Below are positions 1 through 64,000 of a stretch of 64,000 nt of DNA, piece by piece. Made by a program: the position numbers and the translations under genes. Where the stretch lies: the NCBI GenBank assembly GCA_017622925.1, contig JAGAQC010000001.1, positions 1 to 64,000 on the forward strand. Direction: 5' to 3'. Position 1 is the stretch's first letter. Each line of letters opens with the position of its first letter. The notes under the pieces are model-generated. The model was not told the origin of the DNA. It ran no database searches and was given only the letters and a program-made list of their open reading frames with translations. Source of the DNA: Ruminococcus sp. (GTDB lineage Bacteria; Bacillota; Clostridia; Oscillospirales; Ruminococcaceae).

Positions 1-196
1 CTCTCTTGCAGGGCGTTCCCTCTTTTCAAACAGTCATGCTGACTGTTTGAAAATTCACCCTTTGCGGAGCGCTTAAACGCTATGCAGGGCTTCGCCCCGC
101 ACCCCACCAGAGGCGCTGCCTCTGGACTCCGCCAAAGGGACGCCGTCCCTTTGGAATCCCAATGTTAGTTCGCTTAAATTGTTACTGAACAGGTCT
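1..196 (-). repeat. Family A multi-hairpin repeat, copy A1 (cut by window start)
   Basis: Read on the minus strand this copy runs through the same series of palindromes as copies A2-A5: AAAGGGA/TCCCTTT, CAGAGGC/GCCTCTG, a GC-rich stem of the GCGGGGC/GCCCTGC type, AGCG/CGCT, and a CAAACAGTC/GACTGTTTG stem. The distal GGGAACGCCCT hairpin is cut by the window edge. Its inner end decays into CAGTAACAATTTAAG, a diverged form of the terminal repeat seen in A3 and A4. It stops right at the 3' end of the radical SAM gene. Confidence 0.85.
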
Positions 197-197
197 A

Positions 198-809
198 TTA
201 TTCATCGTATTTACGAACACGGAGCTTTGCGCCGAGGGATTCCGCAACAGCTCGGGCGGCTTCGATCTGTTCGGCAGAGATAACGTCCACTACGGACATA
301 ACGACCTCGGAACTGCCCGTTTTAACGCAGTCGGCGGTAAACTTCTGCATTGCCTCCCATGCGTTTTCAAATTTCGGGCGTGTGACGTTCATGTATTCGT
401 CCTTTGTTCCTGCGTTAAGGCTTACGGAAATAACGTCGATAACGCTGCAAAGCTCGGCGGCTATGGAACGTCCGTTTACAAGGTCGCCCAGACCGTTTGT
501 ATTTATTCGCAGTTTAACGCCGTCCGCCTTTGTTCTGAGCCATTCCGCCGTTTTGATAAGAACGTCAAGACGGCAGGTAGGTTCGCCGTATCCGCAGAAA
601 ACTATCTCGCTGTATTTGGAAAGGTCTCGTTTAAGCAGATCGGCAGTTATCTCGTCCATAGAAGGCTCATGCTCCAGCCAAAGGGGGTCTGAACCGTATG
701 CGCCGTCGGCGTTATTTCTTATGCAGAATGTACAAGCGCAAGGGCATTGATTTGTGAAATTCAGATAAAGGTTGCTGCCGACCTCGTATGATATAGTCAT
801 TGCTTTCAT
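198..809 (-). CDS. TatD-linked radical SAM protein
   Basis: A 203-residue radical SAM protein. The cluster-binding motif C-x3-C-x2-C is at residues 22, 26 and 29 (CPCACTFC), followed by a GYGEPT stretch matching the glycine-rich SAM-binding region and an INTNG motif typical of the barrel. The short length and the N-terminal motif NLYLNFTNQC fit the family described as TatD-linked radical SAM proteins; its substrate is unknown. It lies 21 nt downstream of alr on the same strand with a clear Shine-Dalgarno (GGAGG), so the two are probably co-transcribed. A TatD gene is in the window at 4439 but not adjacent. Family assignment is strong; reaction is unassigned. Confidence 0.85.
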   Translation of the reverse strand: MKAMTISYEVGSNLYLNFTNQCPCACTFCIRNNADGAYGSDPLWLEHEPSMDEITADLLKRDLSKYSEIVFCGYGEPTCRLDVLIKTAEWLRTKADGVKLRINTNGLGDLVNGRSIAAELCSVIDVISVSLNAGTKDEYMNVTRPKFENAWEAMQKFTADCVKTGSSEVVMSVVDVISAEQIEAARAVAESLGAKLRVRKYDE

Positions 810-830
810 AATATATACCTCCGTGCAAAT

Positions 831-1967
831 TTATTCGATGTATATTCTCGGGACTCTTTTGGAAATTCCGCACACTACCTCGTAGCCTATCGTACCGTAA
901 AGGGAGGCGAGATCGTCGGCGGTTATACGTTCATCTCCGTCACGTCCTATAAGGGTCACAATGTCGCCCGAGCATGCTTCGGGAACGGCAGAAACGTCTA
1001 TCATCAGTTGATCCATACATACCCTGCCGACTATTTTACAGCGTTTGCCGTGAACGAGAATTTCGCCTTTTGAGGAAAGCAGCCGTGAATAGCCGTCCGC
1101 ATAGCCTATGGTAACTGTAGCGATGCGCATTTCCTTTTCGGCGGTGAAAGTTCTGCCGTAGCTGATACACGTTCCCTCCTTAACGGTCTTGACCTGAGAG
1201 ATCACGGCTTTAAGCTCCATAACAGGCTCAAGACCGTCGGGGATAGGCAGACCTGCGTCGGGGTGAAGTCCGTAGAGAATTATACCTGCTCTTGCAAGGG
1301 TGCTTTTGGGCGTGTTTCTGTAGCAGGCGGCTGCGCTGTTCATGAAGTGGACGTGGGGCAGACGCACGCCGTGTTTCAGAAGGATCTCGTATGTATCGAG
1401 TATGAATTTCTCCTGACGGTCGGTGTAGGAAATATTGTCGGGGGAATCGCTGTCGGCGGCGGCAAAGTGAGTGTAAATGCCCTCGACCGAGATTTTTTTG
1501 ATATTCATTATTCGGAGGACTTCGGCGGCGCAGTCCTCGGGGAGGTCGTATTTCAGACCGATACGTCCCATGCCCGTATCAATTTTTATGTGGCAGCGTA
1601 TGGGTTCGGGAGTATTTTTTGCCAACGCTTCGGCATATTCGGCTGAAACAACGCCTTGAATGATGTTGTACATGGAAATTTCGTGGGCGTATTCGGGAGG
1701 AGTGTAGCCGAGAATGAGTATATCCGCCTCGGGACAGAATCCTCTTACTGCGATAGCCTCGTCAAGGTTGGAAACGGCAAAATATTTAACGCCGCAGTCG
1801 TCCGCAAGACAGCGTATGATATGTTCATCGCCGTGACCGTAAGCGTCCGCCTTGACTACCGCCATGACCTCGGTAGGAGGGGAGTTAAGGCTTTTTATGA
1901 TACTATAGTTTTTTCTCAGTTGTGGCAGAGAGACCTCCGCCCATGCGCGTTTCAGATATGGCTTCAT
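831..1967 (-). CDS. alr: Alanine racemase
   Basis: PLP-dependent interconversion of L- and D-alanine for peptidoglycan. The PLP lysine is Lys39 in the motif AVVKADAYGHG, as in well-studied alanine racemases. The C-terminal domain has the second catalytic tyrosine in CISYGRTF and the conserved CMDQLMIDV and GTIGYE segments. The 378-residue length is normal. Translation starts at an ATG preceded by AAGGACGG. The gene is divergent from the SLOG gene at 2096 and followed closely by the radical SAM gene. No unusual feature is seen. Confidence 0.96.
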   Translation of the reverse strand: MKPYLKRAWAEVSLPQLRKNYSIIKSLNSPPTEVMAVVKADAYGHGDEHIIRCLADDCGVKYFAVSNLDEAIAVRGFCPEADILILGYTPPEYAHEISMYNIIQGVVSAEYAEALAKNTPEPIRCHIKIDTGMGRIGLKYDLPEDCAAEVLRIMNIKKISVEGIYTHFAAADSDSPDNISYTDRQEKFILDTYEILLKHGVRLPHVHFMNSAAACYRNTPKSTLARAGIILYGLHPDAGLPIPDGLEPVMELKAVISQVKTVKEGTCISYGRTFTAEKEMRIATVTIGYADGYSRLLSSKGEILVHGKRCKIVGRVCMDQLMIDVSAVPEACSGDIVTLIGRDGDERITADDLASLYGTIGYEVVCGISKRVPRIYIE

Positions 1968-2028
1968 ATTGCCGCCGTCCTTTCGGGATAGGATTTTATT
2001 AAAAAACAGTTACAAGCTGAAAAAATGC

Positions 2029-2057
2029 TTGCAAAATTTTTCATAATATGCTACAAT
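2029..2057 (+). promoter_or_regulatory. Sigma-A-type promoter for the SLOG gene
   Basis: TTGCAA at 2029-2034 and TACAAT at 2052-2057 with a 17-nt spacer, about 40 nt upstream of the start codon at 2096. The -35 matches four of six consensus bases and the -10 five of six. Confidence 0.65.
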
Positions 2058-2095
2058 TAACATGTGTGTAATTTATATGCGGATGGGGAGTATAC

Positions 2096-2791
2096 ATGTT
2101 TTATTCAAATATAACCGGACTGCCTGTTTATTCCACGCTTGAAGTCAGCATACGGCGTGAAACGGCAGTTTGCGTAACAGGTCACCGTGAAAAGCTCATT
2201 GCGCCCTACAGGAACGACCCCGATATGCTGGGAATAACCCGTACCGCAGTAAAGCTGATGCTTGAACGGTATATCGACATAGTAATGGATAAGGGCTATA
2301 CTACGCTCATTTCGGGACTTGCCGAGGGGACTGATCTGTGGGCAGCCGATCACGCTATCGCGCGTAAAAGATTTGCGCCCGAGTGTAAATTGATAGGGAT
2401 AATGCCGTATTTAAAGCATTCAAACGGCTTTAGCGCGGAGAATACGGAGCTTCTTAAACGTGTGGAGCGTCATGCCGATCTGCTTATCACTACATGCGAT
2501 AACCGAAATATGGTCTACGGGAAAACAGCAGGCTACAACGCAGACCCGCACGTTTACCGTAACAGAAATTTTTTTATGGTTGATAATTCTGCGGCGGTTA
2601 TTGCTTTCCACAGCGAAACGTCGTTGCATTCGGGAACAGGGCAGACGGTAAGATACGCCGAACGCCGCGGTAAACCGATATTCAGCTTCGGGATAGACGA
2701 TGTTTATAACGTCATTGACAATGTCGGAACTGACAAAGCTGCGATATTCGAGGCGTTGAAAAGCATTAAACTCAGCGTTCCGAAGCCCTGA
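2096..2791 (+). CDS. SLOG family protein (DUF1273 / YpsA-like)
   Basis: A 231-residue Rossmann-like protein. The N-terminal VCVTGHRE and the later SGLAEGTDLWAA motif match the SLOG superfamily (YpsA / DUF1273), whose members are thought to bind nucleotides or nucleotide-derived ligands. A later segment, SGTGQTVRYAERRGKPIF, fits the conserved second half. Biochemical role is unknown for this family in general. GGGGAG lies 6 nt before the ATG. It has its own promoter and is followed by a 700-nt repeat-rich gap, so it is probably monocistronic. Confidence 0.8.
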   Translation: MFYSNITGLPVYSTLEVSIRRETAVCVTGHREKLIAPYRNDPDMLGITRTAVKLMLERYIDIVMDKGYTTLISGLAEGTDLWAADHAIARKRFAPECKLIGIMPYLKHSNGFSAENTELLKRVERHADLLITTCDNRNMVYGKTAGYNADPHVYRNRNFFMVDNSAAVIAFHSETSLHSGTGQTVRYAERRGKPIFSFGIDDVYNVIDNVGTDKAAIFEALKSIKLSVPKP

Positions 2792-2872
2792 ATTATATTA
2801 TAGCACAATTTCAGAATTTTGCAAGTGTTTTTTATAACTTAACACGGGAATCAATTTTTAAAGTTTTACAGA

Positions 2873-3089
2873 GAACTTATGCAGGGGGACTCTGTCCCCC
2901 TGCACCCCCTGCCAAAGGGGTGACCCCTTTGGAATCTCTGTTGTCGTGAATTGGACTGTGGCAATCCCCAAATCAAGCACGATACTGTTAGTCTCCATGA
3001 TTACCACAGACCAATTCACGATAATAAACACCAAGAGTTACCGCTTTAACAGAAAGTAAAAGGAAACAGAATCCGCTGTATAAGTTGAC
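2873..3089 (-). repeat. Family B palindromic repeat, copy B1
   Basis: On the minus strand it reads ACTCTTGGTG, then a long stem beginning CGTGAATTGG and ending CCAATTCACG, then ACAGAGATTCC, the AAAGGGG/CCCCTTT hairpin and a GGGGGAC/GTCCCCC hairpin. The outer ends (AGTCAACTTATAC and GCATAAGTTCTC) resemble the terminal inverted repeats of other copies. It abuts copy A2 in the opposite orientation. Confidence 0.85.
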
Positions 3090-3112
3090 TGTAAGACTTA
3101 AAATTGATTTAC

Positions 3113-3319
3113 GTCATAACTTAAGTGAACTAACATCGGGATTCCAAAGGGACGGTGTCCCTTTGGCGGAGTCCAGAGGCAGCGCCTCTGGCAGGGTGTG
3201 GGACAGAGTCCCACATAGCGTTTAAGCGCTCCGCAAAGGGTGAATTTCCAAACAGTCCGTCGGACTGTTTGGAAAGAGGGAACGCCCTGCAAGAGAGGGC
3301 GTTCCCTTAAGTTTATGAC
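3113..3319 (+). repeat. Family A multi-hairpin repeat, copy A2
   Basis: Six consecutive palindromes can be read: AAAGGGA/TCCCTTT, CAGAGGC/GCCTCTG, GTGGGAC/GTCCCAC, AGCG/CGCT, CCAAACAGTCC/GGACTGTTTGG and AGGGAACGCCCT/AGGGCGTTCCCT. The ends form an inverted repeat: GTCATAACTTAAG on the left and CTTAAGTTTATGAC on the right, differing by one base insertion. It occupies the gap between the SLOG gene and the LCP-like gene together with B1. Confidence 0.88.
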
Positions 3320-3361
3320 ATTGGTCGCCCATTAGTTTTTACGTTTTGTTTAACGACAGTG

Positions 3362-3402
3362 TTCAACATTTCTTAACATTGCGCTATTGTTGAAATGTTG
3401 AA
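3362..3402. promoter_or_regulatory. 11-bp perfect inverted repeat upstream of the LCP-like gene
   Basis: TTCAACATTTC at 3362-3372 and GAAATGTTGAA at 3392-3402 form a perfect inverted repeat with a 19-nt spacer in AT-rich DNA, 130 nt before the LCP-like start codon. It could be an operator or a hairpin; no promoter was placed with confidence. The rest of 3320-3532 shows nothing further that I can name. Confidence 0.35.
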
Positions 3403-3532
3403 AACTCTGTTGATAAACTATTCTGCGTTATATTTTATTAACATTTACAGTTGGATAAATATTTTTATTCACAGTGAGTGAATATTCCGTGCAAAAAAAT
3501 ATACCGACCGTTATTGAAGGGAGAATTTTATC

Positions 3533-4438
3533 ATGGCAAAGAAGAAAAAGAAATCAGGAAGTATTGCAGTACCGTATCTTTTGACGATATTTATAGGCAT
3601 TCTTGTTATAGGCGGCGGCACGTTCCTGCTTCTCCGTCATTTGGGGATACTGGGCGGCAGCGATGAACTGCCCGAACCTCCGAAAAGACAGGTGTCTACC
3701 GTAACATATGCGGATAACCACACCGTACTGTTTATTCTTGACGAGCCTGATAAAAAAACTTCCTCCACATTTATGCTTATGAGGTCTGTTCCAAAGGATA
3801 AGAAGGTCGTGTTTATCGGAATACCGTCAAATACGATCGCGCTTGTAGGCGATGTACAGCAGAGTATATCCTCGGCTTACGAATCGGGCGGAGCTTCCTC
3901 GGCGGTCGAGTTTACCCAAACGGTGTTTGGCGTGACCGTGGACAGATATATGCGGCTGGATTCGGAGGCTCTTATAAAGGTATGCGATATACTCGGCGGC
4001 GTTACGTACCCTATTTCCGAGGACATCGCGGGCTTTAACGGCGACGGTACAGAACAGTATCTCAATTCGGAGCAGGTGGAGAAGCTTATCACTTATTCGC
4101 TTTACGGCGACGGCGAGATAGAGCGAGCTTACGTAGTCGGCTCGGTATTCTCCTCGATGCTCAATCAGGCAAGCGGCGTGAGAATTTCCGACAACCTCGA
4201 TACAAGCTTCAATACGCTTGTAAATATGGTCGATACAAACATCACAGCCGTAGACTATAAAAAGCGTAAGGCAGCCATAAAAAATATGCTGAGCAGGGGT
4301 TCAACGGTCGGCACGTTCCTTATAATGGGCGGCGAAAAGGCTTATGAGGACTTTATTCCCGATCAGGGCTTTATAGACGAGTTTAAAGAGAAGTATTACA
4401 GCTACGACGAGAGCAGCGGCGAGGAAGACGAAGAATAA
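3533..4438 (+). CDS. LCP-like (LytR-CpsA-Psr fold) membrane protein, probably catalytically altered
   Basis: 301 residues: a very basic N-terminus (KKKKKS), one membrane segment at about 11-35, then an extracellular domain. The order of motifs follows LCP proteins, which attach glycopolymers to peptidoglycan: FMLMRSVPKDKKVVFIGIP, then SISSAYESGG, VFGVTVDRYMRLD, and ILGGVTYPI. But the usual SIPRDT motif reads GIPSNT, lacking the pyrophosphate-binding arginine, and the later arginine-rich motif is also degenerate. It may be a non-catalytic relative. The acidic tail ends one base before the tatD start codon, so the two are translationally coupled. Shine-Dalgarno GAAGGGAG precedes the ATG. Confidence 0.7.
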   Translation: MAKKKKKSGSIAVPYLLTIFIGILVIGGGTFLLLRHLGILGGSDELPEPPKRQVSTVTYADNHTVLFILDEPDKKTSSTFMLMRSVPKDKKVVFIGIPSNTIALVGDVQQSISSAYESGGASSAVEFTQTVFGVTVDRYMRLDSEALIKVCDILGGVTYPISEDIAGFNGDGTEQYLNSEQVEKLITYSLYGDGEIERAYVVGSVFSSMLNQASGVRISDNLDTSFNTLVNMVDTNITAVDYKKRKAAIKNMLSRGSTVGTFLIMGGEKAYEDFIPDQGFIDEFKEKYYSYDESSGEEDEE

Positions 4439-5206
4439 ATGGTAAATATATTTGACACTCATGCCCACTACGCCGACCATGCCTTTGACGGGGACAGAGC
4501 GGAGGTTCTCGAAAGACTGCCCGAAATGGGGGTCGCATACGTTATGCTTGCCTCCTCGTCGGTCGAGGATACGGCGGAGAACGCTTCACTTGCCGAGAAA
4601 TACGGGTATATCTACGCCGCCTCGGGAGTTCACCCCGAAAGCGTTGACGCAAATCCCGAAAACTACCTTGACATCGTGAGGGCGGCGGCTCTCGGTTCGG
4701 AAAAGGTAAAAGCGATAGGAGAGATCGGACTTGATTATCACTATGAGGGTTATTGCCGTGAAAAGCAGATAAAGCTTTTTGAGGAACAGCTTGCGCTTGC
4801 CGATGAGCTTGACCTGCCTGTGATAGTCCACAGCCGCGACGCCTGCGAGGACACCCTTAACATACTTAAAAAGTATAAGCCTAAGGGCGTGGTCCATTGT
4901 TTCAGCGGTTCGGCGGAAACGGCAAAGGAAATAATTAAGCTCGGCATGTACATAGGCTTTACGGGCGTTCTGACGTTTAAAAATGCGAAAAAGGCTTTGA
5001 GGGCGTTGGCGGAAGTTCCTATAGACAAGCTGCTTCTGGAAACCGATTGTCCGTATATGGCTCCCGTACCGTTTCGGGGCAAACGCTGCGACAGCTCCAT
5101 GATAGCCTATACTGCGGCGGCTGCGGCAGAGGTAAAGGGCATGGACGTACAGGAGCTTATTGATATTACCTGCGAAAACGGAAAAAGATTTTACGGAATC
5201 AAATAG
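4439..5206 (+). CDS. tatD: TatD family metal-dependent hydrolase (DNase-like)
   Basis: 255 residues with the complete TatD metal-site motifs: FDTHAHYAD at the N-terminus, GEIGLDYH near 95, PVIVHSRDA near 127, HCFSG near 155 and ETDCPYM near 205. Members are divalent-metal hydrolases with 3'-5' exonuclease activity on DNA or RNA. The ATG follows the stop codon of the LCP-like gene directly, with no spacer. The radical SAM partner family often found beside tatD is encoded at 198-809 on the other strand. Copy A3 of the repeat begins 16 nt after the stop codon. Confidence 0.93.
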   Translation: MVNIFDTHAHYADHAFDGDRAEVLERLPEMGVAYVMLASSSVEDTAENASLAEKYGYIYAASGVHPESVDANPENYLDIVRAAALGSEKVKAIGEIGLDYHYEGYCREKQIKLFEEQLALADELDLPVIVHSRDACEDTLNILKKYKPKGVVHCFSGSAETAKEIIKLGMYIGFTGVLTFKNAKKALRALAEVPIDKLLLETDCPYMAPVPFRGKRCDSSMIAYTAAAAAEVKGMDVQELIDITCENGKRFYGIK

Positions 5207-5222
5207 CATGCAATTATTTTAA

Positions 5223-5486
5223 CACTACCCACAACTTATGCAAACTAACATTGGGATTCCAAAGGGACGGTGTCCCTTTGGCGGAGTCCAGAGGCAGAGC
5301 CTCTGGCAGGGTGTGGGACAGAGTCCCACAAAAGCGTTAAGCGCTCCGCAAAGGGTGAATTTCAAAACAGTCCAATGGACTGTTTTGAAAGAGGGAACGC
5401 CCTGCAAGAGAGGGCGTTCCCTTATTAAGAACACGGTACGACGTGCCTTTAATAAAGGAAGAAAATCGCTAAAGTTGTAGACAGTG
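5223..5486 (+). mobile_element. Family A MITE-like element, copy A3, with 10-bp direct repeats
   Basis: The element starts CACTACCCACAACTT and ends AAGTTGTAGACAGTG, an imperfect terminal inverted repeat. ATTATTTTAA stands directly outside it on both sides (5213-5222 and 5487-5496), as expected of a target-site duplication. Inside are the six family A palindromes; the fifth reads CAAAACAGTCC/GGACTGTTTTG, so both arms have changed relative to A2. It fills the whole gap between tatD and the PP2C gene and carries no credible gene. Confidence 0.88.
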
Positions 5487-5509
5487 ATTATTTTAAGGGT
5501 GGAACTGCG

Positions 5510-6262
5510 ATGTACTATTGCTGCGGAATTACGGAAAAAGGCGTTATGCCTCATAATGAAGACGCTCTGCTTATCGGACGGCACGTTATGACCGCAGGCA
5601 TGATAGAGCAGCGTTTGGAGCCGCCGTTTATAATGGCTGTTTCGGACGGCGTATCGGGGGAAAATTCAGGCGAGATCGCTTCGGTGATGTGTCTTGAAAG
5701 CGTAAGGCAGCTCGAAGAACTGCGGAAAAATCAGCTTCATGCAGGTCTTATGGAGATCCACGAAAAATTGGCGGAATACAGCCGCAACGCCCCCGAAAGT
5801 CGGAATATGCAGACAACTCTCTGCGGAATTGCCGTTGACGATGACGAAAGGGTCTGCGCATTCAATGTGGGGGATTCCCGATTGTACCGTTTCCGTGAGG
5901 GTAAGCTCAGGCAGCTTTCCAGAGACCAGTCCCTTGTGCAGCTTTTGTACGAGGAGGGTTCTATTACCCATGAGGAGCGTAAGACCCATGTTCACAGGAA
6001 TATTATTTTCCCTGCATTCGGCAACATCAAGGACACTCCGAAAATAGACATCGAGGAGATAGAGGGCGGATTCGAGTACGGCGATGTGCTTCTTATATGT
6101 TCGGACGGCTTGTCGGATTATCTTTCGACCCTCGACATACAGGAGGTAATGGAGCTTCCCAAAAGTCTTACAGACCGTCTTGAAATGCTTGTAAAGACAG
6201 CTCTTGAACACGGCTGCGGCGACAATATTTCCGTAGCGGCAGCGTTGTTTATTGATAAATAA
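5510..6262 (+). CDS. PP2C-type serine/threonine phosphatase
   Basis: 250 residues with PPM/PP2C metal-binding motifs in order: NEDALLI at about 17, VSDGVSGENSG at about 47, NVGDSRLYR near 120, CSDGLSDY near 200 and GCGDNISVAA near 238. These place Mn/Mg-binding aspartates where expected, so it should be active on phosphoserine/threonine proteins. It is separate from the stp-prkC pair at 59.7-62.9 kb and so is the second PP2C of the window. AAGGGTGG, partly formed by the direct repeat that flanks A3, serves as Shine-Dalgarno. The gene is bracketed by copies A3 and A4. Confidence 0.9.
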   Translation: MYYCCGITEKGVMPHNEDALLIGRHVMTAGMIEQRLEPPFIMAVSDGVSGENSGEIASVMCLESVRQLEELRKNQLHAGLMEIHEKLAEYSRNAPESRNMQTTLCGIAVDDDERVCAFNVGDSRLYRFREGKLRQLSRDQSLVQLLYEEGSITHEERKTHVHRNIIFPAFGNIKDTPKIDIEEIEGGFEYGDVLLICSDGLSDYLSTLDIQEVMELPKSLTDRLEMLVKTALEHGCGDNISVAAALFIDK

Positions 6263-6300
6263 AAAGCAGATACGGCAAAATGCGTCGAATCTGCTTTTTT
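6261..6300 (+). terminator. Intrinsic terminator after the PP2C gene
   Basis: AAAGCAGAT and ATCTGCTTT form a stem around a 15-nt loop that is followed by a T run, directly after the stop codon. Confidence 0.85.
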
Positions 6301-6312
6301 GTATTATTTTAA

Positions 6313-6566
6313 CATTATCCACAACTTAAGCGGTTCTCTGTTATTAAAGCGTTCTAATATCGGGATTCCAAAGGGACGGTGTCCCTTTGGCGGAGTCCAG
6401 AGGCAGCGCCTCTGGTGGGGTGCGGGGCAAAGCCCTGCATAGCGTTTAAGCGCTCCGCAAAGGGTGAATTTCAAAACAGTCCTACGGACTGTTTTGAAAG
6501 AGGGAACGCCCTGCAAGAGAGGGCGTTCCCTTAATAGGAACATAATTCCTTAAGTTGTAAATAGTA
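6313..6566 (+). mobile_element. Family A MITE-like element, copy A4, with 10-bp direct repeats
   Basis: Left end CATTATCCACAACTTAAG and right end TTAAGTTGTAAATAGTA form the terminal inverted repeat. The same ATTATTTTAA that flanks A3 stands at 6303-6312 and 6567-6576. The third internal stem is GCGGGGC/GCCCTGC instead of GTGGGAC/GTCCCAC in A2 and A3, changed on both arms. The right direct repeat contains the folC stop codon. It separates the convergent PP2C and folC genes. Confidence 0.88.
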
Positions 6567-6567
6567 A

Positions 6568-7830
6568 TTATTTTAATGATTTTAATGTTTCGGAAAATTC
6601 TTTATACATATAAAGAGAACCCACAGCTATCAGCGGAAGTCCTTGTGTTTCGGCGTACCGAACGCTTTTTCTCACACCCTCCGCCACCGAATCGCAGGGA
6701 ACAGCGTCAATGCCGTATGCGGTAAAGACCTCTGCAAGAGCTTTGCTGTCCAAAGCCCTCGGATTGTCGGGAGCTGCCGTAAAGGCGGTATCCGTGAATT
6801 TTCCCAGTAATTCGGGATAAAGTCCGTATTCCTTATCAGCCATTACGCCTATGAGCAGTACGACCTTTCCGCTGAAATACGTTTCAATGCTTTCAGCCGC
6901 ACGGATAATTCCGTCGGGATTGTGCGCGCCGTCAAAAATTATAAGCGGTTTTTCGGAAACTATCTCGAACCTGCCTTGATTGCGAGCCTTGGAAATTCCC
7001 GAGATGACCGCGCTGTCGGGAATTACGATACCCTCATTACACAGAAGTTCAACTGCTGTCAGGACGTTGGCAAGATTAAAAGCCTGATACGTCCCGAGCA
7101 TGTGGGATTCAAGTGTTCCGAAGCGTTTATGCCGAAAGACGGTCTTATTAATATCACGGCTGACGACTTCGAGAGCCGAATGGTCGGCAAGCGTGAGAGG
7201 GGAATTTTTTTCTGCGGCGGCTGCGGAGATAACTTCATAAGCTTCGCTGTTGTTACCGCCGTAGAGAACGGGACGCCCCTGTTTGATGATTCCTGCCTTG
7301 TGCCGCGCTATTTCTTTTATTGTGCCGCCGAGAAAAGCGGAGTGGTCAACGGCGATATTTGTAATGACCGAAAGCAGCGGCTTTTCGACCACATTAGTGG
7401 AATCAGTGTCGCCGCCCATGCCGCACTCGATAAGCGCAATATCGCATTTTTTTCGGCGGAAAAGCTCGTATGCGGCGGCGGTCAGGACTTCAAATTCAGT
7501 GGGCTTGTCGGCCATATCCTCGCAGATCGGGACAAGCTCCGTAAAAAGCGTGTCAAGCTCTGCAATGGAAATTTGTCTGCCGTTTATGCGAAAGCTGTCG
7601 GTAACGTCCGTAAGAGCAGGGGAGGAGAAGCTTCCCACGGTGAAGCCGGCTTCAGCGAGAACGGCGGACATCATCACGCCGAAAGAACCCTTGCCGTTTG
7701 TGCCTGCAATGTGTATCACAGGGAGGGCATTCTGCGGATCGCCGAGCCTTTTGCAAAGTTCGGAAATGCGTTCAAGCCCTAATTTGCTGCCTCTTTCGGC
7801 GGCTTTTTTTAAATATTTCAGGGAATCCAT
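6568..7830 (-). CDS. folC: Bifunctional folylpolyglutamate synthase / dihydrofolate synthase
   Basis: 420-residue Mur-ligase-family enzyme adding glutamate to (dihydro)folate or to dihydropteroate. The ATP-binding loop is HIAGTNGKGS at about 39-48, followed by GSFSSPALTD, ALIECGMGGDTDSTN and NIAVDHSAFLG. The C-terminal domain has FDGAHNPDG. It starts 3 nt after the folT stop codon, so both genes share a transcript controlled by the tetrahydrofolate riboswitch upstream. Its stop codon lies inside the 10-bp repeat bordering element A4. Confidence 0.94.
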   Translation of the reverse strand: MDSLKYLKKAAERGSKLGLERISELCKRLGDPQNALPVIHIAGTNGKGSFGVMMSAVLAEAGFTVGSFSSPALTDVTDSFRINGRQISIAELDTLFTELVPICEDMADKPTEFEVLTAAAYELFRRKKCDIALIECGMGGDTDSTNVVEKPLLSVITNIAVDHSAFLGGTIKEIARHKAGIIKQGRPVLYGGNNSEAYEVISAAAAEKNSPLTLADHSALEVVSRDINKTVFRHKRFGTLESHMLGTYQAFNLANVLTAVELLCNEGIVIPDSAVISGISKARNQGRFEIVSEKPLIIFDGAHNPDGIIRAAESIETYFSGKVVLLIGVMADKEYGLYPELLGKFTDTAFTAAPDNPRALDSKALAEVFTAYGIDAVPCDSVAEGVRKSVRYAETQGLPLIAVGSLYMYKEFSETLKSLK

Positions 7831-7833
7831 ATT

Positions 7834-8403
7834 CTATTTCCTTTTGCATATCTTTTCAAGCTGCGAGGTAAACGCCCTGTTTTTCAGAAGCAGGGAAATT
7901 ATCATAAATTCCATAAGACCAATGCCGATATACGTAGGAATACGGTATACAAGCAAAGAAAACGGCATATTGGGCGGCAGAAAATGCAGTCCTGCCGATT
8001 TAATTAAGAGCGAGCCGATAAGGTGAGCAAGTCCTACAGAAAAAGCAATATTAAGCGTCTGATTTTTTTTGAATAATTTCATTGAAACAAGTCCCGAGAT
8101 GATGCCGATACTCATAGCTCCGAGGGCAATAACGGGATTTATGGAATATCCTTTGAGGATACTTCCGATAATATCTGCGCCAAGTCCGACCGCGCCGCCA
8201 ACGAACGGTCCGAAGAAGATACCCGCCATAATTACAGGCAGATTTTCAAAGCTGATACGTATAGCGTCGGTAATGTTAAAGGCAAGGAATTTGCCGAAAA
8301 CAATACTCAGGGCAACGAGAAGTCCCGAAATTATCATTACTCTTACGTTGCCGAAAAGCCGTAAATTGGCTGCCGCCGTGTTGTTTGAATTGTTTGTGAT
8401 CAT
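7834..8403 (-). CDS. folT: Folate-family ECF transporter substrate-binding (S) component
   Basis: 189-residue integral membrane protein with about six hydrophobic segments. The pattern ALSIVFGKFLAF...IRISFENLPVIMAGIFFGPFVGGAVGLGADIIG is typical of FolT, the folate-specificity subunit of energy-coupling factor transporters; the ATPases and T component would be encoded elsewhere. The folate assignment is supported twice by context: a THF riboswitch upstream and folC immediately downstream. The ATG is 7 nt from AAAGGAGG, and that Shine-Dalgarno is part of the terminator stem. The protein ends in a basic cytoplasmic tail. Confidence 0.92.
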   Translation of the reverse strand: MITNNSNNTAAANLRLFGNVRVMIISGLLVALSIVFGKFLAFNITDAIRISFENLPVIMAGIFFGPFVGGAVGLGADIIGSILKGYSINPVIALGAMSIGIISGLVSMKLFKKNQTLNIAFSVGLAHLIGSLLIKSAGLHFLPPNMPFSLLVYRIPTYIGIGLMEFMIISLLLKNRAFTSQLEKICKRK

Positions 8404-8437
8404 AAAAAAACCTCCTTTCCCACTTATAGGAAGGAGG
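8404..8437 (-). terminator. Attenuator hairpin overlapping the folT ribosome-binding site
   Basis: On the minus strand CCTCCTTCC pairs with GGGAAAGGAGG and a run of seven T follows directly before the folT ATG. The 3' arm contains the Shine-Dalgarno, so folding would both end transcription and hide the ribosome-binding site. It is the likely expression platform of the riboswitch upstream. Confidence 0.85.
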
Positions 8438-8486
8438 ATTTAGGGCATGAAACGGCTGTTTCTGCCTTTTAAATTCTGCATTTCTT

Positions 8487-8583
8487 AAAGCGGGATGCAA
8501 AATGTGAACCGCAGACAAACGTCTTTCGTCCCGCCGACAACTCCCCGTTCGACAGGCACTTTACGAACACATTTTTACTCTTT
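8487..8583 (-). ncRNA. Tetrahydrofolate (THF / folT-type) riboswitch aptamer
   Basis: On the minus strand the leader shows the landmarks of the THF aptamer in order: AAAGAGTAAAA at the 5' side, GTTCGTAAAGTG, then GGACGAAAGACG, and the 3' segment GCGGTTCACATTTTGCATCC closing with CGCTTT. AAAG at the start pairs with CTTT at the end as helix P1. The match was recognised by eye against the known consensus, not by a covariance search. Position between a consensus promoter and the attenuator of folT-folC fits the known gene context of this class. Confidence 0.87.
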
Positions 8584-8610
8584 AGTCGGACAAAACGTCC
8601 GCCAAGATTC

Positions 8611-8639
8611 ATTATACCGCTGTTGCACGCATATGTCAA
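8611..8639 (-). promoter_or_regulatory. Consensus sigma-A promoter of folT-folC
   Basis: On the minus strand TTGACA (8639-8634) and TATAAT (8616-8611) are both perfect and separated by 17 nt. Transcription would start about 20 nt before the riboswitch aptamer. Confidence 0.93.
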
Positions 8640-8834
8640 TAGGTAAAAATAAGTTTATAACTTCTCCACATATTCCACATAGTTTTCAACACTTTTTTGT
8701 TCATATCATGGAAATAATTTCCCTTTGTTAATTGTGATTTTTCATTTGTGCAAAAGTTTTTCGTCATTTTGAACATGAGAACAGCATATATTTTGTAGCT
8801 GTTTACAAATATTTTTGAAATGTTAATTAAATTC

Positions 8835-8863
8835 TTCACTTTTTTCTTGCTTTATGATATAAT
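8835..8863 (+). promoter_or_regulatory. Possible promoter for the HAD phosphatase gene
   Basis: TTCACT at 8835-8840, 17-nt spacer, and a perfect TATAAT at 8858-8863. It lies just upstream of element C1, so the transcript would pass through the element before reaching the HAD start codon at 9063. The rest of 8640-8834 is AT-rich without a recognisable feature. Confidence 0.5.
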
Positions 8864-8875
8864 TAAAAATATCTT

Positions 8876-9038
8876 AGAGTCTGTTTAGTATCTCGGCGTG
8901 TGCGGATTTTCGAGCATAAATTTGTCGAGTACAAGGCGAAAAAGCGAAAGCATACTTGATGTATGGTGAGCTTTTTCAACGCGGTAATCGGCGAATTTTG
9001 CCGAAAAGACGTGCGCGGAGAGATATTAAACAGGCTCT
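8876..9038 (+). mobile_element. Family C long-palindrome element, copy C1
   Basis: The ends AGAGTCTGTTTAGTATCTC and GAGATATTAAACAGGCTCT are inverted repeats (two mismatches), and the arms continue to pair imperfectly so that the whole 163 nt can fold as one hairpin. The centre carries the family core GCATACTTGATGTATGGTGA inside an AAAAAGC/GCTTTTT stem. The arms share no sequence with those of C2 or C3. No duplicated target site is evident. Confidence 0.8.
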
Positions 9039-9062
9039 TATGAAAAAACGGGAGGGGATATT

Positions 9063-9893
9063 TTGAAAACGTTATATATATCGGATCTGGACGGAACTCT
9101 GCTGAACTCCGCTGCCGAGCTTTCGGATAATACCGTCAGTACGATAAATCGTCTTGTAGATGAGGGAATGTATTTCACATTCGCTACGGCAAGGACTTTA
9201 TATTCCGCCGCTTCTATTACGGAACGGCTGAAAATAAACGTCCCGTGTATACTCAATAACGGGGCAGGTATCTATGACCCGAATGGCGGTACATATGTCA
9301 AAAAAGCCTGTATACCGATAAATGTATCGAAAAAAATTATTTCCGCTTTCCGTAAAAACGATGTTCGCTGTTTTCTGTTCAAGTTTGCGGAGGGCAGGCT
9401 TGTCACGTGCTATGATAAAATTACCGAGGAACTCATGCAGTCCTATGTCAACGAGCGCAGGACGAAGTTCGACCAGCCGTTTATGGAATGCGCCGATATA
9501 CTTGACGAGCTTGACGAAACGGCGGTCTATATCAATTCCTGCGGCGAATTTGAAAAGCTCCGTCCCGTCAGAAATTCGGTCGGGGAGATAGAGGGCGCAG
9601 GCTTTGAATTTTACGAGGACACATATACCAAAAAATGGTATCTGGAGACTTTTTCCGCCGCCGCTTCAAAGGGCAGCGGAATTAAATATCTGCGTGAGAC
9701 CTACGGCTTCGAGCGTGTTGTGGCGTTCGGCGACAACTTAAACGATCTGAGTATGTTCGAGCAGGCGGACGTTAAGATCGCTGTAGAAAACGGCAATTCC
9801 CGTTTGAAAGAAGAAGCGGACGTTGTTATCAAATCGAACGACGACGACGGAGTGGCTATTTATCTTGGGCAACACCGCACAAAGACCGCCTGA
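9063..9893 (+). CDS. Cof-type HAD-IIB phosphatase with element-derived C-terminus
   Basis: 276 residues. HAD motif I is SDLDGTLL at residues 7-14, motif II is in TFATART, and the C-terminal motifs GDNLNDLSMFE and the preceding lysine SKGSGIK complete the Cof-type (HAD-IIB) fold; substrates of this family are usually sugar phosphates or nucleotides. Translation begins at TTG with GGAGGGG 4 nt upstream. The last nine codons (LGQHRTKTA) and the stop are inside element C2, whose left arm starts at 9867; the original end of the protein has therefore probably been replaced. Confidence 0.88.
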   Translation: MKTLYISDLDGTLLNSAAELSDNTVSTINRLVDEGMYFTFATARTLYSAASITERLKINVPCILNNGAGIYDPNGGTYVKKACIPINVSKKIISAFRKNDVRCFLFKFAEGRLVTCYDKITEELMQSYVNERRTKFDQPFMECADILDELDETAVYINSCGEFEKLRPVRNSVGEIEGAGFEFYEDTYTKKWYLETFSAAASKGSGIKYLRETYGFERVVAFGDNLNDLSMFEQADVKIAVENGNSRLKEEADVVIKSNDDDGVAIYLGQHRTKTA

Positions 9894-10041
9894 CGGCTTT
9901 GTACGTCATCTGCTTGCATATTTTCCGTCATCTTACACAAAAACTCCTTACTATACACAAAGTATGCCTGTGTCGTTTTTATGCAAGCTGACGAAAAATC
10001 TGACTGCGCATCTGTCGCACAATCTCTGTGCGGTATTGCCC
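9867..10041 (-). mobile_element. Family C long-palindrome element, copy C2
   Basis: The arms GGGCAACACCGCACAAAGA and TCTCTGTGCGGTATTGCCC are inverted repeats with few mismatches over 19 positions. In the middle CTTACTATACACAAAGTATG is a diverged copy of the reverse complement of the family core found in C1 and C3, hence minus orientation. The element contains the stop codon of the HAD gene and ends 62 nt before iorA. Confidence 0.78.
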
Positions 10042-10103
10042 TTGATCTTATCTGCGATAGAACGCTTGGTAAGTGATATGTTTTAAGAAAGGAATTTGTT
10101 AAA

Positions 10104-11834
10104 ATGAAAAAATTAATGTTGGGAAACGAGGCGTTTGCCCGTGGACTTTATGAAGCAGGCTGTAAAATAGTATCGAGCTATCCGGGAACTCCCTCTACGG
10201 AGATAACCGAGGAGGCAGCTAAATATGACGAGATATACGCCGAATGGGCGCCTAATGAAAAAGTCGCAATGGAAACGGCTTTGGGAGCTTCGATAGCAGG
10301 CGCAAGGGCGTTCTGCGGCATGAAGCACGTAGGACTTAACGTTGCCGCCGATCCGCTGTATACCGCAGCTTACACGGGCGTAAACGGCGGACTTGTCATT
10401 GCTGTTGCGGACGATCAGGGAATGCACTCCTCTCAGAACGAGCAGGACAGCCGTCACCATGCGATAGCTGCGAAAGTTCCCATGCTTGAACCGTCCGACT
10501 CTGCGGAATGTCGTGATTTCGTCAAGGCGGCATACGATATTTCCGAAAACTTCGATACTCCCGTTATCGTAAGAATGTCAACTCGTGTGGCTCACTCTCA
10601 GAGCATTGTTGATACATGCGAGCGCATGGAACTTGAACTGAAAGAATATACGAAAAACCCTCAGAAATACGTAATGATGCCTGCGTTTGCGAAAGGTCGT
10701 CACGTATTCGTTGAGGAGCGCACCAAAAAGCTTATCGAATTTGCCGAGACATGCGAGCTTAACCGTGTCGAGCTGTCCGAAACGGCGGAATTCGGCGTTA
10801 TTACCAACGGCGCGGCTTATCAGTATGTCAAGGAGGCTTTGGGAGAACGTGTTTCCGTTCTGAAACTCGGCATGGTGAACCCTATGCCCGAACAGCTTAT
10901 CCGTGATTTTGCCGCAAAATACGACCGCATTGTAATCGTGGAGGAGCTTGACGGTATCATCGAGGCTCATTGCAGAAATATCGGCGTAAACAACGTTGAG
11001 GGAAAGTCGATATTCGGCTGTATAGGCGAGATAAACCAGTCGGCGATAGCGGAAAAGCTGTTGGGCGTAAAGAAAGAGTTTACGGAGCTTGACGTGAACG
11101 TTCCCGTCCGTCCGCCCGTAATGTGCGCAGGTTGTCCGCACCGTGGATTATTCTATTGTCTGAAAAAACTGGGCGTGACAGTTTCGGGCGATATAGGCTG
11201 CTATACGTTGGGCGCAGCGGCTCCGCTGACGGCTATCGACACAACTATTTGCATGGGCGCGTCTATCTCGGGACTTCACGGCTTCAATAAGGCGAGAGGT
11301 TCTGAAAGCGAGCATAAGAGCGTGGCAGTTATCGGCGATTCAACGTTCATGCACAGCGGTATGACGGGACTTGTAAATATCGCTTACAACAACTCCAATT
11401 CGACCGTTATTATTCTCGATAACTCCATTACGGGAATGACGGGTCATCAGCAGAATCCGACCACAGGAAAGAACTTAAAGGGTGACCCTGCGGCAGCCGT
11501 GAACCTTGAAGAACTCTGCAAGGCTATCGGCATCAAGAGAGTGCGTGTTGTAGACCCGTATCATCTTGCTGAGACCGAAGCGGCGATAAAGGAGGAACTT
11601 GCGGCAGACGTGGCAAGCGTTATCATTTCACGCCGTCCGTGTGCGCTGCTTAAATATGTTAAGCACAATCCTCCCTTTAAGGTAGATGCGGATAAATGCG
11701 TTGGCTGTAAGATGTGTATGAAACTCGGCTGCCCTGCGATCTCCATAAAGGACAAAAAGGCAGTCATCGACCATACACAGTGCGTCGGCTGCGGAATTTG
11801 CAAAGAACAGTGCAAGATAGGCGCGATCATATAA
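10104..11834 (+). CDS. iorA: Indolepyruvate:ferredoxin oxidoreductase, alpha subunit
   Basis: 576 residues. With IorB it oxidatively decarboxylates indolepyruvate and other arylpyruvates to aryl-acetyl-CoA, reducing ferredoxin. The N-terminal half is the pyrimidine-binding domain (GNEAFARGLYEAGC...SYPGTPSTEI), the C-terminal half binds thiamine diphosphate (GDIGCYTLG, GDSTFMHSGMTGL, NSITGMTGHQ). Two 4Fe-4S motifs end the protein: CVGCKMCMKLGCP and CVGCGICKEQC. Length is as usual. AAAGGAATT precedes the ATG. It opens the gene cluster iorA, a small unknown gene, iorB; paaK and an ACT protein lie 2.5 kb further on. Confidence 0.95.
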   Translation: MKKLMLGNEAFARGLYEAGCKIVSSYPGTPSTEITEEAAKYDEIYAEWAPNEKVAMETALGASIAGARAFCGMKHVGLNVAADPLYTAAYTGVNGGLVIAVADDQGMHSSQNEQDSRHHAIAAKVPMLEPSDSAECRDFVKAAYDISENFDTPVIVRMSTRVAHSQSIVDTCERMELELKEYTKNPQKYVMMPAFAKGRHVFVEERTKKLIEFAETCELNRVELSETAEFGVITNGAAYQYVKEALGERVSVLKLGMVNPMPEQLIRDFAAKYDRIVIVEELDGIIEAHCRNIGVNNVEGKSIFGCIGEINQSAIAEKLLGVKKEFTELDVNVPVRPPVMCAGCPHRGLFYCLKKLGVTVSGDIGCYTLGAAAPLTAIDTTICMGASISGLHGFNKARGSESEHKSVAVIGDSTFMHSGMTGLVNIAYNNSNSTVIILDNSITGMTGHQQNPTTGKNLKGDPAAAVNLEELCKAIGIKRVRVVDPYHLAETEAAIKEELAADVASVIISRRPCALLKYVKHNPPFKVDADKCVGCKMCMKLGCPAISIKDKKAVIDHTQCVGCGICKEQCKIGAII

Positions 11835-11848
11835 TTGGGAGAAATAAT

Positions 11849-12235
11849 ATGGATATATACGGCGAATTTGTCAATTGGCTTGACAATATTCTTGAAAATA
11901 ACGAAATGCCCGATGAAACAAAGGCGTTTTGCTTTAATCTTTATGAGGAATCTGTTGAGGACTGCGTATACAGCGTACAGCTTGTTGCGTGTAATGCGTT
12001 CGACGAAAATGACGGCGACTGGGCTTGCGAGGAAGTGTGGAGCAGCGAGGAAGATATTTTCTGTGTGGAGCTTTCCGACGAAACCGAAAAGGACTGGAAA
12101 GCCGCGCAGGGTCTTATCGTTAAATGGATAAGGGAGTATCTTGAAAGCGGAAAATACAGCGGAATACTCACGGCAAAGCCTGTTGCGGCAGGTTTTGTTG
12201 ACGGAGATCTGGAATTGGTTTACAAGGCTGAATGA
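11849..12235 (+). CDS. Uncharacterised 128-residue protein between iorA and iorB
   Basis: I do not recognise this protein. It is acidic (many Asp/Glu), soluble, with no signal peptide or membrane segment, and contains a few cysteines without a clear metal motif. The start at 11849 is chosen because GGGAG lies 7 nt upstream and it begins just 14 nt after the iorA stop; an upstream in-frame start inside iorA is less likely. It ends 12 nt before iorB, so it is embedded in the operon. A role in IorAB assembly or regulation is possible but is inference from position alone. Confidence 0.7.
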   Translation: MDIYGEFVNWLDNILENNEMPDETKAFCFNLYEESVEDCVYSVQLVACNAFDENDGDWACEEVWSSEEDIFCVELSDETEKDWKAAQGLIVKWIREYLESGKYSGILTAKPVAAGFVDGDLELVYKAE

Positions 12236-12247
12236 AAGGAAAAAATT

Positions 12248-12820
12248 ATGGAAACAAGATCAATAATGATAGTGGGCGTAGGCGGACAGGGTTCGCTGCT
12301 TGCGTCAAGAATTATAGGAAACGTGCTTCTTTCGCAGGGTTACGACGTTAAAGTAAGCGAAGTACACGGAATGTCACAGCGCGGCGGTTCTGTCGTTACA
12401 TACGTTAAATACGGCGAAAAGGTTTATTCGCCGATCGTAGAAAAGGGCGAAGCGGATATTGTAATATCCTTTGAACTGCTTGAAGCGGCAAGATGTCTGC
12501 CGTATCTTAAAAAGGGCGGAAAGCTTATCACGTCCACGCAGCAGATAGACCCGATGCCCGTTATCACAGGCGCGGCGGAATATCCTGCCGACTTGGTAAA
12601 AAAGCTTTCCGAAGCCGATGTGGAGCTTACGGCGGTGGACGCTCTTTCCCTTGCGGAGGAGGCAGGCACGGCAAAGGCTTCAAACGTAGTTCTTATGGGC
12701 GTACTTGCGGCTAAGACCGATTTCCCCGAGGAGATATGGCAGACCGCATTGGAAAAATGCGTTCCTGCAAAGTTCCTCGAATTGAACAAAAAGGCGTTCG
12801 AGCTTGGCAAAAAAGCGTAA
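12248..12820 (+). CDS. iorB: Indolepyruvate:ferredoxin oxidoreductase, beta subunit
   Basis: 190 residues of the 2-oxoacid:acceptor oxidoreductase gamma/beta type. The glycine-rich start VGVGGQGSLLASRIIG and SEVHGMSQRGGSVVTYVKYG are characteristic of IorB, the partner subunit completing the active site of IorA. Length fits. AAAGGA 7 nt before the ATG is the Shine-Dalgarno. It is the third gene of the ior cluster. Confidence 0.95.
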   Translation: METRSIMIVGVGGQGSLLASRIIGNVLLSQGYDVKVSEVHGMSQRGGSVVTYVKYGEKVYSPIVEKGEADIVISFELLEAARCLPYLKKGGKLITSTQQIDPMPVITGAAEYPADLVKKLSEADVELTAVDALSLAEEAGTAKASNVVLMGVLAAKTDFPEEIWQTALEKCVPAKFLELNKKAFELGKKA

Positions 12821-12848
12821 ATTCTTGATAATGATATAGGGGTACATC

Positions 12849-13472
12849 ATGAGGAGAGATAAGATAGTAACAAAGTCGGATATTGTCATAGCCGTAATGA
12901 TCGGCATGATAGCGGCGGTTTTTATAGGTATCAGCATATTTATCTTTGTCGATACAAATATCAGATATAAAAGATATGAAAGAGTTACTGCCAAAATTGT
13001 CAATGTTGAATATAGGCGTCATAGAAGAACGCACTATTATAAGGCAGACTATGAGTACGTCTTGGACGGCAAAAAATACGTTTTCGACGACGGCAGACAC
13101 TACAGCTTCAGACCGATCGAGGGAAACAAGGTACTCGGGTATTATGACCCCGATAAGCCGCAGATGTTCTATCCGTCTAAGAGATACGACGGTCTTGTAA
13201 CGTCCTCTTTGCTGAGCATAATATTGATCGTATGTACTATAGGTTCTGTAATAGAAATGCGAACCAAAGACGATGAAGAAAAGGCAAAGGCTCTTCACGG
13301 CATTATCAGGGGAATAAATTATTCTGTTTTTGCCGTTCTTGTCGCAAATTTTTTGAGTTGGAGAATGAGCAGCTTTATGATATTGATAGTCGGTGTTGTT
13401 TCAGCGTTTATTATGATATTTGACAGCATACGCAAGCTGCGGCAGTTGAAAGACAAATACGGTTATTATTGA
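12849..13472 (+). CDS. DUF3592-like membrane protein
   Basis: 207 residues with hydrophobic segments at about 11-36, 117-137 and 150-190. Between the first two lies a beta-rich domain with TAKIVNVEYRRHRR and KADYEYVLDGKKYVF, resembling DUF3592 proteins, followed by VLGYYDPDKPQMFYP. No function is known for the family. It is 28 nt downstream of iorB and could be a read-through gene of that operon. Repeat B2 begins just after its stop codon. Confidence 0.65.
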   Translation: MRRDKIVTKSDIVIAVMIGMIAAVFIGISIFIFVDTNIRYKRYERVTAKIVNVEYRRHRRTHYYKADYEYVLDGKKYVFDDGRHYSFRPIEGNKVLGYYDPDKPQMFYPSKRYDGLVTSSLLSIILIVCTIGSVIEMRTKDDEEKAKALHGIIRGINYSVFAVLVANFLSWRMSSFMILIVGVVSAFIMIFDSIRKLRQLKDKYGYY

Positions 13473-13479
13473 ACCGTTG

Positions 13480-13692
13480 TTTGCAATTTAGTGGATATTG
13501 TTTCCCATATCTTTTGCCAAAAGATAAACTCTTGGTGTCCGTTCTCGTGAATTGGATTGTGGGAATCATGGAGACTAACAGAATAGTGAAGATTTGAGGA
13601 TTTCCACAGTCCAATTCACGAACACAGAGATTCCAAAGGGGTCACCCCTTTGGCAGGGGGTGTGGGGGACAGCGTCCCCCGCTAAAGTTGCA
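13480..13692 (+). repeat. Family B palindromic repeat, copy B2
   Basis: Ends TGCAATTTAG and CTAAAGTTGCA form an imperfect inverted repeat. Inside are CTCTTGGTGTCC, the long CGTGAATTGG/CCAATTCACG stem, ACAGAGATTCC, AAAGGGG/CCCCTTT and GGGGGAC/GTCCCCC. Within the long stem the pair region GTGGGAATC/GATTTCCAC is kept by G-T wobble. It lies between the DUF3592 gene and a lipoprotein gene. Confidence 0.87.
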
Positions 13693-13718
13693 GATAGTGT
13701 ATTACTAAGGAGTGATCT

Positions 13719-15230
13719 ATGAGAAAATATTTAATTCTTTTAACGGCGGCAATGTTTACAGCTTGTTCAGCAGTTTCCTGCGGCAGAGAGACCGCCGAAG
13801 AAAAAACAGAGGTCGTTTCCGAGACCTCTGCTGTAGAAACTTCGGAGACTTCCGAAGAAACTCAAGAGCCGACCGAACCGTTTTCCGAATTGCAGGAGTG
13901 CCACAAAACCATAGAAAACGAGGAAAAGCCCGAGGTTATCCGTATTTCCTTTGAGGGAAAATGCTCGGACAACATAAAAAAACACGCTAAGGTGACAGAC
14001 CTGTATAATATCGACGTCCTGCACAGCGGCGTTGTGGGACTTATAGGAGTTCCTATCGAGCTTGAATATGACGAGGAAGTTTCCGAACCTCGCTTGACTT
14101 TTACATACGATACGTCGGAATTGAGGGGCGTTCCCGAGAAAAATCTTGTAATGCTCCACTATTCCGAGGAGGACGCATTTTACAATACTGTTGAGGATTT
14201 TTCGCTGAATACGGACGACTGCACCGTATCAGCCCCGATAAAAGAGGAGGGCGTTTATCTTCTTGCGGACGCTTATATGTGGTACGGCTGCTGGGGAATG
14301 GACGTTTCCGAATACGAGTACGAGCGTAATCCGCAGGATTTCCCAACGGACTGGGAAAGGGAGCGTGACACGGGAGATATAACGGAGCTTGTTGACAAGG
14401 AATGGGCAATGGAGAACGCCCCGAGTTTCCGTGTATCTACGGCGGAGGAGCTTGCTTCGGCGGTATGGTACGTCAACGGTATATGCGGACTTGATGTGAC
14501 TGTGACCTTGGAATCGGACATCGACCTCAGCGGATACGACTGGAAGCCGATGGGCTGGAGCAGCGGAAACTACTATTTTTCGGGAACTGTAGACGGTCAG
14601 GGTCATACTGTAAAGGGAATGACTATCGACGAGGACTATGTTCAGACGGGATTTATCGGCTACGGCATGGGTATCACGGTAAAAGATATAACTTTTGAGG
14701 ACGCAAGCGTTTCCGCAACTCACTGTACGGGTATTGTCGGCGGCGAGATATACAGTTCCGATCTTTGGGAGAACGTTCATGTTTCGGGAACGGTACGGGG
14801 CGGCTCTGACGATTACGGCGCAATTATCGGCAGAGAAGCAGGAACGACTTTCAAAGACTGTTCTGCGGACGTTACTGTAGACGGTCAGCCGTTTCAATAC
14901 TTTTCGTACAGGCAGAAGATTATAGACGAAACGGAAGTTGTTGAAACGTTCACTCTTACGCTGAACGATGACTATACAGTTACCCGAGACGAACACGACG
15001 GATTCAGCAACCTCTGCTGGCAGGTCGAGCAGAACGGGGTCGAAGCTCTGCAAAGAGGTGCGGAGGACGAGCTTACGCTGAATACTCATGAAATTTTTGA
15101 AAAAGCGCTGACCTTGAGCAACGATCCGGGTACGTATAAAATTTACCTGACGGCTTACATAAACGGTACATATATACGCGTAAGCAATATTATCGAATAT
15201 GAAATAGACGATACTTATAATACAGACTAA
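13719..15230 (+). CDS. Secreted lipoprotein with repetitive beta domain
   Basis: 503 residues. The signal peptide ends in a lipobox around CSAVSC at 16-21, so the mature protein should be anchored by a lipidated cysteine. A Glu/Ser/Thr-rich linker follows (about 25-55). A middle region has STAEELASAVWYVNG and TLESDIDLSGYDWKPMG, then GTVDGQGHTVKGMTI and repeated glycine-rich strands (GFIGYGMGITVKDITF, GGEIYS, GAIIGREAG), which look like the GLUG-type or parallel beta-helix repeats of surface adhesins. No enzymatic motif was seen. AAGGAGTG precedes the ATG. Role unknown. Confidence 0.7.
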   Translation: MRKYLILLTAAMFTACSAVSCGRETAEEKTEVVSETSAVETSETSEETQEPTEPFSELQECHKTIENEEKPEVIRISFEGKCSDNIKKHAKVTDLYNIDVLHSGVVGLIGVPIELEYDEEVSEPRLTFTYDTSELRGVPEKNLVMLHYSEEDAFYNTVEDFSLNTDDCTVSAPIKEEGVYLLADAYMWYGCWGMDVSEYEYERNPQDFPTDWERERDTGDITELVDKEWAMENAPSFRVSTAEELASAVWYVNGICGLDVTVTLESDIDLSGYDWKPMGWSSGNYYFSGTVDGQGHTVKGMTIDEDYVQTGFIGYGMGITVKDITFEDASVSATHCTGIVGGEIYSSDLWENVHVSGTVRGGSDDYGAIIGREAGTTFKDCSADVTVDGQPFQYFSYRQKIIDETEVVETFTLTLNDDYTVTRDEHDGFSNLCWQVEQNGVEALQRGAEDELTLNTHEIFEKALTLSNDPGTYKIYLTAYINGTYIRVSNIIEYEIDDTYNTD

Positions 15231-15287
15231 TTAAAAGTTTAAAATACAGACCTCCGATGAGGTTTGAAAAATAAGGAGCGAATACCA

Positions 15288-16595
15288 ATGGAAAAATATT
15301 GGAACGAAGAAATCGAAACCATGTCCCGTGAGGATATGAAAAAGCTACAGGACGAACGCCTTGTGGCTCAGGTCAAGCACGTTTACGAGAACGTGAAGTA
15401 TTACCGCGACTTAATGGACGAAAAGGGGGTAAAGCCCGAGGACATCAAGTCTACGGACGACCTTTACAAGCTGCCCTTTCTTTCAAAAGCCGACCTTCGT
15501 GAAGCCTATCCCTACGGACTTCTTGCGAAGCCGCTCGGCGACTGCGTAAGAATACAGTCCACAAGCGGAACTACGGGCAAGCGTGTTGTTGCGTTCTATA
15601 CTCAGAACGACATTGATTTGTGGGAGGAATGCTGCGCAAGAGCTATCACAGCGGCAGGCGGTACAAACGAGGACGTATGTCAGGTATGCTACGGCTACGG
15701 ACTTTTCACAGGCGGTCCGGGACTTAACGGCGGTTCGCATAAGGTCGGCTGTCTTACTCTGCCAATGTCAAGCGGAAATACCGAGCGTCAGATAACCTTT
15801 ATGCGTGACCTCGGAGCTACGATACTCTGCTGTACTCCCTCGTATGCGGCTTATATCGGCGAAACTCTGCACGATATGGGATATACTACCGACGACATCA
15901 AGCTTAAAGCTGGAATTTTCGGCGCAGAACCGTGGACTGAGGAAATGCGGCGTTCCATTGAAAAATCTCTCGGCATAAAGGCTTATGATATTTACGGACT
16001 TACGGAAACAAGCGGTCCGGGCGTATCCTTTGAGTGTTCGGAGCAGACGGGAATGCACATCAACGAGGATCATTTTATCCCCGAGATAATAGACCCCGAG
16101 ACAGGCGAGGTGCTGCCCGATGGAGAGGTCGGAGAGCTTGTGTTTACAAGCATTACAAAGGAGGCGTTTCCGCTTCTGAGATACAGAACAAGAGACCTTT
16201 GCGTACTCAGCAGAAAGAAATGCTCCTGCGGACGTACTCTTATCAAAATGAGCAAGCCTATGGGACGAAGCGACGATATGCTCATTATCAGGGGAGTAAA
16301 CGTGTTCCCCTCACAGATAGAAACGGTGCTTATCGAGCAGGGATATTCGCCGAATTATCTCATCGAGGTAGACCGTGTGAACAATACCGATACTCTGGAC
16401 ATCAGCGTTGAGATGAATCCCGAGCAGTTCTCCGATAAGATGAAGGACATGCAGGAGCAGGAAAAATCGTTGGCTCTCGCTATCAAGACCATGCTCGGAA
16501 TAAATCCGAAGGTTCACCTTGTAAGTCCTAAGTCCATTGTGCGGAGTGAGGGCAAGGCAGTTCGCGTTATCGACAAGCGAAAGCTGCACGATTGA
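15288..16595 (+). CDS. paaK: Phenylacetate-CoA ligase family protein
   Basis: 435 residues of the AMP-forming acyl-CoA synthetase type, converting aryl-acetates to CoA thioesters (or, run backwards with an energy gain, releasing the acid). The ATP-binding loop is QSTSGTTGKR near 93-102; YGLTETSGPG and TRDLCVLS with GRSDDMLIIRGVNVFPSQIE mark the adenylation and hinge regions. Start at 15288 is set by AAGGAGCG at 15273-15280; an upstream TTG lacks this. Occurrence close to iorAB fits aryl-acetyl-CoA produced from aromatic amino acids. The exact substrate is not visible from sequence. Confidence 0.93.
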   Translation: MEKYWNEEIETMSREDMKKLQDERLVAQVKHVYENVKYYRDLMDEKGVKPEDIKSTDDLYKLPFLSKADLREAYPYGLLAKPLGDCVRIQSTSGTTGKRVVAFYTQNDIDLWEECCARAITAAGGTNEDVCQVCYGYGLFTGGPGLNGGSHKVGCLTLPMSSGNTERQITFMRDLGATILCCTPSYAAYIGETLHDMGYTTDDIKLKAGIFGAEPWTEEMRRSIEKSLGIKAYDIYGLTETSGPGVSFECSEQTGMHINEDHFIPEIIDPETGEVLPDGEVGELVFTSITKEAFPLLRYRTRDLCVLSRKKCSCGRTLIKMSKPMGRSDDMLIIRGVNVFPSQIETVLIEQGYSPNYLIEVDRVNNTDTLDISVEMNPEQFSDKMKDMQEQEKSLALAIKTMLGINPKVHLVSPKSIVRSEGKAVRVIDKRKLHD

Positions 16596-16621
16596 TCTTT
16601 TTAATGAAAGGTGGAATAATT

Positions 16622-17056
16622 ATGTCAAACGCAAAACAGATCTCGGTATTTGTAGACAACAAGCCCAATCAGCTCACGGGGATAATGGCTTTGCTGAAAA
16701 AAAGCGGAGTAAATATCCGCGCGTTGAGCCTTGCCGATACCACGGATTTCGGCATTCTCCGAATGGTCGTAAACGATACGGACAAGGCGGCGGAAACACT
16801 GAAAAACGCATCGTATGCCGTAACGGTCACGGAAATAATCGCTATAACAATTCCCGACGCGCCCGGTCAGCTCAGCCGTGTGCTTGATATTCTGGGGGCG
16901 GACAGCGTTAATTTGGAGTATCTTTACGCATTTACGGGAGCTTCGGATAAGTCTGTTTCCTTTGTTATCCGTGTGGACGACAATGTATCAGCCGCAGAAG
17001 CTCTTACAAAGGGCGGTATAATACAGCTCACTGAGCAGGATATTGCTGAAATGTAA
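16622..17056 (+). CDS. Tandem ACT-domain protein
   Basis: 144 residues made of two ACT domains: residues 4-70 (ISVFVDNKPNQLTGIMALLKKSGVNIRAL) and 71-140 (AITIPDAPGQLSRVLDILGADSVNLEYLYAF). ACT domains bind amino acids and usually regulate partner enzymes. Such stand-alone proteins are common next to paaK and ior genes in clostridia, so sensing of an aromatic amino acid is a reasonable inference. The ATG at 16622 is preceded by AAAGGTGG; it begins 26 nt after paaK and probably shares its transcript. Confidence 0.9.
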   Translation: MSNAKQISVFVDNKPNQLTGIMALLKKSGVNIRALSLADTTDFGILRMVVNDTDKAAETLKNASYAVTVTEIIAITIPDAPGQLSRVLDILGADSVNLEYLYAFTGASDKSVSFVIRVDDNVSAAEALTKGGIIQLTEQDIAEM

Positions 17057-17159
17057 AGAGGCAAACCGAGCGGACTGAAAAATGTCATTGACATGAAAAT
17101 CAATTTTAGGCTCTACAGGCAGCTTATGCGGCAGATACTGTTACACTGTATTCTCTGAC

Positions 17160-17292
17160 AAGGAGAGATTTTTTGAACCCATGTCGTAACATTCTGCTCC
17201 ATTTGGGGCAGAATGTTACGAAAACAGAGATTCCAAAGGGGTCACCCCTTTGGCAGGGGGTGCAGGGGGACAGAGTCCCTCTGCTTAAGTTC
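17160..17292 (+). repeat. Family B palindromic repeat, copy B3
   Basis: The variable stem here is CGTAACATTCTGC/GCAGAATGTTACG, quite different from the CGTGAATTGG stem of most copies, but it is followed by the same ACAGAGATTCC, AAAGGGG/CCCCTTT and CAGGGGGAC blocks. The right end has CTTAAGTT; the left end is decayed. The bases 17057-17159 show nothing I can name. Confidence 0.82.
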
Positions 17293-17340
17293 CCTGTTAC
17301 AGCTTTAAAAAATGATTTTCGTGAAAATCGCTCGACCCTC

Positions 17341-17369
17341 TTGACAAATCGTCATAAAAAAGGTATAAT
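17341..17369 (+). promoter_or_regulatory. Consensus sigma-A promoter of the zinc-ribbon gene
   Basis: TTGACA at 17341-17346 and TATAAT at 17364-17369, both perfect, spacer 17 nt. Start of transcription is expected near 17376. Confidence 0.93.
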
Positions 17370-17387
17370 ATATATACTGAATAAATG

Positions 17388-17438
17388 GGAGTATGGTGAC
17401 GGAACTGCGGAAACGTCCGAAGTCCGTTACCAAACTCC
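17388..17438 (+). promoter_or_regulatory. Leader hairpin of the zinc-ribbon gene
   Basis: GGAGT and TGGTGACGGAACT on the left pair with AGTCCGTTACCA and ACTCC on the right around a GC-rich loop. The hairpin begins within about a dozen bases of the expected transcript start and ends before AAGGAGCG. It may stabilise the mRNA 5' end or be regulatory. Confidence 0.5.
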
Positions 17439-17463
17439 AAACTGAATAAAAGGAGCGATAGGA

Positions 17464-17898
17464 ATGGGTATTCTCGATAAGATCGGCGATGTCAGCAAGG
17501 GCGTTTCCGATAAAACCAAGAGTATGTCCGAGGCAAGCAACCTCAAAAGAAAGATTCTGTACGAAGAGGAGCGTATCGTTGAGATATTTACCGACATCGG
17601 CAAGAAGTATTACAAGAATCCCAATGAGGATCCCGCTAATCTGAAAGTTCTCTGCGATGACATCGACACTCGCCGCAGACGTATCAAGAAGATGAGATTC
17701 GAGCTTAACGGTATCAGAGGCTATAAGATCTGTCCTAAGTGCGACGCCGAGGTCAACGAGCGTTTCCAGTTCTGCGGACGCTGCGGTGCAAGACTTCCCG
17801 AGATGGAGGACGATGATTTTATGTCACTCGAACCCAACGATTACTACACCGAAAGCAGCAATCAGTTCTTCAACGCTGATTCAAACAAAAACTACTGA
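17464..17898 (+). CDS. Coiled-coil protein with C-terminal zinc ribbon
   Basis: 144 residues. Residues 1-90 are charged and helical, likely a coiled coil (EEERIVEIFTDIGKKYY, DIDTRRRRIKKMRFEL). A double-CxxC zinc ribbon follows at about 96-115: CPKCDAEVNERFQFCGRCG. The tail is acidic. No signal peptide or membrane segment. Such zinc-ribbon proteins are frequent in Firmicutes and their roles are mostly unknown. It has a perfect promoter and a Shine-Dalgarno AAGGAGCG, so strong expression is likely. Element C3 starts 4 nt after the stop codon and separates it from the terminator. Confidence 0.8.
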   Translation: MGILDKIGDVSKGVSDKTKSMSEASNLKRKILYEEERIVEIFTDIGKKYYKNPNEDPANLKVLCDDIDTRRRRIKKMRFELNGIRGYKICPKCDAEVNERFQFCGRCGARLPEMEDDDFMSLEPNDYYTESSNQFFNADSNKNY

Positions 17899-17901
17899 TG
17901 A

Positions 17902-18060
17902 ATACTCGCCTCCATTGCAAAATATCCAGTAATGCCGACACAAAATCCGTCTGTCTGCGTCATCTTCCTCACCATACAGCAAGTATGCTTTCGTCATCTT
18001 CCTTGACATACGAATTTTCTGTTCGACATCCTTTGGACATTTTGCAATGGAGGCGAGTAT
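17902..18060 (-). mobile_element. Family C long-palindrome element, copy C3
   Basis: Arms ATACTCGCCTCCATTGCAAA and TTTGCAATGGAGGCGAGTAT are perfect inverted repeats at both ends and pairing continues beyond. The reverse strand of the centre has the family core GAAAGCATACTTGCTGTATG followed by GTGAGGAAGATGACG. The arms are unrelated to those of C1 and C2. It lies between the zinc-ribbon stop codon and that gene's terminator. Confidence 0.86.
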
Positions 18061-18062
18061 AT

Positions 18063-18097
18063 AAGCTGCTCCGATTTACGGGGCAGCTTTATTTTTT
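18063..18097 (+). terminator. Intrinsic terminator of the zinc-ribbon transcript
   Basis: AAGCTGCTCC and GGGGCAGCTT form a 10-bp stem (one G-T pair) over a 7-nt loop, followed by TATTTTTT. Element C3 now lies between it and the stop codon it presumably served. Confidence 0.85.
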
Positions 18098-18110
18098 GGG
18101 ATTATACTAT

Positions 18111-19427
18111 ATGAAATTTTTGGAAATAATTTTACTTCTTGTTTTCTACAACCTGATACCGTTCTGGAACTTGTCGCATCTGACTGCTGCGGTCAAGACG
18201 ATCGTCACCGTTCTTGTATCGGCGGCGTATCTGATAATTCTTTTCAGAAACGGCAAGGTCTCCGTTAAAAGCTTCAGATTACGCGTGCTAAACGGCGGAA
18301 CAAGGCTGATATGGCTTTCGGGAATGACTTTTCTCCCCGAGCTTGCGGCGTTGATAGCTTACCCGTTCTGTCCGAGAGTCGGCACGCTGTCTTTGGTTCT
18401 GACAATTATTTTTGCTGTCGTTTTCAGCATATTGACGTTTTTGGTCGGATTTATCAAAACCGCCGTGGGTTCAAAGCAGATAAAGCTGCTTGATTATGTT
18501 TTTCTGTTGATTTTCTGGTGGGTCCCTATAGTCAACCTCGTACTCATACGCCGTTTTTACAAGAAAGCGAAGCGTGAGTTTATTTTTGAGCTTTCAAAGG
18601 CGGAGCTTGAAGAAGCTCGGGCGGAAAACGAGATGTGCAGAACTAAGTACCCTATAGTAATGGTTCACGGTATTTTCTTCCGTGATTGGCAGTATATGAA
18701 TTATTGGGGACGTGTTCCTGCGACGCTTATACGCAACGGCGCAAATGTTTTCTATGGCGACCAGCAGTCGGCGAAGTCCATTCCCGAAAGCGCGGCGGAG
18801 CTTAAATCGCAGATAGAAAAAATTCTTGCGGAAACAGGCGCAGAGAAAGTCAATATTATCGCCCATTCAAAGGGCGGACTTGACAGCCGTTATGCCATAA
18901 GCTCTCTCGGTCTTGGGGAGCGTGTTGCAACATTGACGACTATAAACACTCCTCATCTGGGCAGCGATATGGTGGATTACCTGATGAACAAATGTCCCGA
19001 TGGCATGGTGAAGTGGATAGAGAAAAAGTACAACACAGTTTTCCGCAAGCTCGGCGATAACGACCCCGATTTTATTGCAGGTCTGAACGATCTGCGCCCC
19101 TCCCGTATTGCCGAATTAGAGCCGTATATGGCGGACGTTCCCGAAGTTTCCTACAGAAGCTGCATGTCGGTCATGAAGAACTTTTTTTCTGCCGGACTGC
19201 CTTTGAATATCGGTTATCTGCTGATAAAGCGTCTTAACGGCAGAAACGACGGACTTGTGTGGGAGGGCGCGGCGCAGCATGGTGAATTCCGCATGGTAAC
19301 GGCAAGCGGCGTTCGAGGCATAAGTCACGGCGATACCATAGACCTTTTTCGAGAAAACATAGAGGGCTACGATGTGCGTGAATTTTATGCGAACTTGGTT
19401 GCTGAGCTGAAAAAGCAGGGGTATTAG
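18111..19427 (+). CDS. Membrane-anchored alpha/beta-hydrolase (lipase-like)
   Basis: 438 residues from the ATG at 18111. The N-terminal 150 residues hold four or five hydrophobic segments, then a cytoplasmic-looking basic stretch RRFYKKAKREF. The hydrolase domain follows: oxyanion motif YPIVMVHGIFFRDW near 182 and nucleophile elbow IAHSKGGLDSRYA near 250, with the catalytic serine in HSKGG; the histidine is probably in GISHGD near the end. This fits triacylglycerol lipase / acyltransferase families. The open frame extends upstream through element C3 and the terminator, but that start has no ribosome-binding site. The Shine-Dalgarno for 18111 is weak as well. Confidence 0.78.
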   Translation: MKFLEIILLLVFYNLIPFWNLSHLTAAVKTIVTVLVSAAYLIILFRNGKVSVKSFRLRVLNGGTRLIWLSGMTFLPELAALIAYPFCPRVGTLSLVLTIIFAVVFSILTFLVGFIKTAVGSKQIKLLDYVFLLIFWWVPIVNLVLIRRFYKKAKREFIFELSKAELEEARAENEMCRTKYPIVMVHGIFFRDWQYMNYWGRVPATLIRNGANVFYGDQQSAKSIPESAAELKSQIEKILAETGAEKVNIIAHSKGGLDSRYAISSLGLGERVATLTTINTPHLGSDMVDYLMNKCPDGMVKWIEKKYNTVFRKLGDNDPDFIAGLNDLRPSRIAELEPYMADVPEVSYRSCMSVMKNFFSAGLPLNIGYLLIKRLNGRNDGLVWEGAAQHGEFRMVTASGVRGISHGDTIDLFRENIEGYDVREFYANLVAELKKQGY

Positions 19428-19444
19428 TATACGCTTTCTGCAAC

Positions 19445-19694
19445 TTCAGCAAACTAATATCGGGATTCCAAAGGGACGGTGTCCCTTTGGCGGAGTCCAG
19501 AGGCAGCGCCTCTGGTGGGGTGCGGGGCGAAGCCCTGCATAGCGTTAAGCGCTCCGCAAAGGGTGAATTTCCAAACAGTCCTGCGGACTGTTTGGGAAGA
19601 GGGAACGCCCTGCAAGAGAGGGCGTTCCCTTAGTGCGGACACGGCACGCCGTGTCCCTACAAAGAAAAAAATTAAGTTGTGGACAGTGACTAAT
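19445..19694 (+). repeat. Family A multi-hairpin repeat, copy A5
   Basis: All six family A palindromes are present: third stem GCGGGGC/GCCCTGC, fifth stem CCAAACAGTCC/GGACTGTTTGG with loop TGC. A seventh stem, ACACGGC/GCCGTGT, follows the GGGAACGCCCT hairpin. Ends CGCTTTCTGCAACTT and AAGTTGTGGACAGTG are inverted; flanks ATTAGTATA and ACTAATATC resemble a decayed direct repeat. A one-base deletion in the fourth stem shifts the spurious reverse-strand reading frame seen in other copies. Confidence 0.87.
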
Positions 19695-19695
19695 A

Positions 19696-20073
19696 TCAGC
19701 TAAATTTTCGCCGAATAAATTTGCAAAGAAAAAATGCAGGGATACACAGAAATCCCCATGCAATGGAAAACAGCGGACATATCTGTCCGAGCAGATTCAA
19801 GGGGCGGTCGGAATAATCCCATACCTGCCAACCCATGATAATGTTATCGAACACGCCTACGGCAAATTCGATAGCCGTTATCAGAAACGCCCCGATAATA
19901 CAGCATTTTATCAGATTCATGGCAGGGCGGCAGCTGATAATGTAAATAAGCGTGAGGACAAGTCCTCCTGTCAGGCACATAGTCCAGTGGGTGTAACCTC
20001 GTCCGACGACCTCGACAAAGGCGTAAAGGAAATAACCCATTAAAAAAGTAAAAATATACTGCGTAAGCTTCAT
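19696..20073 (-). CDS. Small CmpB-like membrane protein (putative ABC-transporter type IV family)
   Basis: 125 residues with four hydrophobic segments. The motifs GRGYTHWTMCLTGG and QVWDYSDRPLNLLGQICPLFSIAWGFL are typical of the family annotated as putative ABC-transporter type IV (CmpB); function is not established. A second member of the same family is at 40076. GAAAGGGGG precedes the ATG. It is convergent with the lipase across copy A5 and divergent from malQ. Confidence 0.75.
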   Translation of the reverse strand: MKLTQYIFTFLMGYFLYAFVEVVGRGYTHWTMCLTGGLVLTLIYIISCRPAMNLIKCCIIGAFLITAIEFAVGVFDNIIMGWQVWDYSDRPLNLLGQICPLFSIAWGFLCIPAFFLCKFIRRKFS

Positions 20074-20146
20074 AAAATTCCCCCTTTCATGTATTATGCG
20101 GTATTTTTTGATAATTATACCATTATGGGGGTATTGATTATATAAT

Positions 20147-20374
20147 CAGTATCCACAACTTAGAGGGATATTGTTTTTCTGCATTTCTTGTCTGAGAGGT
20201 AACTTTTTGGAGTCTATATCGTAAATTATCCTGCATAAAGCCATAAAAATATGGATTCGGATTTATATAGCAGGCTTTATGCAGGATAATTTACGACAAC
20301 AGAGATTCCAAAGGGGTCACCCCTTTGGCAGGGGGTGTGGGGGACAGCGTCCCCCACTAAAGTTGTAGACAGTG
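20147..20374 (+). repeat. Family B palindromic repeat, copy B4
   Basis: Ends CAGTATCCACAACTTA and CTAAAGTTGTAGACAGTG are inverted repeats close to those of A3. The variable stem is a 23-bp perfect palindrome beginning CGTAAATTATCCTGC, unrelated inside to the stems of other copies but again opening with CGTRA. It is followed by ACAGAGATTCC, AAAGGGG/CCCCTTT and GGGGGAC/GTCCCCC. Outer flanks ATTATATAAT and ATAAAATAAT match at 8 of 10 positions. Confidence 0.88.
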
Positions 20375-20407
20375 ATAAAATAATAGTAATAAAGGAGTTT
20401 AAATTTA

Positions 20408-21880
20408 ATGCGAAAAAGCTGTATAATATTTCATATTTCAAGTATTCCGTCGGAGTACGGAATAGGCAAAATGGGCAGACATGCCTTTGAATTTGTTGAT
20501 TTTCTCAAAAAGTCGGGCGTAAAATGCTGGCAGATATTACCGCTTTCGCCTACAAGCTACGGCGATTCCCCATATCAGTCATTTTCGGTAAATGCAGGAA
20601 ATCCCTATTTTATCGACTTTGAGATACTGGAGGGGGACGGTCTGCTCGAACGTTCGGAATATGCGGATATTACATGGGAAAGCTCTCCCGATAAAGTGGA
20701 TTACAGCCTGATCTATGACCATTGCTTCGACGTTTTGAGAGTTGCCTATTCACGATTCAAGGCTGCAAGGTTTCCGGCATACAAAACGTTCTGCGAGGAA
20801 AACAAGTCGTGGCTCGACGAATACGCCCTCTTTATGGCACTGAAATTTCAAAATGACGGTAAGGCGTGGTACGAGTGGGAAACAGACATTTCCATGCACA
20901 AGCCGAAAGCCGTTGCCGCATACAAAAAGGAACTGAAAAAGGAGATCGGATTTTATAAATTTATTCAGTTTGAGTTCAGCCGTCAATGGAAAGAGCTTAA
21001 AGGCTACGCCAACGAAAACGGCATTGAGATAGTGGGGGATATACCGATATACTGCGCTTTGGACAGCGTAGAAGCATGGGCTGACCACAAGCTTTTTTGG
21101 TTTGATCGCAAACGCCGTCCCGTATGCGTGGCAGGCTGTCCGCCCGATGAATTTTCGCCCTCTGGTCAGCTTTGGGGAAATCCTCTCTACGATTGGGAAT
21201 ATCATAAGAAAACAGGCTATAAATGGTGGATAAACCGCATAGCCGCGGCTTCAAAGCTTTACGACATTGTTCGTATCGACCATTTCAGAGGCTTCGAGAG
21301 CTATTACACCATTCCCTACGGCAGCGAGGACGCAACGGTCGGCGAGTGGAAGAAAGGTCCGAATCATGAACTTTTCAGAATGGCTGAGGAAAAACTCGGA
21401 AAGCTCAATATTATTGCGGAGGACTTGGGTTTTATCACTCCCGAGGTAAGGGAAATGCTTGATAAATGCGGTTATCCGGGCATGAAAGTATTGCAGTTCG
21501 GCTTCAGCGACGGAACGAACGAGCATCTTCCGCATAACTTTACGACTTCAAACTGCTTTGCATATACGGGAACTCACGATAACGAGACCCTGAACGGCTG
21601 GGTAGGGGCAATGGATAAAAAGTCCCTGAGATTCGCCAAAAAGTATCTGAATGTCAAGAAAAAGAGCGAAATACCTATGGCGGTGGTACGTGCGGCATGG
21701 GGCAGCGTTGCGGAGGTCGCAGCGGCGCAGATGCAGGATTTTCTCAACAGTCCGAAAGACGCGAGAATGAACACGCCGTCCACATTGGGTACTAATTGGC
21801 AGTTCCGAGCAAGGTCGGAGCAGTTCACGCCCGAGTTGGCAAAGAAAATCAAAAAACTTAATAAAATGTATAACAGATAA
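20408..21880 (+). CDS. malQ: 4-alpha-glucanotransferase (amylomaltase)
   Basis: 490-residue GH77 enzyme moving alpha-1,4-glucan segments between acceptors. Conserved parts: GIGKMGRHAFEFVDFLKKSG and WQILPLSPTSYGDSPYQSFS at the N-terminus, VRIDHFRGFESYY with the nucleophile aspartate near 290, IIAEDLGFITPEV with the acid/base glutamate near 338, and YTGTHDNET. Length is normal. AAAGGAG precedes the ATG. glgP follows after 31 nt, giving an alpha-glucan degradation pair. No promoter was placed; the upstream gap is filled by B4. Confidence 0.96.
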   Translation: MRKSCIIFHISSIPSEYGIGKMGRHAFEFVDFLKKSGVKCWQILPLSPTSYGDSPYQSFSVNAGNPYFIDFEILEGDGLLERSEYADITWESSPDKVDYSLIYDHCFDVLRVAYSRFKAARFPAYKTFCEENKSWLDEYALFMALKFQNDGKAWYEWETDISMHKPKAVAAYKKELKKEIGFYKFIQFEFSRQWKELKGYANENGIEIVGDIPIYCALDSVEAWADHKLFWFDRKRRPVCVAGCPPDEFSPSGQLWGNPLYDWEYHKKTGYKWWINRIAAASKLYDIVRIDHFRGFESYYTIPYGSEDATVGEWKKGPNHELFRMAEEKLGKLNIIAEDLGFITPEVREMLDKCGYPGMKVLQFGFSDGTNEHLPHNFTTSNCFAYTGTHDNETLNGWVGAMDKKSLRFAKKYLNVKKKSEIPMAVVRAAWGSVAEVAAAQMQDFLNSPKDARMNTPSTLGTNWQFRARSEQFTPELAKKIKKLNKMYNR

Positions 21881-21911
21881 TTGTAAAAAAATTAATTTGG
21901 AGGAAAAACCA

Positions 21912-24257
21912 ATGGATAAGAAAATTTTTATTGAAAAATTCACAGGCAGACTTCCGAAGGACGTCAAGTCCGCTTCACCGCAGCAGCTTCACAACGCTCT
22001 CGGCGATACGGTAATGGAGCTTTATGCCGACAGGTGGGCGGCTTCACGGGAGGAGCATCTGAGCAAAAGGCGCGCGGCGTACCTTTCTATGGAATTTCTT
22101 GTGGGACGCGCCGTGTACAATAATTTGTTCTGTCTGGGCATTTACGACGAGGTGAACGCCGCTTTCAAGGAGCTTGGTCTTGACCTTGCCGACTTGGAGG
22201 TTATCGAGGACGCAGCTCTCGGAAACGGCGGTCTCGGACGTCTTGCGGCTTGTTTTCTGGACAGCGCAGCATCTTTGAACCTACCGCTTGACGGCTACGG
22301 TATTCGCTATAAATACGGACTTTTCAAGCAGTCTATCGTTGACGGCTATCAGAAAGAAGACATTGACGACTGGACGAAGTACGGCGACTGCTGGTCGAAA
22401 CGCTGCGATGAGGATACCGTTATTGTCGAGTACAGCGGTCAGACCGTAAAGGCAGTTCCCTACGATATGCCGATTTTCGGCTGTAAGACCGAAAATGTCG
22501 GAACTCTCCGTCTGTGGCAGTCCGAGCCTGTAAAGGAGTTCGACTTCGATACGTTCAACCGTCAGAATTATCTTGAGGCTTCAAAGGAGCAGATATTTGC
22601 TGAGGATATTTCCCGAGTGCTTTATCCGAACGATGATACGAACGAGGGCAAAAAGCTCCGCCTGAAACAGCAGTATTTCTTTAGCTGTGCGTCACTGACG
22701 GACATTATTAAAAAGCATAAGGCTCGCTTCGGCACTTTGGATAATTTGGCGGACTATATCTCTGTTCAGCTTAACGACACTCACCCCGTAATTTCTGTTC
22801 CCGAGCTTATTCGTCAGCTTGTGGACAACGAGGGCTATACCTTTGCCAAAGCTCTTGAAATAGCGAAAAAAGTATTCAACTACACCAATCACACCGTAAT
22901 GCAGGAGGCTCTTGAAAAATGGTGGATAGGACTTGTTGAGGAACTGCTCCCGAGAATATATGAGATAATCATTCAGATAAACGAAGAACTTATTGCGGAA
23001 ATGTACGCCAATGGAGTACAGAGAGATAAGATCGACCGTATCAAAATAATCAAGGGCGAGCTTATCCACATGGCAGATATGGCGTGCTATTGTTCGAGCC
23101 ATATCAACGGCGTTGCAGAGATACACACTCAAATTTTAAAGGACACGGTTCTTGCCGACTGGTACAGCATTTACCCCGACCGTTTCCGCAACGAAACAAA
23201 CGGCATTACTCAGCGACGTTGGCTCGGTCTGTGCAACATGGAGCTGTCCGCGCTTATTACGGAGCTTTTGGGCGACGACGGCTGGCTTGTCGATCTTGAC
23301 CGCCTTAAAGAGCTTGCAAAATATGCCGACGATGAGGCTGTTCTGCGTCGTTTCATGGATATAAAGCAAACAAAGAAAAATCAGCTTGCGGCGTTTATTG
23401 AAGAACGCGACGGCGTTAAGATCGACCCTACGTCAATATATGACATTCAGATAAAGCGTCTTCATGAGTATAAGAGACAGCTTCTCAACGCCTTTTCGAT
23501 CTTGTGGATATATAACGGCATAAAGGACGGCAGCATCAAGGATTTTGCTCCCACGACCTTTATTTTCGGAGCAAAATCAGCTCCCGGATATAAGCGTGCA
23601 AAGGCGATAATAAAATATATCAACGAAATAGGCAGGATAGTTTCGTCAGACCCCGAAACAAAGGAGCTGCTCAAAGTTGTTTTCGTTCAGAATTACAACG
23701 TTTCCTACGCTGAAAAGCTCGTTGCGGCGGCCGACGTTTCTGAGCAGATCTCAACTGCCGGAACTGAAGCAAGCGGAACAGGCAACATGAAGCTTATGCT
23801 CAACGGCGCGGTAACTCTCGGAACATACGACGGCGCAAATATCGAGATAGTTCAGGAGGCAGGCGAGGAGAACAATTACATCTTCGGCGCAAGAGTTGAG
23901 GAGCTTGAAAAAATCGTTCCCGAGTATGACAGCCGCAAGGTTTTCGCCGAAGATTCGAGCATAAAGGCGGTCGTTTCCTCGCTTATCGACGGAACTGTTT
24001 CTGACGGCGGTACGGGCGATTTCCGTGAGCTTTACACGTCGCTCCTTGACGGCGCAAGCTGGCATGCTCCCGACCACTATTATCTGCTGGGCGATCTGAA
24101 AAGCTGCGTTGAAGCGAAGCTTAATTGCAACAGCGATTATAGGTCTGACCGTCTTGCGTTTGCGAAGAAGCAATGGCTCAATATGTGCAATGCAGGCAAG
24201 TTCAGCTCCGACAGGACTATTGCAGACTATGCGGAGAACATTTGGAATATAAAATAA
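21912..24257 (+). CDS. glgP: Glycogen / alpha-glucan phosphorylase
   Basis: 781-residue GT35 phosphorylase releasing glucose-1-phosphate from alpha-1,4-glucans. The active-site and PLP segments are clear: EDAALGNGGLGRLAACFLDS near 102, QLNDTHP near 285, and the PLP lysine motif EASGTGNMKLMLNGAVTLGTYDGAN near 620. Start at 21912 follows GGAGG; a TTG 15 nt earlier overlaps that site and is rejected. It works with malQ just upstream. A bidirectional terminator ends the transcript. Confidence 0.96.
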   Translation: MDKKIFIEKFTGRLPKDVKSASPQQLHNALGDTVMELYADRWAASREEHLSKRRAAYLSMEFLVGRAVYNNLFCLGIYDEVNAAFKELGLDLADLEVIEDAALGNGGLGRLAACFLDSAASLNLPLDGYGIRYKYGLFKQSIVDGYQKEDIDDWTKYGDCWSKRCDEDTVIVEYSGQTVKAVPYDMPIFGCKTENVGTLRLWQSEPVKEFDFDTFNRQNYLEASKEQIFAEDISRVLYPNDDTNEGKKLRLKQQYFFSCASLTDIIKKHKARFGTLDNLADYISVQLNDTHPVISVPELIRQLVDNEGYTFAKALEIAKKVFNYTNHTVMQEALEKWWIGLVEELLPRIYEIIIQINEELIAEMYANGVQRDKIDRIKIIKGELIHMADMACYCSSHINGVAEIHTQILKDTVLADWYSIYPDRFRNETNGITQRRWLGLCNMELSALITELLGDDGWLVDLDRLKELAKYADDEAVLRRFMDIKQTKKNQLAAFIEERDGVKIDPTSIYDIQIKRLHEYKRQLLNAFSILWIYNGIKDGSIKDFAPTTFIFGAKSAPGYKRAKAIIKYINEIGRIVSSDPETKELLKVVFVQNYNVSYAEKLVAAADVSEQISTAGTEASGTGNMKLMLNGAVTLGTYDGANIEIVQEAGEENNYIFGARVEELEKIVPEYDSRKVFAEDSSIKAVVSSLIDGTVSDGGTGDFRELYTSLLDGASWHAPDHYYLLGDLKSCVEAKLNCNSDYRSDRLAFAKKQWLNMCNAGKFSSDRTIADYAENIWNIK

Positions 24258-24279
24258 ATAGTTCTAACAAATAAAAAAT

Positions 24280-24321
24280 TATCCCGTCAAAGCCACGGTC
24301 TATCGTGGTAATGACGGGATA
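24280..24321. terminator. Bidirectional terminator between glgP and the dockerin/BIG2 gene
   Basis: TATCCCGTCA and TGACGGGATA form a 10-bp stem, with CCACG/CGTGG inside. An A-rich run precedes and a T-rich run follows, so it can serve both converging genes. Confidence 0.85.
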
Positions 24322-24334
24322 TCTTTATATTTTG

Positions 24335-26560
24335 TTATTCGGTAATTCCGCCGAGTACGTAGAATGCGTAGTAAATATCTTCCGTTTCAATCTTAGCGTC
24401 TCTCGGACTGAGCGAGAAGCTGTATTTACCGATCTTTGCGCTCTGAGAAGTGTTGAGGTCGGTGATATAAGCCTCTGCTGTAAATTCGTTAGTCTCGGCT
24501 GTGAGCATTGTTATCGCCGACTTTACAACGGGGACAACAAGCGTAGGAGTGGAGATCGTGGTAATTTTGCCGTTTTTGTCGGTAATAATGTAGTCAACGA
24601 TATACCGTCCGTTTGCGTTTTCGGGGAACGGCATCTTGAATGCGATAGCTTTATCGGTCGATTTTCCGGGAACTATGCAACTGAAATTAACAGTGGGAGG
24701 TTCAACGGGACCGTTTACGACCTTGACAGCGATCTCAGCCTTAACGGACGGGCTGTCCGCGCTGAATACGGTGACCGTACATTCGCCCACGCTTTCGCCT
24801 TTAACCCAGCCGTACTTGTCAACTGTAGCGATAGAGGGGTCGGAGGTCGTCCAGATCTCGTCCTTGTTAGAAGCGGTGGAGGGCAGCATAGTTACCCATG
24901 AAATATCCGATTGACCTACGGCAACGGTTATTTCGTATTTGGAAAGGAGAATTTCTTTAACTTCGCCTGCGTTCTTGACATTGACGAGTATATTTGCCTT
25001 TATTTCGGCGTTTTCTACGCTGTTTACGGTGATTATGCAATTGCCTGCGCCAACGGCTGTGATTTTTCCGAACTGGTCTACAGAAGCTACTTTGTTGTTG
25101 GAGCTTGTCCAGTTCAGAGCCTTATTTGCGGCGTTTTCGGGGAGAACTTTAACGACGGTTTCTTTTTGTTCCCCGACGGTAAGATTTATTTCGGCATCGC
25201 TGACCTGAATTTCCTTAACGGCTTCCGTAACGGCAGAAGTTGTCGTTGTAACGGGCGGAGCGCTGCTCACGGTAGTAGTTGTTGTTGTTTCTGTTGGTGT
25301 TACGACAGGCTGAGTGGTCTGCGTATCAACGACGGTCACAAGCACAAAAGCAAATACTGCCGGATTATCAACGCTTTGTACGGTAATAACGGTATTTCCG
25401 GCTTTTTTTGCCGTTACCCAGCCTTCGCCGTCCACCTCTGCAATATCTGGCTGCGAGCTTGTCCATATTTCGGCTTTATTAAGGGCAGTTTCGGGGAGCA
25501 TGGTAACTCTTGCCGCAAGGTCGCCGTAGCCGACCTGTAAAGTCATAGTCGTCCGTGAAAGCCGTATGTCTTTAACGTTGCGGGTATTTATGACAGTCAC
25601 CTTTATATCGGCGGAAACCTCGGGATTATCGGCGCTCTTGACGGTTATGGTGCATTCGCCTTCTCCGATACCCGTGACCCAGCCCTCGGAATTTACTGTT
25701 GCAACAGATTCGTCGGAGCTTGTCCATATTTCGTCCTTATTTGGTGCGTCCACGGGGAACATGGTGACATAAGCCGAAAGCGCGCCCTCGCCGACATTTA
25801 CCGAAAGCTCGCTGCGAGTTACTCCTATGTCTGTAACTCTTACAACGTCTGTTGTCGTGGTAGTTACGGGCGGTTTTGTCGCTGCTGTAGTAACTGTTGG
25901 TTTTGTTGATGCGTTGGTAACGGGTTTTTTAGTCGTTGAAGCGGTAGTCTTTGTGGAAACAGTCGCAGTTGATACGGTCGTGGAGGGTTTGGTTTTTACG
26001 GTAGTTTTGGTCGTTGTTTTCGGTTTTGTATTGGCAGTTGTTTTTACGGTCGTTTTTGAAGTGGTCTTTGAGGAGATTTTGGCTGTAGTACGTGTTACTC
26101 TTGTAGTAGTCGTAGTTGTCGTCTGTGCGGTTTTTTTGGTTGAAGCTGTCGTAGTCGTAACTACAGGCGGTTTGCTGAGAGAGTACAGGAAATCTTCTAT
26201 CGAAAGCTTTCCGCCGGTAGCGACGTGCGCGTAATACATAAGAACCAGCGAAGCGTCCGAAGAATCAATAACGCCGTCGAAATTCAGGTCGGCAAGCTTT
26301 TTCTGATTGGCAGTCATGGTAGAGGTTTGCCCTGTTAAGCTTGACGAATATTCAATGAGAATGTCCGAAGCGTCTGAAGAATCAATAATGCTGTCCCCAT
26401 TTACGTCGCCTATGAGGGTGTTGACTTTTTCCTCAGCTTTTTCAGCGGCGAAAACGGTTTGGAAAGCCGTGGAATGCTGTGTCTTGCCGAACGGCAAAAG
26501 GGCTGAGCCGAAGCATACGGCGGTCGCCAGAACAGCGGCAAATAATTTCTTTGTCTCCAT
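24335..26560 (-). CDS. Secreted protein with N-terminal dockerin and four BIG2 domains
   Basis: 741 residues. Signal peptide 1-39; type I dockerin at 50-120 with two calcium loops (GDVNGDSIIDSSDAS and DLNFDGVIDSSDAS); Thr/Lys-rich linker 133-238; bacterial Ig-like group 2 domains at about 241-324, 328-411, 449-528 and 533-615, split by a second Thr-rich linker at 413-446; and a C-terminal domain 622-741. A dockerin should attach it to a scaffoldin cohesin; the BIG2 domains are likely spacers or adhesive modules. No catalytic domain is seen. The C-terminal domain resembles that of PrkC at 60546. The dockerin at the N-terminus is unusual, as most are C-terminal. Confidence 0.88.
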   Translation of the reverse strand: METKKLFAAVLATAVCFGSALLPFGKTQHSTAFQTVFAAEKAEEKVNTLIGDVNGDSIIDSSDASDILIEYSSSLTGQTSTMTANQKKLADLNFDGVIDSSDASLVLMYYAHVATGGKLSIEDFLYSLSKPPVVTTTTASTKKTAQTTTTTTTRVTRTTAKISSKTTSKTTVKTTANTKPKTTTKTTVKTKPSTTVSTATVSTKTTASTTKKPVTNASTKPTVTTAATKPPVTTTTTDVVRVTDIGVTRSELSVNVGEGALSAYVTMFPVDAPNKDEIWTSSDESVATVNSEGWVTGIGEGECTITVKSADNPEVSADIKVTVINTRNVKDIRLSRTTMTLQVGYGDLAARVTMLPETALNKAEIWTSSQPDIAEVDGEGWVTAKKAGNTVITVQSVDNPAVFAFVLVTVVDTQTTQPVVTPTETTTTTTVSSAPPVTTTTSAVTEAVKEIQVSDAEINLTVGEQKETVVKVLPENAANKALNWTSSNNKVASVDQFGKITAVGAGNCIITVNSVENAEIKANILVNVKNAGEVKEILLSKYEITVAVGQSDISWVTMLPSTASNKDEIWTTSDPSIATVDKYGWVKGESVGECTVTVFSADSPSVKAEIAVKVVNGPVEPPTVNFSCIVPGKSTDKAIAFKMPFPENANGRYIVDYIITDKNGKITTISTPTLVVPVVKSAITMLTAETNEFTAEAYITDLNTSQSAKIGKYSFSLSPRDAKIETEDIYYAFYVLGGITE

Positions 26561-26624
26561 AATTTTTCCTTAACTTCTCCTTTTGTATATTAACTATATT
26601 AAAATAAAATGCTTACATCTAATA

Positions 26625-26653
26625 ATTATATAGTTTTTTTTTGGAAAAATCAA
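26625..26653 (-). promoter_or_regulatory. Promoter of the dockerin/BIG2 gene
   Basis: On the minus strand TTGATT (26653-26648), 17-nt spacer with an A run, and a perfect TATAAT (26630-26625), about 65 nt before the start codon. Confidence 0.7.
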
Positions 26654-26783
26654 GGAATTTTGCACAATTTTGTAGAAACACACAAAAAAAGTATATATGA
26701 ATAGGTGGAGTTTCAAATTATAGATAAATAAATATCGTTAAAAATGTTATTTGTATTTCTATAATAACAAAATGACCCGTCCT

Positions 26784-27026
26784 GTATAAGCAGTATCATC
26801 AACTTAAGAGGATTTTGTTACCCTTTACTTTCTGTTAAAGACGTAACTCTTGGTGTCCGTTCTCGTGAATTGGACTGTGTAAATCATGGAGACTAACAGC
26901 ATAATGCTGATTTTGGGATTTACACAGTCCAATTCACGACCACAGAGATTCCAAAGGGGTCACCCCTTTGGCAGGGGGTGCAGGGGGACAGCGTCCCCCG
27001 CTTAAGTTGACAATATTGCTCATATA
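26784..27026 (+). repeat. Family B palindromic repeat, copy B5
   Basis: Left end TATAAGCAGTATCATCAACT and right end AGTTGACAATATTGCTCATA are inverted repeats that share CAACTTAAG with other copies. The long stem CGTGAATTGGACTGTG is 22 bp and perfect: where most copies have GTGG it has GTGT, and the opposite arm has ACAC. Then ACAGAGATTCC and the two G/C-rich hairpins. It separates cdaR from the dockerin/BIG2 gene. Confidence 0.9.
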
Positions 27027-27045
27027 GGATTGGATCATTTTGGTA

Positions 27046-28368
27046 TCAATATGAATTTTTTGCGGCAGCCGCTGTCGGGGCTTCTATTTTTGTACGCTGC
27101 ACCGAGACTTTGGTGTTGGTAGTTACCCATACGTCGTCAAAAGCAGGGCATGAGAAAGTGACGTTTTGGTTGAACTGGTCGGTAGTAATGCTGGTGTTCA
27201 GCAGATTCACCTCGCCGATTATATCGTCGGCAGTTATCTGACTGATAGACTCCGACGGACCTATGACAGTAATATTCATCTGCTGCGTCAGAACATCGTA
27301 ATTGTAGTTGCTGTCGGGTGGATTGCTTATTTTGATATGGCTTTGGTCGAGGGTGAGTGATACCTCGTCAAGGTCGTCGCCCTCGAATGTGACAGTGACC
27401 TCGTTCAGATCGGAAACGTTTATAAGCTCGCTGCCCTCCAGCCGTGTTGCAAGGGAAAATGTCTTGGAGTATCCGGGTTTTATCTCATACAGCGGAACAT
27501 AACCGATGTCAAGGGAATCGGGTATCTCTATCTGAGTATTGTTGCAGGCGAGAGTGACTTTATCCGAAGAAAGCTTGTATTTTATTATGTCCTGATCGAA
27601 ATTTTCGGGGGCGTTGGCGATCGAAACGTACAGATCGACGGTTTTCTGACTTCGTACAGGTATCGTAAGACTGATGTTCATATCGCTGAATTTGAGAGCC
27701 GATTGGTCGATAAGCACGTTGTCCTTTGTGTAGAGTTCTATCTTGTCGCAGGGGACGTTATACGTGTTGGAGAGCGTTATTATCCTGTCCAAAACAGCGT
27801 AGCAGTACTGAATTTTGTCGAGCTGAGCGGTCGGACCTGTTATGGAAATGACCGAGGGCGTGCAGACGTATTTTTCAAGGTCGATCTCCTTGCCCTCCGC
27901 AAAAGTGACATTGGGACTTCGGGGGAGGACTTCAAATTCTCTTGTTTCTATCTTGTCGAAAACGACAGTCGCTTTAGCGGGGGAGATAGACTTGACATCA
28001 TAAATAAGATCACTGTCGTTGCTTTTCAGTTTAAGAGCGAGCTTTTTTGTACCCGTACCCGAAACGCTGTCGGCGTCGAAGTAAGCGGTAAGGCTTTCGT
28101 TGTTAAGGTAGCCTATCTGAGTACGGCTGCCGAGAAGTTCGACTGTGACCTTTTCAACGTCGCATGAAATAACGCTCAGACCGTTCTGACTTGCGGCAGA
28201 ACCTGAAATATCCACGGTCACGGGGATATTCTCCACGGTTTTCTGTACGGTCGGATATTGGGTCAGAGAAATGAAAAGCCAAATGATAACGGCAATTATT
28301 CCCGACAGAACAGCAAGAGAAAAATTGCTTGTCATATGCTTGCTTTTAAAATTTTTAAGAAAATTCAC
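27046..28368 (-). CDS. cdaR: YbbR-domain regulator of diadenylate cyclase
   Basis: 440 residues: one N-terminal membrane helix (about 17-36, SLAVLSGIIAVIIWLFISL) and then several extracellular YbbR-like repeats (for example VQKTVENIPVTVDISG, VTVELLGSRTQIGYL and VTVTFEGDDLDEVSLT). CdaR binds CdaA in the membrane and modulates its c-di-AMP output. It begins with GTG directly after the cdaA stop codon, with GGAGG upstream, so expression is coupled. glmM, which often follows cdaR, is absent here; copy B5 and the dockerin gene come next. Confidence 0.9.
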   Translation of the reverse strand: MNFLKNFKSKHMTSNFSLAVLSGIIAVIIWLFISLTQYPTVQKTVENIPVTVDISGSAASQNGLSVISCDVEKVTVELLGSRTQIGYLNNESLTAYFDADSVSGTGTKKLALKLKSNDSDLIYDVKSISPAKATVVFDKIETREFEVLPRSPNVTFAEGKEIDLEKYVCTPSVISITGPTAQLDKIQYCYAVLDRIITLSNTYNVPCDKIELYTKDNVLIDQSALKFSDMNISLTIPVRSQKTVDLYVSIANAPENFDQDIIKYKLSSDKVTLACNNTQIEIPDSLDIGYVPLYEIKPGYSKTFSLATRLEGSELINVSDLNEVTVTFEGDDLDEVSLTLDQSHIKISNPPDSNYNYDVLTQQMNITVIGPSESISQITADDIIGEVNLLNTSITTDQFNQNVTFSCPAFDDVWVTTNTKVSVQRTKIEAPTAAAAKNSY

Positions 28369-29247
28369 TTATTTTTTCCTCCTTCCGAATAGAGAGGAAA
28401 TTCCCTTTTTGTCGGTTTTTTCTTCGTCGGGGTCTTCGTAGAAGATTTCCTTTTCGAGGGTGGATTTCAGTCTTATGCGTGTGTAATCCCTTGTCAGAAC
28501 GCCGTTTATGGCGATCGAGATCTGACCTGTTTCCTCCGAGACTACGACTACAACGGCATCGGAATTTTCGCTCATGCCGATAGCGGCTCTATGACGTGAA
28601 CCAAGCCCTTTATCTATAAGAACATCGCTGTTTGGACGAGGCAGGAAACAGGCGGCGGCAAGGATAAGTCCGTCACGCATGATAACTGCGCCGTCGTGGA
28701 GGGGAGTTTTTGGGTAAAAGATATTACCGAATACTTCTTTGCTGGGAATGGCGTTCATTTTCGTTCCTGTTTCTATCTGTTCGCCAAGACGTGTCTGACG
28801 TTCAATGACTATCAATGCGCCTGTACAGCTTGCGGAAAGCTCCACGCAACTGTCGCAGATAGCTTCAATGGCAGTGTTCCACCGCTGTTTCACATCGTTG
28901 GACGGTATGCCGAAGCCCATCAGCTTAATGCCGATCTTCGTCTGACCGAACTGCTCCAAAGCTCGCCTAAGCTCGGGTTGGAACAGTATCAGCATGGCAA
29001 GAAGTCCTATGTCTAAAGCGTGACCGAGTATATATTCCATGACGGTAAGTTCAAGAAGGCTGCTTATGAAGTAAGCCGCCACAAACAGCAGTATACCCTT
29101 GACAAGCTGTCCCGCACGCGTTTCTCGGATAAGCTTGAGCAGCAGGTAAATTATGTAAGCCAGTACAGCCAGATCTACGATGTCTTTCAGTTCGATAGTA
29201 GACATAAGGCTGAAAAAGGCGTATTTCATATCGTGAAAAGAAGGCAT
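28369..29247 (-). CDS. cdaA: Diadenylate cyclase
   Basis: 292 residues from the ATG at 29247 (an upstream in-frame ATG would add 15 residues but has no better ribosome-binding site). Three membrane helices precede the DAC domain. The catalytic DGA motif is in PLHDGAVIMRDG and the RHR motif in GSRHRAAIG. It makes c-di-AMP from two ATP at the membrane, controlling osmolyte transport and wall homeostasis. It forms an operon with cdaR. The C-terminus is basic. Confidence 0.95.
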   Translation of the reverse strand: MPSFHDMKYAFFSLMSTIELKDIVDLAVLAYIIYLLLKLIRETRAGQLVKGILLFVAAYFISSLLELTVMEYILGHALDIGLLAMLILFQPELRRALEQFGQTKIGIKLMGFGIPSNDVKQRWNTAIEAICDSCVELSASCTGALIVIERQTRLGEQIETGTKMNAIPSKEVFGNIFYPKTPLHDGAVIMRDGLILAAACFLPRPNSDVLIDKGLGSRHRAAIGMSENSDAVVVVVSEETGQISIAINGVLTRDYTRIRLKSTLEKEIFYEDPDEEKTDKKGISSLFGRRKK

Positions 29248-29304
29248 AAAAATATCACATCTCCCTTCGTAAAAAGCAGCCGACAGCCGCAAAATTTTAT
29301 AAGA

Positions 29305-29325
29305 GCCTGTTCAGACACAGGCTTT
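29305..29325 (-). promoter_or_regulatory. Short hairpin in the cdaA leader
   Basis: AGCCTGT and ACAGGCT form a 7-bp stem in the cdaA 5' leader, between promoter and start codon. AGAGCCTGTT also resembles the arm terminus of element C1, so it may be a remnant of such an element rather than a regulatory site. Confidence 0.35.
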
Positions 29326-29343
29326 CATACTTTCCTATATTAT

Positions 29344-29372
29344 ATTGTACCTCAAAATCGCTGTAATTTCAA
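29344..29372 (-). promoter_or_regulatory. Promoter of cdaA-cdaR
   Basis: On the minus strand TTGAAA (29372-29367), 17-nt spacer, TACAAT (29349-29344), about 100 nt upstream of the cdaA ATG. Confidence 0.65.
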
Positions 29373-29444
29373 TAGTTTTTTAATATTTTCCTAAAATTTT
29401 CACATTCAAAATACTAACAATACTAATATTGCTATTCTTATAAG

Positions 29445-29475
29445 AGGGAACGCCCTTACTTGCAGGACGTTCCCT
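29445..29475. repeat. Remnant of the last family A hairpin
   Basis: AGGGAACGCCCT is followed by ACTTGCAGGACGTTCCCT, a decayed form of the final family A hairpin without the other modules. It lies between the cysteine desulfurase stop codon and the cdaA promoter, where it could still act as a terminator. Confidence 0.6.
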
Positions 29476-29520
29476 GTCACAAATTAAAAAATATAATTTT
29501 GTACCTCTCGGCGATCTATA

Positions 29521-30642
29521 TTACGTTAATTTTTTTATAATATGGGTCAGCTTTACAGCGTCCTCCTCTTTGCTGAAAATTGACGGCGAGAAGCGGACAG
29601 TACCGTTTTCCGTACCGAGCTGAGAATGCGCCAAAGCAGAACAATGGAATCCCGCGCGCAGGCAGAAGCCCTCCTTTGCAAGCTCCGCCGCCGCTTTTTC
29701 CGATGTCATGCCGTTTATATTGAAAGAAACTATCGGCACATATTCCGCCATAGGTTCGCGGTATATCGTTATTTTCCGTTCGTTTCTCAGTTCGTTTAAA
29801 AAGCGGCGGCATATCCTGTCCTCGTGGGCGAAAATTCTGTTTACGCCGACGCTTTCCACAAATTCGATGCCTGCCTTAACGGACATTATACCGACAGCTC
29901 CCACAGTACCGCTTTCGAGAGCCTCGGGCAGCAGGGTCGGCTGAGCGAGACTTCGTGAGCCGCTGCCTGTGCCGCCTTGCATAATGGGAGATATGGGGAA
30001 TTTTCCGTCGCTTATGAGCAGTCCCGTTCCCGTGATACCGTACAGTCCCTTGTGACCTGCCGTACAGAGGATATTTATTCCCTGAGAAAGTTTTACGTCT
30101 ATTATGCCGCACGCCTGCGCGCCGTCTGCGATAAGCGGGATATTGTGCAGGCGGCAAAGCTCTCCGATCTCACGTATCGGCAGTATTTGTCCCGTGACGT
30201 TGCTTGCAATGGTGCAGACTATGGCTTTTGTGTCGCTTCGGATAAGACTTCGGAAGCTTTCGACCGTTTTTGCCGCTTCGGGATAAACTCTTGCAACGGA
30301 AAGCTTTATAACGCCCGATTCGGCAAGCTTGGCGGCAGGACGCGCGGAGGAATTATGCTCCATTCCGCTGATTATAAGATGACCTCCGCCGTTCATGATA
30401 CCATGTATAGCCATATTAAGAGCGTGAGTGCAGTTCAGTGCGAAAACGACGTTTTCGGGTTCAGCTCCGAAAAAACGGGCGGCTGTTTCTCTTGCGGAGT
30501 ACACCGCCTCGGAGGTGCGAAGTCCCAAGGGATGACCGCCCCGACCGGGACTTGTAAGCCGCATAACAGCCGAATTTACTGAATTTTTTACGGCTGTCGG
30601 CTTTGGAAATGTCGTAGCGGCATTGTCAAAATTTATTATCAT
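29521..30642 (-). CDS. Class V aminotransferase / cysteine desulfurase family protein
   Basis: 373 residues. NFDNAATTFPKP opens the protein; the PLP lysine is in CTAGHKGLYG and the probable persulfide cysteine in LRAGFHCSALAHSQLG, with SGMEHNSSARP and ADGAQACG in between. This pattern fits the desulfurase-like branch of class V aminotransferases that takes sulfur (or selenium) from cysteine (selenocysteine). Its start codon overlaps the stop of the DUF3343 gene by 4 nt, which suggests that the pair work together in chalcogen transfer; this is inference. Substrate preference cannot be read from sequence. Confidence 0.88.
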   Translation of the reverse strand: MIINFDNAATTFPKPTAVKNSVNSAVMRLTSPGRGGHPLGLRTSEAVYSARETAARFFGAEPENVVFALNCTHALNMAIHGIMNGGGHLIISGMEHNSSARPAAKLAESGVIKLSVARVYPEAAKTVESFRSLIRSDTKAIVCTIASNVTGQILPIREIGELCRLHNIPLIADGAQACGIIDVKLSQGINILCTAGHKGLYGITGTGLLISDGKFPISPIMQGGTGSGSRSLAQPTLLPEALESGTVGAVGIMSVKAGIEFVESVGVNRIFAHEDRICRRFLNELRNERKITIYREPMAEYVPIVSFNINGMTSEKAAAELAKEGFCLRAGFHCSALAHSQLGTENGTVRFSPSIFSKEEDAVKLTHIIKKLT

Positions 30643-30845
30643 GAAGCTCCCTCCTTTCCTTTGAGAGAATAGGGAATGCCGTTTTTATCAAGAAGCCCGA
30701 GGGCTTCCGAGCTTCCGTATATATGAAGATCGTAGCCGCAGTCACCCTCTCTCCGTTTAAGTTCGCATTGATGCCCTGCCGACCTCAGCAGCTTAGCCGC
30801 TTTTTGTCCATAGGTGTAGGAGGGCATTTGCAGTATATATTTCAT
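30639..30845 (-). CDS. DUF3343 protein (putative Se/S carrier-like)
   Basis: 68 residues of the DUF3343 type, annotated in databases as putative selenium/sulfur carrier-like proteins. It has two cysteines, one in HQCELKRREGDCGYDL, and the motif GDCGYDLHIYG is the recognisable part. AAAGGA lies upstream of the ATG. Its TGA overlaps the start of the desulfurase-like gene. It may hand sulfur or selenium on from that enzyme; experimental proof is lacking for this family. Confidence 0.78.
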   Translation of the reverse strand: MKYILQMPSYTYGQKAAKLLRSAGHQCELKRREGDCGYDLHIYGSSEALGLLDKNGIPYSLKGKEGAS

Positions 30846-31022
30846 TATAAGATCATTCCTTTTTTGTTGACCTGTCGAAACAGGATTATTAATAATGAGC
30901 TATTTATGAAAAATAACGCATTATTATTTATTATATGCGAAATCGGAACGGTTTGCGAAAGTAAAGAGAAGATAGCGTTCACGGATATAATTAAAACATT
31001 TTTGAAATGAACAGTAAATATA

Positions 31023-31232
31023 TACAGAGGAGTTTGTTATCATTTACTCTTTGTTAAAGAAGTAACTCTTGGTGTCCATTATCGTGAATTGGACTGTGGA
31101 AATCATGGAGACTAACGGCGATATGTTGATTATGGGATTTTCACAGCCCAATTCACGACAACAGAGATTCCAAAGGGGTCACCCCTTTGGCAGGGGGGCA
31201 GGGGGACAGAGTCCCCCTGTGTAGATTTCCTG
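31023..31232 (+). repeat. Family B palindromic repeat, copy B6
   Basis: Contains TTACTCTTTGTTAAAG, TAACTCTTGGTGTCC, the CGTGAATTGG/CCAATTCACG stem (with one mismatch and one wobble), ACAGAGATTCC, AAAGGGG/CCCCTTT and GGGGGAC/GTCCCCC. The outer ends are decayed. It lies upstream of the tepA promoter. The bases 30846-31022 show only AT-rich DNA with a small CCTGT/ACAGG hairpin. Confidence 0.85.
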
Positions 31233-31255
31233 CAAAATTTAAAAAATCGAATTGC

Positions 31256-31284
31256 TTGACTTTGATTTAAAAATGTTATATAAT
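31256..31284 (+). promoter_or_regulatory. Promoter of tepA-ftsK
   Basis: TTGACT at 31256-31261, 17-nt spacer, perfect TATAAT at 31279-31284. Element D is inserted between this promoter and the tepA ribosome-binding site, giving a leader of over 200 nt. Confidence 0.85.
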
Positions 31285-31328
31285 AATATATGTATACTCA
31301 CTTTCGGAATGGCAATAATAGTAATAAT

Positions 31329-31489
31329 TTATAAATGAGTACATTTGACACAAGTCACAAAAACTGATAGCCTTTAGCCTACGTTATTTTTAAATAATGT
31401 GAGCGAAGCGAACACCTTAGCTAAAGGCTAACAGCTAATAGCTAACGGCTTTGGCTTTATTGTGCAAGTTGTTGTACAATGCTCATTTA
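31329..31489. mobile_element. Element D, MITE-like insertion in the tepA leader
   Basis: TAGTAATAAT stands on both sides (31319-31328 and 31490-31499) as a perfect 10-bp direct repeat. The ends TATAAATGAG and CTCATTTA are inverted repeats. Internally AGCCTTTAGC pairs with GCTAAAGGCT, and GAGCGAAGCGAAC lies in the middle. No reading frame of note. It is unlike families A, B and C. Confidence 0.75.
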
Positions 31490-31518
31490 TAGTAATAATA
31501 AAGAAAGTGAGAATCAAC

Positions 31519-32187
31519 ATGGCTACAGAAAACAAGGACGAGATAACAGATAACGGTATATCATCGGCTCAGAACTGCAAACACCTGATACACTGTCTGA
31601 ATATAATCGGGCAGATAGAGGGTCACTACGTTCTCGGCGAGCAGAACAAGACCACCAAATACGAGCATATCATACCTGCTCTTGTGGCGGTCGAGCAGGA
31701 CAGGAGCGTCGAGGGACTTATCATAATCCTGAATACCGTAGGCGGCGACGTTGAGGCAGGGCTTGCCATTGCGGAGCTTATATCGGGTATGAAAACTCCG
31801 ACTGTCTCATTGGTAGTCGGCGGAGGACATTCTATCGGCGTACCGTTGGCGGTGTCGGCGAAGAAGTCGTTTATAGTACCGTCGGCGTCCATGACGATAC
31901 ACCCAGTCCGAATGAACGGAACGGTTTTAGGAGTTCCGCAGACCTTGAATTATTTTGATAAAATGCAGGACAGGATAGTGGGGTTTGTGACGAAAAACAG
32001 CGGTATCAGCGAAGACGTTTTCCGCAGCCTGATGATGAATACAGAGGAGCTTGTTCTTGACGTCGGTTCGGTAGTGGACGGAGAAAAGGCGGTGGAGATC
32101 GGTCTTATAGATCGTCTCGGCAGTCTTGGAGACGCTATGGACAGCCTTTATGAAATGATAGAAAATACAGATAGAAGATATAGCTGA
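31519..32187 (+). CDS. tepA: ClpP-like peptidase of the TepA type
   Basis: 222 residues of the ClpP/crotonase-fold serine peptidase family. The nucleophile serine is in [16 protein letters not shown], and the histidine in [44 protein letters not shown] is the preceding conserved part. In Bacillus the related tepA gene sits next to spoIIIE, as here next to ftsK. It is implicated in signal-peptide or secretion-linked degradation, not classical ClpP work. The ATG at 31519 is used with GAAAGTGAG upstream; an earlier in-frame start lies in element D and is rejected. Confidence 0.87.
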
Positions 32188-32235
32188 TCGCCGCCGTTTT
32201 GCCGTGACGATCGGAGCAAAAATGTGGAGGACAAT

Positions 32236-34950
32236 ATGGCGCAAAAGAGGAAAAAGATCCTTTTCGGAGCTGACTTTATAGACGAGGACGTTACACGAAA
32301 GGGCAGACCTAAAAAAGGAAATTCCGCTGACGATGACGAAAACACGCAGCAGCTCGATATGAGCGCGGCTGCGATGCCCGAAAACGAGCATACGGAGCTT
32401 ATGGAAAAGATACAGCGTGCCGAAAAAAAAACATCGGAAAAAAAATCAGCCGCAAAGGAAGCTCCGAAGCCGAGAAAAAAGAAAGCCGCCGAAGCTGCTG
32501 CGGACGATATTGACGAATTTGACGAAGAAGCCGTCCGTGTTGCGTCCGTAGTGCTTTTCGGTATAGGAATACTTCTTGCTTTGGCGGTATTTATTCCGGG
32601 TTCGGACGGTTGGCGTTCGCTGCATAACATTATTCTCGGCTTTTTCGGCATGGTGTCCGTAGCCGTTCCGCCCGTTGTCATTTATTCGGCAGTTGTTGTG
32701 AGCAAACGGAAAAAGGGCTGCGGAAAGATCATAGGTTTAATGATACTGTGGGTCTTTCTAAGCTGTACTGCGGTTCAGGTCTTTTTTTCGGGAGCGACCG
32801 AGGAGATAAATGCAGGGGCGTTTATTTCAAAGCTTTGGAGGGACGGCGCGGAATTCAAGGGCGGTGGAGTGTTCTGTTTTCCTTTGGCTGCGCTTTTCCT
32901 CTGGGGACTGGGCAGAGTAGGCGCAATGATCGTTACTGTGGTAACGATTTTTTCCACTGCGCTTATATGCTCGGGAAAAGAGCTGGACGAGTTTTTGCGT
33001 TCTGCCGCAAAGCCGTTTGTAGTTATTCAGAAGTGTATCGAGGGCGTGAAGATCGTTCTCATGGGCGGAGACTTTGAGGACGCTTTTGACGACGACGATG
33101 AAGAAGACGATGACGACGAGGAAGATGAAGAGAAAGATAAAACGAAATTTCACCTGTTAGGAAACGGCTTTTTTGAAGAACCGAACGCAGACGAGGGTGT
33201 AAACAGCCGCCGTGAGGAAAAGCCGCTCAGTCCGCAGGAACGGAGAGAGCGTGACGAATTCAGCAGAATGTTCGATATACCGCTTCCGGGGGACAACAGC
33301 GTTTTACATAATACGAAAGAAAGACCTGCCGCAGGGGAGGTCGCAGAAAGACCCGAAAAAGCGCAGACCGACCTTGACATGATAATTTCAAAGGCTGTTG
33401 AAAAGAAAGCCATGCAGGACAGGCTTGCCGCAGGAGAGGTCATAGAGGAGAAAAAGCCCGAACCTCAGATGCCCCTGTACATACTTCCGGGACTCGATCT
33501 GCTTACGCTTCCCTCGACCAAGACCAACAGCACAGAAGCCGTTGCCGAAATGAACGAAAAGGCGAAAAAGATCGTAGACACGTTCAAAAGCTTCGGCGTT
33601 GAGGTGGCTATCAGAGATATTTACAGAGGTCCGTCAATTACCCGTTACGAGATACAGCCGGGCGTGGGCGTAAAGGTATCGAAGATAAGAGGTCTGGAGG
33701 ACGATATAGCCCTCAGTCTTGCGGCGCAGGGCGTTCGTCTTGAAGCTCCTGTTCCGGGAAAATCGGCGGTAGGAATAGAAGTTCCGAACATTAACAAAGA
33801 CACCGTTACTCTCCGTGAGATACTTTCGACCCCCGAGTTCCGCAACGCTCAGAGCAAGCTTGCGTTCGCCGTCGGAAAGGATATTACGGGAAACGCAATT
33901 GTCGGCGATATTACGAAAATGCCCCATGTTATTATTGCAGGTACTACGGGTTCGGGTAAATCGGTCTGCACACGTTCGATAATCATGAGCATTCTTTACA
34001 AAGCCAAACCCGACGAGGTAAAAATAATCCTTATCGACCCGAAGGTAGTCGAGTTCAAGGTGTTTGAGGGAATACCACATCTGCTCATACCGATCGTTAC
34101 CGAAGCCAAAAAAGCGGCAGGCGCGCTTAACTGGGCGGTGAACGAAATGATGCGGCGTTACAATACCTTTGCCGACATAGGAGCAAACGACCTTAAATCC
34201 TACAATGAGCTTGCGGAGGAGGACGAGGATATACCGTTCATGCCGCAGATAGTTATATTTATTGACGAGTTGGCGGATATGATGCTCGTGGCAGGCAAGG
34301 AGGTCGAGGACTCTATATGCCGTCTTGCGCAAATGGGACGTGCGGCAGGAATGCACCTTGTGGTCGCTACTCAGCGTCCTACCACGGACGTTATCACGGG
34401 ACTTATCAAGGCGAATATCCCGAGCCGTATCGCGCTTTCCGTTATGTCGCAGGTCGATTCGAGAACTATCATCGACATGGCGGGAGCCGATAAGCTGCTG
34501 GGAAACGGCGATATGCTGTACATGCCTATCGGTACGAGCAAGCCGATACGTATACAGGGCTGTTTCGCTTCGTCAAAGGATATAAACGAGACTTTGAACT
34601 TTATACGTTCTCAGGCAACGGGCGAGTACGACAGTCAGATCGTTGAAGCCGTTGAGAACTTCACGCCGCAGACCAAGGGAGACCACGGAGCGGCGTCTGA
34701 AAGCGGCTATGAAACGGGTTCGGACGAGGATTACGTTTTCCGTGGAGCAGAGGTTGCGGTCAATAACGGTCAGATCTCCACTACCCTTTTGCAGAGAAAG
34801 CTGAAATTGGGTTATGCGAGAGCCTCACGTATCATGGACGAGCTTGAAGAACGTGGAATTATAGGTCCTTCCGAGGGTTCAAAGCCGCGAAAAGTGCTTA
34901 TGTCGAAATTGCAGTTCGATGAATGGAAAATGCGTCAGACGGAGGAATAA
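32236..34950 (+). CDS. ftsK: FtsK/SpoIIIE family DNA translocase
   Basis: 904 residues. Basic and charged N-terminus to about 95, then four hydrophobic segments up to about 235, an acidic stretch (DDDDEEDDDDEEDEEKD) near 285-300, a linker, and the motor domain with Walker A IIAGTTGSGKSV near 570 and Walker B IVIFIDELADMM near 675. A gamma winged-helix domain for KOPS/SRS recognition ends the protein (ISTTLLQRKLKLGYARASRIMDELEERG). It pumps DNA at the septum in division or sporulation. The ATG follows GGAGG by 5 nt; a GTG 12 nt earlier is an alternative start. Confidence 0.94.
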   Translation: MAQKRKKILFGADFIDEDVTRKGRPKKGNSADDDENTQQLDMSAAAMPENEHTELMEKIQRAEKKTSEKKSAAKEAPKPRKKKAAEAAADDIDEFDEEAVRVASVVLFGIGILLALAVFIPGSDGWRSLHNIILGFFGMVSVAVPPVVIYSAVVVSKRKKGCGKIIGLMILWVFLSCTAVQVFFSGATEEINAGAFISKLWRDGAEFKGGGVFCFPLAALFLWGLGRVGAMIVTVVTIFSTALICSGKELDEFLRSAAKPFVVIQKCIEGVKIVLMGGDFEDAFDDDDEEDDDDEEDEEKDKTKFHLLGNGFFEEPNADEGVNSRREEKPLSPQERRERDEFSRMFDIPLPGDNSVLHNTKERPAAGEVAERPEKAQTDLDMIISKAVEKKAMQDRLAAGEVIEEKKPEPQMPLYILPGLDLLTLPSTKTNSTEAVAEMNEKAKKIVDTFKSFGVEVAIRDIYRGPSITRYEIQPGVGVKVSKIRGLEDDIALSLAAQGVRLEAPVPGKSAVGIEVPNINKDTVTLREILSTPEFRNAQSKLAFAVGKDITGNAIVGDITKMPHVIIAGTTGSGKSVCTRSIIMSILYKAKPDEVKIILIDPKVVEFKVFEGIPHLLIPIVTEAKKAAGALNWAVNEMMRRYNTFADIGANDLKSYNELAEEDEDIPFMPQIVIFIDELADMMLVAGKEVEDSICRLAQMGRAAGMHLVVATQRPTTDVITGLIKANIPSRIALSVMSQVDSRTIIDMAGADKLLGNGDMLYMPIGTSKPIRIQGCFASSKDINETLNFIRSQATGEYDSQIVEAVENFTPQTKGDHGAASESGYETGSDEDYVFRGAEVAVNNGQISTTLLQRKLKLGYARASRIMDELEERGIIGPSEGSKPRKVLMSKLQFDEWKMRQTEE

Positions 34951-34972
34951 TTAAAAAGAGAGAGGTGTATTT

Positions 34973-35794
34973 ATGTCCGATAATATGACCGCTATGGAAG
35001 AGCTTGAAGCAATGGGACTTGGCAGTATGGCGGAGAAACTGAAAGAGTATTACCGCAACGCCATAGGCTGCTTTGAAAAGGAGTACGATGGAGAAATTCC
35101 CACTGGTGCAAGTAAAATAGGCGGATTTCCCGATCTGCCGCCCGAAATTGAATATCCCACAATGACGGGATACAGTATGAAATGGCTCAAAGGTCAGAAT
35201 GAGGGAAAAACCGAAAGCTATGAAGAATCCGCAATGCAGCTTGTAGCGCAGATAAATCTTGCCGAGCTTGCACAGTCGGGCGATGACGTTGAAAAACTCC
35301 TGCCCGAAAAGGGTATGCTTTACATATTTTGGAGCGGCGAATTTGATCTTGACGGCAGCGATTGGGTGGAATACGTCTATGGCTCTCCCGAAAAAAAGGA
35401 CGTTCATAAAGTCATACTGTGGGACGGCGATATGTCAACTCTTAAAAGAACCAAACCGCCGTGTCCCTATTACAGCAAGTATTTTGAAGAATGTCTCCCC
35501 GAACACGCTGTTGAATTTGGTTGAATAGACGAATACGATCAAAGGGCTGAATATGAAGTTGACGGATTCACAGAAGCTCTCGACATAGACCCTTACGACT
35601 TAACGGAAAGCTGCGACAAGCTTTTCGGTTTCCCGAAAGGAGGAAATGCTCCGGAGCTTAACAGCGATACGGTAAATCTCTTTCAGTTTGATTATCAGGC
35701 AGGCTGTCTTTGGGCGGTATACTGGATAATGAAGCGTGACGACCTGCTCAGGAGAGATTTTTCAAACGTTGTTATTGACTGTGACTGCGATTGA
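34973..35794 (+). pseudogene. DUF1963 (YwqG-like) gene interrupted by an in-frame TGA
   Basis: The frame starts at ATG 34973 after GAGAGGTG and codes 183 residues, then meets TGA at 35522-35524 in ...HAVEFG. The same frame continues without shift for 89 more codons (IDEYDQRAEYEVDGF, FGFPKGGNAPEL, LFQFDYQAGCLWAVYW) to a second TGA at 35792. The total of about 272 residues is normal for DUF1963 / YwqG proteins, and the second part holds the family's usual end, so this is a nonsense mutation, perhaps recent. A sequencing error or a TGG to TGA change are the simplest causes. Function of the family is unknown. Confidence 0.8.
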
Positions 35795-35808
35795 TAAACG
35801 GTGAAAAT

Positions 35809-37764
35809 ATGTACGATAAATTTATACCTTTAACAAAAAAAGAAATGGACGAACAGGGTATCGAGCAGTTCGATTTCATTTACATAACGGGGGACGCTTA
35901 CGTCGATCACCCGAGTTTCGGCGCGGCAATAGTTACCCGTCTTATAGAAGCGTTGGGATTTACAGTGGGTATAATTTCTCAGCCCGACTGGAGAACAGAC
36001 CGTGACTTTAAAAAATTCGGCTCGCCTAAATACGCATTTTTGGTTACATCGGGAAATATCGACTCTATGGTAGCTCATTATACCGCCGCCAAACGTAAGC
36101 GTTCCGACGACGCGTACACGGCAGGCGGCATGGCAGGCAAACGTCCCGACAGAGCCGTTATCGTCTACTGTCAGAAGCTTCGTGAGTATTTCGGCGATGT
36201 CCCCATAGCAATAGGCGGACTTGAAGCCTCCCTGCGCCGTTTCGCCCACTATGACTACTGGGACGATGCCGTTCGTCCGTCTATCCTGCCTGACAGCGGA
36301 GCAGACCTGCTCATGTACGGCATGGGCGAACATCAGATACAGGAGCTTTGCACACGTCTTGCAGGCGGTGAAAATATTCGTGAGATTCACGATATACGTG
36401 GAACGTGCTACATGACCGAGCCTGTAAATACGCCGATCGGCGCGGCTCAGTGTCCCTCGTTCGAGCAAGTCAGGGACAATAAAAAAGAGTACGCAAAGGC
36501 AACGAAAATACAGTACGACTGGCAGGACGAGGTCTACGGAAAGACCATTATACAGCGGCACGGGAATATGATGCTTGTGCAGAATCCTCCTGCAAAGAGC
36601 CTTACGACAGAGGAGCTTGACTATATCTACAGTCTGCCGTATACGCGGCGTTACCACCCGTCCTACGAGGCTCTCGGGGGAGTTCCGGGAATAGAGGAGG
36701 TACGGTTCTCCATAACTCACAACAGGGGCTGCTTTGGATACTGTAATTTCTGTTCAATTGCGCTTCATCAGGGCAGACGTGTTACTGTCAGAAGCGAAGA
36801 ATCTGTTTTGGCAGAAGCGGAGCGTATCACAAAAATGCCCGATTTCAAGGGATATATCCATGATGTTGGCGGACCTACGGCGAATTTCCGTCATACCTCG
36901 TGCGAAAAGCAGCTTGACAAGGGTCTGTGCATGGGGAAAAAATGTCTTGCACCTACGCCGTGTCCTGCGCTGAAAGCCGACCATGCGGAATATCTTGCCC
37001 TGCTGCGGAAAATCCGCGCGGTCAAGGGCGTAAAGAGGGTTTTCATTCGTTCGGGAATACGCTACGACTATCTCATGGAGGACAAGAACGACGAGTTTAT
37101 CCGTGAGCTTATAAAATATCATGTCAGCGGTCAGCTAAAGGTCGCTCCCGAGCATTGCTCCGCAGCGGTACTCGATAAAATGGGAAAGCCGCATATAGAA
37201 GCGTACAAGGCGTTTCAGAAGCGATTTTACGAGATAACAAAGGGCATCGGCAAGGAGCAGTATCTCGTGCCATACCTTATGTCCTCGCACCCGGGAAGTA
37301 CGCTTAATGAAGCGATAGAGCTTGCCCTGTTTCTGAGGGATAACAAGATACGTCCCGAGCAGGTGCAGGATTTTTACCCCACGCCGGGGACTATCTCAAC
37401 TTGTATGTTCTATACGGAGCTTGATCCGTATACAATGAAAAGTGTATACGTCCCGAAAACTCCGAAGGAAAAGGCTATGCAGCGAGCCTTGCTCCAGTAT
37501 TTCCGACCGCAGAACAGGGAGCTTGTCCTTGAAGCTCTTAAAAAAGCCGGAAGATACGATCTGATAGGAAGCTCGCCGAATTGTCTCGTTGACGATATTT
37601 CGCCGAGAACTGCAAATAAAGGCGGTGGTAACGGGTGGCACGGAGGAAAAAATCAAACAAAACGAAATTCAGAACGTCCTCGTCAGACAAAAGGCCGCAG
37701 TTCAAAAGGCGGTCGGTCAGACGTTCGTCCGCAAAGGAAAAAAGGCGGAAAACCGAGGGCATAG
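35809..37764 (+). CDS. YgiQ family radical SAM protein
   Basis: 651 residues. An N-terminal B12-like domain precedes the radical SAM core, which holds C-x3-C-x2-C in RGCFGYCNFCSIALHQGR near residue 313. Family motifs include GGLEASLRRFAHYDYWDD and DFYPTPGTISTCMFYT. The YgiQ family is widely conserved and without known substrate. The ATG at 35809 is chosen; an upstream TTG overlaps the end of the broken DUF1963 gene. The last 43 codons, very rich in Lys, Arg and Gly, overlap the next gene in another frame. Confidence 0.88.
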   Translation: MYDKFIPLTKKEMDEQGIEQFDFIYITGDAYVDHPSFGAAIVTRLIEALGFTVGIISQPDWRTDRDFKKFGSPKYAFLVTSGNIDSMVAHYTAAKRKRSDDAYTAGGMAGKRPDRAVIVYCQKLREYFGDVPIAIGGLEASLRRFAHYDYWDDAVRPSILPDSGADLLMYGMGEHQIQELCTRLAGGENIREIHDIRGTCYMTEPVNTPIGAAQCPSFEQVRDNKKEYAKATKIQYDWQDEVYGKTIIQRHGNMMLVQNPPAKSLTTEELDYIYSLPYTRRYHPSYEALGGVPGIEEVRFSITHNRGCFGYCNFCSIALHQGRRVTVRSEESVLAEAERITKMPDFKGYIHDVGGPTANFRHTSCEKQLDKGLCMGKKCLAPTPCPALKADHAEYLALLRKIRAVKGVKRVFIRSGIRYDYLMEDKNDEFIRELIKYHVSGQLKVAPEHCSAAVLDKMGKPHIEAYKAFQKRFYEITKGIGKEQYLVPYLMSSHPGSTLNEAIELALFLRDNKIRPEQVQDFYPTPGTISTCMFYTELDPYTMKSVYVPKTPKEKAMQRALLQYFRPQNRELVLEALKKAGRYDLIGSSPNCLVDDISPRTANKGGGNGWHGGKNQTKRNSERPRQTKGRSSKGGRSDVRPQRKKGGKPRA

Positions 37765-38624
37765 GCGGTTTCGGAACTGTTGTCATCAGCCTTGCGATAC
37801 TTTTGGGACTGATGATCTACAGCAGTAACCGTGACGCATTGCATAAGTCCGCAGAAGAAACGCTTACCGTTCGATACATAGACGTGGGGCAGGGGGACTG
37901 TATCTGCATAACGTGCGGCGGCGAGACTATGCTTATCGACTGCGGAGAAGCCTCCGAAGCCGAAAACGTCCGTCACTGTCTTAACAAGGCGGAGGTCGAG
38001 GCTTTCGATTTTGTGGTTGCAACTCATCCTCATTCCGACCACATGGGCGGCATGGCGGAGATAGTGGAAAGCTATGATATAGGCGAATTTATAATGCCGT
38101 CCCTTGCCGAGAGAGATGTCCCGACTACGCTGTATTTCGAGAAATTCCTTGATGCGGCGGAGGATAACGACCTGAAAGTGACCCCTGCCGAAGTGGGTAG
38201 GAAAGGAAAACTTGGCGATGCACAGTGGGAGATAGTAGCTCCCATTTCGGACGAATACTCCAACGCAAATAATTATTCCGTGGGGATCGTTCTTTATCAC
38301 GGCGAAAACAGCTTTATCTTCACGGGGGACGCCGAGACTTCTGCGGAGGAGGAAATGGTGAACTCGGGGCGTTTCGGGCATATCGACGTTTACAAGGCAG
38401 GTCACCACGGCAGCAAAACGTCAAGCTCCAAATTGTTCATGGACACGATTTCGCCCGACATTGCGGTTATCTCATGCGGCAGCGGAAACTCCTACGGACA
38501 CCCCGACGTCGAAGCTCTCAACGCAATACGGCGATATACCGATGAAATTTATCGCACCGATATGTGCGGCAGCGTTGAGATAACATCGGACGGCAAAGAG
38601 CTTGAAGTCAGGTGCGAGAGGTGA
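37635..38624 (+). CDS. ComEC-like metallo-beta-lactamase-fold hydrolase, membrane-anchored
   Basis: 329 residues starting at GTG. The first 40 residues are highly basic (RRKKSNKTKFR), a single membrane helix follows at about 47-63, and the rest is an MBL domain with the VGQGDCICI start, THPHSDHMGG metal motif, FTGDAETS and KAGHHGSKTSSS. It corresponds to the extracellular C-terminal domain of ComEC/Rec2 as a stand-alone protein. DUF3006 follows, a pairing often seen. Its first 130 nt overlap the YgiQ gene in a different frame. The Shine-Dalgarno is weak; without this start the membrane helix would be lost. Confidence 0.85.
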   Translation: MARRKKSNKTKFRTSSSDKRPQFKRRSVRRSSAKEKRRKTEGIGGFGTVVISLAILLGLMIYSSNRDALHKSAEETLTVRYIDVGQGDCICITCGGETMLIDCGEASEAENVRHCLNKAEVEAFDFVVATHPHSDHMGGMAEIVESYDIGEFIMPSLAERDVPTTLYFEKFLDAAEDNDLKVTPAEVGRKGKLGDAQWEIVAPISDEYSNANNYSVGIVLYHGENSFIFTGDAETSAEEEMVNSGRFGHIDVYKAGHHGSKTSSSKLFMDTISPDIAVISCGSGNSYGHPDVEALNAIRRYTDEIYRTDMCGSVEITSDGKELEVRCER

Positions 38625-38629
38625 AAATT

Positions 38630-38836
38630 ATGATAATAGACAGGTTTGAGGGCGATATTGCAGTCATAGAAACAGACGGCGGAATGATCGAAGTCAACGT
38701 TTCGGAACTTCCCGACAACGCTCGCGAGGGAGATGTTCTTGCCCTTGAAAACGGGCGGTATACCGTTGACTGCGAGGCATCGGAGGAACGGCGAAGAAAG
38801 GCTTCCGACAGGCTTCAGAGGCTCTTTGAGAGGTGA
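38630..38836 (+). CDS. DUF3006 protein
   Basis: 68 residues with the DUF3006 pattern: IIDRFEGDIAVIE, then a central acidic beta region, GDVLALENGRYTVD, and a basic helical tail (EERRRKASDRLQRLFE). These small beta-barrel-like proteins are commonly encoded after ComEC-like MBL proteins, as here, 5 nt away. The ATG at 38630 follows AGAGGTG; a GTG 18 nt earlier overlaps the MBL gene. Function is unknown. Confidence 0.82.
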   Translation: MIIDRFEGDIAVIETDGGMIEVNVSELPDNAREGDVLALENGRYTVDCEASEERRRKASDRLQRLFER

Positions 38837-38840
38837 AAAA

Positions 38841-40058
38841 ATGACCGACACCATTATAATAGGCGGCGGAGCGGCAGGCTGTACGGCGGCGATATTTGCG
38901 GCTCGTTTCGGAAAATCCGTGCTGCTTTTCGAGAAAAACGCCAATATAGGCAGAAAACTCCGCATTACGGGCAAGGGCAGGTGCAACGTTACCAATAATT
39001 CTCCGACAAGCGAGCATATGGAGAATATCCCTGTAAACAGCCGATTTATGTACAGCTCTTTTTCCGTTTTCGGAGCGGAGGAGACAATGGCTTTTTTTGA
39101 GGAGCTTGGAGTTCCGCTGAAAACCGAGCGTGGAAACCGAGTTTTCCCTGTCAGCGACAAAGCGGAGGACATTGTTTCGGCTCTTGACGGCGAACTTGAA
39201 CGGCTCGGCGTGAAGATAGTCAGAAAGGCTGTCGAGTCCCTTATTATAGAGGACGGCAGATGTACGGGAGTAATTGCAGGGGGTAGGGAATACCGCAGCG
39301 GCAGCGTACTTGTTGCCTGCGGAGGAAAGTCCTATCCTGCGACTGGTTCAACGGGGGACGGCTATATATTGGCAAAGCAAGCAGGTCATACGGTCACGGA
39401 GCTTAAACCGAGCCTTGTTCCGCTTGTTTCGCCCGATAAATTCTGCGCCGAGCTTATGGGACTTTCCCTGCGCAACGTCACGTTGAAGCTCATGGACGGC
39501 GAAAAGACGATATACAGTGAAATGGGGGAGATGCTGTTCACTCATTTCGGTATCAGCGGACCGTTGGTGCTTTCCGCAAGCAGTCATATCCGAAAAATGC
39601 AGCCTGATCGGTACAAAGCGGTGATAGACCTGAAGCCTGCCCTGACCGCCGAGCAGCTCGACGCAAGGATAAAACGGGATTTCGCCGATAATCTCAACCG
39701 TGACTTTATTAACGGTATACGAAAGCTTCTTCCTGCAAAGCTTATTCCCGTCATGGTGAGACTGTCGGGAATTGCAGCCGAAAGGAAGATAAACGGTATC
39801 ACCAAAGAGGAACGTCTGCGTTTCGGGGAACTGATGAAGGCTTTTCCTGTGCGTATCTCGGGTTTCCGACCCATTGATGAAGCTATAATCACAAGCGGCG
39901 GCGTGTCGGTAAAGGAAATAGACCCTAAGACTATGGAATCTAAGCTGACGGAGGGACTTTTCTTTGCCGGAGAGGTCATTGACGTTGACGCGTATACGGG
40001 CGGATTCAATTTGCAGATCGCTTTTTCAACAGCGTATTCGGCGGCGATGTGTCTATAG
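38841..40058 (+). CDS. FAD-dependent oxidoreductase of the HI0933 / YhiN type
   Basis: 405 residues. The dinucleotide-binding loop IIIGGGAAGCTAAIFAARFG at 4-23 is followed by ENANIGRKLRITGKGRCNVTN-like sequence (here EKNANIGRKLRITGKGRCN), the signature of HI0933-like flavoproteins. Later conserved parts are CGGKSYPATGSTGDGY, TSGGVSVKEIDPKTMESK, and GLFFAGEVIDVDAYTGGFNLQIAFSTA. Substrate unknown; the family is probably a flavin reductase or aminoacetone oxidase type. AGAGGTGA is the Shine-Dalgarno. Start 38841 is 4 nt after the DUF3006 stop. Confidence 0.9.
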   Translation: MTDTIIIGGGAAGCTAAIFAARFGKSVLLFEKNANIGRKLRITGKGRCNVTNNSPTSEHMENIPVNSRFMYSSFSVFGAEETMAFFEELGVPLKTERGNRVFPVSDKAEDIVSALDGELERLGVKIVRKAVESLIIEDGRCTGVIAGGREYRSGSVLVACGGKSYPATGSTGDGYILAKQAGHTVTELKPSLVPLVSPDKFCAELMGLSLRNVTLKLMDGEKTIYSEMGEMLFTHFGISGPLVLSASSHIRKMQPDRYKAVIDLKPALTAEQLDARIKRDFADNLNRDFINGIRKLLPAKLIPVMVRLSGIAAERKINGITKEERLRFGELMKAFPVRISGFRPIDEAIITSGGVSVKEIDPKTMESKLTEGLFFAGEVIDVDAYTGGFNLQIAFSTAYSAAMCL

Positions 40059-40075
40059 ACGCAGGAGGTTTCTTC

Positions 40076-40594
40076 ATGAAAAAAGAATTTTCGAGAACAG
40101 CGTTCCGATACGTTTTTGAATTTATGCTTGCAGGCTTTATCGGGTGGCTGTACGAGGTCGCAACGGTATGGGTAATGTGGGGATATTTTGACAACCGTGG
40201 AATGCTCCACATGCCGATAGTACCGATATATGCCGTGGGAGCGTTCATTTTATTAGCCGTGCTGCGTGAGAAAAAGAGAAATCCTGTTTTTGTTTTTCTT
40301 TTTTCCGTGGTCGTCACGACAGTTTTTGAGCTTGGAGCGTCTTATCTGCTGGAATTTATTTTCCACAAGCAGTTCTGGACGTACCGTAGCTGGAAATTTT
40401 CTATCCTCGACAGATCGAGCCTTATCTCAAGCGGAATATTCGGGATATTTGCCCTGCTGTATTTCTTTCTCGTTCACCCGATGTCGGGAAAGCTCAGCGA
40501 AAAGCTGCCGAAATGGCTGTGTATAGGCTTTTCGGCAATATCGGCGGCGGCAGTCCTCACCGATCTTGTAATTTCCGTATCTGAATTGATTTAA
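40076..40594 (+). CDS. CmpB-like membrane protein (putative ABC-transporter type IV family)
   Basis: 172 residues with five hydrophobic segments. GFIGWLYEV near the start, NRGMLHMPIVPIYAVGAF and the later SYLLEFIFHKQFWTYRSWKF match the family annotated as putative ABC-transporter type IV. It is a larger relative of the protein at 19696. GCAGGAGGT gives a strong Shine-Dalgarno. It lies between the flavoprotein and cmk, all on the same strand and closely spaced. Function unknown. Confidence 0.78.
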   Translation: MKKEFSRTAFRYVFEFMLAGFIGWLYEVATVWVMWGYFDNRGMLHMPIVPIYAVGAFILLAVLREKKRNPVFVFLFSVVVTTVFELGASYLLEFIFHKQFWTYRSWKFSILDRSSLISSGIFGIFALLYFFLVHPMSGKLSEKLPKWLCIGFSAISAAAVLTDLVISVSELI

Positions 40595-40608
40595 AAGGAG
40601 TAGTTTTT

Positions 40609-41268
40609 ATGAATACGATCAACATAGCTATTGACGGACCTGCCGGAGCAGGAAAAAGCACTATAGCCAAAATGGTTTCAGCCGAAATGGGGTACATCTA
40701 TGTGGACACGGGGGCGATGTACCGTGCTGTTGCCCTGTATATCACCGAGAATAATATTTCCGATGAGAACATCGAAAACGCTTTGAAAAATGCGGACGTA
40801 TCTCTCAGGTTCGCGGACGGAGTTCAGCGTGTTTATCTCGGCGACAGGGACGTTTCCGAGCTTATCAGAACTCCCGAGATCTCTATGGCTGCCTCACGCA
40901 CCTCGGCGATTCCGGCGGTCAGAGCGAGACTTTTCGATTTACAGCAAAAGCTTGCCCGTGAGAACAATATCATCATGGACGGCAGAGACATAGGCACGGT
41001 AGTTCTCCCGAATGCGAACGTTAAAATTTTCCTTACGGCTTCGGCTGAGGAACGTGCAAACCGCCGTTATAAGGAGCTTTCCGAGAAGCCTGATTGTCCG
41101 TCCTACGAGGAGATACTCAGGGACATCAACGAACGCGACTATCAGGATATGCACCGTGAAACAGCTCCGCTCAGACAGGCAGAGGACGCTGTTCTTGTGG
41201 ATACGACCGAGCTGACTTTAGAGCAGTCCGCAGCGAAGATAGCCGAGATGATCAAGGAGAGAATTTAA
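40609..41268 (+). CDS. cmk: Cytidylate kinase
   Basis: 219 residues phosphorylating CMP/dCMP. The P-loop is AIDGPAGAGKSTIAK at 6-20, followed by YIYVDTGAMYRAVALY, and DGRDIGTVVLPNANVKIFLTAS with RANRRYKEL in the lid. Length fits. AAAGGAG lies upstream. Its TAA shares a base with the plsC ATG, the usual clostridial cmk-plsC-ispH/rpsA order. Confidence 0.96.
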   Translation: MNTINIAIDGPAGAGKSTIAKMVSAEMGYIYVDTGAMYRAVALYITENNISDENIENALKNADVSLRFADGVQRVYLGDRDVSELIRTPEISMAASRTSAIPAVRARLFDLQQKLARENNIIMDGRDIGTVVLPNANVKIFLTASAEERANRRYKELSEKPDCPSYEEILRDINERDYQDMHRETAPLRQAEDAVLVDTTELTLEQSAAKIAEMIKERI

Positions 41269-41900
41269 TGTATTACATTGCTAAAGTGCTTGTGTGGATA
41301 GCCTTTCATATCGCCTTTAACCTGAAATTCGAGGGCAGGAAAAATATCCCTAAAAAAACTCCCGTGATATACGCTTCAAATCACCGTACCAACGCCGATC
41401 CGCCGCTTGTTGGCTGCGGAGCAAGGGGAACTTACGCATTTATGGCTAAGGAGGAGCTTTTCAGGAACAAGCTTTTCGCATGGCTTATACGCAGTCTCGG
41501 AGCGTTCCCTGTGTCTCGTGGAAAGGGCGATACGGCTGTACTCGATACGGCGGTCGAAAGGCTTAACAACGGCAAATGCCTTATGATCTTCCCCGAGGGT
41601 ACGCGTTCTAAGGACGGCAAGGTACACAGAGGACACTCGGGAGCAGCGGTCATCGCTGCGCGTTCAGGCAGGCAGATAATCCCCGTAGGTATTGTTTTCG
41701 GGGATAAGCTGAAATTCCGCGCCAAGATCACCGTAAAATACGGCGAACCAATAGACCCTGCGGAGTATGTTGAAAATCCAGACGACCCGAATCCCCGTCA
41801 GCTTGTCAAGCTGAAAAATCGCTATATGGCTGAAATAAAGAAGCTTGTGGAGGGCGATGAGACCACGGAGAACAGCGGAAAGGAGCAGGAAAATGAGTAA
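41268..41900 (+). CDS. plsC: 1-acyl-sn-glycerol-3-phosphate acyltransferase
   Basis: 210-residue membrane-associated enzyme making phosphatidic acid from lysophosphatidic acid. The catalytic HX4D motif is ASNHRTNADPPL, and the substrate-binding motif is FPEGTRSKDG near 106. An N-terminal hydrophobic stretch is present. Its start overlaps cmk by one base and its last 8 nt overlap the ispH-rpsA start, indicating translational coupling. Confidence 0.95.
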   Translation: MYYIAKVLVWIAFHIAFNLKFEGRKNIPKKTPVIYASNHRTNADPPLVGCGARGTYAFMAKEELFRNKLFAWLIRSLGAFPVSRGKGDTAVLDTAVERLNNGKCLMIFPEGTRSKDGKVHRGHSGAAVIAARSGRQIIPVGIVFGDKLKFRAKITVKYGEPIDPAEYVENPDDPNPRQLVKLKNRYMAEIKKLVEGDETTENSGKEQENE

Positions 41901-43860
41901 AGTCACAGTCGCAAGATCGGCAGGCTTTTGTTTTGGGGTTGACAGAGCCGTAAAAATGGTGTATAATGAATTGGAGAGCAATACTAAAGTAGCTACTCTC
42001 GGTCCTATAATCCACAATCAGGACGTCGTAAACGATATGAAAGCCAAGGGCGCAAGGGTAGTCGAGTCGGTTGACGAGCTGCTTCCCGACGAAACGGTCG
42101 TTATCCGTTCTCACGGCGTAGGCAGGGCGGTTTACGACAGGATAGCGGAAAAGGGCTGCCGAATGCTTGACGCGACCTGTCCTTTCGTAGCGAAAATTCA
42201 CAGGATAGTCGCCGAAAAGTCCAAAGAGGGCTACATGATACTCATAGCAGGCGATGTGAACCACCCCGAAGTTCAAGGAATCATTGGACATTGTGAACAA
42301 AATTGTATTGTTTTTAGGGATAACATTGAGCTAAAACACGTTTTTGAGAAAAACGGGAATTTTTTGGAAAAAAAGCTTGCATTCGTTGCGCAAACAACGT
42401 ATAATATAATAGAATGGGAAGAATGTTTGAAGGTGATCCCAAAAGGCAATCCCGATATTGTCATATTCGATACCATATGCAGCGCCACCGATACAAGGCA
42501 GTCAGATGCGGCTGAGCTTGCTAAAAGCTCTGATGTCATGCTCGTTGTCGGAGGAAAACACAGCTCCAACACGGTCAAGCTTTACGAGGTGTGCAGCCGT
42601 TACTGCAAAACGTATCACATAGAAAATTCGGACGAGCTTTCATCTTTGATGCTGCCCTGTGCCGGCAAAATCGGCATAACAGCCGGGGCTTCAACGCCGG
42701 CATATATAATCAAGGAGGTACAAACCACTATGACAGAAAATGTTAATCTTACTGCAAATCAGGATGAGGAGATCGACTTCGCTGAGGCTCTCGATCAGTC
42801 ATTCAAAAAAATACATACAGGAGAAAAAGTCAAGGGCATAGTTGTAGGCATAGATAATGCCGAGATCACCGTTGATTTGGGAACAAAACACACAGGCTAC
42901 GTTAAGCTTGAGGACCTTACGGACGACTCGACAAAGAAGCCCGCTGACCTCGTTGCAGTCGGCGATGAGATCGACCTTATCGTTATCAAGGTAAACGACA
43001 GCGAGGGTACTGTCGCTCTCTCCAAGAGAAAGGTTGACGAGCAGGCAGGCTACGACACGGTCGTTAAGGCTAAGGAAGACGGTACAGTCCTCGAGGGTAC
43101 TGTAAGCCGTATTGTAAATAAGGGCGTTACTCTTAATTACATGGGCGTAAGAGTTTTCATTCCCGCTTCACAGTCGGGTCTCCCGAGAGGCGCAGAGCTT
43201 GACCAGCTTAATAAGCAGAAGGTACAGTTCAAGATCATTGAGGTAGACGAGGGCGGCAAAAAGAGAGCCGTTGGTTCTATAAAGGCTGTTGACGCTGCAA
43301 AGAAAGAAGAAGCGCGCGCCGCATTCTGGGCAGGAGCTGAGATCGGCAAGACGTATGTGGGCAAGGTAAAGTCCCTTACAAGCTTCGGTGCATTCGTTGA
43401 CCTCGGCGGTATCGACGGCATGGTTCATATTTCTGAGCTTTCATGGAAGAGGATCAAGCACCCCAACGAGGTAGTTTCCGTTGGCGATACTCTTGAAGTA
43501 TACATCAAGGATCTCAACGCAGAGGAAAACAGAATTTCTCTCGGCTTCAAGAAGGCTGAGGATAATCCGTGGGAGATATTCAAGTCCAACTACAGCGTAG
43601 GCGATGTTGTTAAGGCTACTATCGTATCTATCACAAGCTTCGGAGCTTTCGCTCAGATCATTGACGGAGTTGACGGACTTATCCATATTTCTCAGCTTGC
43701 CGATAAGAAAGTTGAGAACGTAAAGGATATTGTTTCCGTAGGCGACGTTGTGGACGTTAAGATCATTGACATCGACTCCGAGACAAAGAGGATCAGCATT
43801 TCTATGCGCGCTCTTGCCGAGGACGCTGCCGATGATGAAGAATACGACGACGAGGATTGA
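41893..43860 (+). CDS. ispH-rpsA: IspH (HMBPP reductase) fused to ribosomal protein S1
   Basis: 655 residues. Residues 1-280 are IspH, the last enzyme of the MEP isoprenoid pathway; cluster cysteines are in RSAGFCFGVDRA, LDATCPFVAKI and DTICSATDTRQ. From about 280 on are four S1 RNA-binding domains (VKGIVVGIDNAEITVDLG, VLEGTVSRIVNKGV, YVGKVKSLTSFGAFVDLGG, VKATIVSITSFGAFAQI) and an acidic tail. The fusion is known in many clostridia. An in-frame ATG at 42730 sits 10 nt after a full AAGGAGGT, and a promoter-like site lies inside ispH, so S1 could also be made alone (42730-43860, 376 residues). Confidence 0.94.
   Translation: MSKVTVARSAGFCFGVDRAVKMVYNELESNTKVATLGPIIHNQDVVNDMKAKGARVVESVDELLPDETVVIRSHGVGRAVYDRIAEKGCRMLDATCPFVAKIHRIVAEKSKEGYMILIAGDVNHPEVQGIIGHCEQNCIVFRDNIELKHVFEKNGNFLEKKLAFVAQTTYNIIEWEECLKVIPKGNPDIVIFDTICSATDTRQSDAAELAKSSDVMLVVGGKHSSNTVKLYEVCSRYCKTYHIENSDELSSLMLPCAGKIGITAGASTPAYIIKEVQTTMTENVNLTANQDEEIDFAEALDQSFKKIHTGEKVKGIVVGIDNAEITVDLGTKHTGYVKLEDLTDDSTKKPADLVAVGDEIDLIVIKVNDSEGTVALSKRKVDEQAGYDTVVKAKEDGTVLEGTVSRIVNKGVTLNYMGVRVFIPASQSGLPRGAELDQLNKQKVQFKIIEVDEGGKKRAVGSIKAVDAAKKEEARAAFWAGAEIGKTYVGKVKSLTSFGAFVDLGGIDGMVHISELSWKRIKHPNEVVSVGDTLEVYIKDLNAEENRISLGFKKAEDNPWEIFKSNYSVGDVVKATIVSITSFGAFAQIIDGVDGLIHISQLADKKVENVKDIVSVGDVVDVKIIDIDSETKRISISMRALAEDAADDEEYDDED
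42377..42405 (+). promoter_or_regulatory. Possible internal promoter within ispH
   Basis: TTGCAT at 42377-42382, 17-nt spacer, and a perfect TATAAT at 42400-42405, in an AT-rich patch of the ispH coding region about 325 nt before the internal S1 start. The -35 is weak (three of six). Confidence 0.4.
42712..42732 (+). promoter_or_regulatory. Internal ribosome-binding site and start codon for S1
   Basis: AAGGAGGT at 42712-42719 followed after 10 nt by an in-frame ATG at 42730, exactly at the boundary between the IspH and S1 parts. The codons also read Lys-Glu-Val, so chance occurrence cannot be excluded. Confidence 0.55.
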
Positions 43861-43884
43861 TTTTTCGCTGTATTAGTATGAATT

Positions 43885-43915
43885 AAAGGGCTGTGCTGTA
43901 AGGTGCAGCCCTTTT
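43885..43915 (+). terminator. Terminator after ispH-rpsA
   Basis: AAAGGGCTG and CAGCCCTTT form a stem around a 12-nt loop, ending in TTTT, 25 nt after the stop codon. Confidence 0.8.
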
Positions 43916-43935
43916 CAGCATGGGGAGGGGATTTT

Positions 43936-44829
43936 GTGAATAATTATGATGATCCGCACAGAAAAGCGTCCGACGACTACAATAACGGTACGATAGATGA
44001 AAAGATGTGTCCCTTGTGCGGAACTATTCTTCCGGGGAACGTCAGATTCTGTACCGAATGCGGCACGGTACAGGAAACTCAGAAGCGGAAAAAAGAAGGG
44101 GAAAATAAACGCTTGATAGCTGTTTTTATTGCATTAGCCGCTGTCGTTCTTGCGGTTATAGCTGTAAATCTTGTTTTTTATATACTTGCAAATAAAGAGA
44201 ATACTAAAAAACGCCTTGACGGAACTTACCACGGAATCTCGGTCAATGTGTCCGATATAAGCGTGCCTGAAATACCGAATATTGACGAATTCTCGGACTT
44301 AACTGAAAATGCCGCTGCTTCGGAGAATTATACAGAGAAATACCCCGATGGAAACTATAGGATAGGCGAGGATATTCCCAAGGGTACATATATACTGACG
44401 GTGAGCGACAGCAACTTTGACGATATGCGGAGAGAGGCGTATTATGCGATATACAGCGATCCCGAATGTAATAACGTTATCAGCGGCAAGTGGTTTGAAA
44501 GCTCCGCAATAGTTAAACTTGAAACGGACGGTTACATAAAATTTTCGTGGTGCGAGGCTGTTGCGCTCGATGATTTTGACGGCGAAAACAGTCCCTTTGA
44601 ACACTCGGGAATGTTTCGCTGCGGAATTGATTTTGAAGCGGGAACATACAGGCTCGTACCCACGACAGATCAGGGCTATCAGATGTATTACGTTCACGAG
44701 AACGTTGATTCCATAGACTATGACGTCATTTATAGGGAGGGGAATCACGGCTTTCCCGAGGGTACGGAGGTTACTGTCAAAGAGGGCGAGATACTCGAAT
44801 TAAGCTACTGCATTCTTGAAAAATCATGA
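43936..44829 (+). CDS. Zinc-ribbon, single-membrane-pass protein with duplicated extracellular domain
   Basis: 297 residues from GTG 43936, chosen because GGGGAGGGG lies 5 nt upstream. A zinc ribbon CPLCGTILPGNVRFCTECG at about 21-39 is followed by a basic stretch, a membrane helix near 57-80 and an extracellular part. The latter contains two similar units, DGNYRIGEDIPKGTYIL and GMFRCGIDFEAGTYRL, a pattern seen in several Firmicute surface proteins. No known function. It follows the rpsA terminator and precedes the GH9 promoter, so it is probably transcribed alone. Confidence 0.75.
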   Translation: MNNYDDPHRKASDDYNNGTIDEKMCPLCGTILPGNVRFCTECGTVQETQKRKKEGENKRLIAVFIALAAVVLAVIAVNLVFYILANKENTKKRLDGTYHGISVNVSDISVPEIPNIDEFSDLTENAAASENYTEKYPDGNYRIGEDIPKGTYILTVSDSNFDDMRREAYYAIYSDPECNNVISGKWFESSAIVKLETDGYIKFSWCEAVALDDFDGENSPFEHSGMFRCGIDFEAGTYRLVPTTDQGYQMYYVHENVDSIDYDVIYREGNHGFPEGTEVTVKEGEILELSYCILEKS

Positions 44830-44837
44830 AAATTATC

Positions 44838-44866
44838 TTGACAAATCGGTAAAAATAGTGTATAGT
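44838..44866 (+). promoter_or_regulatory. Promoter of the first GH9 gene
   Basis: TTGACA at 44838-44843 (perfect), 17-nt spacer, TATAGT at 44861-44866. The leader to the ATG is about 65 nt. Confidence 0.85.
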
Positions 44867-44938
44867 AAAATTACGGATATTTAGTTGGTCTGTCGAGAGA
44901 AATATGACAGACGATCTGAACGAGGGGGTAATTAACTT

Positions 44939-47356
44939 ATGAAACTAAAAAAATTTACGGCGGCGCTGTCCGCTATGGCTGTTTCGGCAGGTATGCTTTC
45001 GGCTCTGCCCGTGGCGCAGTCCTCTGCGGCTGTTGACGTCAACTACGGCGAGGCTTTGCAGAAGTCGCTTTTCTTCTATGAGGTTCAGCAGGCAGGCGTT
45101 TTGCCCGAGTGGAACTCCGTTTCATGGAGAGCTGATTCCATGGTCAATGAGGACGGAACTCCTACTGACGTTGTGGACGGCGGTTGGTTCGATGCAGGAG
45201 ATCACTTTAAATTTACGCTTACAAATGCCTATAGCGCGTCAATTCTTGCATGGGGATATATGGAATATAAGGACGCTGTAGATAAGGCGGGACTTGGCGA
45301 GGCTTACAAAAACAACCTTAAATGGGGCATAGATTATGTCCTTGCCGCAGACCGCGGAAGCGGAAAAATGGTCGGCACGATAGGCGACTTTACAGGCGGT
45401 TCAACTGACCATAACATCTGGTGCAGCGCCGAGGTCTACCTCAGAAAGCATCACCTTAACAACGACGATTGGGAGCGCCCCTACGATATTATAGAAAATT
45501 CCACCGTTGCAGCTCTTTCCGCAGCCGTTCTTGCGCAGGGCTATATGCTTTTCAAGGATACCGACCCTACAAAGGCTGAGGAATATCTTGAACACGCAAA
45601 GGACCTTTTCGACGGCGCGGATAAGATACGTGATACAAAGGACGTAGGCGGCATGGCAGGAATGTATAATACGTCAACATGGATAGACGACTGTATGTAT
45701 GCCGCTTGCTGGCTCTATAAGGCAACGGGCGACAAGCAGTACCTTGACAAGATCGAAAAGGATTATATCCCGAACTTCCCCACAGAAAGCCAGTCTACAG
45801 ATTGGAAGTATACATGGGGTCTTGCATGGGACGATACAACGCAGGCTGCGGCTCTCCTCTATGCGCAGATCACGGGCAAGGAAGAATGGATAAACCACAT
45901 CGACAAGCATATCCGCTACTGGATGAACGAGGGCAGCGCAGGCGGACTTAAACCTTTTGAGGGAAAAGTTACCCCCGGCGGTCTTTCGCATCTTACAAAC
46001 TGGGGCTGTCTCCGCCATGCGGCAAATACGGCGTTCCTCGCTAAGCTTGCAAGCGATACCGTATTCAAGGAGGATTCCGCAAAGTCTGAGAAGTACAATA
46101 AATGGGCTGACAGTCAGATGAATTACTGTTTCGGCGATAATGAGGAAAATATCAGCTATGTGCTTGGAATGGGCGAAAAAAATCCGACTGCGATCCACCA
46201 CAGAACGGCTTCGGGTATTCACGACGATCACTGGAACGAGCTTGGTCAGGAATCAGGCGGCGACGAGGGCTGGCAGACAGAATATGCTCATACCCTTTAC
46301 GGCGCGCTTATCGGCGGTCCGGACAGCTCGGGCAGCTATGGAAGCTATAAGGTTTCGGATTATCAGTATACAGAGGTCGCAATTGACTATAATGCAGGAT
46401 ATACGGCTTCTCTCTGCGCTATGATAGACGATTACGGCGGAGAAAAGCTTGCCGACTTCCCTACAAAGGAAGCTCCCAAGTGGGCTGAATGGAAAATGGC
46501 GGCTGTCCTCAACGGGAAGGGCGACAGCTATTCGGAAATAAAGGCGTGGACGATGAATCACACGGCATGGCCTGCGCGAGTATATAAGGACATCAAGTAC
46601 CGCTATTTCTTCGACATTTCGGAGGTTTTGGCAGCAGGACTTTCTGTTGACAACATCTCTCTGGAGGTCAAGTCTCAGCAGTACAAAGAGGGCGATGCCG
46701 GATTTGGAGTCTCCAACGGAATTCACAAGTATGAGGGCGATCCTACGGGAAATACCTACTATGCAGAGATAGCTTTCGAGGACGGCAGAGCGATCATGCC
46801 TACGGGACAGAGCGAACATCGTGACGAGGTTCAGTTCAGACTTTCAATTCCCGACGCTATCGACGGTAAACCTACAAAGGGCGCATGGGATCCCACGAAC
46901 GACTGGTCTTACGAGGGCATTGAGGACTGTGATAATATCAAGTCCACCGATGCGTACAACGGTAACATTACGATGTACGTAAACGACATTCTCGTTTGGG
47001 GAACCGAGCCTGACGGTACTACCGCTGTTGCAGGCGCAGACCTCGGCAGCTCGGGCGGAGAAATTTCCACCCCCACAGAACCTCAGGTAAAGCCTACGAC
47101 CTCGCAGCCCGCTCCGACAACACCCCCGGGCGACTATCTTGCAGGCGACGCTAACTGCGACGGCGTTGTGACTATCGCCGATTCTACGGCTATTCTCCAG
47201 CATCTTGGAAATCAGGATAAGTACGGTCTTTCCGAGCAGGGAGCGATAAACGGCGATGTAAACGGCGAGTCGGGAATCACACCTGACGATGCTCTTGTAA
47301 TTGCCAAAGTTGACGCTAAAATTATAAAACTCGAAGATCTTCCTTTAAAGAAATAA
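44939..47356 (+). CDS. Cellulosomal GH9 endoglucanase with CBM3 and dockerin
   Basis: 805 residues: signal peptide to about residue 31 (ending SSAA), GH9 catalytic domain to about 490, a CBM3c-like module about 510-665, a Pro/Thr linker near 695-720 and a type I dockerin at about 722-800 (GDANCDGVVTIADSTAILQ, then GDVNGESGITPDDALVIAK). Catalytic features of GH9 are visible: GGWFDAGDHFKF with the base aspartates, AIHHRTASG, and YTEVAIDYNAG with the acid glutamate. GH9-CBM3c enzymes are usually processive endoglucanases. GAGGGGG precedes the ATG. It has its own promoter and terminator. Confidence 0.94.
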   Translation: MKLKKFTAALSAMAVSAGMLSALPVAQSSAAVDVNYGEALQKSLFFYEVQQAGVLPEWNSVSWRADSMVNEDGTPTDVVDGGWFDAGDHFKFTLTNAYSASILAWGYMEYKDAVDKAGLGEAYKNNLKWGIDYVLAADRGSGKMVGTIGDFTGGSTDHNIWCSAEVYLRKHHLNNDDWERPYDIIENSTVAALSAAVLAQGYMLFKDTDPTKAEEYLEHAKDLFDGADKIRDTKDVGGMAGMYNTSTWIDDCMYAACWLYKATGDKQYLDKIEKDYIPNFPTESQSTDWKYTWGLAWDDTTQAAALLYAQITGKEEWINHIDKHIRYWMNEGSAGGLKPFEGKVTPGGLSHLTNWGCLRHAANTAFLAKLASDTVFKEDSAKSEKYNKWADSQMNYCFGDNEENISYVLGMGEKNPTAIHHRTASGIHDDHWNELGQESGGDEGWQTEYAHTLYGALIGGPDSSGSYGSYKVSDYQYTEVAIDYNAGYTASLCAMIDDYGGEKLADFPTKEAPKWAEWKMAAVLNGKGDSYSEIKAWTMNHTAWPARVYKDIKYRYFFDISEVLAAGLSVDNISLEVKSQQYKEGDAGFGVSNGIHKYEGDPTGNTYYAEIAFEDGRAIMPTGQSEHRDEVQFRLSIPDAIDGKPTKGAWDPTNDWSYEGIEDCDNIKSTDAYNGNITMYVNDILVWGTEPDGTTAVAGADLGSSGGEISTPTEPQVKPTTSQPAPTTPPGDYLAGDANCDGVVTIADSTAILQHLGNQDKYGLSEQGAINGDVNGESGITPDDALVIAKVDAKIIKLEDLPLKK

Positions 47357-47370
47357 CTTATTCATAATTT

Positions 47371-47404
47371 GAAAACAAAGAGGGATTCGTTCCTCTTTGT
47401 TTTC
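47371..47404 (+). terminator. Terminator after the first GH9 gene
   Basis: GAAAACAAAGAGG and CCTCTTTGTTTTC form a 13-bp perfect stem with a 7-nt loop, 15 nt after the stop codon. Confidence 0.85.
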
Positions 47405-47477
47405 ATATTGCTATTGTCAAAAATACACAAAAATAACACGTTGTTATTATAGGAATATACGAAATTTCAGAAAGCTA

Positions 47478-47506
47478 TTTACTTTTTTTGAGTTATATAC
47501 TATAAT
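47478..47506 (+). promoter_or_regulatory. Possible promoter of the second GH9 gene
   Basis: TTTACT at 47478-47483, 17-nt spacer, perfect TATAAT at 47501-47506. It implies a leader of about 145 nt; nothing further was recognised in that leader. Confidence 0.5.
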
Positions 47507-47656
47507 TAGGATAACGGAAAGCGGCAGGTGCAGATTATGCCGCTCGTCATACTTTTCTCTATGGAGGAGAGTATATATCACACATATAATCGCAGCGTAT
47601 GCACTGGCGCGGCGTTATAGAAACATAATTTTAAAATTTTATGGGAGGGTATACAA

Positions 47657-50600
47657 ATGCACAAGAAAATTTCTAAGGCAATTGCCGGAAGTCTTATGTC
47701 TATGGCTATGCTCGCTACTGCCGTTACCGGCACGATCGCTCCTCTGAGCGCTTCGGCAGGTCAGGTGCTTGGTGAGACGTCGTTTACAAATAAGGCTCTG
47801 CCTTGGCACACATGTGAAACGTCTCCTGCTAAGCAGGACTTCAGACTTGAAGACGAAGCGTTCCATATTACAGTAAAGGTTCCGGAGGGCGGCGAAAAGT
47901 CCAAGTGGGATCTTCAGTTCCGTCACAGAAATCTTAACTTCAAGGCAGGCCATGAATACGAGGTAAGCTTTAAGGTTAAGGCTAAGAGAAGCGGTATGGA
48001 GCTTTGCTCTAAGATCGGTGATATTTCTGGTAATGATGAATACTTCAGCCTTAAAGACGGTCAGTTCGTCATGGGCATCAGCATGGGCGGTGATTGGGGT
48101 AACGCTGTAAAGCTTACTACCGAATATCAGACATTCTCAGGTACGTTCAAGCCTACAAAGGATCTTGAGGCTGCTGAGTGGACATTCCACTATGCTAAGG
48201 ATTCCAACGGCTATGGCGGCAACGCTCAGGAGGGCGACGAGCTTTGGTTTGACGATATGTCCATCATATGCAAGACCTGCGGTGATGGCGGTGAATGCGA
48301 CGCAGACCCGAACAAGTCATACGGCGCTACAAACCGTGACTACGGCGCAACTTTCACAGACGAGATCGCAGAATATATGACAGTTGACGGAAAGTCCGTA
48401 AACTTTGTTTCTGTAAACCAGATCGGTTACTATCCAAATCTGGCTAAGGTTGCCGTTCTCGGCGATAACCAGGGCGACGTTCTGCCTAACGCTACAAAGA
48501 TTACTCTCAGCGGCACATACGGATTTGACGTATGCGATGCTGCTACGGGTGAGGTCAAATGGTCAGGCACATCTACTGCTCCTCAGAAGGACGGAGATTC
48601 TGCCGACAGCGTTTGCAAGCTCGATTTCTCTGAGTTCAATGTTCCCGGCAGATACTACATCAAGATTCAGGGACAGGATTGGAGATCGTTCGAGTTCAAT
48701 ATCGGCGATAACATCTACTATGATGAGTCTCACAACCTCCTCACAAACGCTATGAACTACTTCTATCAGAACCGTTCAGGTATTGATATTGAAGACGAAT
48801 ACTGTACATCAGGCGGCTCTGACGGCAAGGGTACAGGAATGGGTCACAAGGGCGGTCATAAGACCGATACGGCTTCTATCCAGAAGATTTGGAAGAACGA
48901 GTACGCATCTAAGGAAGAGGCTACTTCTACCTACAAGTCAGGCACACTTACCGCAAACGGCGGTTGGTACGATGCCGGTGACCACGGTAAGTACGTTGTA
49001 AACGGCGGTATTTCTATTTGGACGCTCCAGAATATGTATGAGAGAGCTATTAAGACAGAAGAGGGCAAGGCTAAGTTTGCCGACGGTTCAGGCACAGTTG
49101 TTGTTCCTGAGGCAGGCAACGGAGTTCCCGATGTTCTTGATGAAGCTGCTGTTGAACTTGACTGGATCGCACAGATGAAGGTTACTTCAAGCGATACTGC
49201 ATGGGGCAAGTACGAAGGTCTTTACTATCACAAGCTCCACGACCATAAGTGGACTGGTCTTGCTACCAGACCTTGGGACTATGACAAGCCTACGATGGAT
49301 AACGGTCAGAAGGGTTGGGGAACAACTCGTATCGTAAAGCCTCCGACGTTCGCTGCTACGCTTAACTATGCTGCTTGTGCCGGTCAGGCTGCAAGACTTT
49401 GGCAGGATTATGACGGCACTAAGGCTGAGACATACCTCAAAACAGCTGTTGAGGCATTCAAGGCATATAAAGAGTATTACTATCCTTATGATGATACAAA
49501 GACTACACATCCGACACTGAATTGCGAGTGCCCGAAGGAAGAGATCAGAGAGGATTCTCTGTACGCTCCTATGTGGCAGGCAAAGGGCGGCGGACCTTAC
49601 GGTGATAACAACGTTCTTGACGACGCTTACTGGGCAGCTTGCGAGATCTACCTTTCTGCAAAGGCAATGGGCGACGACGCTACAGCATCAAAGTTCAAGG
49701 CTATCATGGACGAATCCGAGTACGCTTACACATGTAACACAGCTATGGTAGGCGGCGAGAACAAGGACGGCTCGTTCACATCGTTCAACTGGGGTAATAC
49801 TGCTTCCGCAGGTACTCTCTCGCTTGCTCTCCACGAAGATATGCTCGATGCTTCCGAGTTTACAAAGGTTCAGTCAAATATCAAGAAGGCTGCCGACGAC
49901 TATATCGCTCAGGAAGAAAAGCAGGGCTACGGTATTCCTTATAAGGCTCCCGCAGAAGCTTACAACGACCCGAACAACCTCGATCCTTCCGTTATGATCA
50001 AGGGTTACGAGTGGGGTTCAAACTCAATGGTAATCAACAACAGTATCGTTATGGCTTACGCTTACGATATTGACAATGATATTAAGTACATGAACGGCGT
50101 TTCCAAGGCTCTTGACTATCTCTTTGGTACAAACCCGCTTTCATTCTCATTCGTAACAGGCTACGGTACTTATGTTGAGAAGAATCCTCACCACAGATAC
50201 TGGTCTTACGAGCTTGATAAGACTCTGCCTATGGCTCCCGATGGAATCCTTTCCGGCGGTCCTAACGCAGGTCTCCAGGATCCTTATGTACGCGCTCTTG
50301 CTTTCGTTCCCGGTGATCCTGACAACCCGTCGCAGAGATGCTTCGTTGACTCTATCGAAGCATGGTCTACAAACGAGGTAACTATCAACTGGAACGCTCC
50401 TCTTGCTTGGATCGCTTCCTTTATGCAGGACGAGGCAGCGGATGCTTCGGGTACTCCCGGACCTAAGCCCACTGATCCTACAGATCCTTCAACTCCTTCC
50501 GGTGATACTCTCTGGGGCGACGCTAACTGTGACGGTCAGGTAACTATCGCTGACTCTACAGCTATCCTCCAGGCTCTCGGTAATCCCGATAAGTACGGTC

Positions 50601-50755
50601 TGTCAGCTCAGGGTGCTATCAATGCTGACGTTATCGACAACGGCGACGGCGTTAAGACGTCTGATGCTCTTGCAATTCAGGCTGTTGACGCTAAGCTCAT
50701 TAAGCAGGCACAGTTCCCCATGTCACAGGCTGAGTACGACGCAGCTGCAAAGTAA
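47657..50755 (+). CDS. Cellulosomal GH9 cellulase with CBM4-like module, Ig-like domain and dockerin
   Basis: 1032 residues: signal peptide to about 35, a CBM4/9-like beta-sandwich about 36-205 ending in LWFDDMSI, an Ig-like CelD_N domain about 248-355 (VSVNQIGYYPNLAKVAVL), the GH9 domain about 360-930, a Pro/Asp-rich linker and a dockerin at about 955-1015 (GDANCDGQVTIADSTAILQ). Catalytic motifs: GGWYDAGDHGKYV, NPHHRYWSYE and WSTNEVTINWNAPLAW. The architecture resembles CbhA/CelK-type cellobiohydrolases. Codon choice (many GCT, AAG, ACA) differs from neighbours and hints at high expression. GGGAGG is the Shine-Dalgarno. Confidence 0.94.
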   Translation: MHKKISKAIAGSLMSMAMLATAVTGTIAPLSASAGQVLGETSFTNKALPWHTCETSPAKQDFRLEDEAFHITVKVPEGGEKSKWDLQFRHRNLNFKAGHEYEVSFKVKAKRSGMELCSKIGDISGNDEYFSLKDGQFVMGISMGGDWGNAVKLTTEYQTFSGTFKPTKDLEAAEWTFHYAKDSNGYGGNAQEGDELWFDDMSIICKTCGDGGECDADPNKSYGATNRDYGATFTDEIAEYMTVDGKSVNFVSVNQIGYYPNLAKVAVLGDNQGDVLPNATKITLSGTYGFDVCDAATGEVKWSGTSTAPQKDGDSADSVCKLDFSEFNVPGRYYIKIQGQDWRSFEFNIGDNIYYDESHNLLTNAMNYFYQNRSGIDIEDEYCTSGGSDGKGTGMGHKGGHKTDTASIQKIWKNEYASKEEATSTYKSGTLTANGGWYDAGDHGKYVVNGGISIWTLQNMYERAIKTEEGKAKFADGSGTVVVPEAGNGVPDVLDEAAVELDWIAQMKVTSSDTAWGKYEGLYYHKLHDHKWTGLATRPWDYDKPTMDNGQKGWGTTRIVKPPTFAATLNYAACAGQAARLWQDYDGTKAETYLKTAVEAFKAYKEYYYPYDDTKTTHPTLNCECPKEEIREDSLYAPMWQAKGGGPYGDNNVLDDAYWAACEIYLSAKAMGDDATASKFKAIMDESEYAYTCNTAMVGGENKDGSFTSFNWGNTASAGTLSLALHEDMLDASEFTKVQSNIKKAADDYIAQEEKQGYGIPYKAPAEAYNDPNNLDPSVMIKGYEWGSNSMVINNSIVMAYAYDIDNDIKYMNGVSKALDYLFGTNPLSFSFVTGYGTYVEKNPHHRYWSYELDKTLPMAPDGILSGGPNAGLQDPYVRALAFVPGDPDNPSQRCFVDSIEAWSTNEVTINWNAPLAWIASFMQDEAADASGTPGPKPTDPTDPSTPSGDTLWGDANCDGQVTIADSTAILQALGNPDKYGLSAQGAINADVIDNGDGVKTSDALAIQAVDAKLIKQAQFPMSQAEYDAAAK

Positions 50756-50774
50756 TTTGAATATTGCTAAAATT

Positions 50775-50799
50775 AAGGGACGCTTCGGCGTCCCTTTTT
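50775..50799 (+). terminator. Terminator after the second GH9 gene
   Basis: AAGGGACGC, loop TTCG, GCGTCCCTT, then TTT: a stable tetraloop hairpin 19 nt after the stop codon. Confidence 0.92.
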
Positions 50800-50823
50800 G
50801 TATGATTTAATATGCGGAAATAC

Positions 50824-50852
50824 TTGCTTTTTTTTTCAATATGTGGTATAAT
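50824..50852 (+). promoter_or_regulatory. Promoter of the yicC operon
   Basis: TTGCTT at 50824-50829, T-rich 17-nt spacer, perfect TATAAT at 50847-50852, about 48 nt before the yicC start codon. The genes downstream to the end of the window are tightly spaced and may be read from it. Confidence 0.6.
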
Positions 50853-50899
50853 AAAACAGTGTCTTTATGCGCAAACTTATACTGAAAGAAGGCGGTTTG

Positions 50900-51778
50900 G
50901 TGATAAAAAGCATGACAGGCTACGGCAGGTCGCAGAAAATACTCAACGGGCGTGATATTCTTGTGGAGATACGCTCCGTTAATCATAGATATTACGAGTA
51001 TAGCTCACGCATACCGAGAGCATATAATTATATTGACGAAAAGCTAAAGGCTCTGCTGAAATCGAAAATTTCGCGCGGTAAGGTGGACGTTTCGGTAACT
51101 ATCAGCAATATCGAGGGCAGAGATACGGAGATCGCCATAAACAAGGGCGTGGCTGAGGGGTACGTCAATGCGCTGAGAAGCGTTGCGGAGGACCTGAATG
51201 TCGCGGACGACCTCACGCTTTCAAAGCTTATAAAGCTGCCGGATATTTTTAACGTTCAGAAAACTCCCGATAACGAGGAGGAAGTGTGGAACGACGTATC
51301 CGAGGTCGCGGCGGAAGCTTTGGAGAGATTTGTTGCTATGCGCGAGACCGAGGGCGAAAAAATGCGGCTCGACGTTCTCGAAAAGTCCGAGTGCATCATG
51401 GAAATGGTCGCAAGTGTCGAGGAGCTTTCGCCTCAGACTGTTGAAAACTATCGGGAACGGCTTTACAAAAAGCTGAGCGAGGTTTTGGAAAGCCGTGATA
51501 TAGATGAACAGAGGATCGTTACCGAAGCGGCTGTTTTTGCCGAGAAAATTGCGGTCGATGAAGAAACAGTCCGCCTGAGAAGCCATATCTCGCAGCTTCG
51601 GGGGCTTGTAAATTCCGACGAATCTATTGGCAGAAAGCTGGATTTTATTGTTCAGGAAATGAACCGTGAAGTAAACACTATCGGCTCAAAGGCTCAGGAT
51701 CTCGGCATTACCAAGCTTGTGGTGGACATGAAAGCGGAGCTTGAAAAGATTCGCGAGCAGATACAGAACATCGAGTAA
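50900..51778 (+). CDS. yicC: YicC/YloC family endoribonuclease
   Basis: 292 residues starting at GTG (MIKSMTGYGRS), the family's usual start; GAAGGCGG lies upstream. Conserved parts are EIRSVNHRYYEYSSRIPR at the N-terminus and KLDFIVQEMNREVNTIGSKAQD at the C-terminus. Members are endoribonucleases that act in RNA turnover. It opens the conserved order yicC-remA-gmk-rpoZ-priA. Confidence 0.92.
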   Translation: MIKSMTGYGRSQKILNGRDILVEIRSVNHRYYEYSSRIPRAYNYIDEKLKALLKSKISRGKVDVSVTISNIEGRDTEIAINKGVAEGYVNALRSVAEDLNVADDLTLSKLIKLPDIFNVQKTPDNEEEVWNDVSEVAAEALERFVAMRETEGEKMRLDVLEKSECIMEMVASVEELSPQTVENYRERLYKKLSEVLESRDIDEQRIVTEAAVFAEKIAVDEETVRLRSHISQLRGLVNSDESIGRKLDFIVQEMNREVNTIGSKAQDLGITKLVVDMKAELEKIREQIQNIE

Positions 51779-51781
51779 GCT

Positions 51782-52039
51782 ATGAGAATGATAAATATTG
51801 GCTACGGAAATATGGTTTCCGCAGATAGGATAGTGACGGTCATCAGTCCTGATTCCGCGCCCATAAAGCGGCTTATTCAAGAGGCGAGGGACGACGGCAG
51901 GGCGATAGACGCTACATACGGCAGAAAAACAAGGGCGGTCATTGTGATGGACAGCGGACATATTGTCCTTTCGTCGCTCATAACCGACACTCTTGCTTCA
52001 AGGATAAATGAAAACGGAGGTGCAGACGAAGATGAATAG
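51782..52039 (+). CDS. remA: RemA / DUF370 family regulator
   Basis: 85 residues. [37 protein letters not shown] and the [20 protein letters not shown] segment are typical of RemA, a DNA-binding regulator of matrix genes and osmoprotection in Bacillus; in clostridia its targets are not known. The start is 3 nt after yicC. The 3' end overlaps gmk by 8 nt. Confidence 0.92.
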
Positions 52040-52637
52040 GGGACGACTTATAGTTTTTTCCGCTCCCTCGGGCTGCGGAAAGGGTACTATGCTGGCGGAG
52101 ATATTGAAAGACGAGAGTTTTTACTGCTCGATCTCCGCAACGACCCGTAAGCCCCGTGAGGGCGAGGTTGACGGCGTGAATTATTACTTCCTTGAAAAAG
52201 AGGACTTCGTTCAAAGAATTGACAGAAATGAATTTCTCGAGCATGCCTGCTACTGCGGCAATTACTACGGTACGCTTGTTTCCGAGGTCGAATCCAAATT
52301 AGATGCAGGCGTAAATGTTATACTTGAGATCGAGGTTCAGGGAGCTATGAAGATAAAGGAGCTTCGTCCCGACGCTCTGTTCGTGTTCATTGCGCCGCCG
52401 TCTGTAGGCGAACTCCGCAGACGTCTTAACAAAAGAGGTACGGAGACTCAGGAAGTGATCGACGATCGCATTGCTCAGGCAACCGAGGAGCTTAAATATA
52501 TGGGACGATACGATTACATCATTGTCAACGATGCTTTGGAGGACGCCGTAAACGACTTTTTCACGGTAATACGTGCAGAATCGCTGAAAACGTCCGCACA
52601 GGCTGAATTTATAGAGGAGGTTATCAAAAATGCTTAG
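52032..52637 (+). CDS. gmk: Guanylate kinase
   Basis: 201 residues phosphorylating GMP to GDP. The P-loop [11 protein letters not shown] at 10-20, [21 protein letters not shown] and [12 protein letters not shown] are GMP-site motifs. The ATG at 52032 gives a normal length; an in-frame ATG at 52008 within remA is possible but would add eight residues. GGAGGTG lies 11 nt upstream. The gene overlaps rpoZ by 8 nt. Confidence 0.95.
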
Positions 52638-52833
52638 ACCCGCAGTAAACCAGATAATTTCAAAGAACGAGAGCTGTTATTCGCTTGTTATCGCTGTTGC
52701 AAAGCGTGCGAGAGAAATTTCCGACGAGCTTTACGCAAACGGCGAGACCCTTGAGGAGAAGCCCGTAAAGACAGCGGTGGAGGAGCTTGCAAGCGGAAAG
52801 TGCAAGATAGTCAGCACAGTCAGCGAGGGATGA
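52630..52833 (+). CDS. rpoZ: RNA polymerase omega subunit
   Basis: 67 residues. [30 protein letters not shown] matches RpoZ, the small subunit that aids assembly of RNA polymerase. EEKPVKTAVEELASGK is the conserved second half. GGAGG overlaps the end of gmk. Position between gmk and priA is typical for Firmicutes. Confidence 0.93.
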   Translation: MLRPAVNQIISKNESCYSLVIAVAKRAREISDELYANGETLEEKPVKTAVEELASGKCKIVSTVSEG

Positions 52834-52836
52834 TCT

Positions 52837-55275
52837 TTGATTGCGGAAACTGCTGTCAGCGGTACTTCCTATTCCTTTGACATGCTTTTCAGCTATCGTG
52901 TCCCAAAGGGCATGACGCTGAAAAGAGGCTGCCGTGTTCTCGTTCCGTTTGGCAGGGGAAATCGGCGGCGTGTCGGAGTGGTCATGCGGCTCACCGAGGG
53001 CGATGAAACGTCCTTGAAGCCTGTTGCCGCTCAGATCGACAGTGAGCCAGTGCTGAATGAGGAACTGCTTCAATTGGCGGAATTTCTTCACGACCGCACT
53101 TTCTGCACATATTATGACGGTATAAAAACCATGCTTCCCCCTGCGATGAGCGTAAGAGCCGATGAAAATTTTCGGCTTGTCAAGGGATTTTCCGATACGT
53201 CATCTCTTTCGGAGAAAGCGGTGGAGCTGCTTGACGTGTTGAGTTCCGTTGAGGACGACAGTATTCTCACGGAGCTGCTGAAAAATTATACGGCGGAAAA
53301 CGGCAGGCTCTATGTTGACGAGCTTTTAGAGGCAGGCGCGCTCAGCTCCGCAAATATATTCAAGCAGACCGTCGGCGATGCTTCAGTGCGCATGATACGT
53401 CTTTCCGACAGGTATCTTGCCGACCCCGAAAGCTTTACCCTCACCCCGAAGCAGAAAAAAGCGGCGGAGTTCCTACGTGACTGGGGGAGCGCTTCGGTGA
53501 AAGAAGCGGCGTATATGTGCGGATTTTCCGAATCTGTTATTAAACGCCTTGCGGCAAACGGCGCGGCGGAGGAATACGATATGGAAGTCCTACGCGCTGT
53601 GGACGACGGTTCGGACGAACGCATCGACCCCGATTCCACTGTGCTTTCCGAGGAGCAGCAAAACGTCCACGACAGAGTTTTTTCCCGAATTTTCGAGAAA
53701 AAGCCTGCTGTGTTCCTGCTTCATGGAGTAACGGGCAGCGGCAAAACGTCTGTTTTTGAAAAGCTTATCGGAAATACCGTAAAACTCGGCAGACGTGCGA
53801 TGCTGCTTATTCCCGAGATAGGACTTACGCCGCAGGTTCTGACACGTTTCAGGTCGCTTTTCGGAGAGCGAGTGGCGGTTATCCACAGCGGACTTTCGCT
53901 CGGACAGCGGCTTGACGAGTACAAAAGAATAAAACGGGGCGAAGCGGACATCATAATCGGGACAAGAAGCGCAGTTTTTGCGCCTGCTGAAAATCTCGGA
54001 CTTATAATAATAGACGAGGAGGGCGAAAGGTCGTATAAATCCGACAGTTCCCCAAGGTATATGGCGCACGATATTGCAAAACAGCGGTGCGCTTATCATG
54101 GTGCATGCCTGCTTTTAGCGTCCGCCACGCCGTCCGTGGAAAGCTATTATTTGGCGGAAAAGGGCGTTTACAAGCTCCTTGAAATGAAAAAACGCTACAA
54201 CGACGCATGTCTCCCCGAGACTGTGATAGTCGATATGAACGAGGAACGCATGGAGGGTAATCCCTCGGAATTCAGCCAAAAACTGGTAGACGAGGTAAAT
54301 CTGAACCTGAAAAACGGCGAGCAGAGTATACTTTTGCTGAACCGCCGCGGCTTTCATACTATCATGAGCTGCGTGGACTGCTATCAGCCAATATACTGCC
54401 CGAACTGTTCTGTTCCGCTGACGTATCACAAGAAAAACGGCAAGCTTATGTGTCATTACTGCGGCTTTGCGGAAGACCCCGTGACGATTTGTCCCGTGTG
54501 CGGCTCAGACAGGCTGAAAAGCATGGGATTCGGGACTCAGCGGCTCGAGGAGGAGCTTAACGCACTGTTCCCAAACGCGCGTATACTGCGTATGGACGCG
54601 GATACGACTTTTTCCCGATATTCCTACGAGAAAGGCTTTAAGGCGTTCAAGGACGGAGAATACGACATTATGGTCGGAACGCAAATGATAGGCAAGGGGC
54701 TGGACTTCCCGAACGTCACGCTTGTGGGTGTGCTTTCGATAGATAAAGCGCTGTATGCCGGAGATTTCCGAAGTTATGAGCGGACTTTTTCCCTGATAAC
54801 TCAGGTCGTGGGACGGGGAGGTCGCGGCAGCCGCAGAGGACGCGCCGTTTTGCAGACCTTTATGCCCGACCATTACGTCATGAAGCTTGCCGCAGCGCAG
54901 GATTACAGGGGCTTTTACAATGAGGAAATTTCCATTCGCCGAACTCTTATATTTCCGCCGCTGTGCGATATGTGCGTGTTCTGCTTTGCAGGCGGAGATG
55001 AAGAAGCGGTAAGATCGGGAACTGAGGCGATAATTGCTTTGATGAACAAAAAGCTCGAAGCGTTGCAGCCGAAAACTCCCGTAAGGGTTCTCGGACCTGT
55101 AAGAGCCTCCTACGGCAGACTTAACGGGAAATTCCGCTGGCGGATAATCATGAAATTCAAGAATACCGCCGAAATGCGGAGCTTTATCAGCGATGTCCTT
55201 ATCGAGGGGGCAAAGCTGAAGGAAATGAAAAAAATAACATTCTACGCCGACATCAACGGGGACGTAGGTGTGTAA
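52837..55275 (+). CDS. priA: Primosomal protein N' (PriA helicase)
   Basis: 812 residues, starting at TTG 3 nt after rpoZ. An N-terminal DNA-binding domain is followed by the helicase core: Walker A HGVTGSGKTSVFE near 300, motif II IIIDEEGERSYKS near 392, LLASATPSVES, and VGTQMIGKGLDFPNVTLVG. Eight cysteines of the zinc module lie near 510-560 (CVDCYQPIYCPNC, CHYCG, CPVCG). PriA restarts stalled replication forks. Motif II reads DEEG where many PriA proteins have DEEH. The remainder looks complete. Confidence 0.95.
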   Translation: MIAETAVSGTSYSFDMLFSYRVPKGMTLKRGCRVLVPFGRGNRRRVGVVMRLTEGDETSLKPVAAQIDSEPVLNEELLQLAEFLHDRTFCTYYDGIKTMLPPAMSVRADENFRLVKGFSDTSSLSEKAVELLDVLSSVEDDSILTELLKNYTAENGRLYVDELLEAGALSSANIFKQTVGDASVRMIRLSDRYLADPESFTLTPKQKKAAEFLRDWGSASVKEAAYMCGFSESVIKRLAANGAAEEYDMEVLRAVDDGSDERIDPDSTVLSEEQQNVHDRVFSRIFEKKPAVFLLHGVTGSGKTSVFEKLIGNTVKLGRRAMLLIPEIGLTPQVLTRFRSLFGERVAVIHSGLSLGQRLDEYKRIKRGEADIIIGTRSAVFAPAENLGLIIIDEEGERSYKSDSSPRYMAHDIAKQRCAYHGACLLLASATPSVESYYLAEKGVYKLLEMKKRYNDACLPETVIVDMNEERMEGNPSEFSQKLVDEVNLNLKNGEQSILLLNRRGFHTIMSCVDCYQPIYCPNCSVPLTYHKKNGKLMCHYCGFAEDPVTICPVCGSDRLKSMGFGTQRLEEELNALFPNARILRMDADTTFSRYSYEKGFKAFKDGEYDIMVGTQMIGKGLDFPNVTLVGVLSIDKALYAGDFRSYERTFSLITQVVGRGGRGSRRGRAVLQTFMPDHYVMKLAAAQDYRGFYNEEISIRRTLIFPPLCDMCVFCFAGGDEEAVRSGTEAIIALMNKKLEALQPKTPVRVLGPVRASYGRLNGKFRWRIIMKFKNTAEMRSFISDVLIEGAKLKEMKKITFYADINGDVGV

Positions 55276-55290
55276 AGAGGATAGATCATT

Positions 55291-55752
55291 ATGGCACTTA
55301 GAAGAATATTAACGGATAAGGACGAATCGCTTCATAAGGTTTGCAGACCTGTGGAGAAATTCGATAACAAATTAGCTCAACTTTTGGACGATATGCACGA
55401 AACGCTCGATAAGGCGGAGGGGCTTGGCTTGGCTGCGCCGCAGATCGGAATATGCAGGCGCATATTTATAATGCACCTTGAGGAGGGCAATGTTGAAGCT
55501 ATAAATCCGGAAATTAAACTTAAAAAGGGCAAACAGCGTGTTCAGGAGGGGTGTCTTTCGTGTCCGAACGTGTGGGGATATGTGATACGCCCTGCCGTGG
55601 TGGTTCTTAAAGCGCAGGATCGCAGCGGAAACTGGTATGAGCGTGAGTTCACCAAGCTCGGCGCACAGTGCGCAAGCCATGAAAACGATCATCTTGACGG
55701 ACATGTGTTTACCGAGATAGTAGAGGAATTTTTCGTACCCGAGGAGGAGTAG
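55291..55752 (+). CDS. def: Peptide deformylase
   Basis: 153 residues removing the N-formyl group from nascent proteins. The three PDF motifs are present: GLGLAAPQIG near 45, EGCLSCPNVWG near 87 with the metal cysteine, and SHENDHLDG near 129 with the two metal histidines and catalytic glutamate. Three nucleotides separate it from fmt, whose product adds the formyl group that Def removes. Confidence 0.96.
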   Translation: MALRRILTDKDESLHKVCRPVEKFDNKLAQLLDDMHETLDKAEGLGLAAPQIGICRRIFIMHLEEGNVEAINPEIKLKKGKQRVQEGCLSCPNVWGYVIRPAVVVLKAQDRSGNWYEREFTKLGAQCASHENDHLDGHVFTEIVEEFFVPEEE

Positions 55753-55754
55753 GT

Positions 55755-56678
55755 TTGAAGATCGTATTTATGGGAACTCCCGAATTTGCCGTGCCGTGCC
55801 TGAGAGCGTTGGCAGAGTCCGAACACGAGACAGCGGCGGTATTTACTCAGCCTGACAGACCGAAAGGGCGAGGATACAAGCTTATCCCAACACCTGTTAA
55901 GGCGGCGGCGGAGGAATACGGCATTCCCGTGTATCAGCCGCTTTCCCTGAGAAAGGGCGACGACGCTGAACAGGCAATGAAGATTTTGAACGATATTGCT
56001 CCCGACCTGATAGCTGTTACGGCATACGGTCAGATACTTCCGAAAGAAATTCTGGAGCTTCCGAAGTACGGCTGCGTTAATATACACGCTTCGCTGCTTC
56101 CGAAATACCGTGGAGCTGCCCCGATAAACTGGGTGCTGCTGAACGGCGAAAAGGTCACGGGCGTTACCTCGATGCAGATGAATGAGGGTCTCGACACGGG
56201 AGATATGCTCATAAAGGAATCGGTCGATATAGGCGAGAATGAGACTTATTCCGAGCTATACAGCCGACTTTCCGTTATCGGCGGACGTGTCCTCATAGAA
56301 ACTATCGAGGGCTTGGAGCAGGGAACGCTCGTTCCCGAAAAGCAGGACGATTCTCTTAGCTGCTATTCGCCTATGATAAAAAAGGAAATGAGCAGTCTTG
56401 ATTTCAGCAGACCTGCGGAGGAGCTGCACAATATTATAAGGGGCGTTACAGGCTTCACCGTAATGGGCGGCAAGCGTCTGAAAGTGTTTGCTTCGGAAAT
56501 TTCGCACGATATTGCTCAGGGCGAAGCGGGTACTATAGCTGACGCCGACGTCTTTGCAGTAAACTGCGGTGACGGTGTGATAATATTCAACGAGATACAG
56601 CTCGAGGGAGGAAAACGCATGAAAACAGCCGACTTCCTTCGTGGCAGAAAACTTACAAAAGGCGAAAAACTCGGATAA
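55755..56678 (+). CDS. fmt: Methionyl-tRNA formyltransferase
   Basis: 307 residues starting at TTG behind GAGGAGGAG. KIVFMGTPEFAVPCLRALAES at the start, NIHASLLPKYRGAAPINW with the catalytic HxSLLPKYRG segment near 108-118, and the C-terminal tRNA-binding domain are present. It formylates initiator Met-tRNA. Placement after def is the usual order. Confidence 0.96.
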   Translation: MKIVFMGTPEFAVPCLRALAESEHETAAVFTQPDRPKGRGYKLIPTPVKAAAEEYGIPVYQPLSLRKGDDAEQAMKILNDIAPDLIAVTAYGQILPKEILELPKYGCVNIHASLLPKYRGAAPINWVLLNGEKVTGVTSMQMNEGLDTGDMLIKESVDIGENETYSELYSRLSVIGGRVLIETIEGLEQGTLVPEKQDDSLSCYSPMIKKEMSSLDFSRPAEELHNIIRGVTGFTVMGGKRLKVFASEISHDIAQGEAGTIADADVFAVNCGDGVIIFNEIQLEGGKRMKTADFLRGRKLTKGEKLG

Positions 56679-56693
56679 AAGGGGGATAATCAT

Positions 56694-57365
56694 ATGATGC
56701 TCGATATTTTATTGCTGGTCTTAATGCTCGTTTTGCCGCTTATTGCGCAGGCGGCGGTCACAGGTACGTTCAATAAGTACAGCAAGGTGAGAAATTCCAG
56801 AGGACTTACAGCCGATCAGGTCGCAAGAATGATCCTTGACAGCAACGGTCTGAGCCATATACGCATAGAGCATACGCCGGGTAAGCTCAGCGACCATTTT
56901 TCACCGAAAGAGGACGTTGTAAGACTTTCCGATTCGGTGTACGGTCAGACTTCCGTTGCGGCGATAGGCGTTGCGGCTCACGAGTGCGGTCATGCCTGTC
57001 AGCACGCCGAGAATTATACGCCGATCGTTTTGCGTTCGGCTATAGTTCCTGCGGTAAACATTTGCTCACGCCTTTGGTATATGGCGTTCGTACTCGGCAT
57101 TGTCTTATTCGATACCCTGCCGTTCCTCATTTATGTGGGGATCGCAATGTTCGGAGCCGTAGTTCTGTTTCAGCTTGTCACACTTCCAACGGAGCTTAAC
57201 GCAAGCCGCAGAGCATTGCAGACCTTGGAAAACGACGGAATACTGGAGATGTCCGAAGTGCCTATGGCGAGAAAGGTGCTGACCGCAGCCGCCATGACCT
57301 ACGTAACAGCTCTTGTAACCTCGATTATGCAGCTTGTACGCTTGCTGCTGAGGACAAGAAAATGA
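56694..57365 (+). CDS. Membrane zinc metallopeptidase (YugP-like)
   Basis: 223 residues with hydrophobic segments at the N-terminus, about 115-165 and near the end. The zinc site is HECGH in GVAAHECGHACQHAENY near 98-104. FSPKEDVVRLSDSVYGQTSVAAIGV precedes it as in the YugP family (zinc peptidase 2). Substrates are unknown. It is inserted between fmt and rsmB, as in many clostridia, and overlaps rsmB by 4 nt. Confidence 0.9.
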   Translation: MMLDILLLVLMLVLPLIAQAAVTGTFNKYSKVRNSRGLTADQVARMILDSNGLSHIRIEHTPGKLSDHFSPKEDVVRLSDSVYGQTSVAAIGVAAHECGHACQHAENYTPIVLRSAIVPAVNICSRLWYMAFVLGIVLFDTLPFLIYVGIAMFGAVVLFQLVTLPTELNASRRALQTLENDGILEMSEVPMARKVLTAAAMTYVTALVTSIMQLVRLLLRTRK

Positions 57366-58678
57366 CCGAACCGCGTTATCTTGCGGCAAAGCTTTTGGAT
57401 AAGACATTCAAAAGCGGCAGCTATTCAAATATTCAGCTTGGCAGCGGACTTGAACGCTCCGATCTTGACTCTCAGGGCAGGCGGCTCTGCACGGTGTTGT
57501 ACTACGGGGTCATTCAGCGCAGGATAACGCTCGACCACGTTTTAGCACGATATTGCTCTCGCCCGTTGGCAAAAATGGACAGCATAATTGTAACTATATT
57601 GCGCTGCGGATTGTACCAAATATTGTACATGGATAATATTCCCGACAATGCGGCGGTCAATGAAAGCGTCAGGCTTGCCAAGCAGTTCGGTAAAACAAGC
57701 GCGTCGGGCATGGTCAATGCGGTTCTGAGGAATTTCATAAGGGACGGAAAAGTTGTTATTTCTGAGCGCGATAAGGAAAATATTTCCGAACTCGGGCGTA
57801 TTTCGGCGGTCTGGTCGATTCCCGAGGAGCTTGCGGAAAGCCTTATATCGGACTACGGCGAGGATATTGTCGAACGCTTTATTAGATTCACTGTTACGGA
57901 CAGCGGCGAAACGTTTATCCGCAGAAATCCGCTGAAATGCACTCACGAGGAGCTTTCGGAGGCTCTGCACGGCGTGGAGCTTCAGACTGACGACCAACTC
58001 TGCTATCGGCTCAAAAGCGGTTCTGTCATCGACACGGACGCTTTCAGATCGGGATTTTTTCACGTTCAGGATATTTCGTCTCAACTATGCTGCATGGCTC
58101 TTGCGCCGACAGAAAACGACCGTGTGCTGGATATTTGCGCCGCTCCTGGCGGAAAGACGTTCACAATGGCGGAAATGATGAACGGCAGGGGCGAGATACA
58201 TGCCTTTGACCTCCACGAAAAGCGAGTGAAGCTGATACGAGAGGGCGCAGAACGTTTGGGACTTTCCAATATATCGGCAAAAACGGGGGACGCGATTGTG
58301 TTCATGCCCGAACTGCCGAAGTTTACGAAAATCCTGTGCGATGTGCCGTGTTCGGGCTATGGGGTCATAGGTCACAAGCCCGAAATAAAGTATAAAAGGC
58401 TGTCGGAGTTTGAGAGACTTCCCGAAATTCAGTACAATATTGCTGACAACGCTTTGAACTATCTTGCGGTCGGCGGAGAAATGGTTTACTCGACATGTAC
58501 GGTGCGAAAAGCCGAAAACGAAGCCGTCGTCCAAAAGATTCTGGAAAACCACCCCGAAACTGAGCTTGCGGAGCTTCCCGAGCTTTACGGCAGGTCATTC
58601 GATAACCCAAAAACATTTTTCCCGTGCGATTTTTCGGGGGACGGGTTCTTTATAGCGAAATTCAGAAAGAAATTTTGA
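57362..58678 (+). CDS. rsmB: 16S rRNA (cytosine-C5)-methyltransferase
   Basis: 438 residues. An N-terminal NusB-like domain (about 1-140) precedes the SAM-dependent methyltransferase with ICAAPGGKTFTMAEMM near 258, the catalytic cysteine in CDVPCSGYGVIGHKPEIK, and the second in VYSTCTVRKAENE. RsmB methylates C967 of 16S rRNA. Start overlaps the metallopeptidase stop in ATGA. Confidence 0.94.
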   Translation: MTEPRYLAAKLLDKTFKSGSYSNIQLGSGLERSDLDSQGRRLCTVLYYGVIQRRITLDHVLARYCSRPLAKMDSIIVTILRCGLYQILYMDNIPDNAAVNESVRLAKQFGKTSASGMVNAVLRNFIRDGKVVISERDKENISELGRISAVWSIPEELAESLISDYGEDIVERFIRFTVTDSGETFIRRNPLKCTHEELSEALHGVELQTDDQLCYRLKSGSVIDTDAFRSGFFHVQDISSQLCCMALAPTENDRVLDICAAPGGKTFTMAEMMNGRGEIHAFDLHEKRVKLIREGAERLGLSNISAKTGDAIVFMPELPKFTKILCDVPCSGYGVIGHKPEIKYKRLSEFERLPEIQYNIADNALNYLAVGGEMVYSTCTVRKAENEAVVQKILENHPETELAELPELYGRSFDNPKTFFPCDFSGDGFFIAKFRKKF

Positions 58679-58695
58679 TTCAAGAAGGTGAACCG

Positions 58696-59745
58696 TTGGA
58701 AAAAACAGATATTCTGAGCCTCGATCTGCACGAGCTTGAAGCCGAGCTTGTGAGAGCAGGCGAGAAAAAATTCAGGGCAAAACAAATTTTTCAATGGCTT
58801 CATGTAAAAAAAGTTTTCGATTTCGACAAAATGACTGATATTTCTGTCCAACTCAGAGGGCGATTGAAAGAAAATTTTTGTGTAAATGGACTATTTGTGC
58901 AGAAAAGACTTGAATCTTGTATAGATAATACTGTAAAATATCTGTATAGGCTTTGTGATGGGAACTTTGTGGAGACAGTCCTCATGGAGTACAGCTACGG
59001 CTACAGCCTTTGTATTTCCACGCAGGTGGGTTGTAAAATGGGGTGTCGGTTCTGCGCTTCGGCTATCGCAGGCTTCGTCAGAAATTTAGAGCCTTCGGAA
59101 ATGCTCATGCAGATATATGAGACTGAGAAAAACTCGGGCGTTAAGATCTCTGGGCTGGTGCTTATGGGCATTGGCGAACCGCTGGATAATTACGACAACG
59201 TGGTGAAGTTCCTGCGGCTTCTATCCCACAAGGACGGCAATAATTTCAGCCTGCGGCACGTTTCGCTTTCGACCTGCGGTATCGTTCCTAAGATATACGA
59301 GCTTGCGGAGCTGAAATTGGGACTTACCCTGTGTATTTCCCTCCACAGCGCCGAAAATTCTGCAAGAAGTGAAATAATGCCGATAAATCGGGCATATAAT
59401 ATACAGGAGCTTTTAGAAGCGTGCAGGACTTATATCGCCGAAACGGGGCGGCGTATCACCTTTGAGTACGCTGTTATGGACGGCGTGAACTCCTCGGAAA
59501 AAGACGCGGACAGGCTTGCCGCACTTCTCAGGGGTATGAACTGCCATGTGAATCTTATCCCCGTAAACAAGGTCAAGGAAAGACAATACACCACCGCAGG
59601 AACAGCCGTGGCAGACTTTGCAAAACGGCTCGAAAAGCGCGGTATCAACGCTACCGTGAGAAGAACTCTCGGAAGCGATATAGAAGCGGCGTGCGGTCAG
59701 CTCAGACGCGACGCCATAAACAGAGTGGGAAACGGAGGTGCATAG
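58696..59745 (+). CDS. rlmN: Dual-specificity RNA methyltransferase RlmN
   Basis: 349 residues from a TTG at 58696 preceded by AGAAGGTG; this gives the usual length, while the longer open frame runs back into rsmB. The radical SAM motif is STQVGCKMGCRFCAS near 112-126. LVLMGIGEPLDNYDNVVKFLR and HVSLSTCGIVP are typical, as is the C-terminal cysteine in SDIEAACGQLRR, which takes part in methyl transfer. It makes 2-methyladenosine in 23S rRNA and some tRNAs. Confidence 0.95.
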   Translation: MEKTDILSLDLHELEAELVRAGEKKFRAKQIFQWLHVKKVFDFDKMTDISVQLRGRLKENFCVNGLFVQKRLESCIDNTVKYLYRLCDGNFVETVLMEYSYGYSLCISTQVGCKMGCRFCASAIAGFVRNLEPSEMLMQIYETEKNSGVKISGLVLMGIGEPLDNYDNVVKFLRLLSHKDGNNFSLRHVSLSTCGIVPKIYELAELKLGLTLCISLHSAENSARSEIMPINRAYNIQELLEACRTYIAETGRRITFEYAVMDGVNSSEKDADRLAALLRGMNCHVNLIPVNKVKERQYTTAGTAVADFAKRLEKRGINATVRRTLGSDIEAACGQLRRDAINRVGNGGA

Positions 59746-59747
59746 GA

Positions 59748-60473
59748 ATGAGGTTCAGATTCGGCACTGACATCGGACTTCGGCGCGAGGAAAATCAGGA
59801 CGCTGTCAGATGCGAGTACTTCGGACATAATATTCTCGCCGTTGTCTGTGACGGCATGGGCGGCGAACGGGCAGGCAAGGAGGCAAGCGCGATCGCCATA
59901 AACGAATTTTTTCAGCGGTTTGCGGACGGCTACAGCGAAAGTCTCGGCGAGGACGATATACGAAAGCTTATGATCTCCTCGATCTCCGCCGCAAATTCCG
60001 TGATATATACCCGCGCAAGGCTGGATTTCAAGAATTTCGGCATGGGAACGACCTGTGTGGCAGCTTTTGTGACTGCCGACGCAGCGTATATCGCCAATGT
60101 GGGGGACAGCCGAGCGTACCTTATAACCGAAAACGGACTTTGCCCCGTAACTACCGACCATAACGTGGCTTCGCTGCTTTACGAGCAGGGGAAGATCACA
60201 GAGGCGGAAATGGCGGTGCATCCGCAAAAGCATATGCTGACACGAGCGGTCGGCGTTGAAAAAACGGTGCTGACGGATACTTTTATTTTGACATATGAGG
60301 ATAAGATAAGCCTGCTGCTTTGTTCGGACGGGTTGTCAGGCTATTGCAGCGACGAAGAAATATACGGTGTGTTATCGGGTACGGACTTCGATAATGCGGC
60401 GGAATCACTGATACAGCTTGCCTTGAACAAGGGCGGCAGAGATAATGTTACCGTGGCTGTTATCAGCGAATGA
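59748..60473 (+). CDS. stp: PP2C phosphatase partner of PrkC
   Basis: 241 residues. Metal motifs are REENQDAV near 14, VVCDGMGGERAGKEAS near 33, NVGDSRAYLIT near 113, CSDGLSGY near 186 and GGRDNVTVAVI near 230. The ATG at 59748 follows GGAGGTG. It is directly upstream of the kinase prkC, as in most Firmicutes, and should reverse its phosphorylations. Confidence 0.95.
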   Translation: MRFRFGTDIGLRREENQDAVRCEYFGHNILAVVCDGMGGERAGKEASAIAINEFFQRFADGYSESLGEDDIRKLMISSISAANSVIYTRARLDFKNFGMGTTCVAAFVTADAAYIANVGDSRAYLITENGLCPVTTDHNVASLLYEQGKITEAEMAVHPQKHMLTRAVGVEKTVLTDTFILTYEDKISLLLCSDGLSGYCSDEEIYGVLSGTDFDNAAESLIQLALNKGGRDNVTVAVISE

Positions 60474-60545
60474 TTTTTGTTTAATTTATTTTCAATATCG
60501 GTTTGCTGGGTACAACCGGCAGATCAGAAAAGGAAGGGTAAGGCA

Positions 60546-62867
60546 ATGGATAAGTACATTGGCAAAAAGCTCGACGGCAGATATGAGATCACAGAGCTTA
60601 TCGGCGTCGGCGGAATGGCTGAGGTTTATAAGGGCGTTGATGTTATCGACAATAAGCCTGTAGCTATTAAGATCCTTAAAAAGGAGTATGCGGAAAACGA
60701 AGAATTTCTCCGCCGTTTCCGCAACGAATCTAAGGCGATAGCAGTTCTTTCTCACCCTAATATTGTCAAGATATACGACGTGGGCTTTTCCGACAAGCTC
60801 CAGTATATCGTCATGGAGTATATTGACGGTATCACGCTCAAAGAGTATATCGAGGAGGAGAAGGTCCTCACATGGAAGGATACGGTGCATTTCGTTATCC
60901 AGATATTGAGAGCGCTCCAGCATGCTCACGATAAGGGCATCGTACACAGAGACATAAAGCCTCAGAATATCATGATGTTCAGCGACGGCACGATCAAGGT
61001 CATGGATTTCGGCATTGCCAAGTTCGCCCGTGAGGAGGGCAAGACGGCTACAGATCAGGCTATCGGCAGCGTACACTATATCAGTCCCGAGCAGGCGAGC
61101 GGAGCTGTTACCGACGCCAAGAGCGATATTTATTCCGTGGGCGCTATGATGTACGAGATGCTGTCGGGAAGAAAGCCCTTTGACAGCGATAATCCCGTTG
61201 CGATCGCCGTAATGCACATGCACGATATTCCCGAACGTCCGAGAGCTGTCAACCCCGATATTCCCGACGGTCTGGAGGAGATCGTCCTCAAAGCTATGGA
61301 GAAAGCTCCCGAGGACAGATACCGCACTACGGGCGAAATGATCGCCGATATTGAAAGATTTAAGGCAGACCCGACAATGACCTTCGGCTACTACCGTGAG
61401 GAGGGCGTGGACGACAACGAGGATACCCAGTATTACTCGGGCAGCATCGAGCTTCCTCCTGCGGACGAACCCGTTCCCACAGGTCAGCCTGCTTATGCAG
61501 CCGCCGCCGCAGGGGCAAGAGCGCCTCAGCGTAATCAGCCATACGGAACGGTCGATGATTACTACGACGATGATGACGACGATGACGAGGACGAGGAGGA
61601 AGAACGTTCTTCACTTGTAGTTCCCGTACTTACAGCAGTTGTAGTAGTTGTAATTATAGTTGGAGTTATAATTATAGCTATGCTGTTTACCGATATGCTC
61701 AAGGACTCCTCTCAGAAGAACGACTGGAAAATGCCCGACGTTGTAGGAATGGACTTCAACGATGCGGTAAGCACTTACGGAAATAATATCATGTTCCAAG
61801 AGGACGGACAAGAGTTCAACGAGGCTGAACCCGGCATAATCATCGAGCAGGATATTGCGCCCGGCAGCGAATTCAAGAAGGGCGATACCCTGAAAGTAAA
61901 GATAAGCAAGGGCATGGAGACTGAGGAAGTTCCCGATGTTACGAACAAAAACGTCGAACTTGCAAAGGATATGCTGAAGCAGTTGGAATTTGATTTCGAG
62001 ATAAGAAATTCCTCCAGTACCGACGTAAAGAAAGGCAACGTTATCAAGACAGAGCCTCCCGCAGGTCAGCAGGCGCATAAGGGTACTGCGATCATTCTTT
62101 ACGTAAGTATAGGCGAGGACGCAGGACAGATAAAGGCTGATAACTGGGTCGGCAAGTCTATCGACGAAGCGGCGGCTCTTGCAGAATACAAGGGCTTCAA
62201 GGTAAAGACCAAGGACGAGGCTTCATATGAGCCCGAGGGGCAGGTCGTAAGACAGTCCATCGAGGAGGGCGAAAAGGTTGAAAAGGGTACTGAGATAACG
62301 CTTTTCTTCAGTAACGGAAAGAAGCCTGACGGCGAGGTCGAATATACTCTTGACTTCCCGGCGGAAGCGTTCGGACGTTTTGTTATCGCATTTATTGTTC
62401 AGAAAGAGGACGGAACTATCGACACACAGGAATCGGGCTATATCTATTGTCCCGAACATGCTTCTATCGCTCAGAAGGTCCTCGGTTCGGGTGAAAATGT
62501 AAATGTAACGGTTCTGCTTACAAACCTTAACAACAATTCAAGGGCGCAGATAGGAACGTACAGCTTCAACTTTGCTGAGGGTACGTATGTATGTATGTCG
62601 GGAGGAGATGCATATGCCGCATTCGAGAATGTCGGAGGATTCCCCGAGCCTGAGACAGAAGCTCCGCCTGAGCCTACAGATCCGCCTTATGTAGAGCCAC
62701 CCGTAACAGAGCCGCCTTATGTTGACCCGAATCCACAGCCGACTCCCGAACCGGGTGTAAACGGAGAATGGGTAAACGATCAATTCATATATTACTCACC
62801 GGGCGTAAACGGCGATTGGGTCTACGATGAAACAACAGGTATAACATCATGGCAGTGGTGGTGGTAA
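60546..62867 (+). CDS. prkC: PASTA-domain serine/threonine kinase with extra C-terminal domain
   Basis: 773 residues from ATG 60546 (AAGGAAGGG upstream). Kinase domain 1-275: IGVGGMAEVYKG, the lysine in VAIKILKK, HRDIKPQNIMM, and MDFGIAKF. An acidic stretch precedes the membrane helix at about 357-385. Three PASTA repeats lie at about 397-595. Then comes an extra domain at about 600-698 (TLDFPAEAFGRFVIAF to AAFENVGG) that resembles the C-terminal domain of the dockerin/BIG2 protein at 24335. A Pro-rich tail ends with two GVNGxWV units. PASTA kinases sense peptidoglycan fragments. The gene overlaps rsgA by 19 nt. Confidence 0.95.
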   Translation: MDKYIGKKLDGRYEITELIGVGGMAEVYKGVDVIDNKPVAIKILKKEYAENEEFLRRFRNESKAIAVLSHPNIVKIYDVGFSDKLQYIVMEYIDGITLKEYIEEEKVLTWKDTVHFVIQILRALQHAHDKGIVHRDIKPQNIMMFSDGTIKVMDFGIAKFAREEGKTATDQAIGSVHYISPEQASGAVTDAKSDIYSVGAMMYEMLSGRKPFDSDNPVAIAVMHMHDIPERPRAVNPDIPDGLEEIVLKAMEKAPEDRYRTTGEMIADIERFKADPTMTFGYYREEGVDDNEDTQYYSGSIELPPADEPVPTGQPAYAAAAAGARAPQRNQPYGTVDDYYDDDDDDDEDEEEERSSLVVPVLTAVVVVVIIVGVIIIAMLFTDMLKDSSQKNDWKMPDVVGMDFNDAVSTYGNNIMFQEDGQEFNEAEPGIIIEQDIAPGSEFKKGDTLKVKISKGMETEEVPDVTNKNVELAKDMLKQLEFDFEIRNSSSTDVKKGNVIKTEPPAGQQAHKGTAIILYVSIGEDAGQIKADNWVGKSIDEAAALAEYKGFKVKTKDEASYEPEGQVVRQSIEEGEKVEKGTEITLFFSNGKKPDGEVEYTLDFPAEAFGRFVIAFIVQKEDGTIDTQESGYIYCPEHASIAQKVLGSGENVNVTVLLTNLNNNSRAQIGTYSFNFAEGTYVCMSGGDAYAAFENVGGFPEPETEAPPEPTDPPYVEPPVTEPPYVDPNPQPTPEPGVNGEWVNDQFIYYSPGVNGDWVYDETTGITSWQWWW

Positions 62868-63742
62868 ACACAACTAATGTCAGCGGAATAATATTAAAAT
62901 GCTTAGGGGGACTCTATACCGTAGAGTCCCCTGACGGCATATTTGAGTGCAAGGCAAGGGGCATATTCCGCAGCAGAGGTATCAGTCCTGCCGCAGGGGA
63001 CAGAGTTATCGTCAGCGGAGGCGTTATCTCGGAGATAGAAGAACGGAAAAATTTCATTATAAGACCCCCTCTTGCAAACCTTGACCAGTTGATATTCGTT
63101 GTTTCGACTGTAAGTCCGAATCCGAATTATCTTATTCTCGATAAGTTCATAGCTATCGCCGAGTACAAGGGAATAGAGCCAGTTGTGGCGATAACAAAGA
63201 CCGACCTCGGGGATTGCTCCGAGCTTCGTGAGGTCTACGAAAAAATCGGAATCAGAGTAATAACCGTAGACTACTCCGACAGCGGAACGGTCGATGCCGT
63301 TCGTGAACTTCTGAAAGGCAGAATAAGCGCGTTTACGGGAAATTCGGGAGCAGGAAAGTCTACTCTGCTGAACGCCGTTGACCCTAAGCTGAATATTCCC
63401 ACAGGAGAGATAAGTCAAAAGCTGGGCAGGGGACGGCATACTACCCGTCACGCCGAGCTGTACAAGCTGAGGGACGGCGGTTATATCGCCGATACTCCGG
63501 GATTTTCCACGTTTGAAACCGCTCGTTACGATATGATACGTAAAGAGGAGTTGTACTCGTGTTTTCGGGAGTTCGAGGGACTTGCGGAGAACTGCCGTTT
63601 CAGGGACTGCTCACATACCTGCGAAAAGGGCTGCGCTGTGCTTGAAGCGGTGAGCGAGGGAAAAATACCCAAAACACGCCATGAAAGCTACTGCGCCATG
63701 TACGAGGAGGCAAAGCAGATCAAGGAGTGGGAACTGAAATGA
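62849..63742 (+). CDS. rsgA: Ribosome small subunit maturation GTPase
   Basis: 297 residues with circularly permuted GTPase motifs: G4 AITKTDL near 111, G1 GNSGAGKSTLLN near 170 and G3 DTPGFSTFE near 218, after an OB-fold domain. The C-terminal zinc motif is CRFRDCSHTCEKGC. It releases late factors from 30S subunits. The ATG lies inside prkC; in-frame GTG codons nearby are alternatives. Its stop overlaps the thiN start in ATGA. Confidence 0.94.
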   Translation: MAVVVVNTTNVSGIILKCLGGLYTVESPDGIFECKARGIFRSRGISPAAGDRVIVSGGVISEIEERKNFIIRPPLANLDQLIFVVSTVSPNPNYLILDKFIAIAEYKGIEPVVAITKTDLGDCSELREVYEKIGIRVITVDYSDSGTVDAVRELLKGRISAFTGNSGAGKSTLLNAVDPKLNIPTGEISQKLGRGRHTTRHAELYKLRDGGYIADTPGFSTFETARYDMIRKEELYSCFREFEGLAENCRFRDCSHTCEKGCAVLEAVSEGKIPKTRHESYCAMYEEAKQIKEWELK

Positions 63743-64000
63743 GGAGCTGTGTGATTTTTGCAGGCGGACCCGTATCTGATCTGAGCTTTATTGAACCCGA
63801 AAAAATTATCGGCGGCGGAGATTTTGTTATATGCGCCGACAGCGGTCTGAAAATCGCCGAAAAACTGGGACTAAATCCCGATCTTATCGTTGGGGACTTT
63901 GATTCCTATTCCGAAACGCTCCCCGAGGGTGTTGAAACGATAAGATGCGTCCCCGAAAAGGACGATACCGACACGCTGGTCGCCTTAAAAGAAGCGATAA
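63739..64000 (+). CDS. thiN: Thiamine pyrophosphokinase, N-terminal part (cut by window end)
   Basis: The 87 visible codons begin MRSCVIFAGGPVSDLSF and include FVICADSGLKIAEKLGLNPDLIVGDFDS and PEKDDTDTLVALKEAI. GDFDS and DDTDT are the metal- and substrate-binding motifs of thiamine pyrophosphokinases, which make thiamine diphosphate. Position right after rsgA and rpe-type neighbours is common. The gene continues beyond 64000. Confidence 0.9.
   Translation, partial: MRSCVIFAGGPVSDLSFIEPEKIIGGGDFVICADSGLKIAEKLGLNPDLIVGDFDSYSETLPEGVETIRCVPEKDDTDTLVALKEAI

Follow-up and report, generated by a model that had tools for sequence, protein, structure and literature searches.

MIC231 of Bacillus cereus is a mobile cassette linked to the IS4 family. 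Target duplications in this family are about 10 bp long, and those of IS231 are 10–12 bp, according to the part of PMC2266710 on which we draw. IS1272, from staphylococci, is described in the portion of PMC5678879 used here as targeting stem-loops by structure and replacing the target without duplication; stem-loop duplication is discussed there as an alternative pathway. As for palindromes themselves, arm homogenization and spacer inversion are given as marks of DNA template switching in the passages of PMC8604942 and PMC8794818 cited here, with spacer inversions in yeast reported only where arms exceed 9 bp (PMC8604942, same passages).

The elements considered here lie in a window of 64,000 nucleotides, the whole stretch of DNA analysed, from a Ruminococcus sp. 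(contig JAGAQC010000001.1). Family A is a non-autonomous transposable element of the MITE type. We think it probable that this is a MITE mobilized in trans, that its stem arms co-vary mainly through DNA template switching, and that hairpin modules are exchanged among copies. Five copies with six hairpins whose arms vary together had been reported in the initial annotation, and they are present in the window. A1 (positions 1–166, minus strand; nhmmer 186 bits) is cut off by the window start, and the A2 core with its six stem-loops occupies 3132–3307 (plus strand; nhmmer 208 bits). Profile matches place the cores of A3, A4 and A5, all on the plus strand, at 5247–5422, 6356–6531 and 19456–19630; three of the five copies fall inside the interval 3113–6566. 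The sequence also agrees with that annotation on the individual stems: the third is GTGGGAC/GTCCCAC in A2 and A3 and GCGGGGC/GCCCTGC in A1, A4 and A5; the fifth is of the form CC..GG in A2 and A5 and CA..TG in A3 and A4, the loops being GTC, AAT, TAC and TGC; and the first has AAAGGGA in family A and AAAGGGG in family B.

The terminal inverted repeat of this lineage is CACTGTCYACAACTTAAG. Measured from terminal repeat to terminal repeat, A3 extends from 5223 to 5486 (264 bp) and A4 from 6313 to 6566 (254 bp), both on the plus strand. Neither contains a transposase gene, and the sole listed open reading frame of at least 100 aa that overlaps the A3 core (5225–5584, minus strand, 119 aa) runs through the hairpins. 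Each element is flanked by the target duplication ATTATTTTAA, at 5213–5222 and 5487–5496 for A3 and at 6303–6312 and 6567–6576 for A4. A5 (19432–19688, plus strand) has a degenerate left end, a right terminal repeat at 19674–19688 and a degenerate duplication of about 9 bp. Among bounded elements, 25 of 28 have a 10-bp target duplication matching at 8 or more of 10 positions (mean 8.8), against 1.4% in a control of mismatched flanks. When the flanks of own copies were instead anchored on the core, no excess of duplications was seen (1 of 37 above the 99th percentile, 4 above the 95th), since the core does not reach as far as the ends; the discrepancy disappeared once the terminal repeat served as anchor.

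Presence and absence of copies differ between the genome of the window, G000, and its close relative G123. Of the four copies complete in the window, three (A2, A4 and A5) have empty sites in G123. The stretch 2842–3332, which includes A2 and a family B copy (2860–3095, minus strand, limits approximate), is missing there, with 62 different bases in its place; the A4 and A5 sites have alignment joints at 23110/23111 and 36070/36065. Another family B copy (17111–17312, plus strand) is also missing (joint 33950/33953), and at the position of a family B element with ends of the same kind as A (20147–20374, plus strand), G123 carries a truncated A element. Allowing two mismatches, the terminal repeat has 100 sites in G000 and 127 in G123 (reversed control, 0). 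Allowing one, it has 52 and 80, with 1–3 sites in six further genomes among 125 of the genus; the reversed control then has two sites, in different genomes.

With up to three mismatches allowed, the genome has 80 occurrences of the last hairpin and none of its reversed control. A genome search scoring 40 candidates gave 41 long matches at identities of at least 89%, and a match is found in 40 of 60 genus genomes, the own genome among them. No relevant family came up in Rfam: at the gathering score the window gave a THF riboswitch, unrelated to the element, and nothing else, and E-value mode over six loci gave only two chance-level matches (E 1.5 and 2.9). A plasmid search with the element gave no match, and a phage search gave four weak partial matches (27–39% coverage) to unannotated records. 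Among the papers listed by a literature search on Ruminococcus palindromes or MITEs, none was relevant, and a search with the hairpin letters gave only unrelated papers.

The elements are probably moved by transposases of the IS4 and IS1182 families. In outline, a stem-loop array of about 175 bp is bounded by terminal inverted repeats, and transposases would act on these in trans, with an IS4-family element moving family A in this lineage and an IS1182-family element moving the core in certain other species of this genus; the array itself is probably, for the most part, a tolerated passenger. An IS4-family insertion sequence of 1413 bp (L456), with both ends CACTATCCACAACTTAA and an exact 10-bp duplication GATGCTAAAC, is found in another species of the genus (genome G018); its 445-aa ORF scores 139 bits against NCBIfam IS4 (NF033592; cut-off 115). 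Similar IS ends (75–80% over 69–140 bp) lie at the edges of contigs in both G000 and G123, those of G000 being fragments, and a complete IS4-family partner was not seen within G000. The longer PF01609 match of G000 was set aside as an ISAs1-family gene (311 bits) with flanks unlike the element ends; the second is a 78-codon fragment, checked by letter search for ends only. End pairs 2 kb apart in contig C76 and 2.8 kb apart in C23 were likewise rejected, the genes they enclose being, by eye, not transposases.

Elsewhere in the genus, certain species carry the same core with IS1182-like ends. Among 81 relatives' copies, 20 have a direct repeat above the 99th percentile of mismatched flanks, and 13 of these 20 repeats, in rows judged by eye, are hairpin-shaped and lie 10–41 bases outside the core; 13 of the 81 copies are thus flanked by duplicated hairpins. 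By a strict letter-based test, only 6 of 83 relatives' copies have IS1182-like ends on both flanks. The IS1182 element L157 (475 aa; NF033551, 399 bits, cut-off 270) has the ends CAGTCTGTCGAAAAAGTC and CAGACTGTCCAAAAACCC, and this one element is flanked on both sides by an identical 26-base hairpin, which points to a stem-loop target. PF05598 is found in 15 of 60 genus genomes and is absent from G000.

The initial annotation had taken paired changes on both arms to imply selection for the folded form. The paired changes are real and strong; the implication is unsupported. From 80 relatives' copies, 69 were retained (60–85 bases, without repeats), and three that were not 62 bases long (L065, L122, L124) were left out, giving 66 rows; L071 and L072 had been dropped before an earlier comparison. 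In these rows, 98.6% of cells are paired, 17 of 25 pairs have two-sided changes, and the covariation score is 0.316 against 0.118 when shuffled. Covarying stems of the kind expected of a structured RNA are present; one measure of covariation, the number of further pair types, is no higher than in shuffles (32 against 30.9; 156 of 500 shuffles reach 32). The pairs are nearly all Watson-Crick. At variable pairs, G-U amounts to 1.1% in the element and 8.8% in the THF riboswitch of the genus, for which 22 loci were used, 8 of 30 being longer or cut by contig ends. The element strand has 15 G-U cells and 9 A-C cells (G-U on the other strand) out of 1650, compared with 39 and 3 in the riboswitches. 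This difference gives a Fisher p of 0.006 by cells; counted over distinct pair types (7:5 against 16:3), it falls short of significance (p = 0.21). The strand-specific G-U usage of the riboswitch control is not seen in the element. The covariation here does not, then, demonstrate RNA selection, which may nevertheless act on the fold. Paired changes at orthologous loci, together with one exact loop inversion, indicate that folding matters at the DNA level, as a substrate for mutation.

In this lineage, variation is concentrated in hairpin 5, a hypervariable palindrome whose inner part in A2 (3250–3270, plus strand) is AAACAGTCC GTC GGACTGTTT. It has 33 alleles in 46 own contexts and 25 in 25 G123 contexts, and one-sided states are not uncommon, with one pair lacking in 9 of the 33 and 9 of the 25. 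Hairpins were scored in 80 relatives' and 41 own copies (leaving out L068b, L074 and L132); below threshold were 4, 3, 7, 0 and 0 of the relatives' hairpins 1, 2, 3, 5 and 6, and 0, 1, 0, 0 and 0 of the own. Own hairpins 2 and 6 have one-sided differences only. At four orthologous loci of G000 and G123 (L045 and L191, with a one-flank match only, were left out of the pairing), hairpin 5 differs in all four with little change elsewhere; paired arm changes occur in three, and one is an exact loop inversion. In the A3 ortholog, where hairpin 5 is also changed, a module of about 75 bp replaces hairpin 3. Among the relatives, hairpin 5 leads in variability by a small margin only (distinct arms in 39 of 56, against 35 of 56 for hairpin 6 and 28, 29 and 32 of 55 for hairpins 1–3), and its loop is nearly constant (GGT or AGT in 73 of 80).

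We suggest that the joint change of the stem arms is due mainly to a process at the DNA level, the copying of one arm onto the other. A polymerase would do so in short-loop hairpins, by template switching or quasi-palindrome correction, which would restore Watson-Crick symmetry on both strands simultaneously and could invert the loop; exchange among dispersed copies would then shuffle hairpins as modules. The fastest turnover in this lineage is that of hairpin 5, whose arms are the longest (13–14 bp) and whose loop is of 3 nt. Template switching is thus the likely mutational cause of the arm changes. The loop inversion statistics are mixed as support for it: loop pairs in G000 are reverse-complementary in 120 cases, identical in 122, and reversed or complemented in 38 each; in G123, the 26 reverse-complementary cases do not stand out from controls of 24 (reversed) and 28 (complemented); and closure of distinct loops in G000 gave P = 0.83 under one null. 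New loop letters are left unexplained by template switching, and the one-sided states, the small lead of hairpin 5 in relatives and its near-constant loop there weigh against this reading as well.

The core might instead be a selected structured RNA, for example a 3'-UTR element carried by transposons, with the paired changes as compensatory evolution. The strong covariation would suit this, as would the RNA fold of 3110–3330 (z = −8.3 against 200 shuffles) and the combination of one core with end types of two unrelated kinds, which would make sense if it is the core that is useful. In the relatives, moreover, the upstream gene is co-oriented 60:20 (the downstream gene lies either way, 38:36), a bias not expected from DNA evolution that ignores strand; oriented insertion could produce it. 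We nevertheless consider a selected RNA unlikely, as G-U pairs are nearly absent and hardly strand-biased, unlike in the THF riboswitches of the genus, own copies are evenly split in orientation (9 and 9; 9 and 5 in G123), hairpin 5 is rewritten on both arms at fixed loci, hairpins 2 and 3 have in some cases been swapped for unrelated ones, and Rfam has no match. It is very improbable that the elements are dispersed intrinsic terminators, strong as the hairpins are and although copies adjoin genes, more often downstream of the left gene: a scan of 2780–6640, on which this reading was rejected, found two terminator-like sites, at 2912 (in the B copy) and 6620–6637, against 4.0 in shuffles, and none in the A copies.

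Ectopic gene conversion between copies, with no special hairpin mutation, is a possible but doubtful source of all the differences. Hairpin alleles do combine freely with third-stem types, and the flanks of hairpin 5 are identical among copies, so that conversion tracts would be invisible; conversion homogenizes, however, yet every one of the 25 G123 contexts has its own allele, own diversity per column is 0.42–0.73 at the apex, whereas the remainder of the core averages 0.056, and new palindromes must first arise. A dedicated hairpin-processing activity, a nuclease or recombinase at the apex, would account for 20 different hairpin 5 loops in 41 own copies beside near-constant loops in hairpins 1 and 6 (38 of 41 and 41 of 41), and the apex is found again in unrelated contexts in several phyla. 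We regard it as distinctly improbable, since a search that was not deep found no candidate protein, the loop is constant in relatives, and arm length alone may explain the hotspot, to judge from the yeast data in the part of PMC8604942 cited. Quite unlikely, too, is that hairpin 5 is a palindromic cassette diversified by a hairpin-specific activity, with the consensus AAACAGTCC-RGT-GGACTGTTT as a recognized DNA hairpin common to unrelated repeats of several phyla; if so, nearly each dispersed copy would bear its own palindrome, rewritten in both arms and loop.

Covariation is widely taken as a sign of a functional RNA fold, and here DNA copying can explain strong covariation. With dozens of near-identical copies per genome, two closely related genomes and a contrasting riboswitch from the genus, the family is a natural test bed for bacterial template switching and calls for care in automated RNA discovery. 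It is also of interest for how small mobile elements are built, since a single hairpin body is carried by two transposon systems that are unrelated, one of them duplicating the hairpins that it targets.

Compared with described systems, family A shares with MITEs and MIC231-like cassettes a short, non-coding body, IS4-family ends and duplications of about 10 bp, and differs in that its body is a stem-loop array swapped as modules and found also with IS1182-like ends. Set against the IS231-subgroup end CAT-------AA--TAA, the AA and TAA positions and the duplication length fit, and the third terminal base is C, not T. With IS1272, as portrayed in the portion of PMC5678879 used, the second system shares structural stem-loop targeting and the transposase family of L157; the stem-loop is duplicated here, whereas IS1272 replaces it without duplication. 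REP/BIME palindromes, on the part of PMC3733652 consulted, are likewise dispersed, extragenic and of high copy number, and the elements described here are longer, with terminal repeats and target duplications. Finally, the inverted repeats attributed to template switching in yeast (PMC8604942) and in RNA genes (PMC8794818), in the passages cited, have arm homogenization, multi-base concerted change and spacer inversion in common with family A, which in contrast offers many dispersed copies within one bacterial genome.

Family A, a core of about 175 bp made of six hairpins and carried in small mobile elements, is probably non-autonomous, with its arms kept paired mainly through DNA copying. The window (G000:C11:1–64000, from the draft 2.5 Mb genome in 76 contigs) holds five copies: A1 (1–166, minus strand), A2 (3132–3307), A3 (5247–5422), A4 (6356–6531), and A5 (19456–19630). 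The initial annotation described stems differing between copies and freely varying loops; rechecking the sequence found these statements correct. Matches to the last hairpin, hairpin 6 (≤3 mismatches; reversed control 0), number 80 in this genome and 39 in its close relative G123, and a family A match is present in 40 of 60 genus genomes, our own counted. The copy sets, 41 from our genome and 83 scoring over 90 bits in 27 other genomes (the relatives), were selected through similarity to A2. Many copies sit at contig ends of the draft genome. The window also has a 152-nt direct repeat, with two copies 72% identical (47113–47264 and 50485–50636).

Aligned pieces of our genome and G123 are 87–97% identical. 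The A2, A4, and A5 stretches, and one copy of family B alone, are absent from G123, while A3 is present there; at one place our genome has a B element and G123 a truncated A element. ATTATTTTAA lies on both flanks of A3 and A4, and the end CACTGTCYACAACTTAAG is common to A and B elements, including some that carry inserted modules. Flanking 10-mers match at eight or more positions in 25 of 28 bounded elements vs 1.4% of mismatched flanks. About 575 bp of G123 (C23:31508–32083), compared with window 15200–15283, is without counterpart in the window, and a small order change of aligned pieces is seen near 17.4–18.1 kb (17313–18061).

Hairpin 5 turns over at fixed loci. Comparing our copies with 30 G123 loci (56 matches, some being parts of one copy) gave four orthologous copies, from one species pair, and hairpin 5 differs in all four. 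In L017/L187, the apex, its inner part, changes from CGCAG to CTGCG, an exact inversion, together with one arm letter; L024/L192 has a new loop and two paired arm changes; A3/L211 has a new loop and one paired change; and in L025/L202 both arms have new sequence, in part a symmetrical shift by one base, around a new loop, with flanks unchanged. Beyond hairpin 5, a few core letters differ in three of the four, and hairpin 3 is exchanged in the other. A module of about 75 bp in place of hairpin 3 (L211; G123:C23:22052–22126) contains GTGTCC-AGT-GGACAC, of the hairpin-5 apex type. Our genome has 33 hairpin-5 alleles in 46 contexts (a locus is possibly counted twice where stretches are cut) and G123 has 25 in 25; 23 and 16 of these, respectively, are perfect 13-pair palindromes, and the imperfect ones lack one pair in all but one case. 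Of 80 relatives' copies, 73 have GGT or AGT as the hairpin-5 loop, and the variability of hairpin 5 only modestly exceeds that of the other hairpins, so apex hypervariability is a trait of the G000/G123 lineage.

That the arms change together, as had been claimed from the palindromes, is borne out by 66 distinct sequences spanning hairpins 5 and 6: standard pairs fill 98.6% of 1650 cells, two-sided changes occur at 17 of 25 pairs, where shuffles give 8.5, and covariation scores 0.316 vs 0.118 shuffled and at most 0.143 with slid partners. Further pair types show no excess in this alignment (32 vs 30.9 in shuffles). Pairwise differences in our genome are 879 two-sided and 215 one-sided for hairpin 5, 899 and 531 for hairpin 3, and one-sided only for hairpins 2 and 6 (115 and 80); inside other genomes hairpin 5 gives 245 and 40, these copy-pair counts, like the cell counts, being of non-independent events. 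Among the full-alignment rows listed, unrelated hairpins replace hairpins 2 and 3 in some genomes. In those rows the last-stem variant (GAACGCC, GGACGCC, or AGACGCC) mostly tracks upstream CAAAGGG, CAAGGGG, or CAAGAGG; not all of these pair with each other, and L070 and a few other rows break the correspondence.

The initial annotation took paired changes to imply selection for the folded form. Were selection for RNA responsible, changes would be expected to pass via G-U on one strand. The distinct hairpins of 80 relatives' copies give 1084 Watson–Crick, 27 G-U, 17 A-C, and 19 other cells (G-U vs A-C, p=0.17), and those of our genome 251, 8, 6, and 2. The RNA control was 22 THF riboswitches from this genus, with RNAalifold's own predicted structure; one lies in the window (8486–8584, minus strand, 86 bits), with a membrane-protein-like 189-aa ORF (7834–8403) and a folC-like ORF (6568–7830), both minus strand and named by eye, downstream. 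G-U:A-C is 15:9 on the family A alignment vs 39:3 at variable riboswitch pairs (Fisher p=0.006, by cells), or 7:5 vs 16:3 by pair types (p=0.21), and G-U makes up 1.1% vs 8.8% of pairs. An oriented role, or oriented insertion, finds its best remaining support in relatives, where 60 of 80 upstream genes and 38 of 74 downstream genes point to the element; the counts are symmetrical in our genome (9 and 9, from 400-base flanks) and 9 and 5 in G123.

Copying between DNA arms would explain the pairing differently. In template switching, according to PMC8604942, one arm is copied onto the other and the spacer may invert, in yeast only where arms exceed 9 bp; PMC8794818 proposes it as creator and maintainer of RNA hairpins. 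Such switching would rewrite one hairpin-5 arm from the other and could invert the loop, and the longest arms and short loop of hairpin 5 fit it. Loop statistics support inversion short of proof. Ordered loop pairs in our genome comprise 120 reverse complements, 122 identities, 38 reversals, and 38 complements; in G123, reverse complements (26) and controls (24 and 28) are equally high. The reverse-complement count was attained in 0 of 3000 permutations in our genome (P 0.001 in G123), and distinct-loop closure gave P 0.83 and 0.002 for G000 and G123 under one null and 0.02 and 0.004 under another. New loop letters need a further source, and exchange among copies accounts for stem types combining freely. 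Our confidence in a mobile element paired by DNA copying is slightly reduced because some alleles are one-sided and because hairpin 5 ranks only modestly in variability among relatives.

The genome collection has at least 119 stretches containing the 21-mer AAACAGTCCRGTGGACTGTTT, the matches listed including Treponema, Streptococcus, Massilia, Brucella, Paracoccus, Bifidobacterium, Cyclobacterium, and a planctomycete; some of these distant matches may be chance hairpins. A strict test recognized the Ruminococcus core at 26 of 136 sites (genome and viral loci), at least eight further sites are cores by eye, and most others have different contexts. IMG/VR has it in 10 stretches vs 0 for four control palindromes, and a looser apex form is in 3 of 398 genomes of the phylum, our own counted. 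At 10 of 16 picked loci (L328, L337, L297, L303, L351, L293, L287, L332, L340, and L322), several picked for tRNA-like letters, it lies about 77–112 bases downstream of a tRNA gene, with tRNA-end-like letters repeated around it.

Across 125 genomes, the family A/B end is frequent only in G000 and G123, with 1–3 sites in six others (reversed control: two genomes with a single site each). In one of the six, G018, the insertion sequence L456 (1413 bp) carries these ends, has an exact 10-bp duplication around it, and encodes an IS4-family transposase; fragments resembling its ends sit at the ends of contigs in both G000 and G123. L268 (G000:C34) has an ISAs1-family transposase gene truncated beside a reading frame that we take to be IS256/Mutator-like, apparently one element inserted into another. 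In some other species, ends like CAGTTTGTCAAAAAAGTC enclose the core (6 of 83 by a strict test), and other core copies have further kinds of flank. In 20 of 81 relatives' copies, direct repeats score above the 99th percentile for mismatched flanks; our reading of the rows assigns 13 to hairpin-shaped repeats lying 10–41 bases beyond the core, three to a looser form, and four to other causes. Inverted matches pass their own 99th percentile in 18 of 81, and at L067 and L085 the outer hairpins appear inverted, not direct. By eye, the duplicated outer hairpins are terminators. PF05598 was found in 15 of the 60 genus genomes scanned and is missing from G000. L157 is an IS1182-family element with CAGTTTGTCAAAAAAGTC-like ends and a 26-base hairpin on either side; stem-loops are the target of IS1272, of the IS1182 family, according to PMC5678879.
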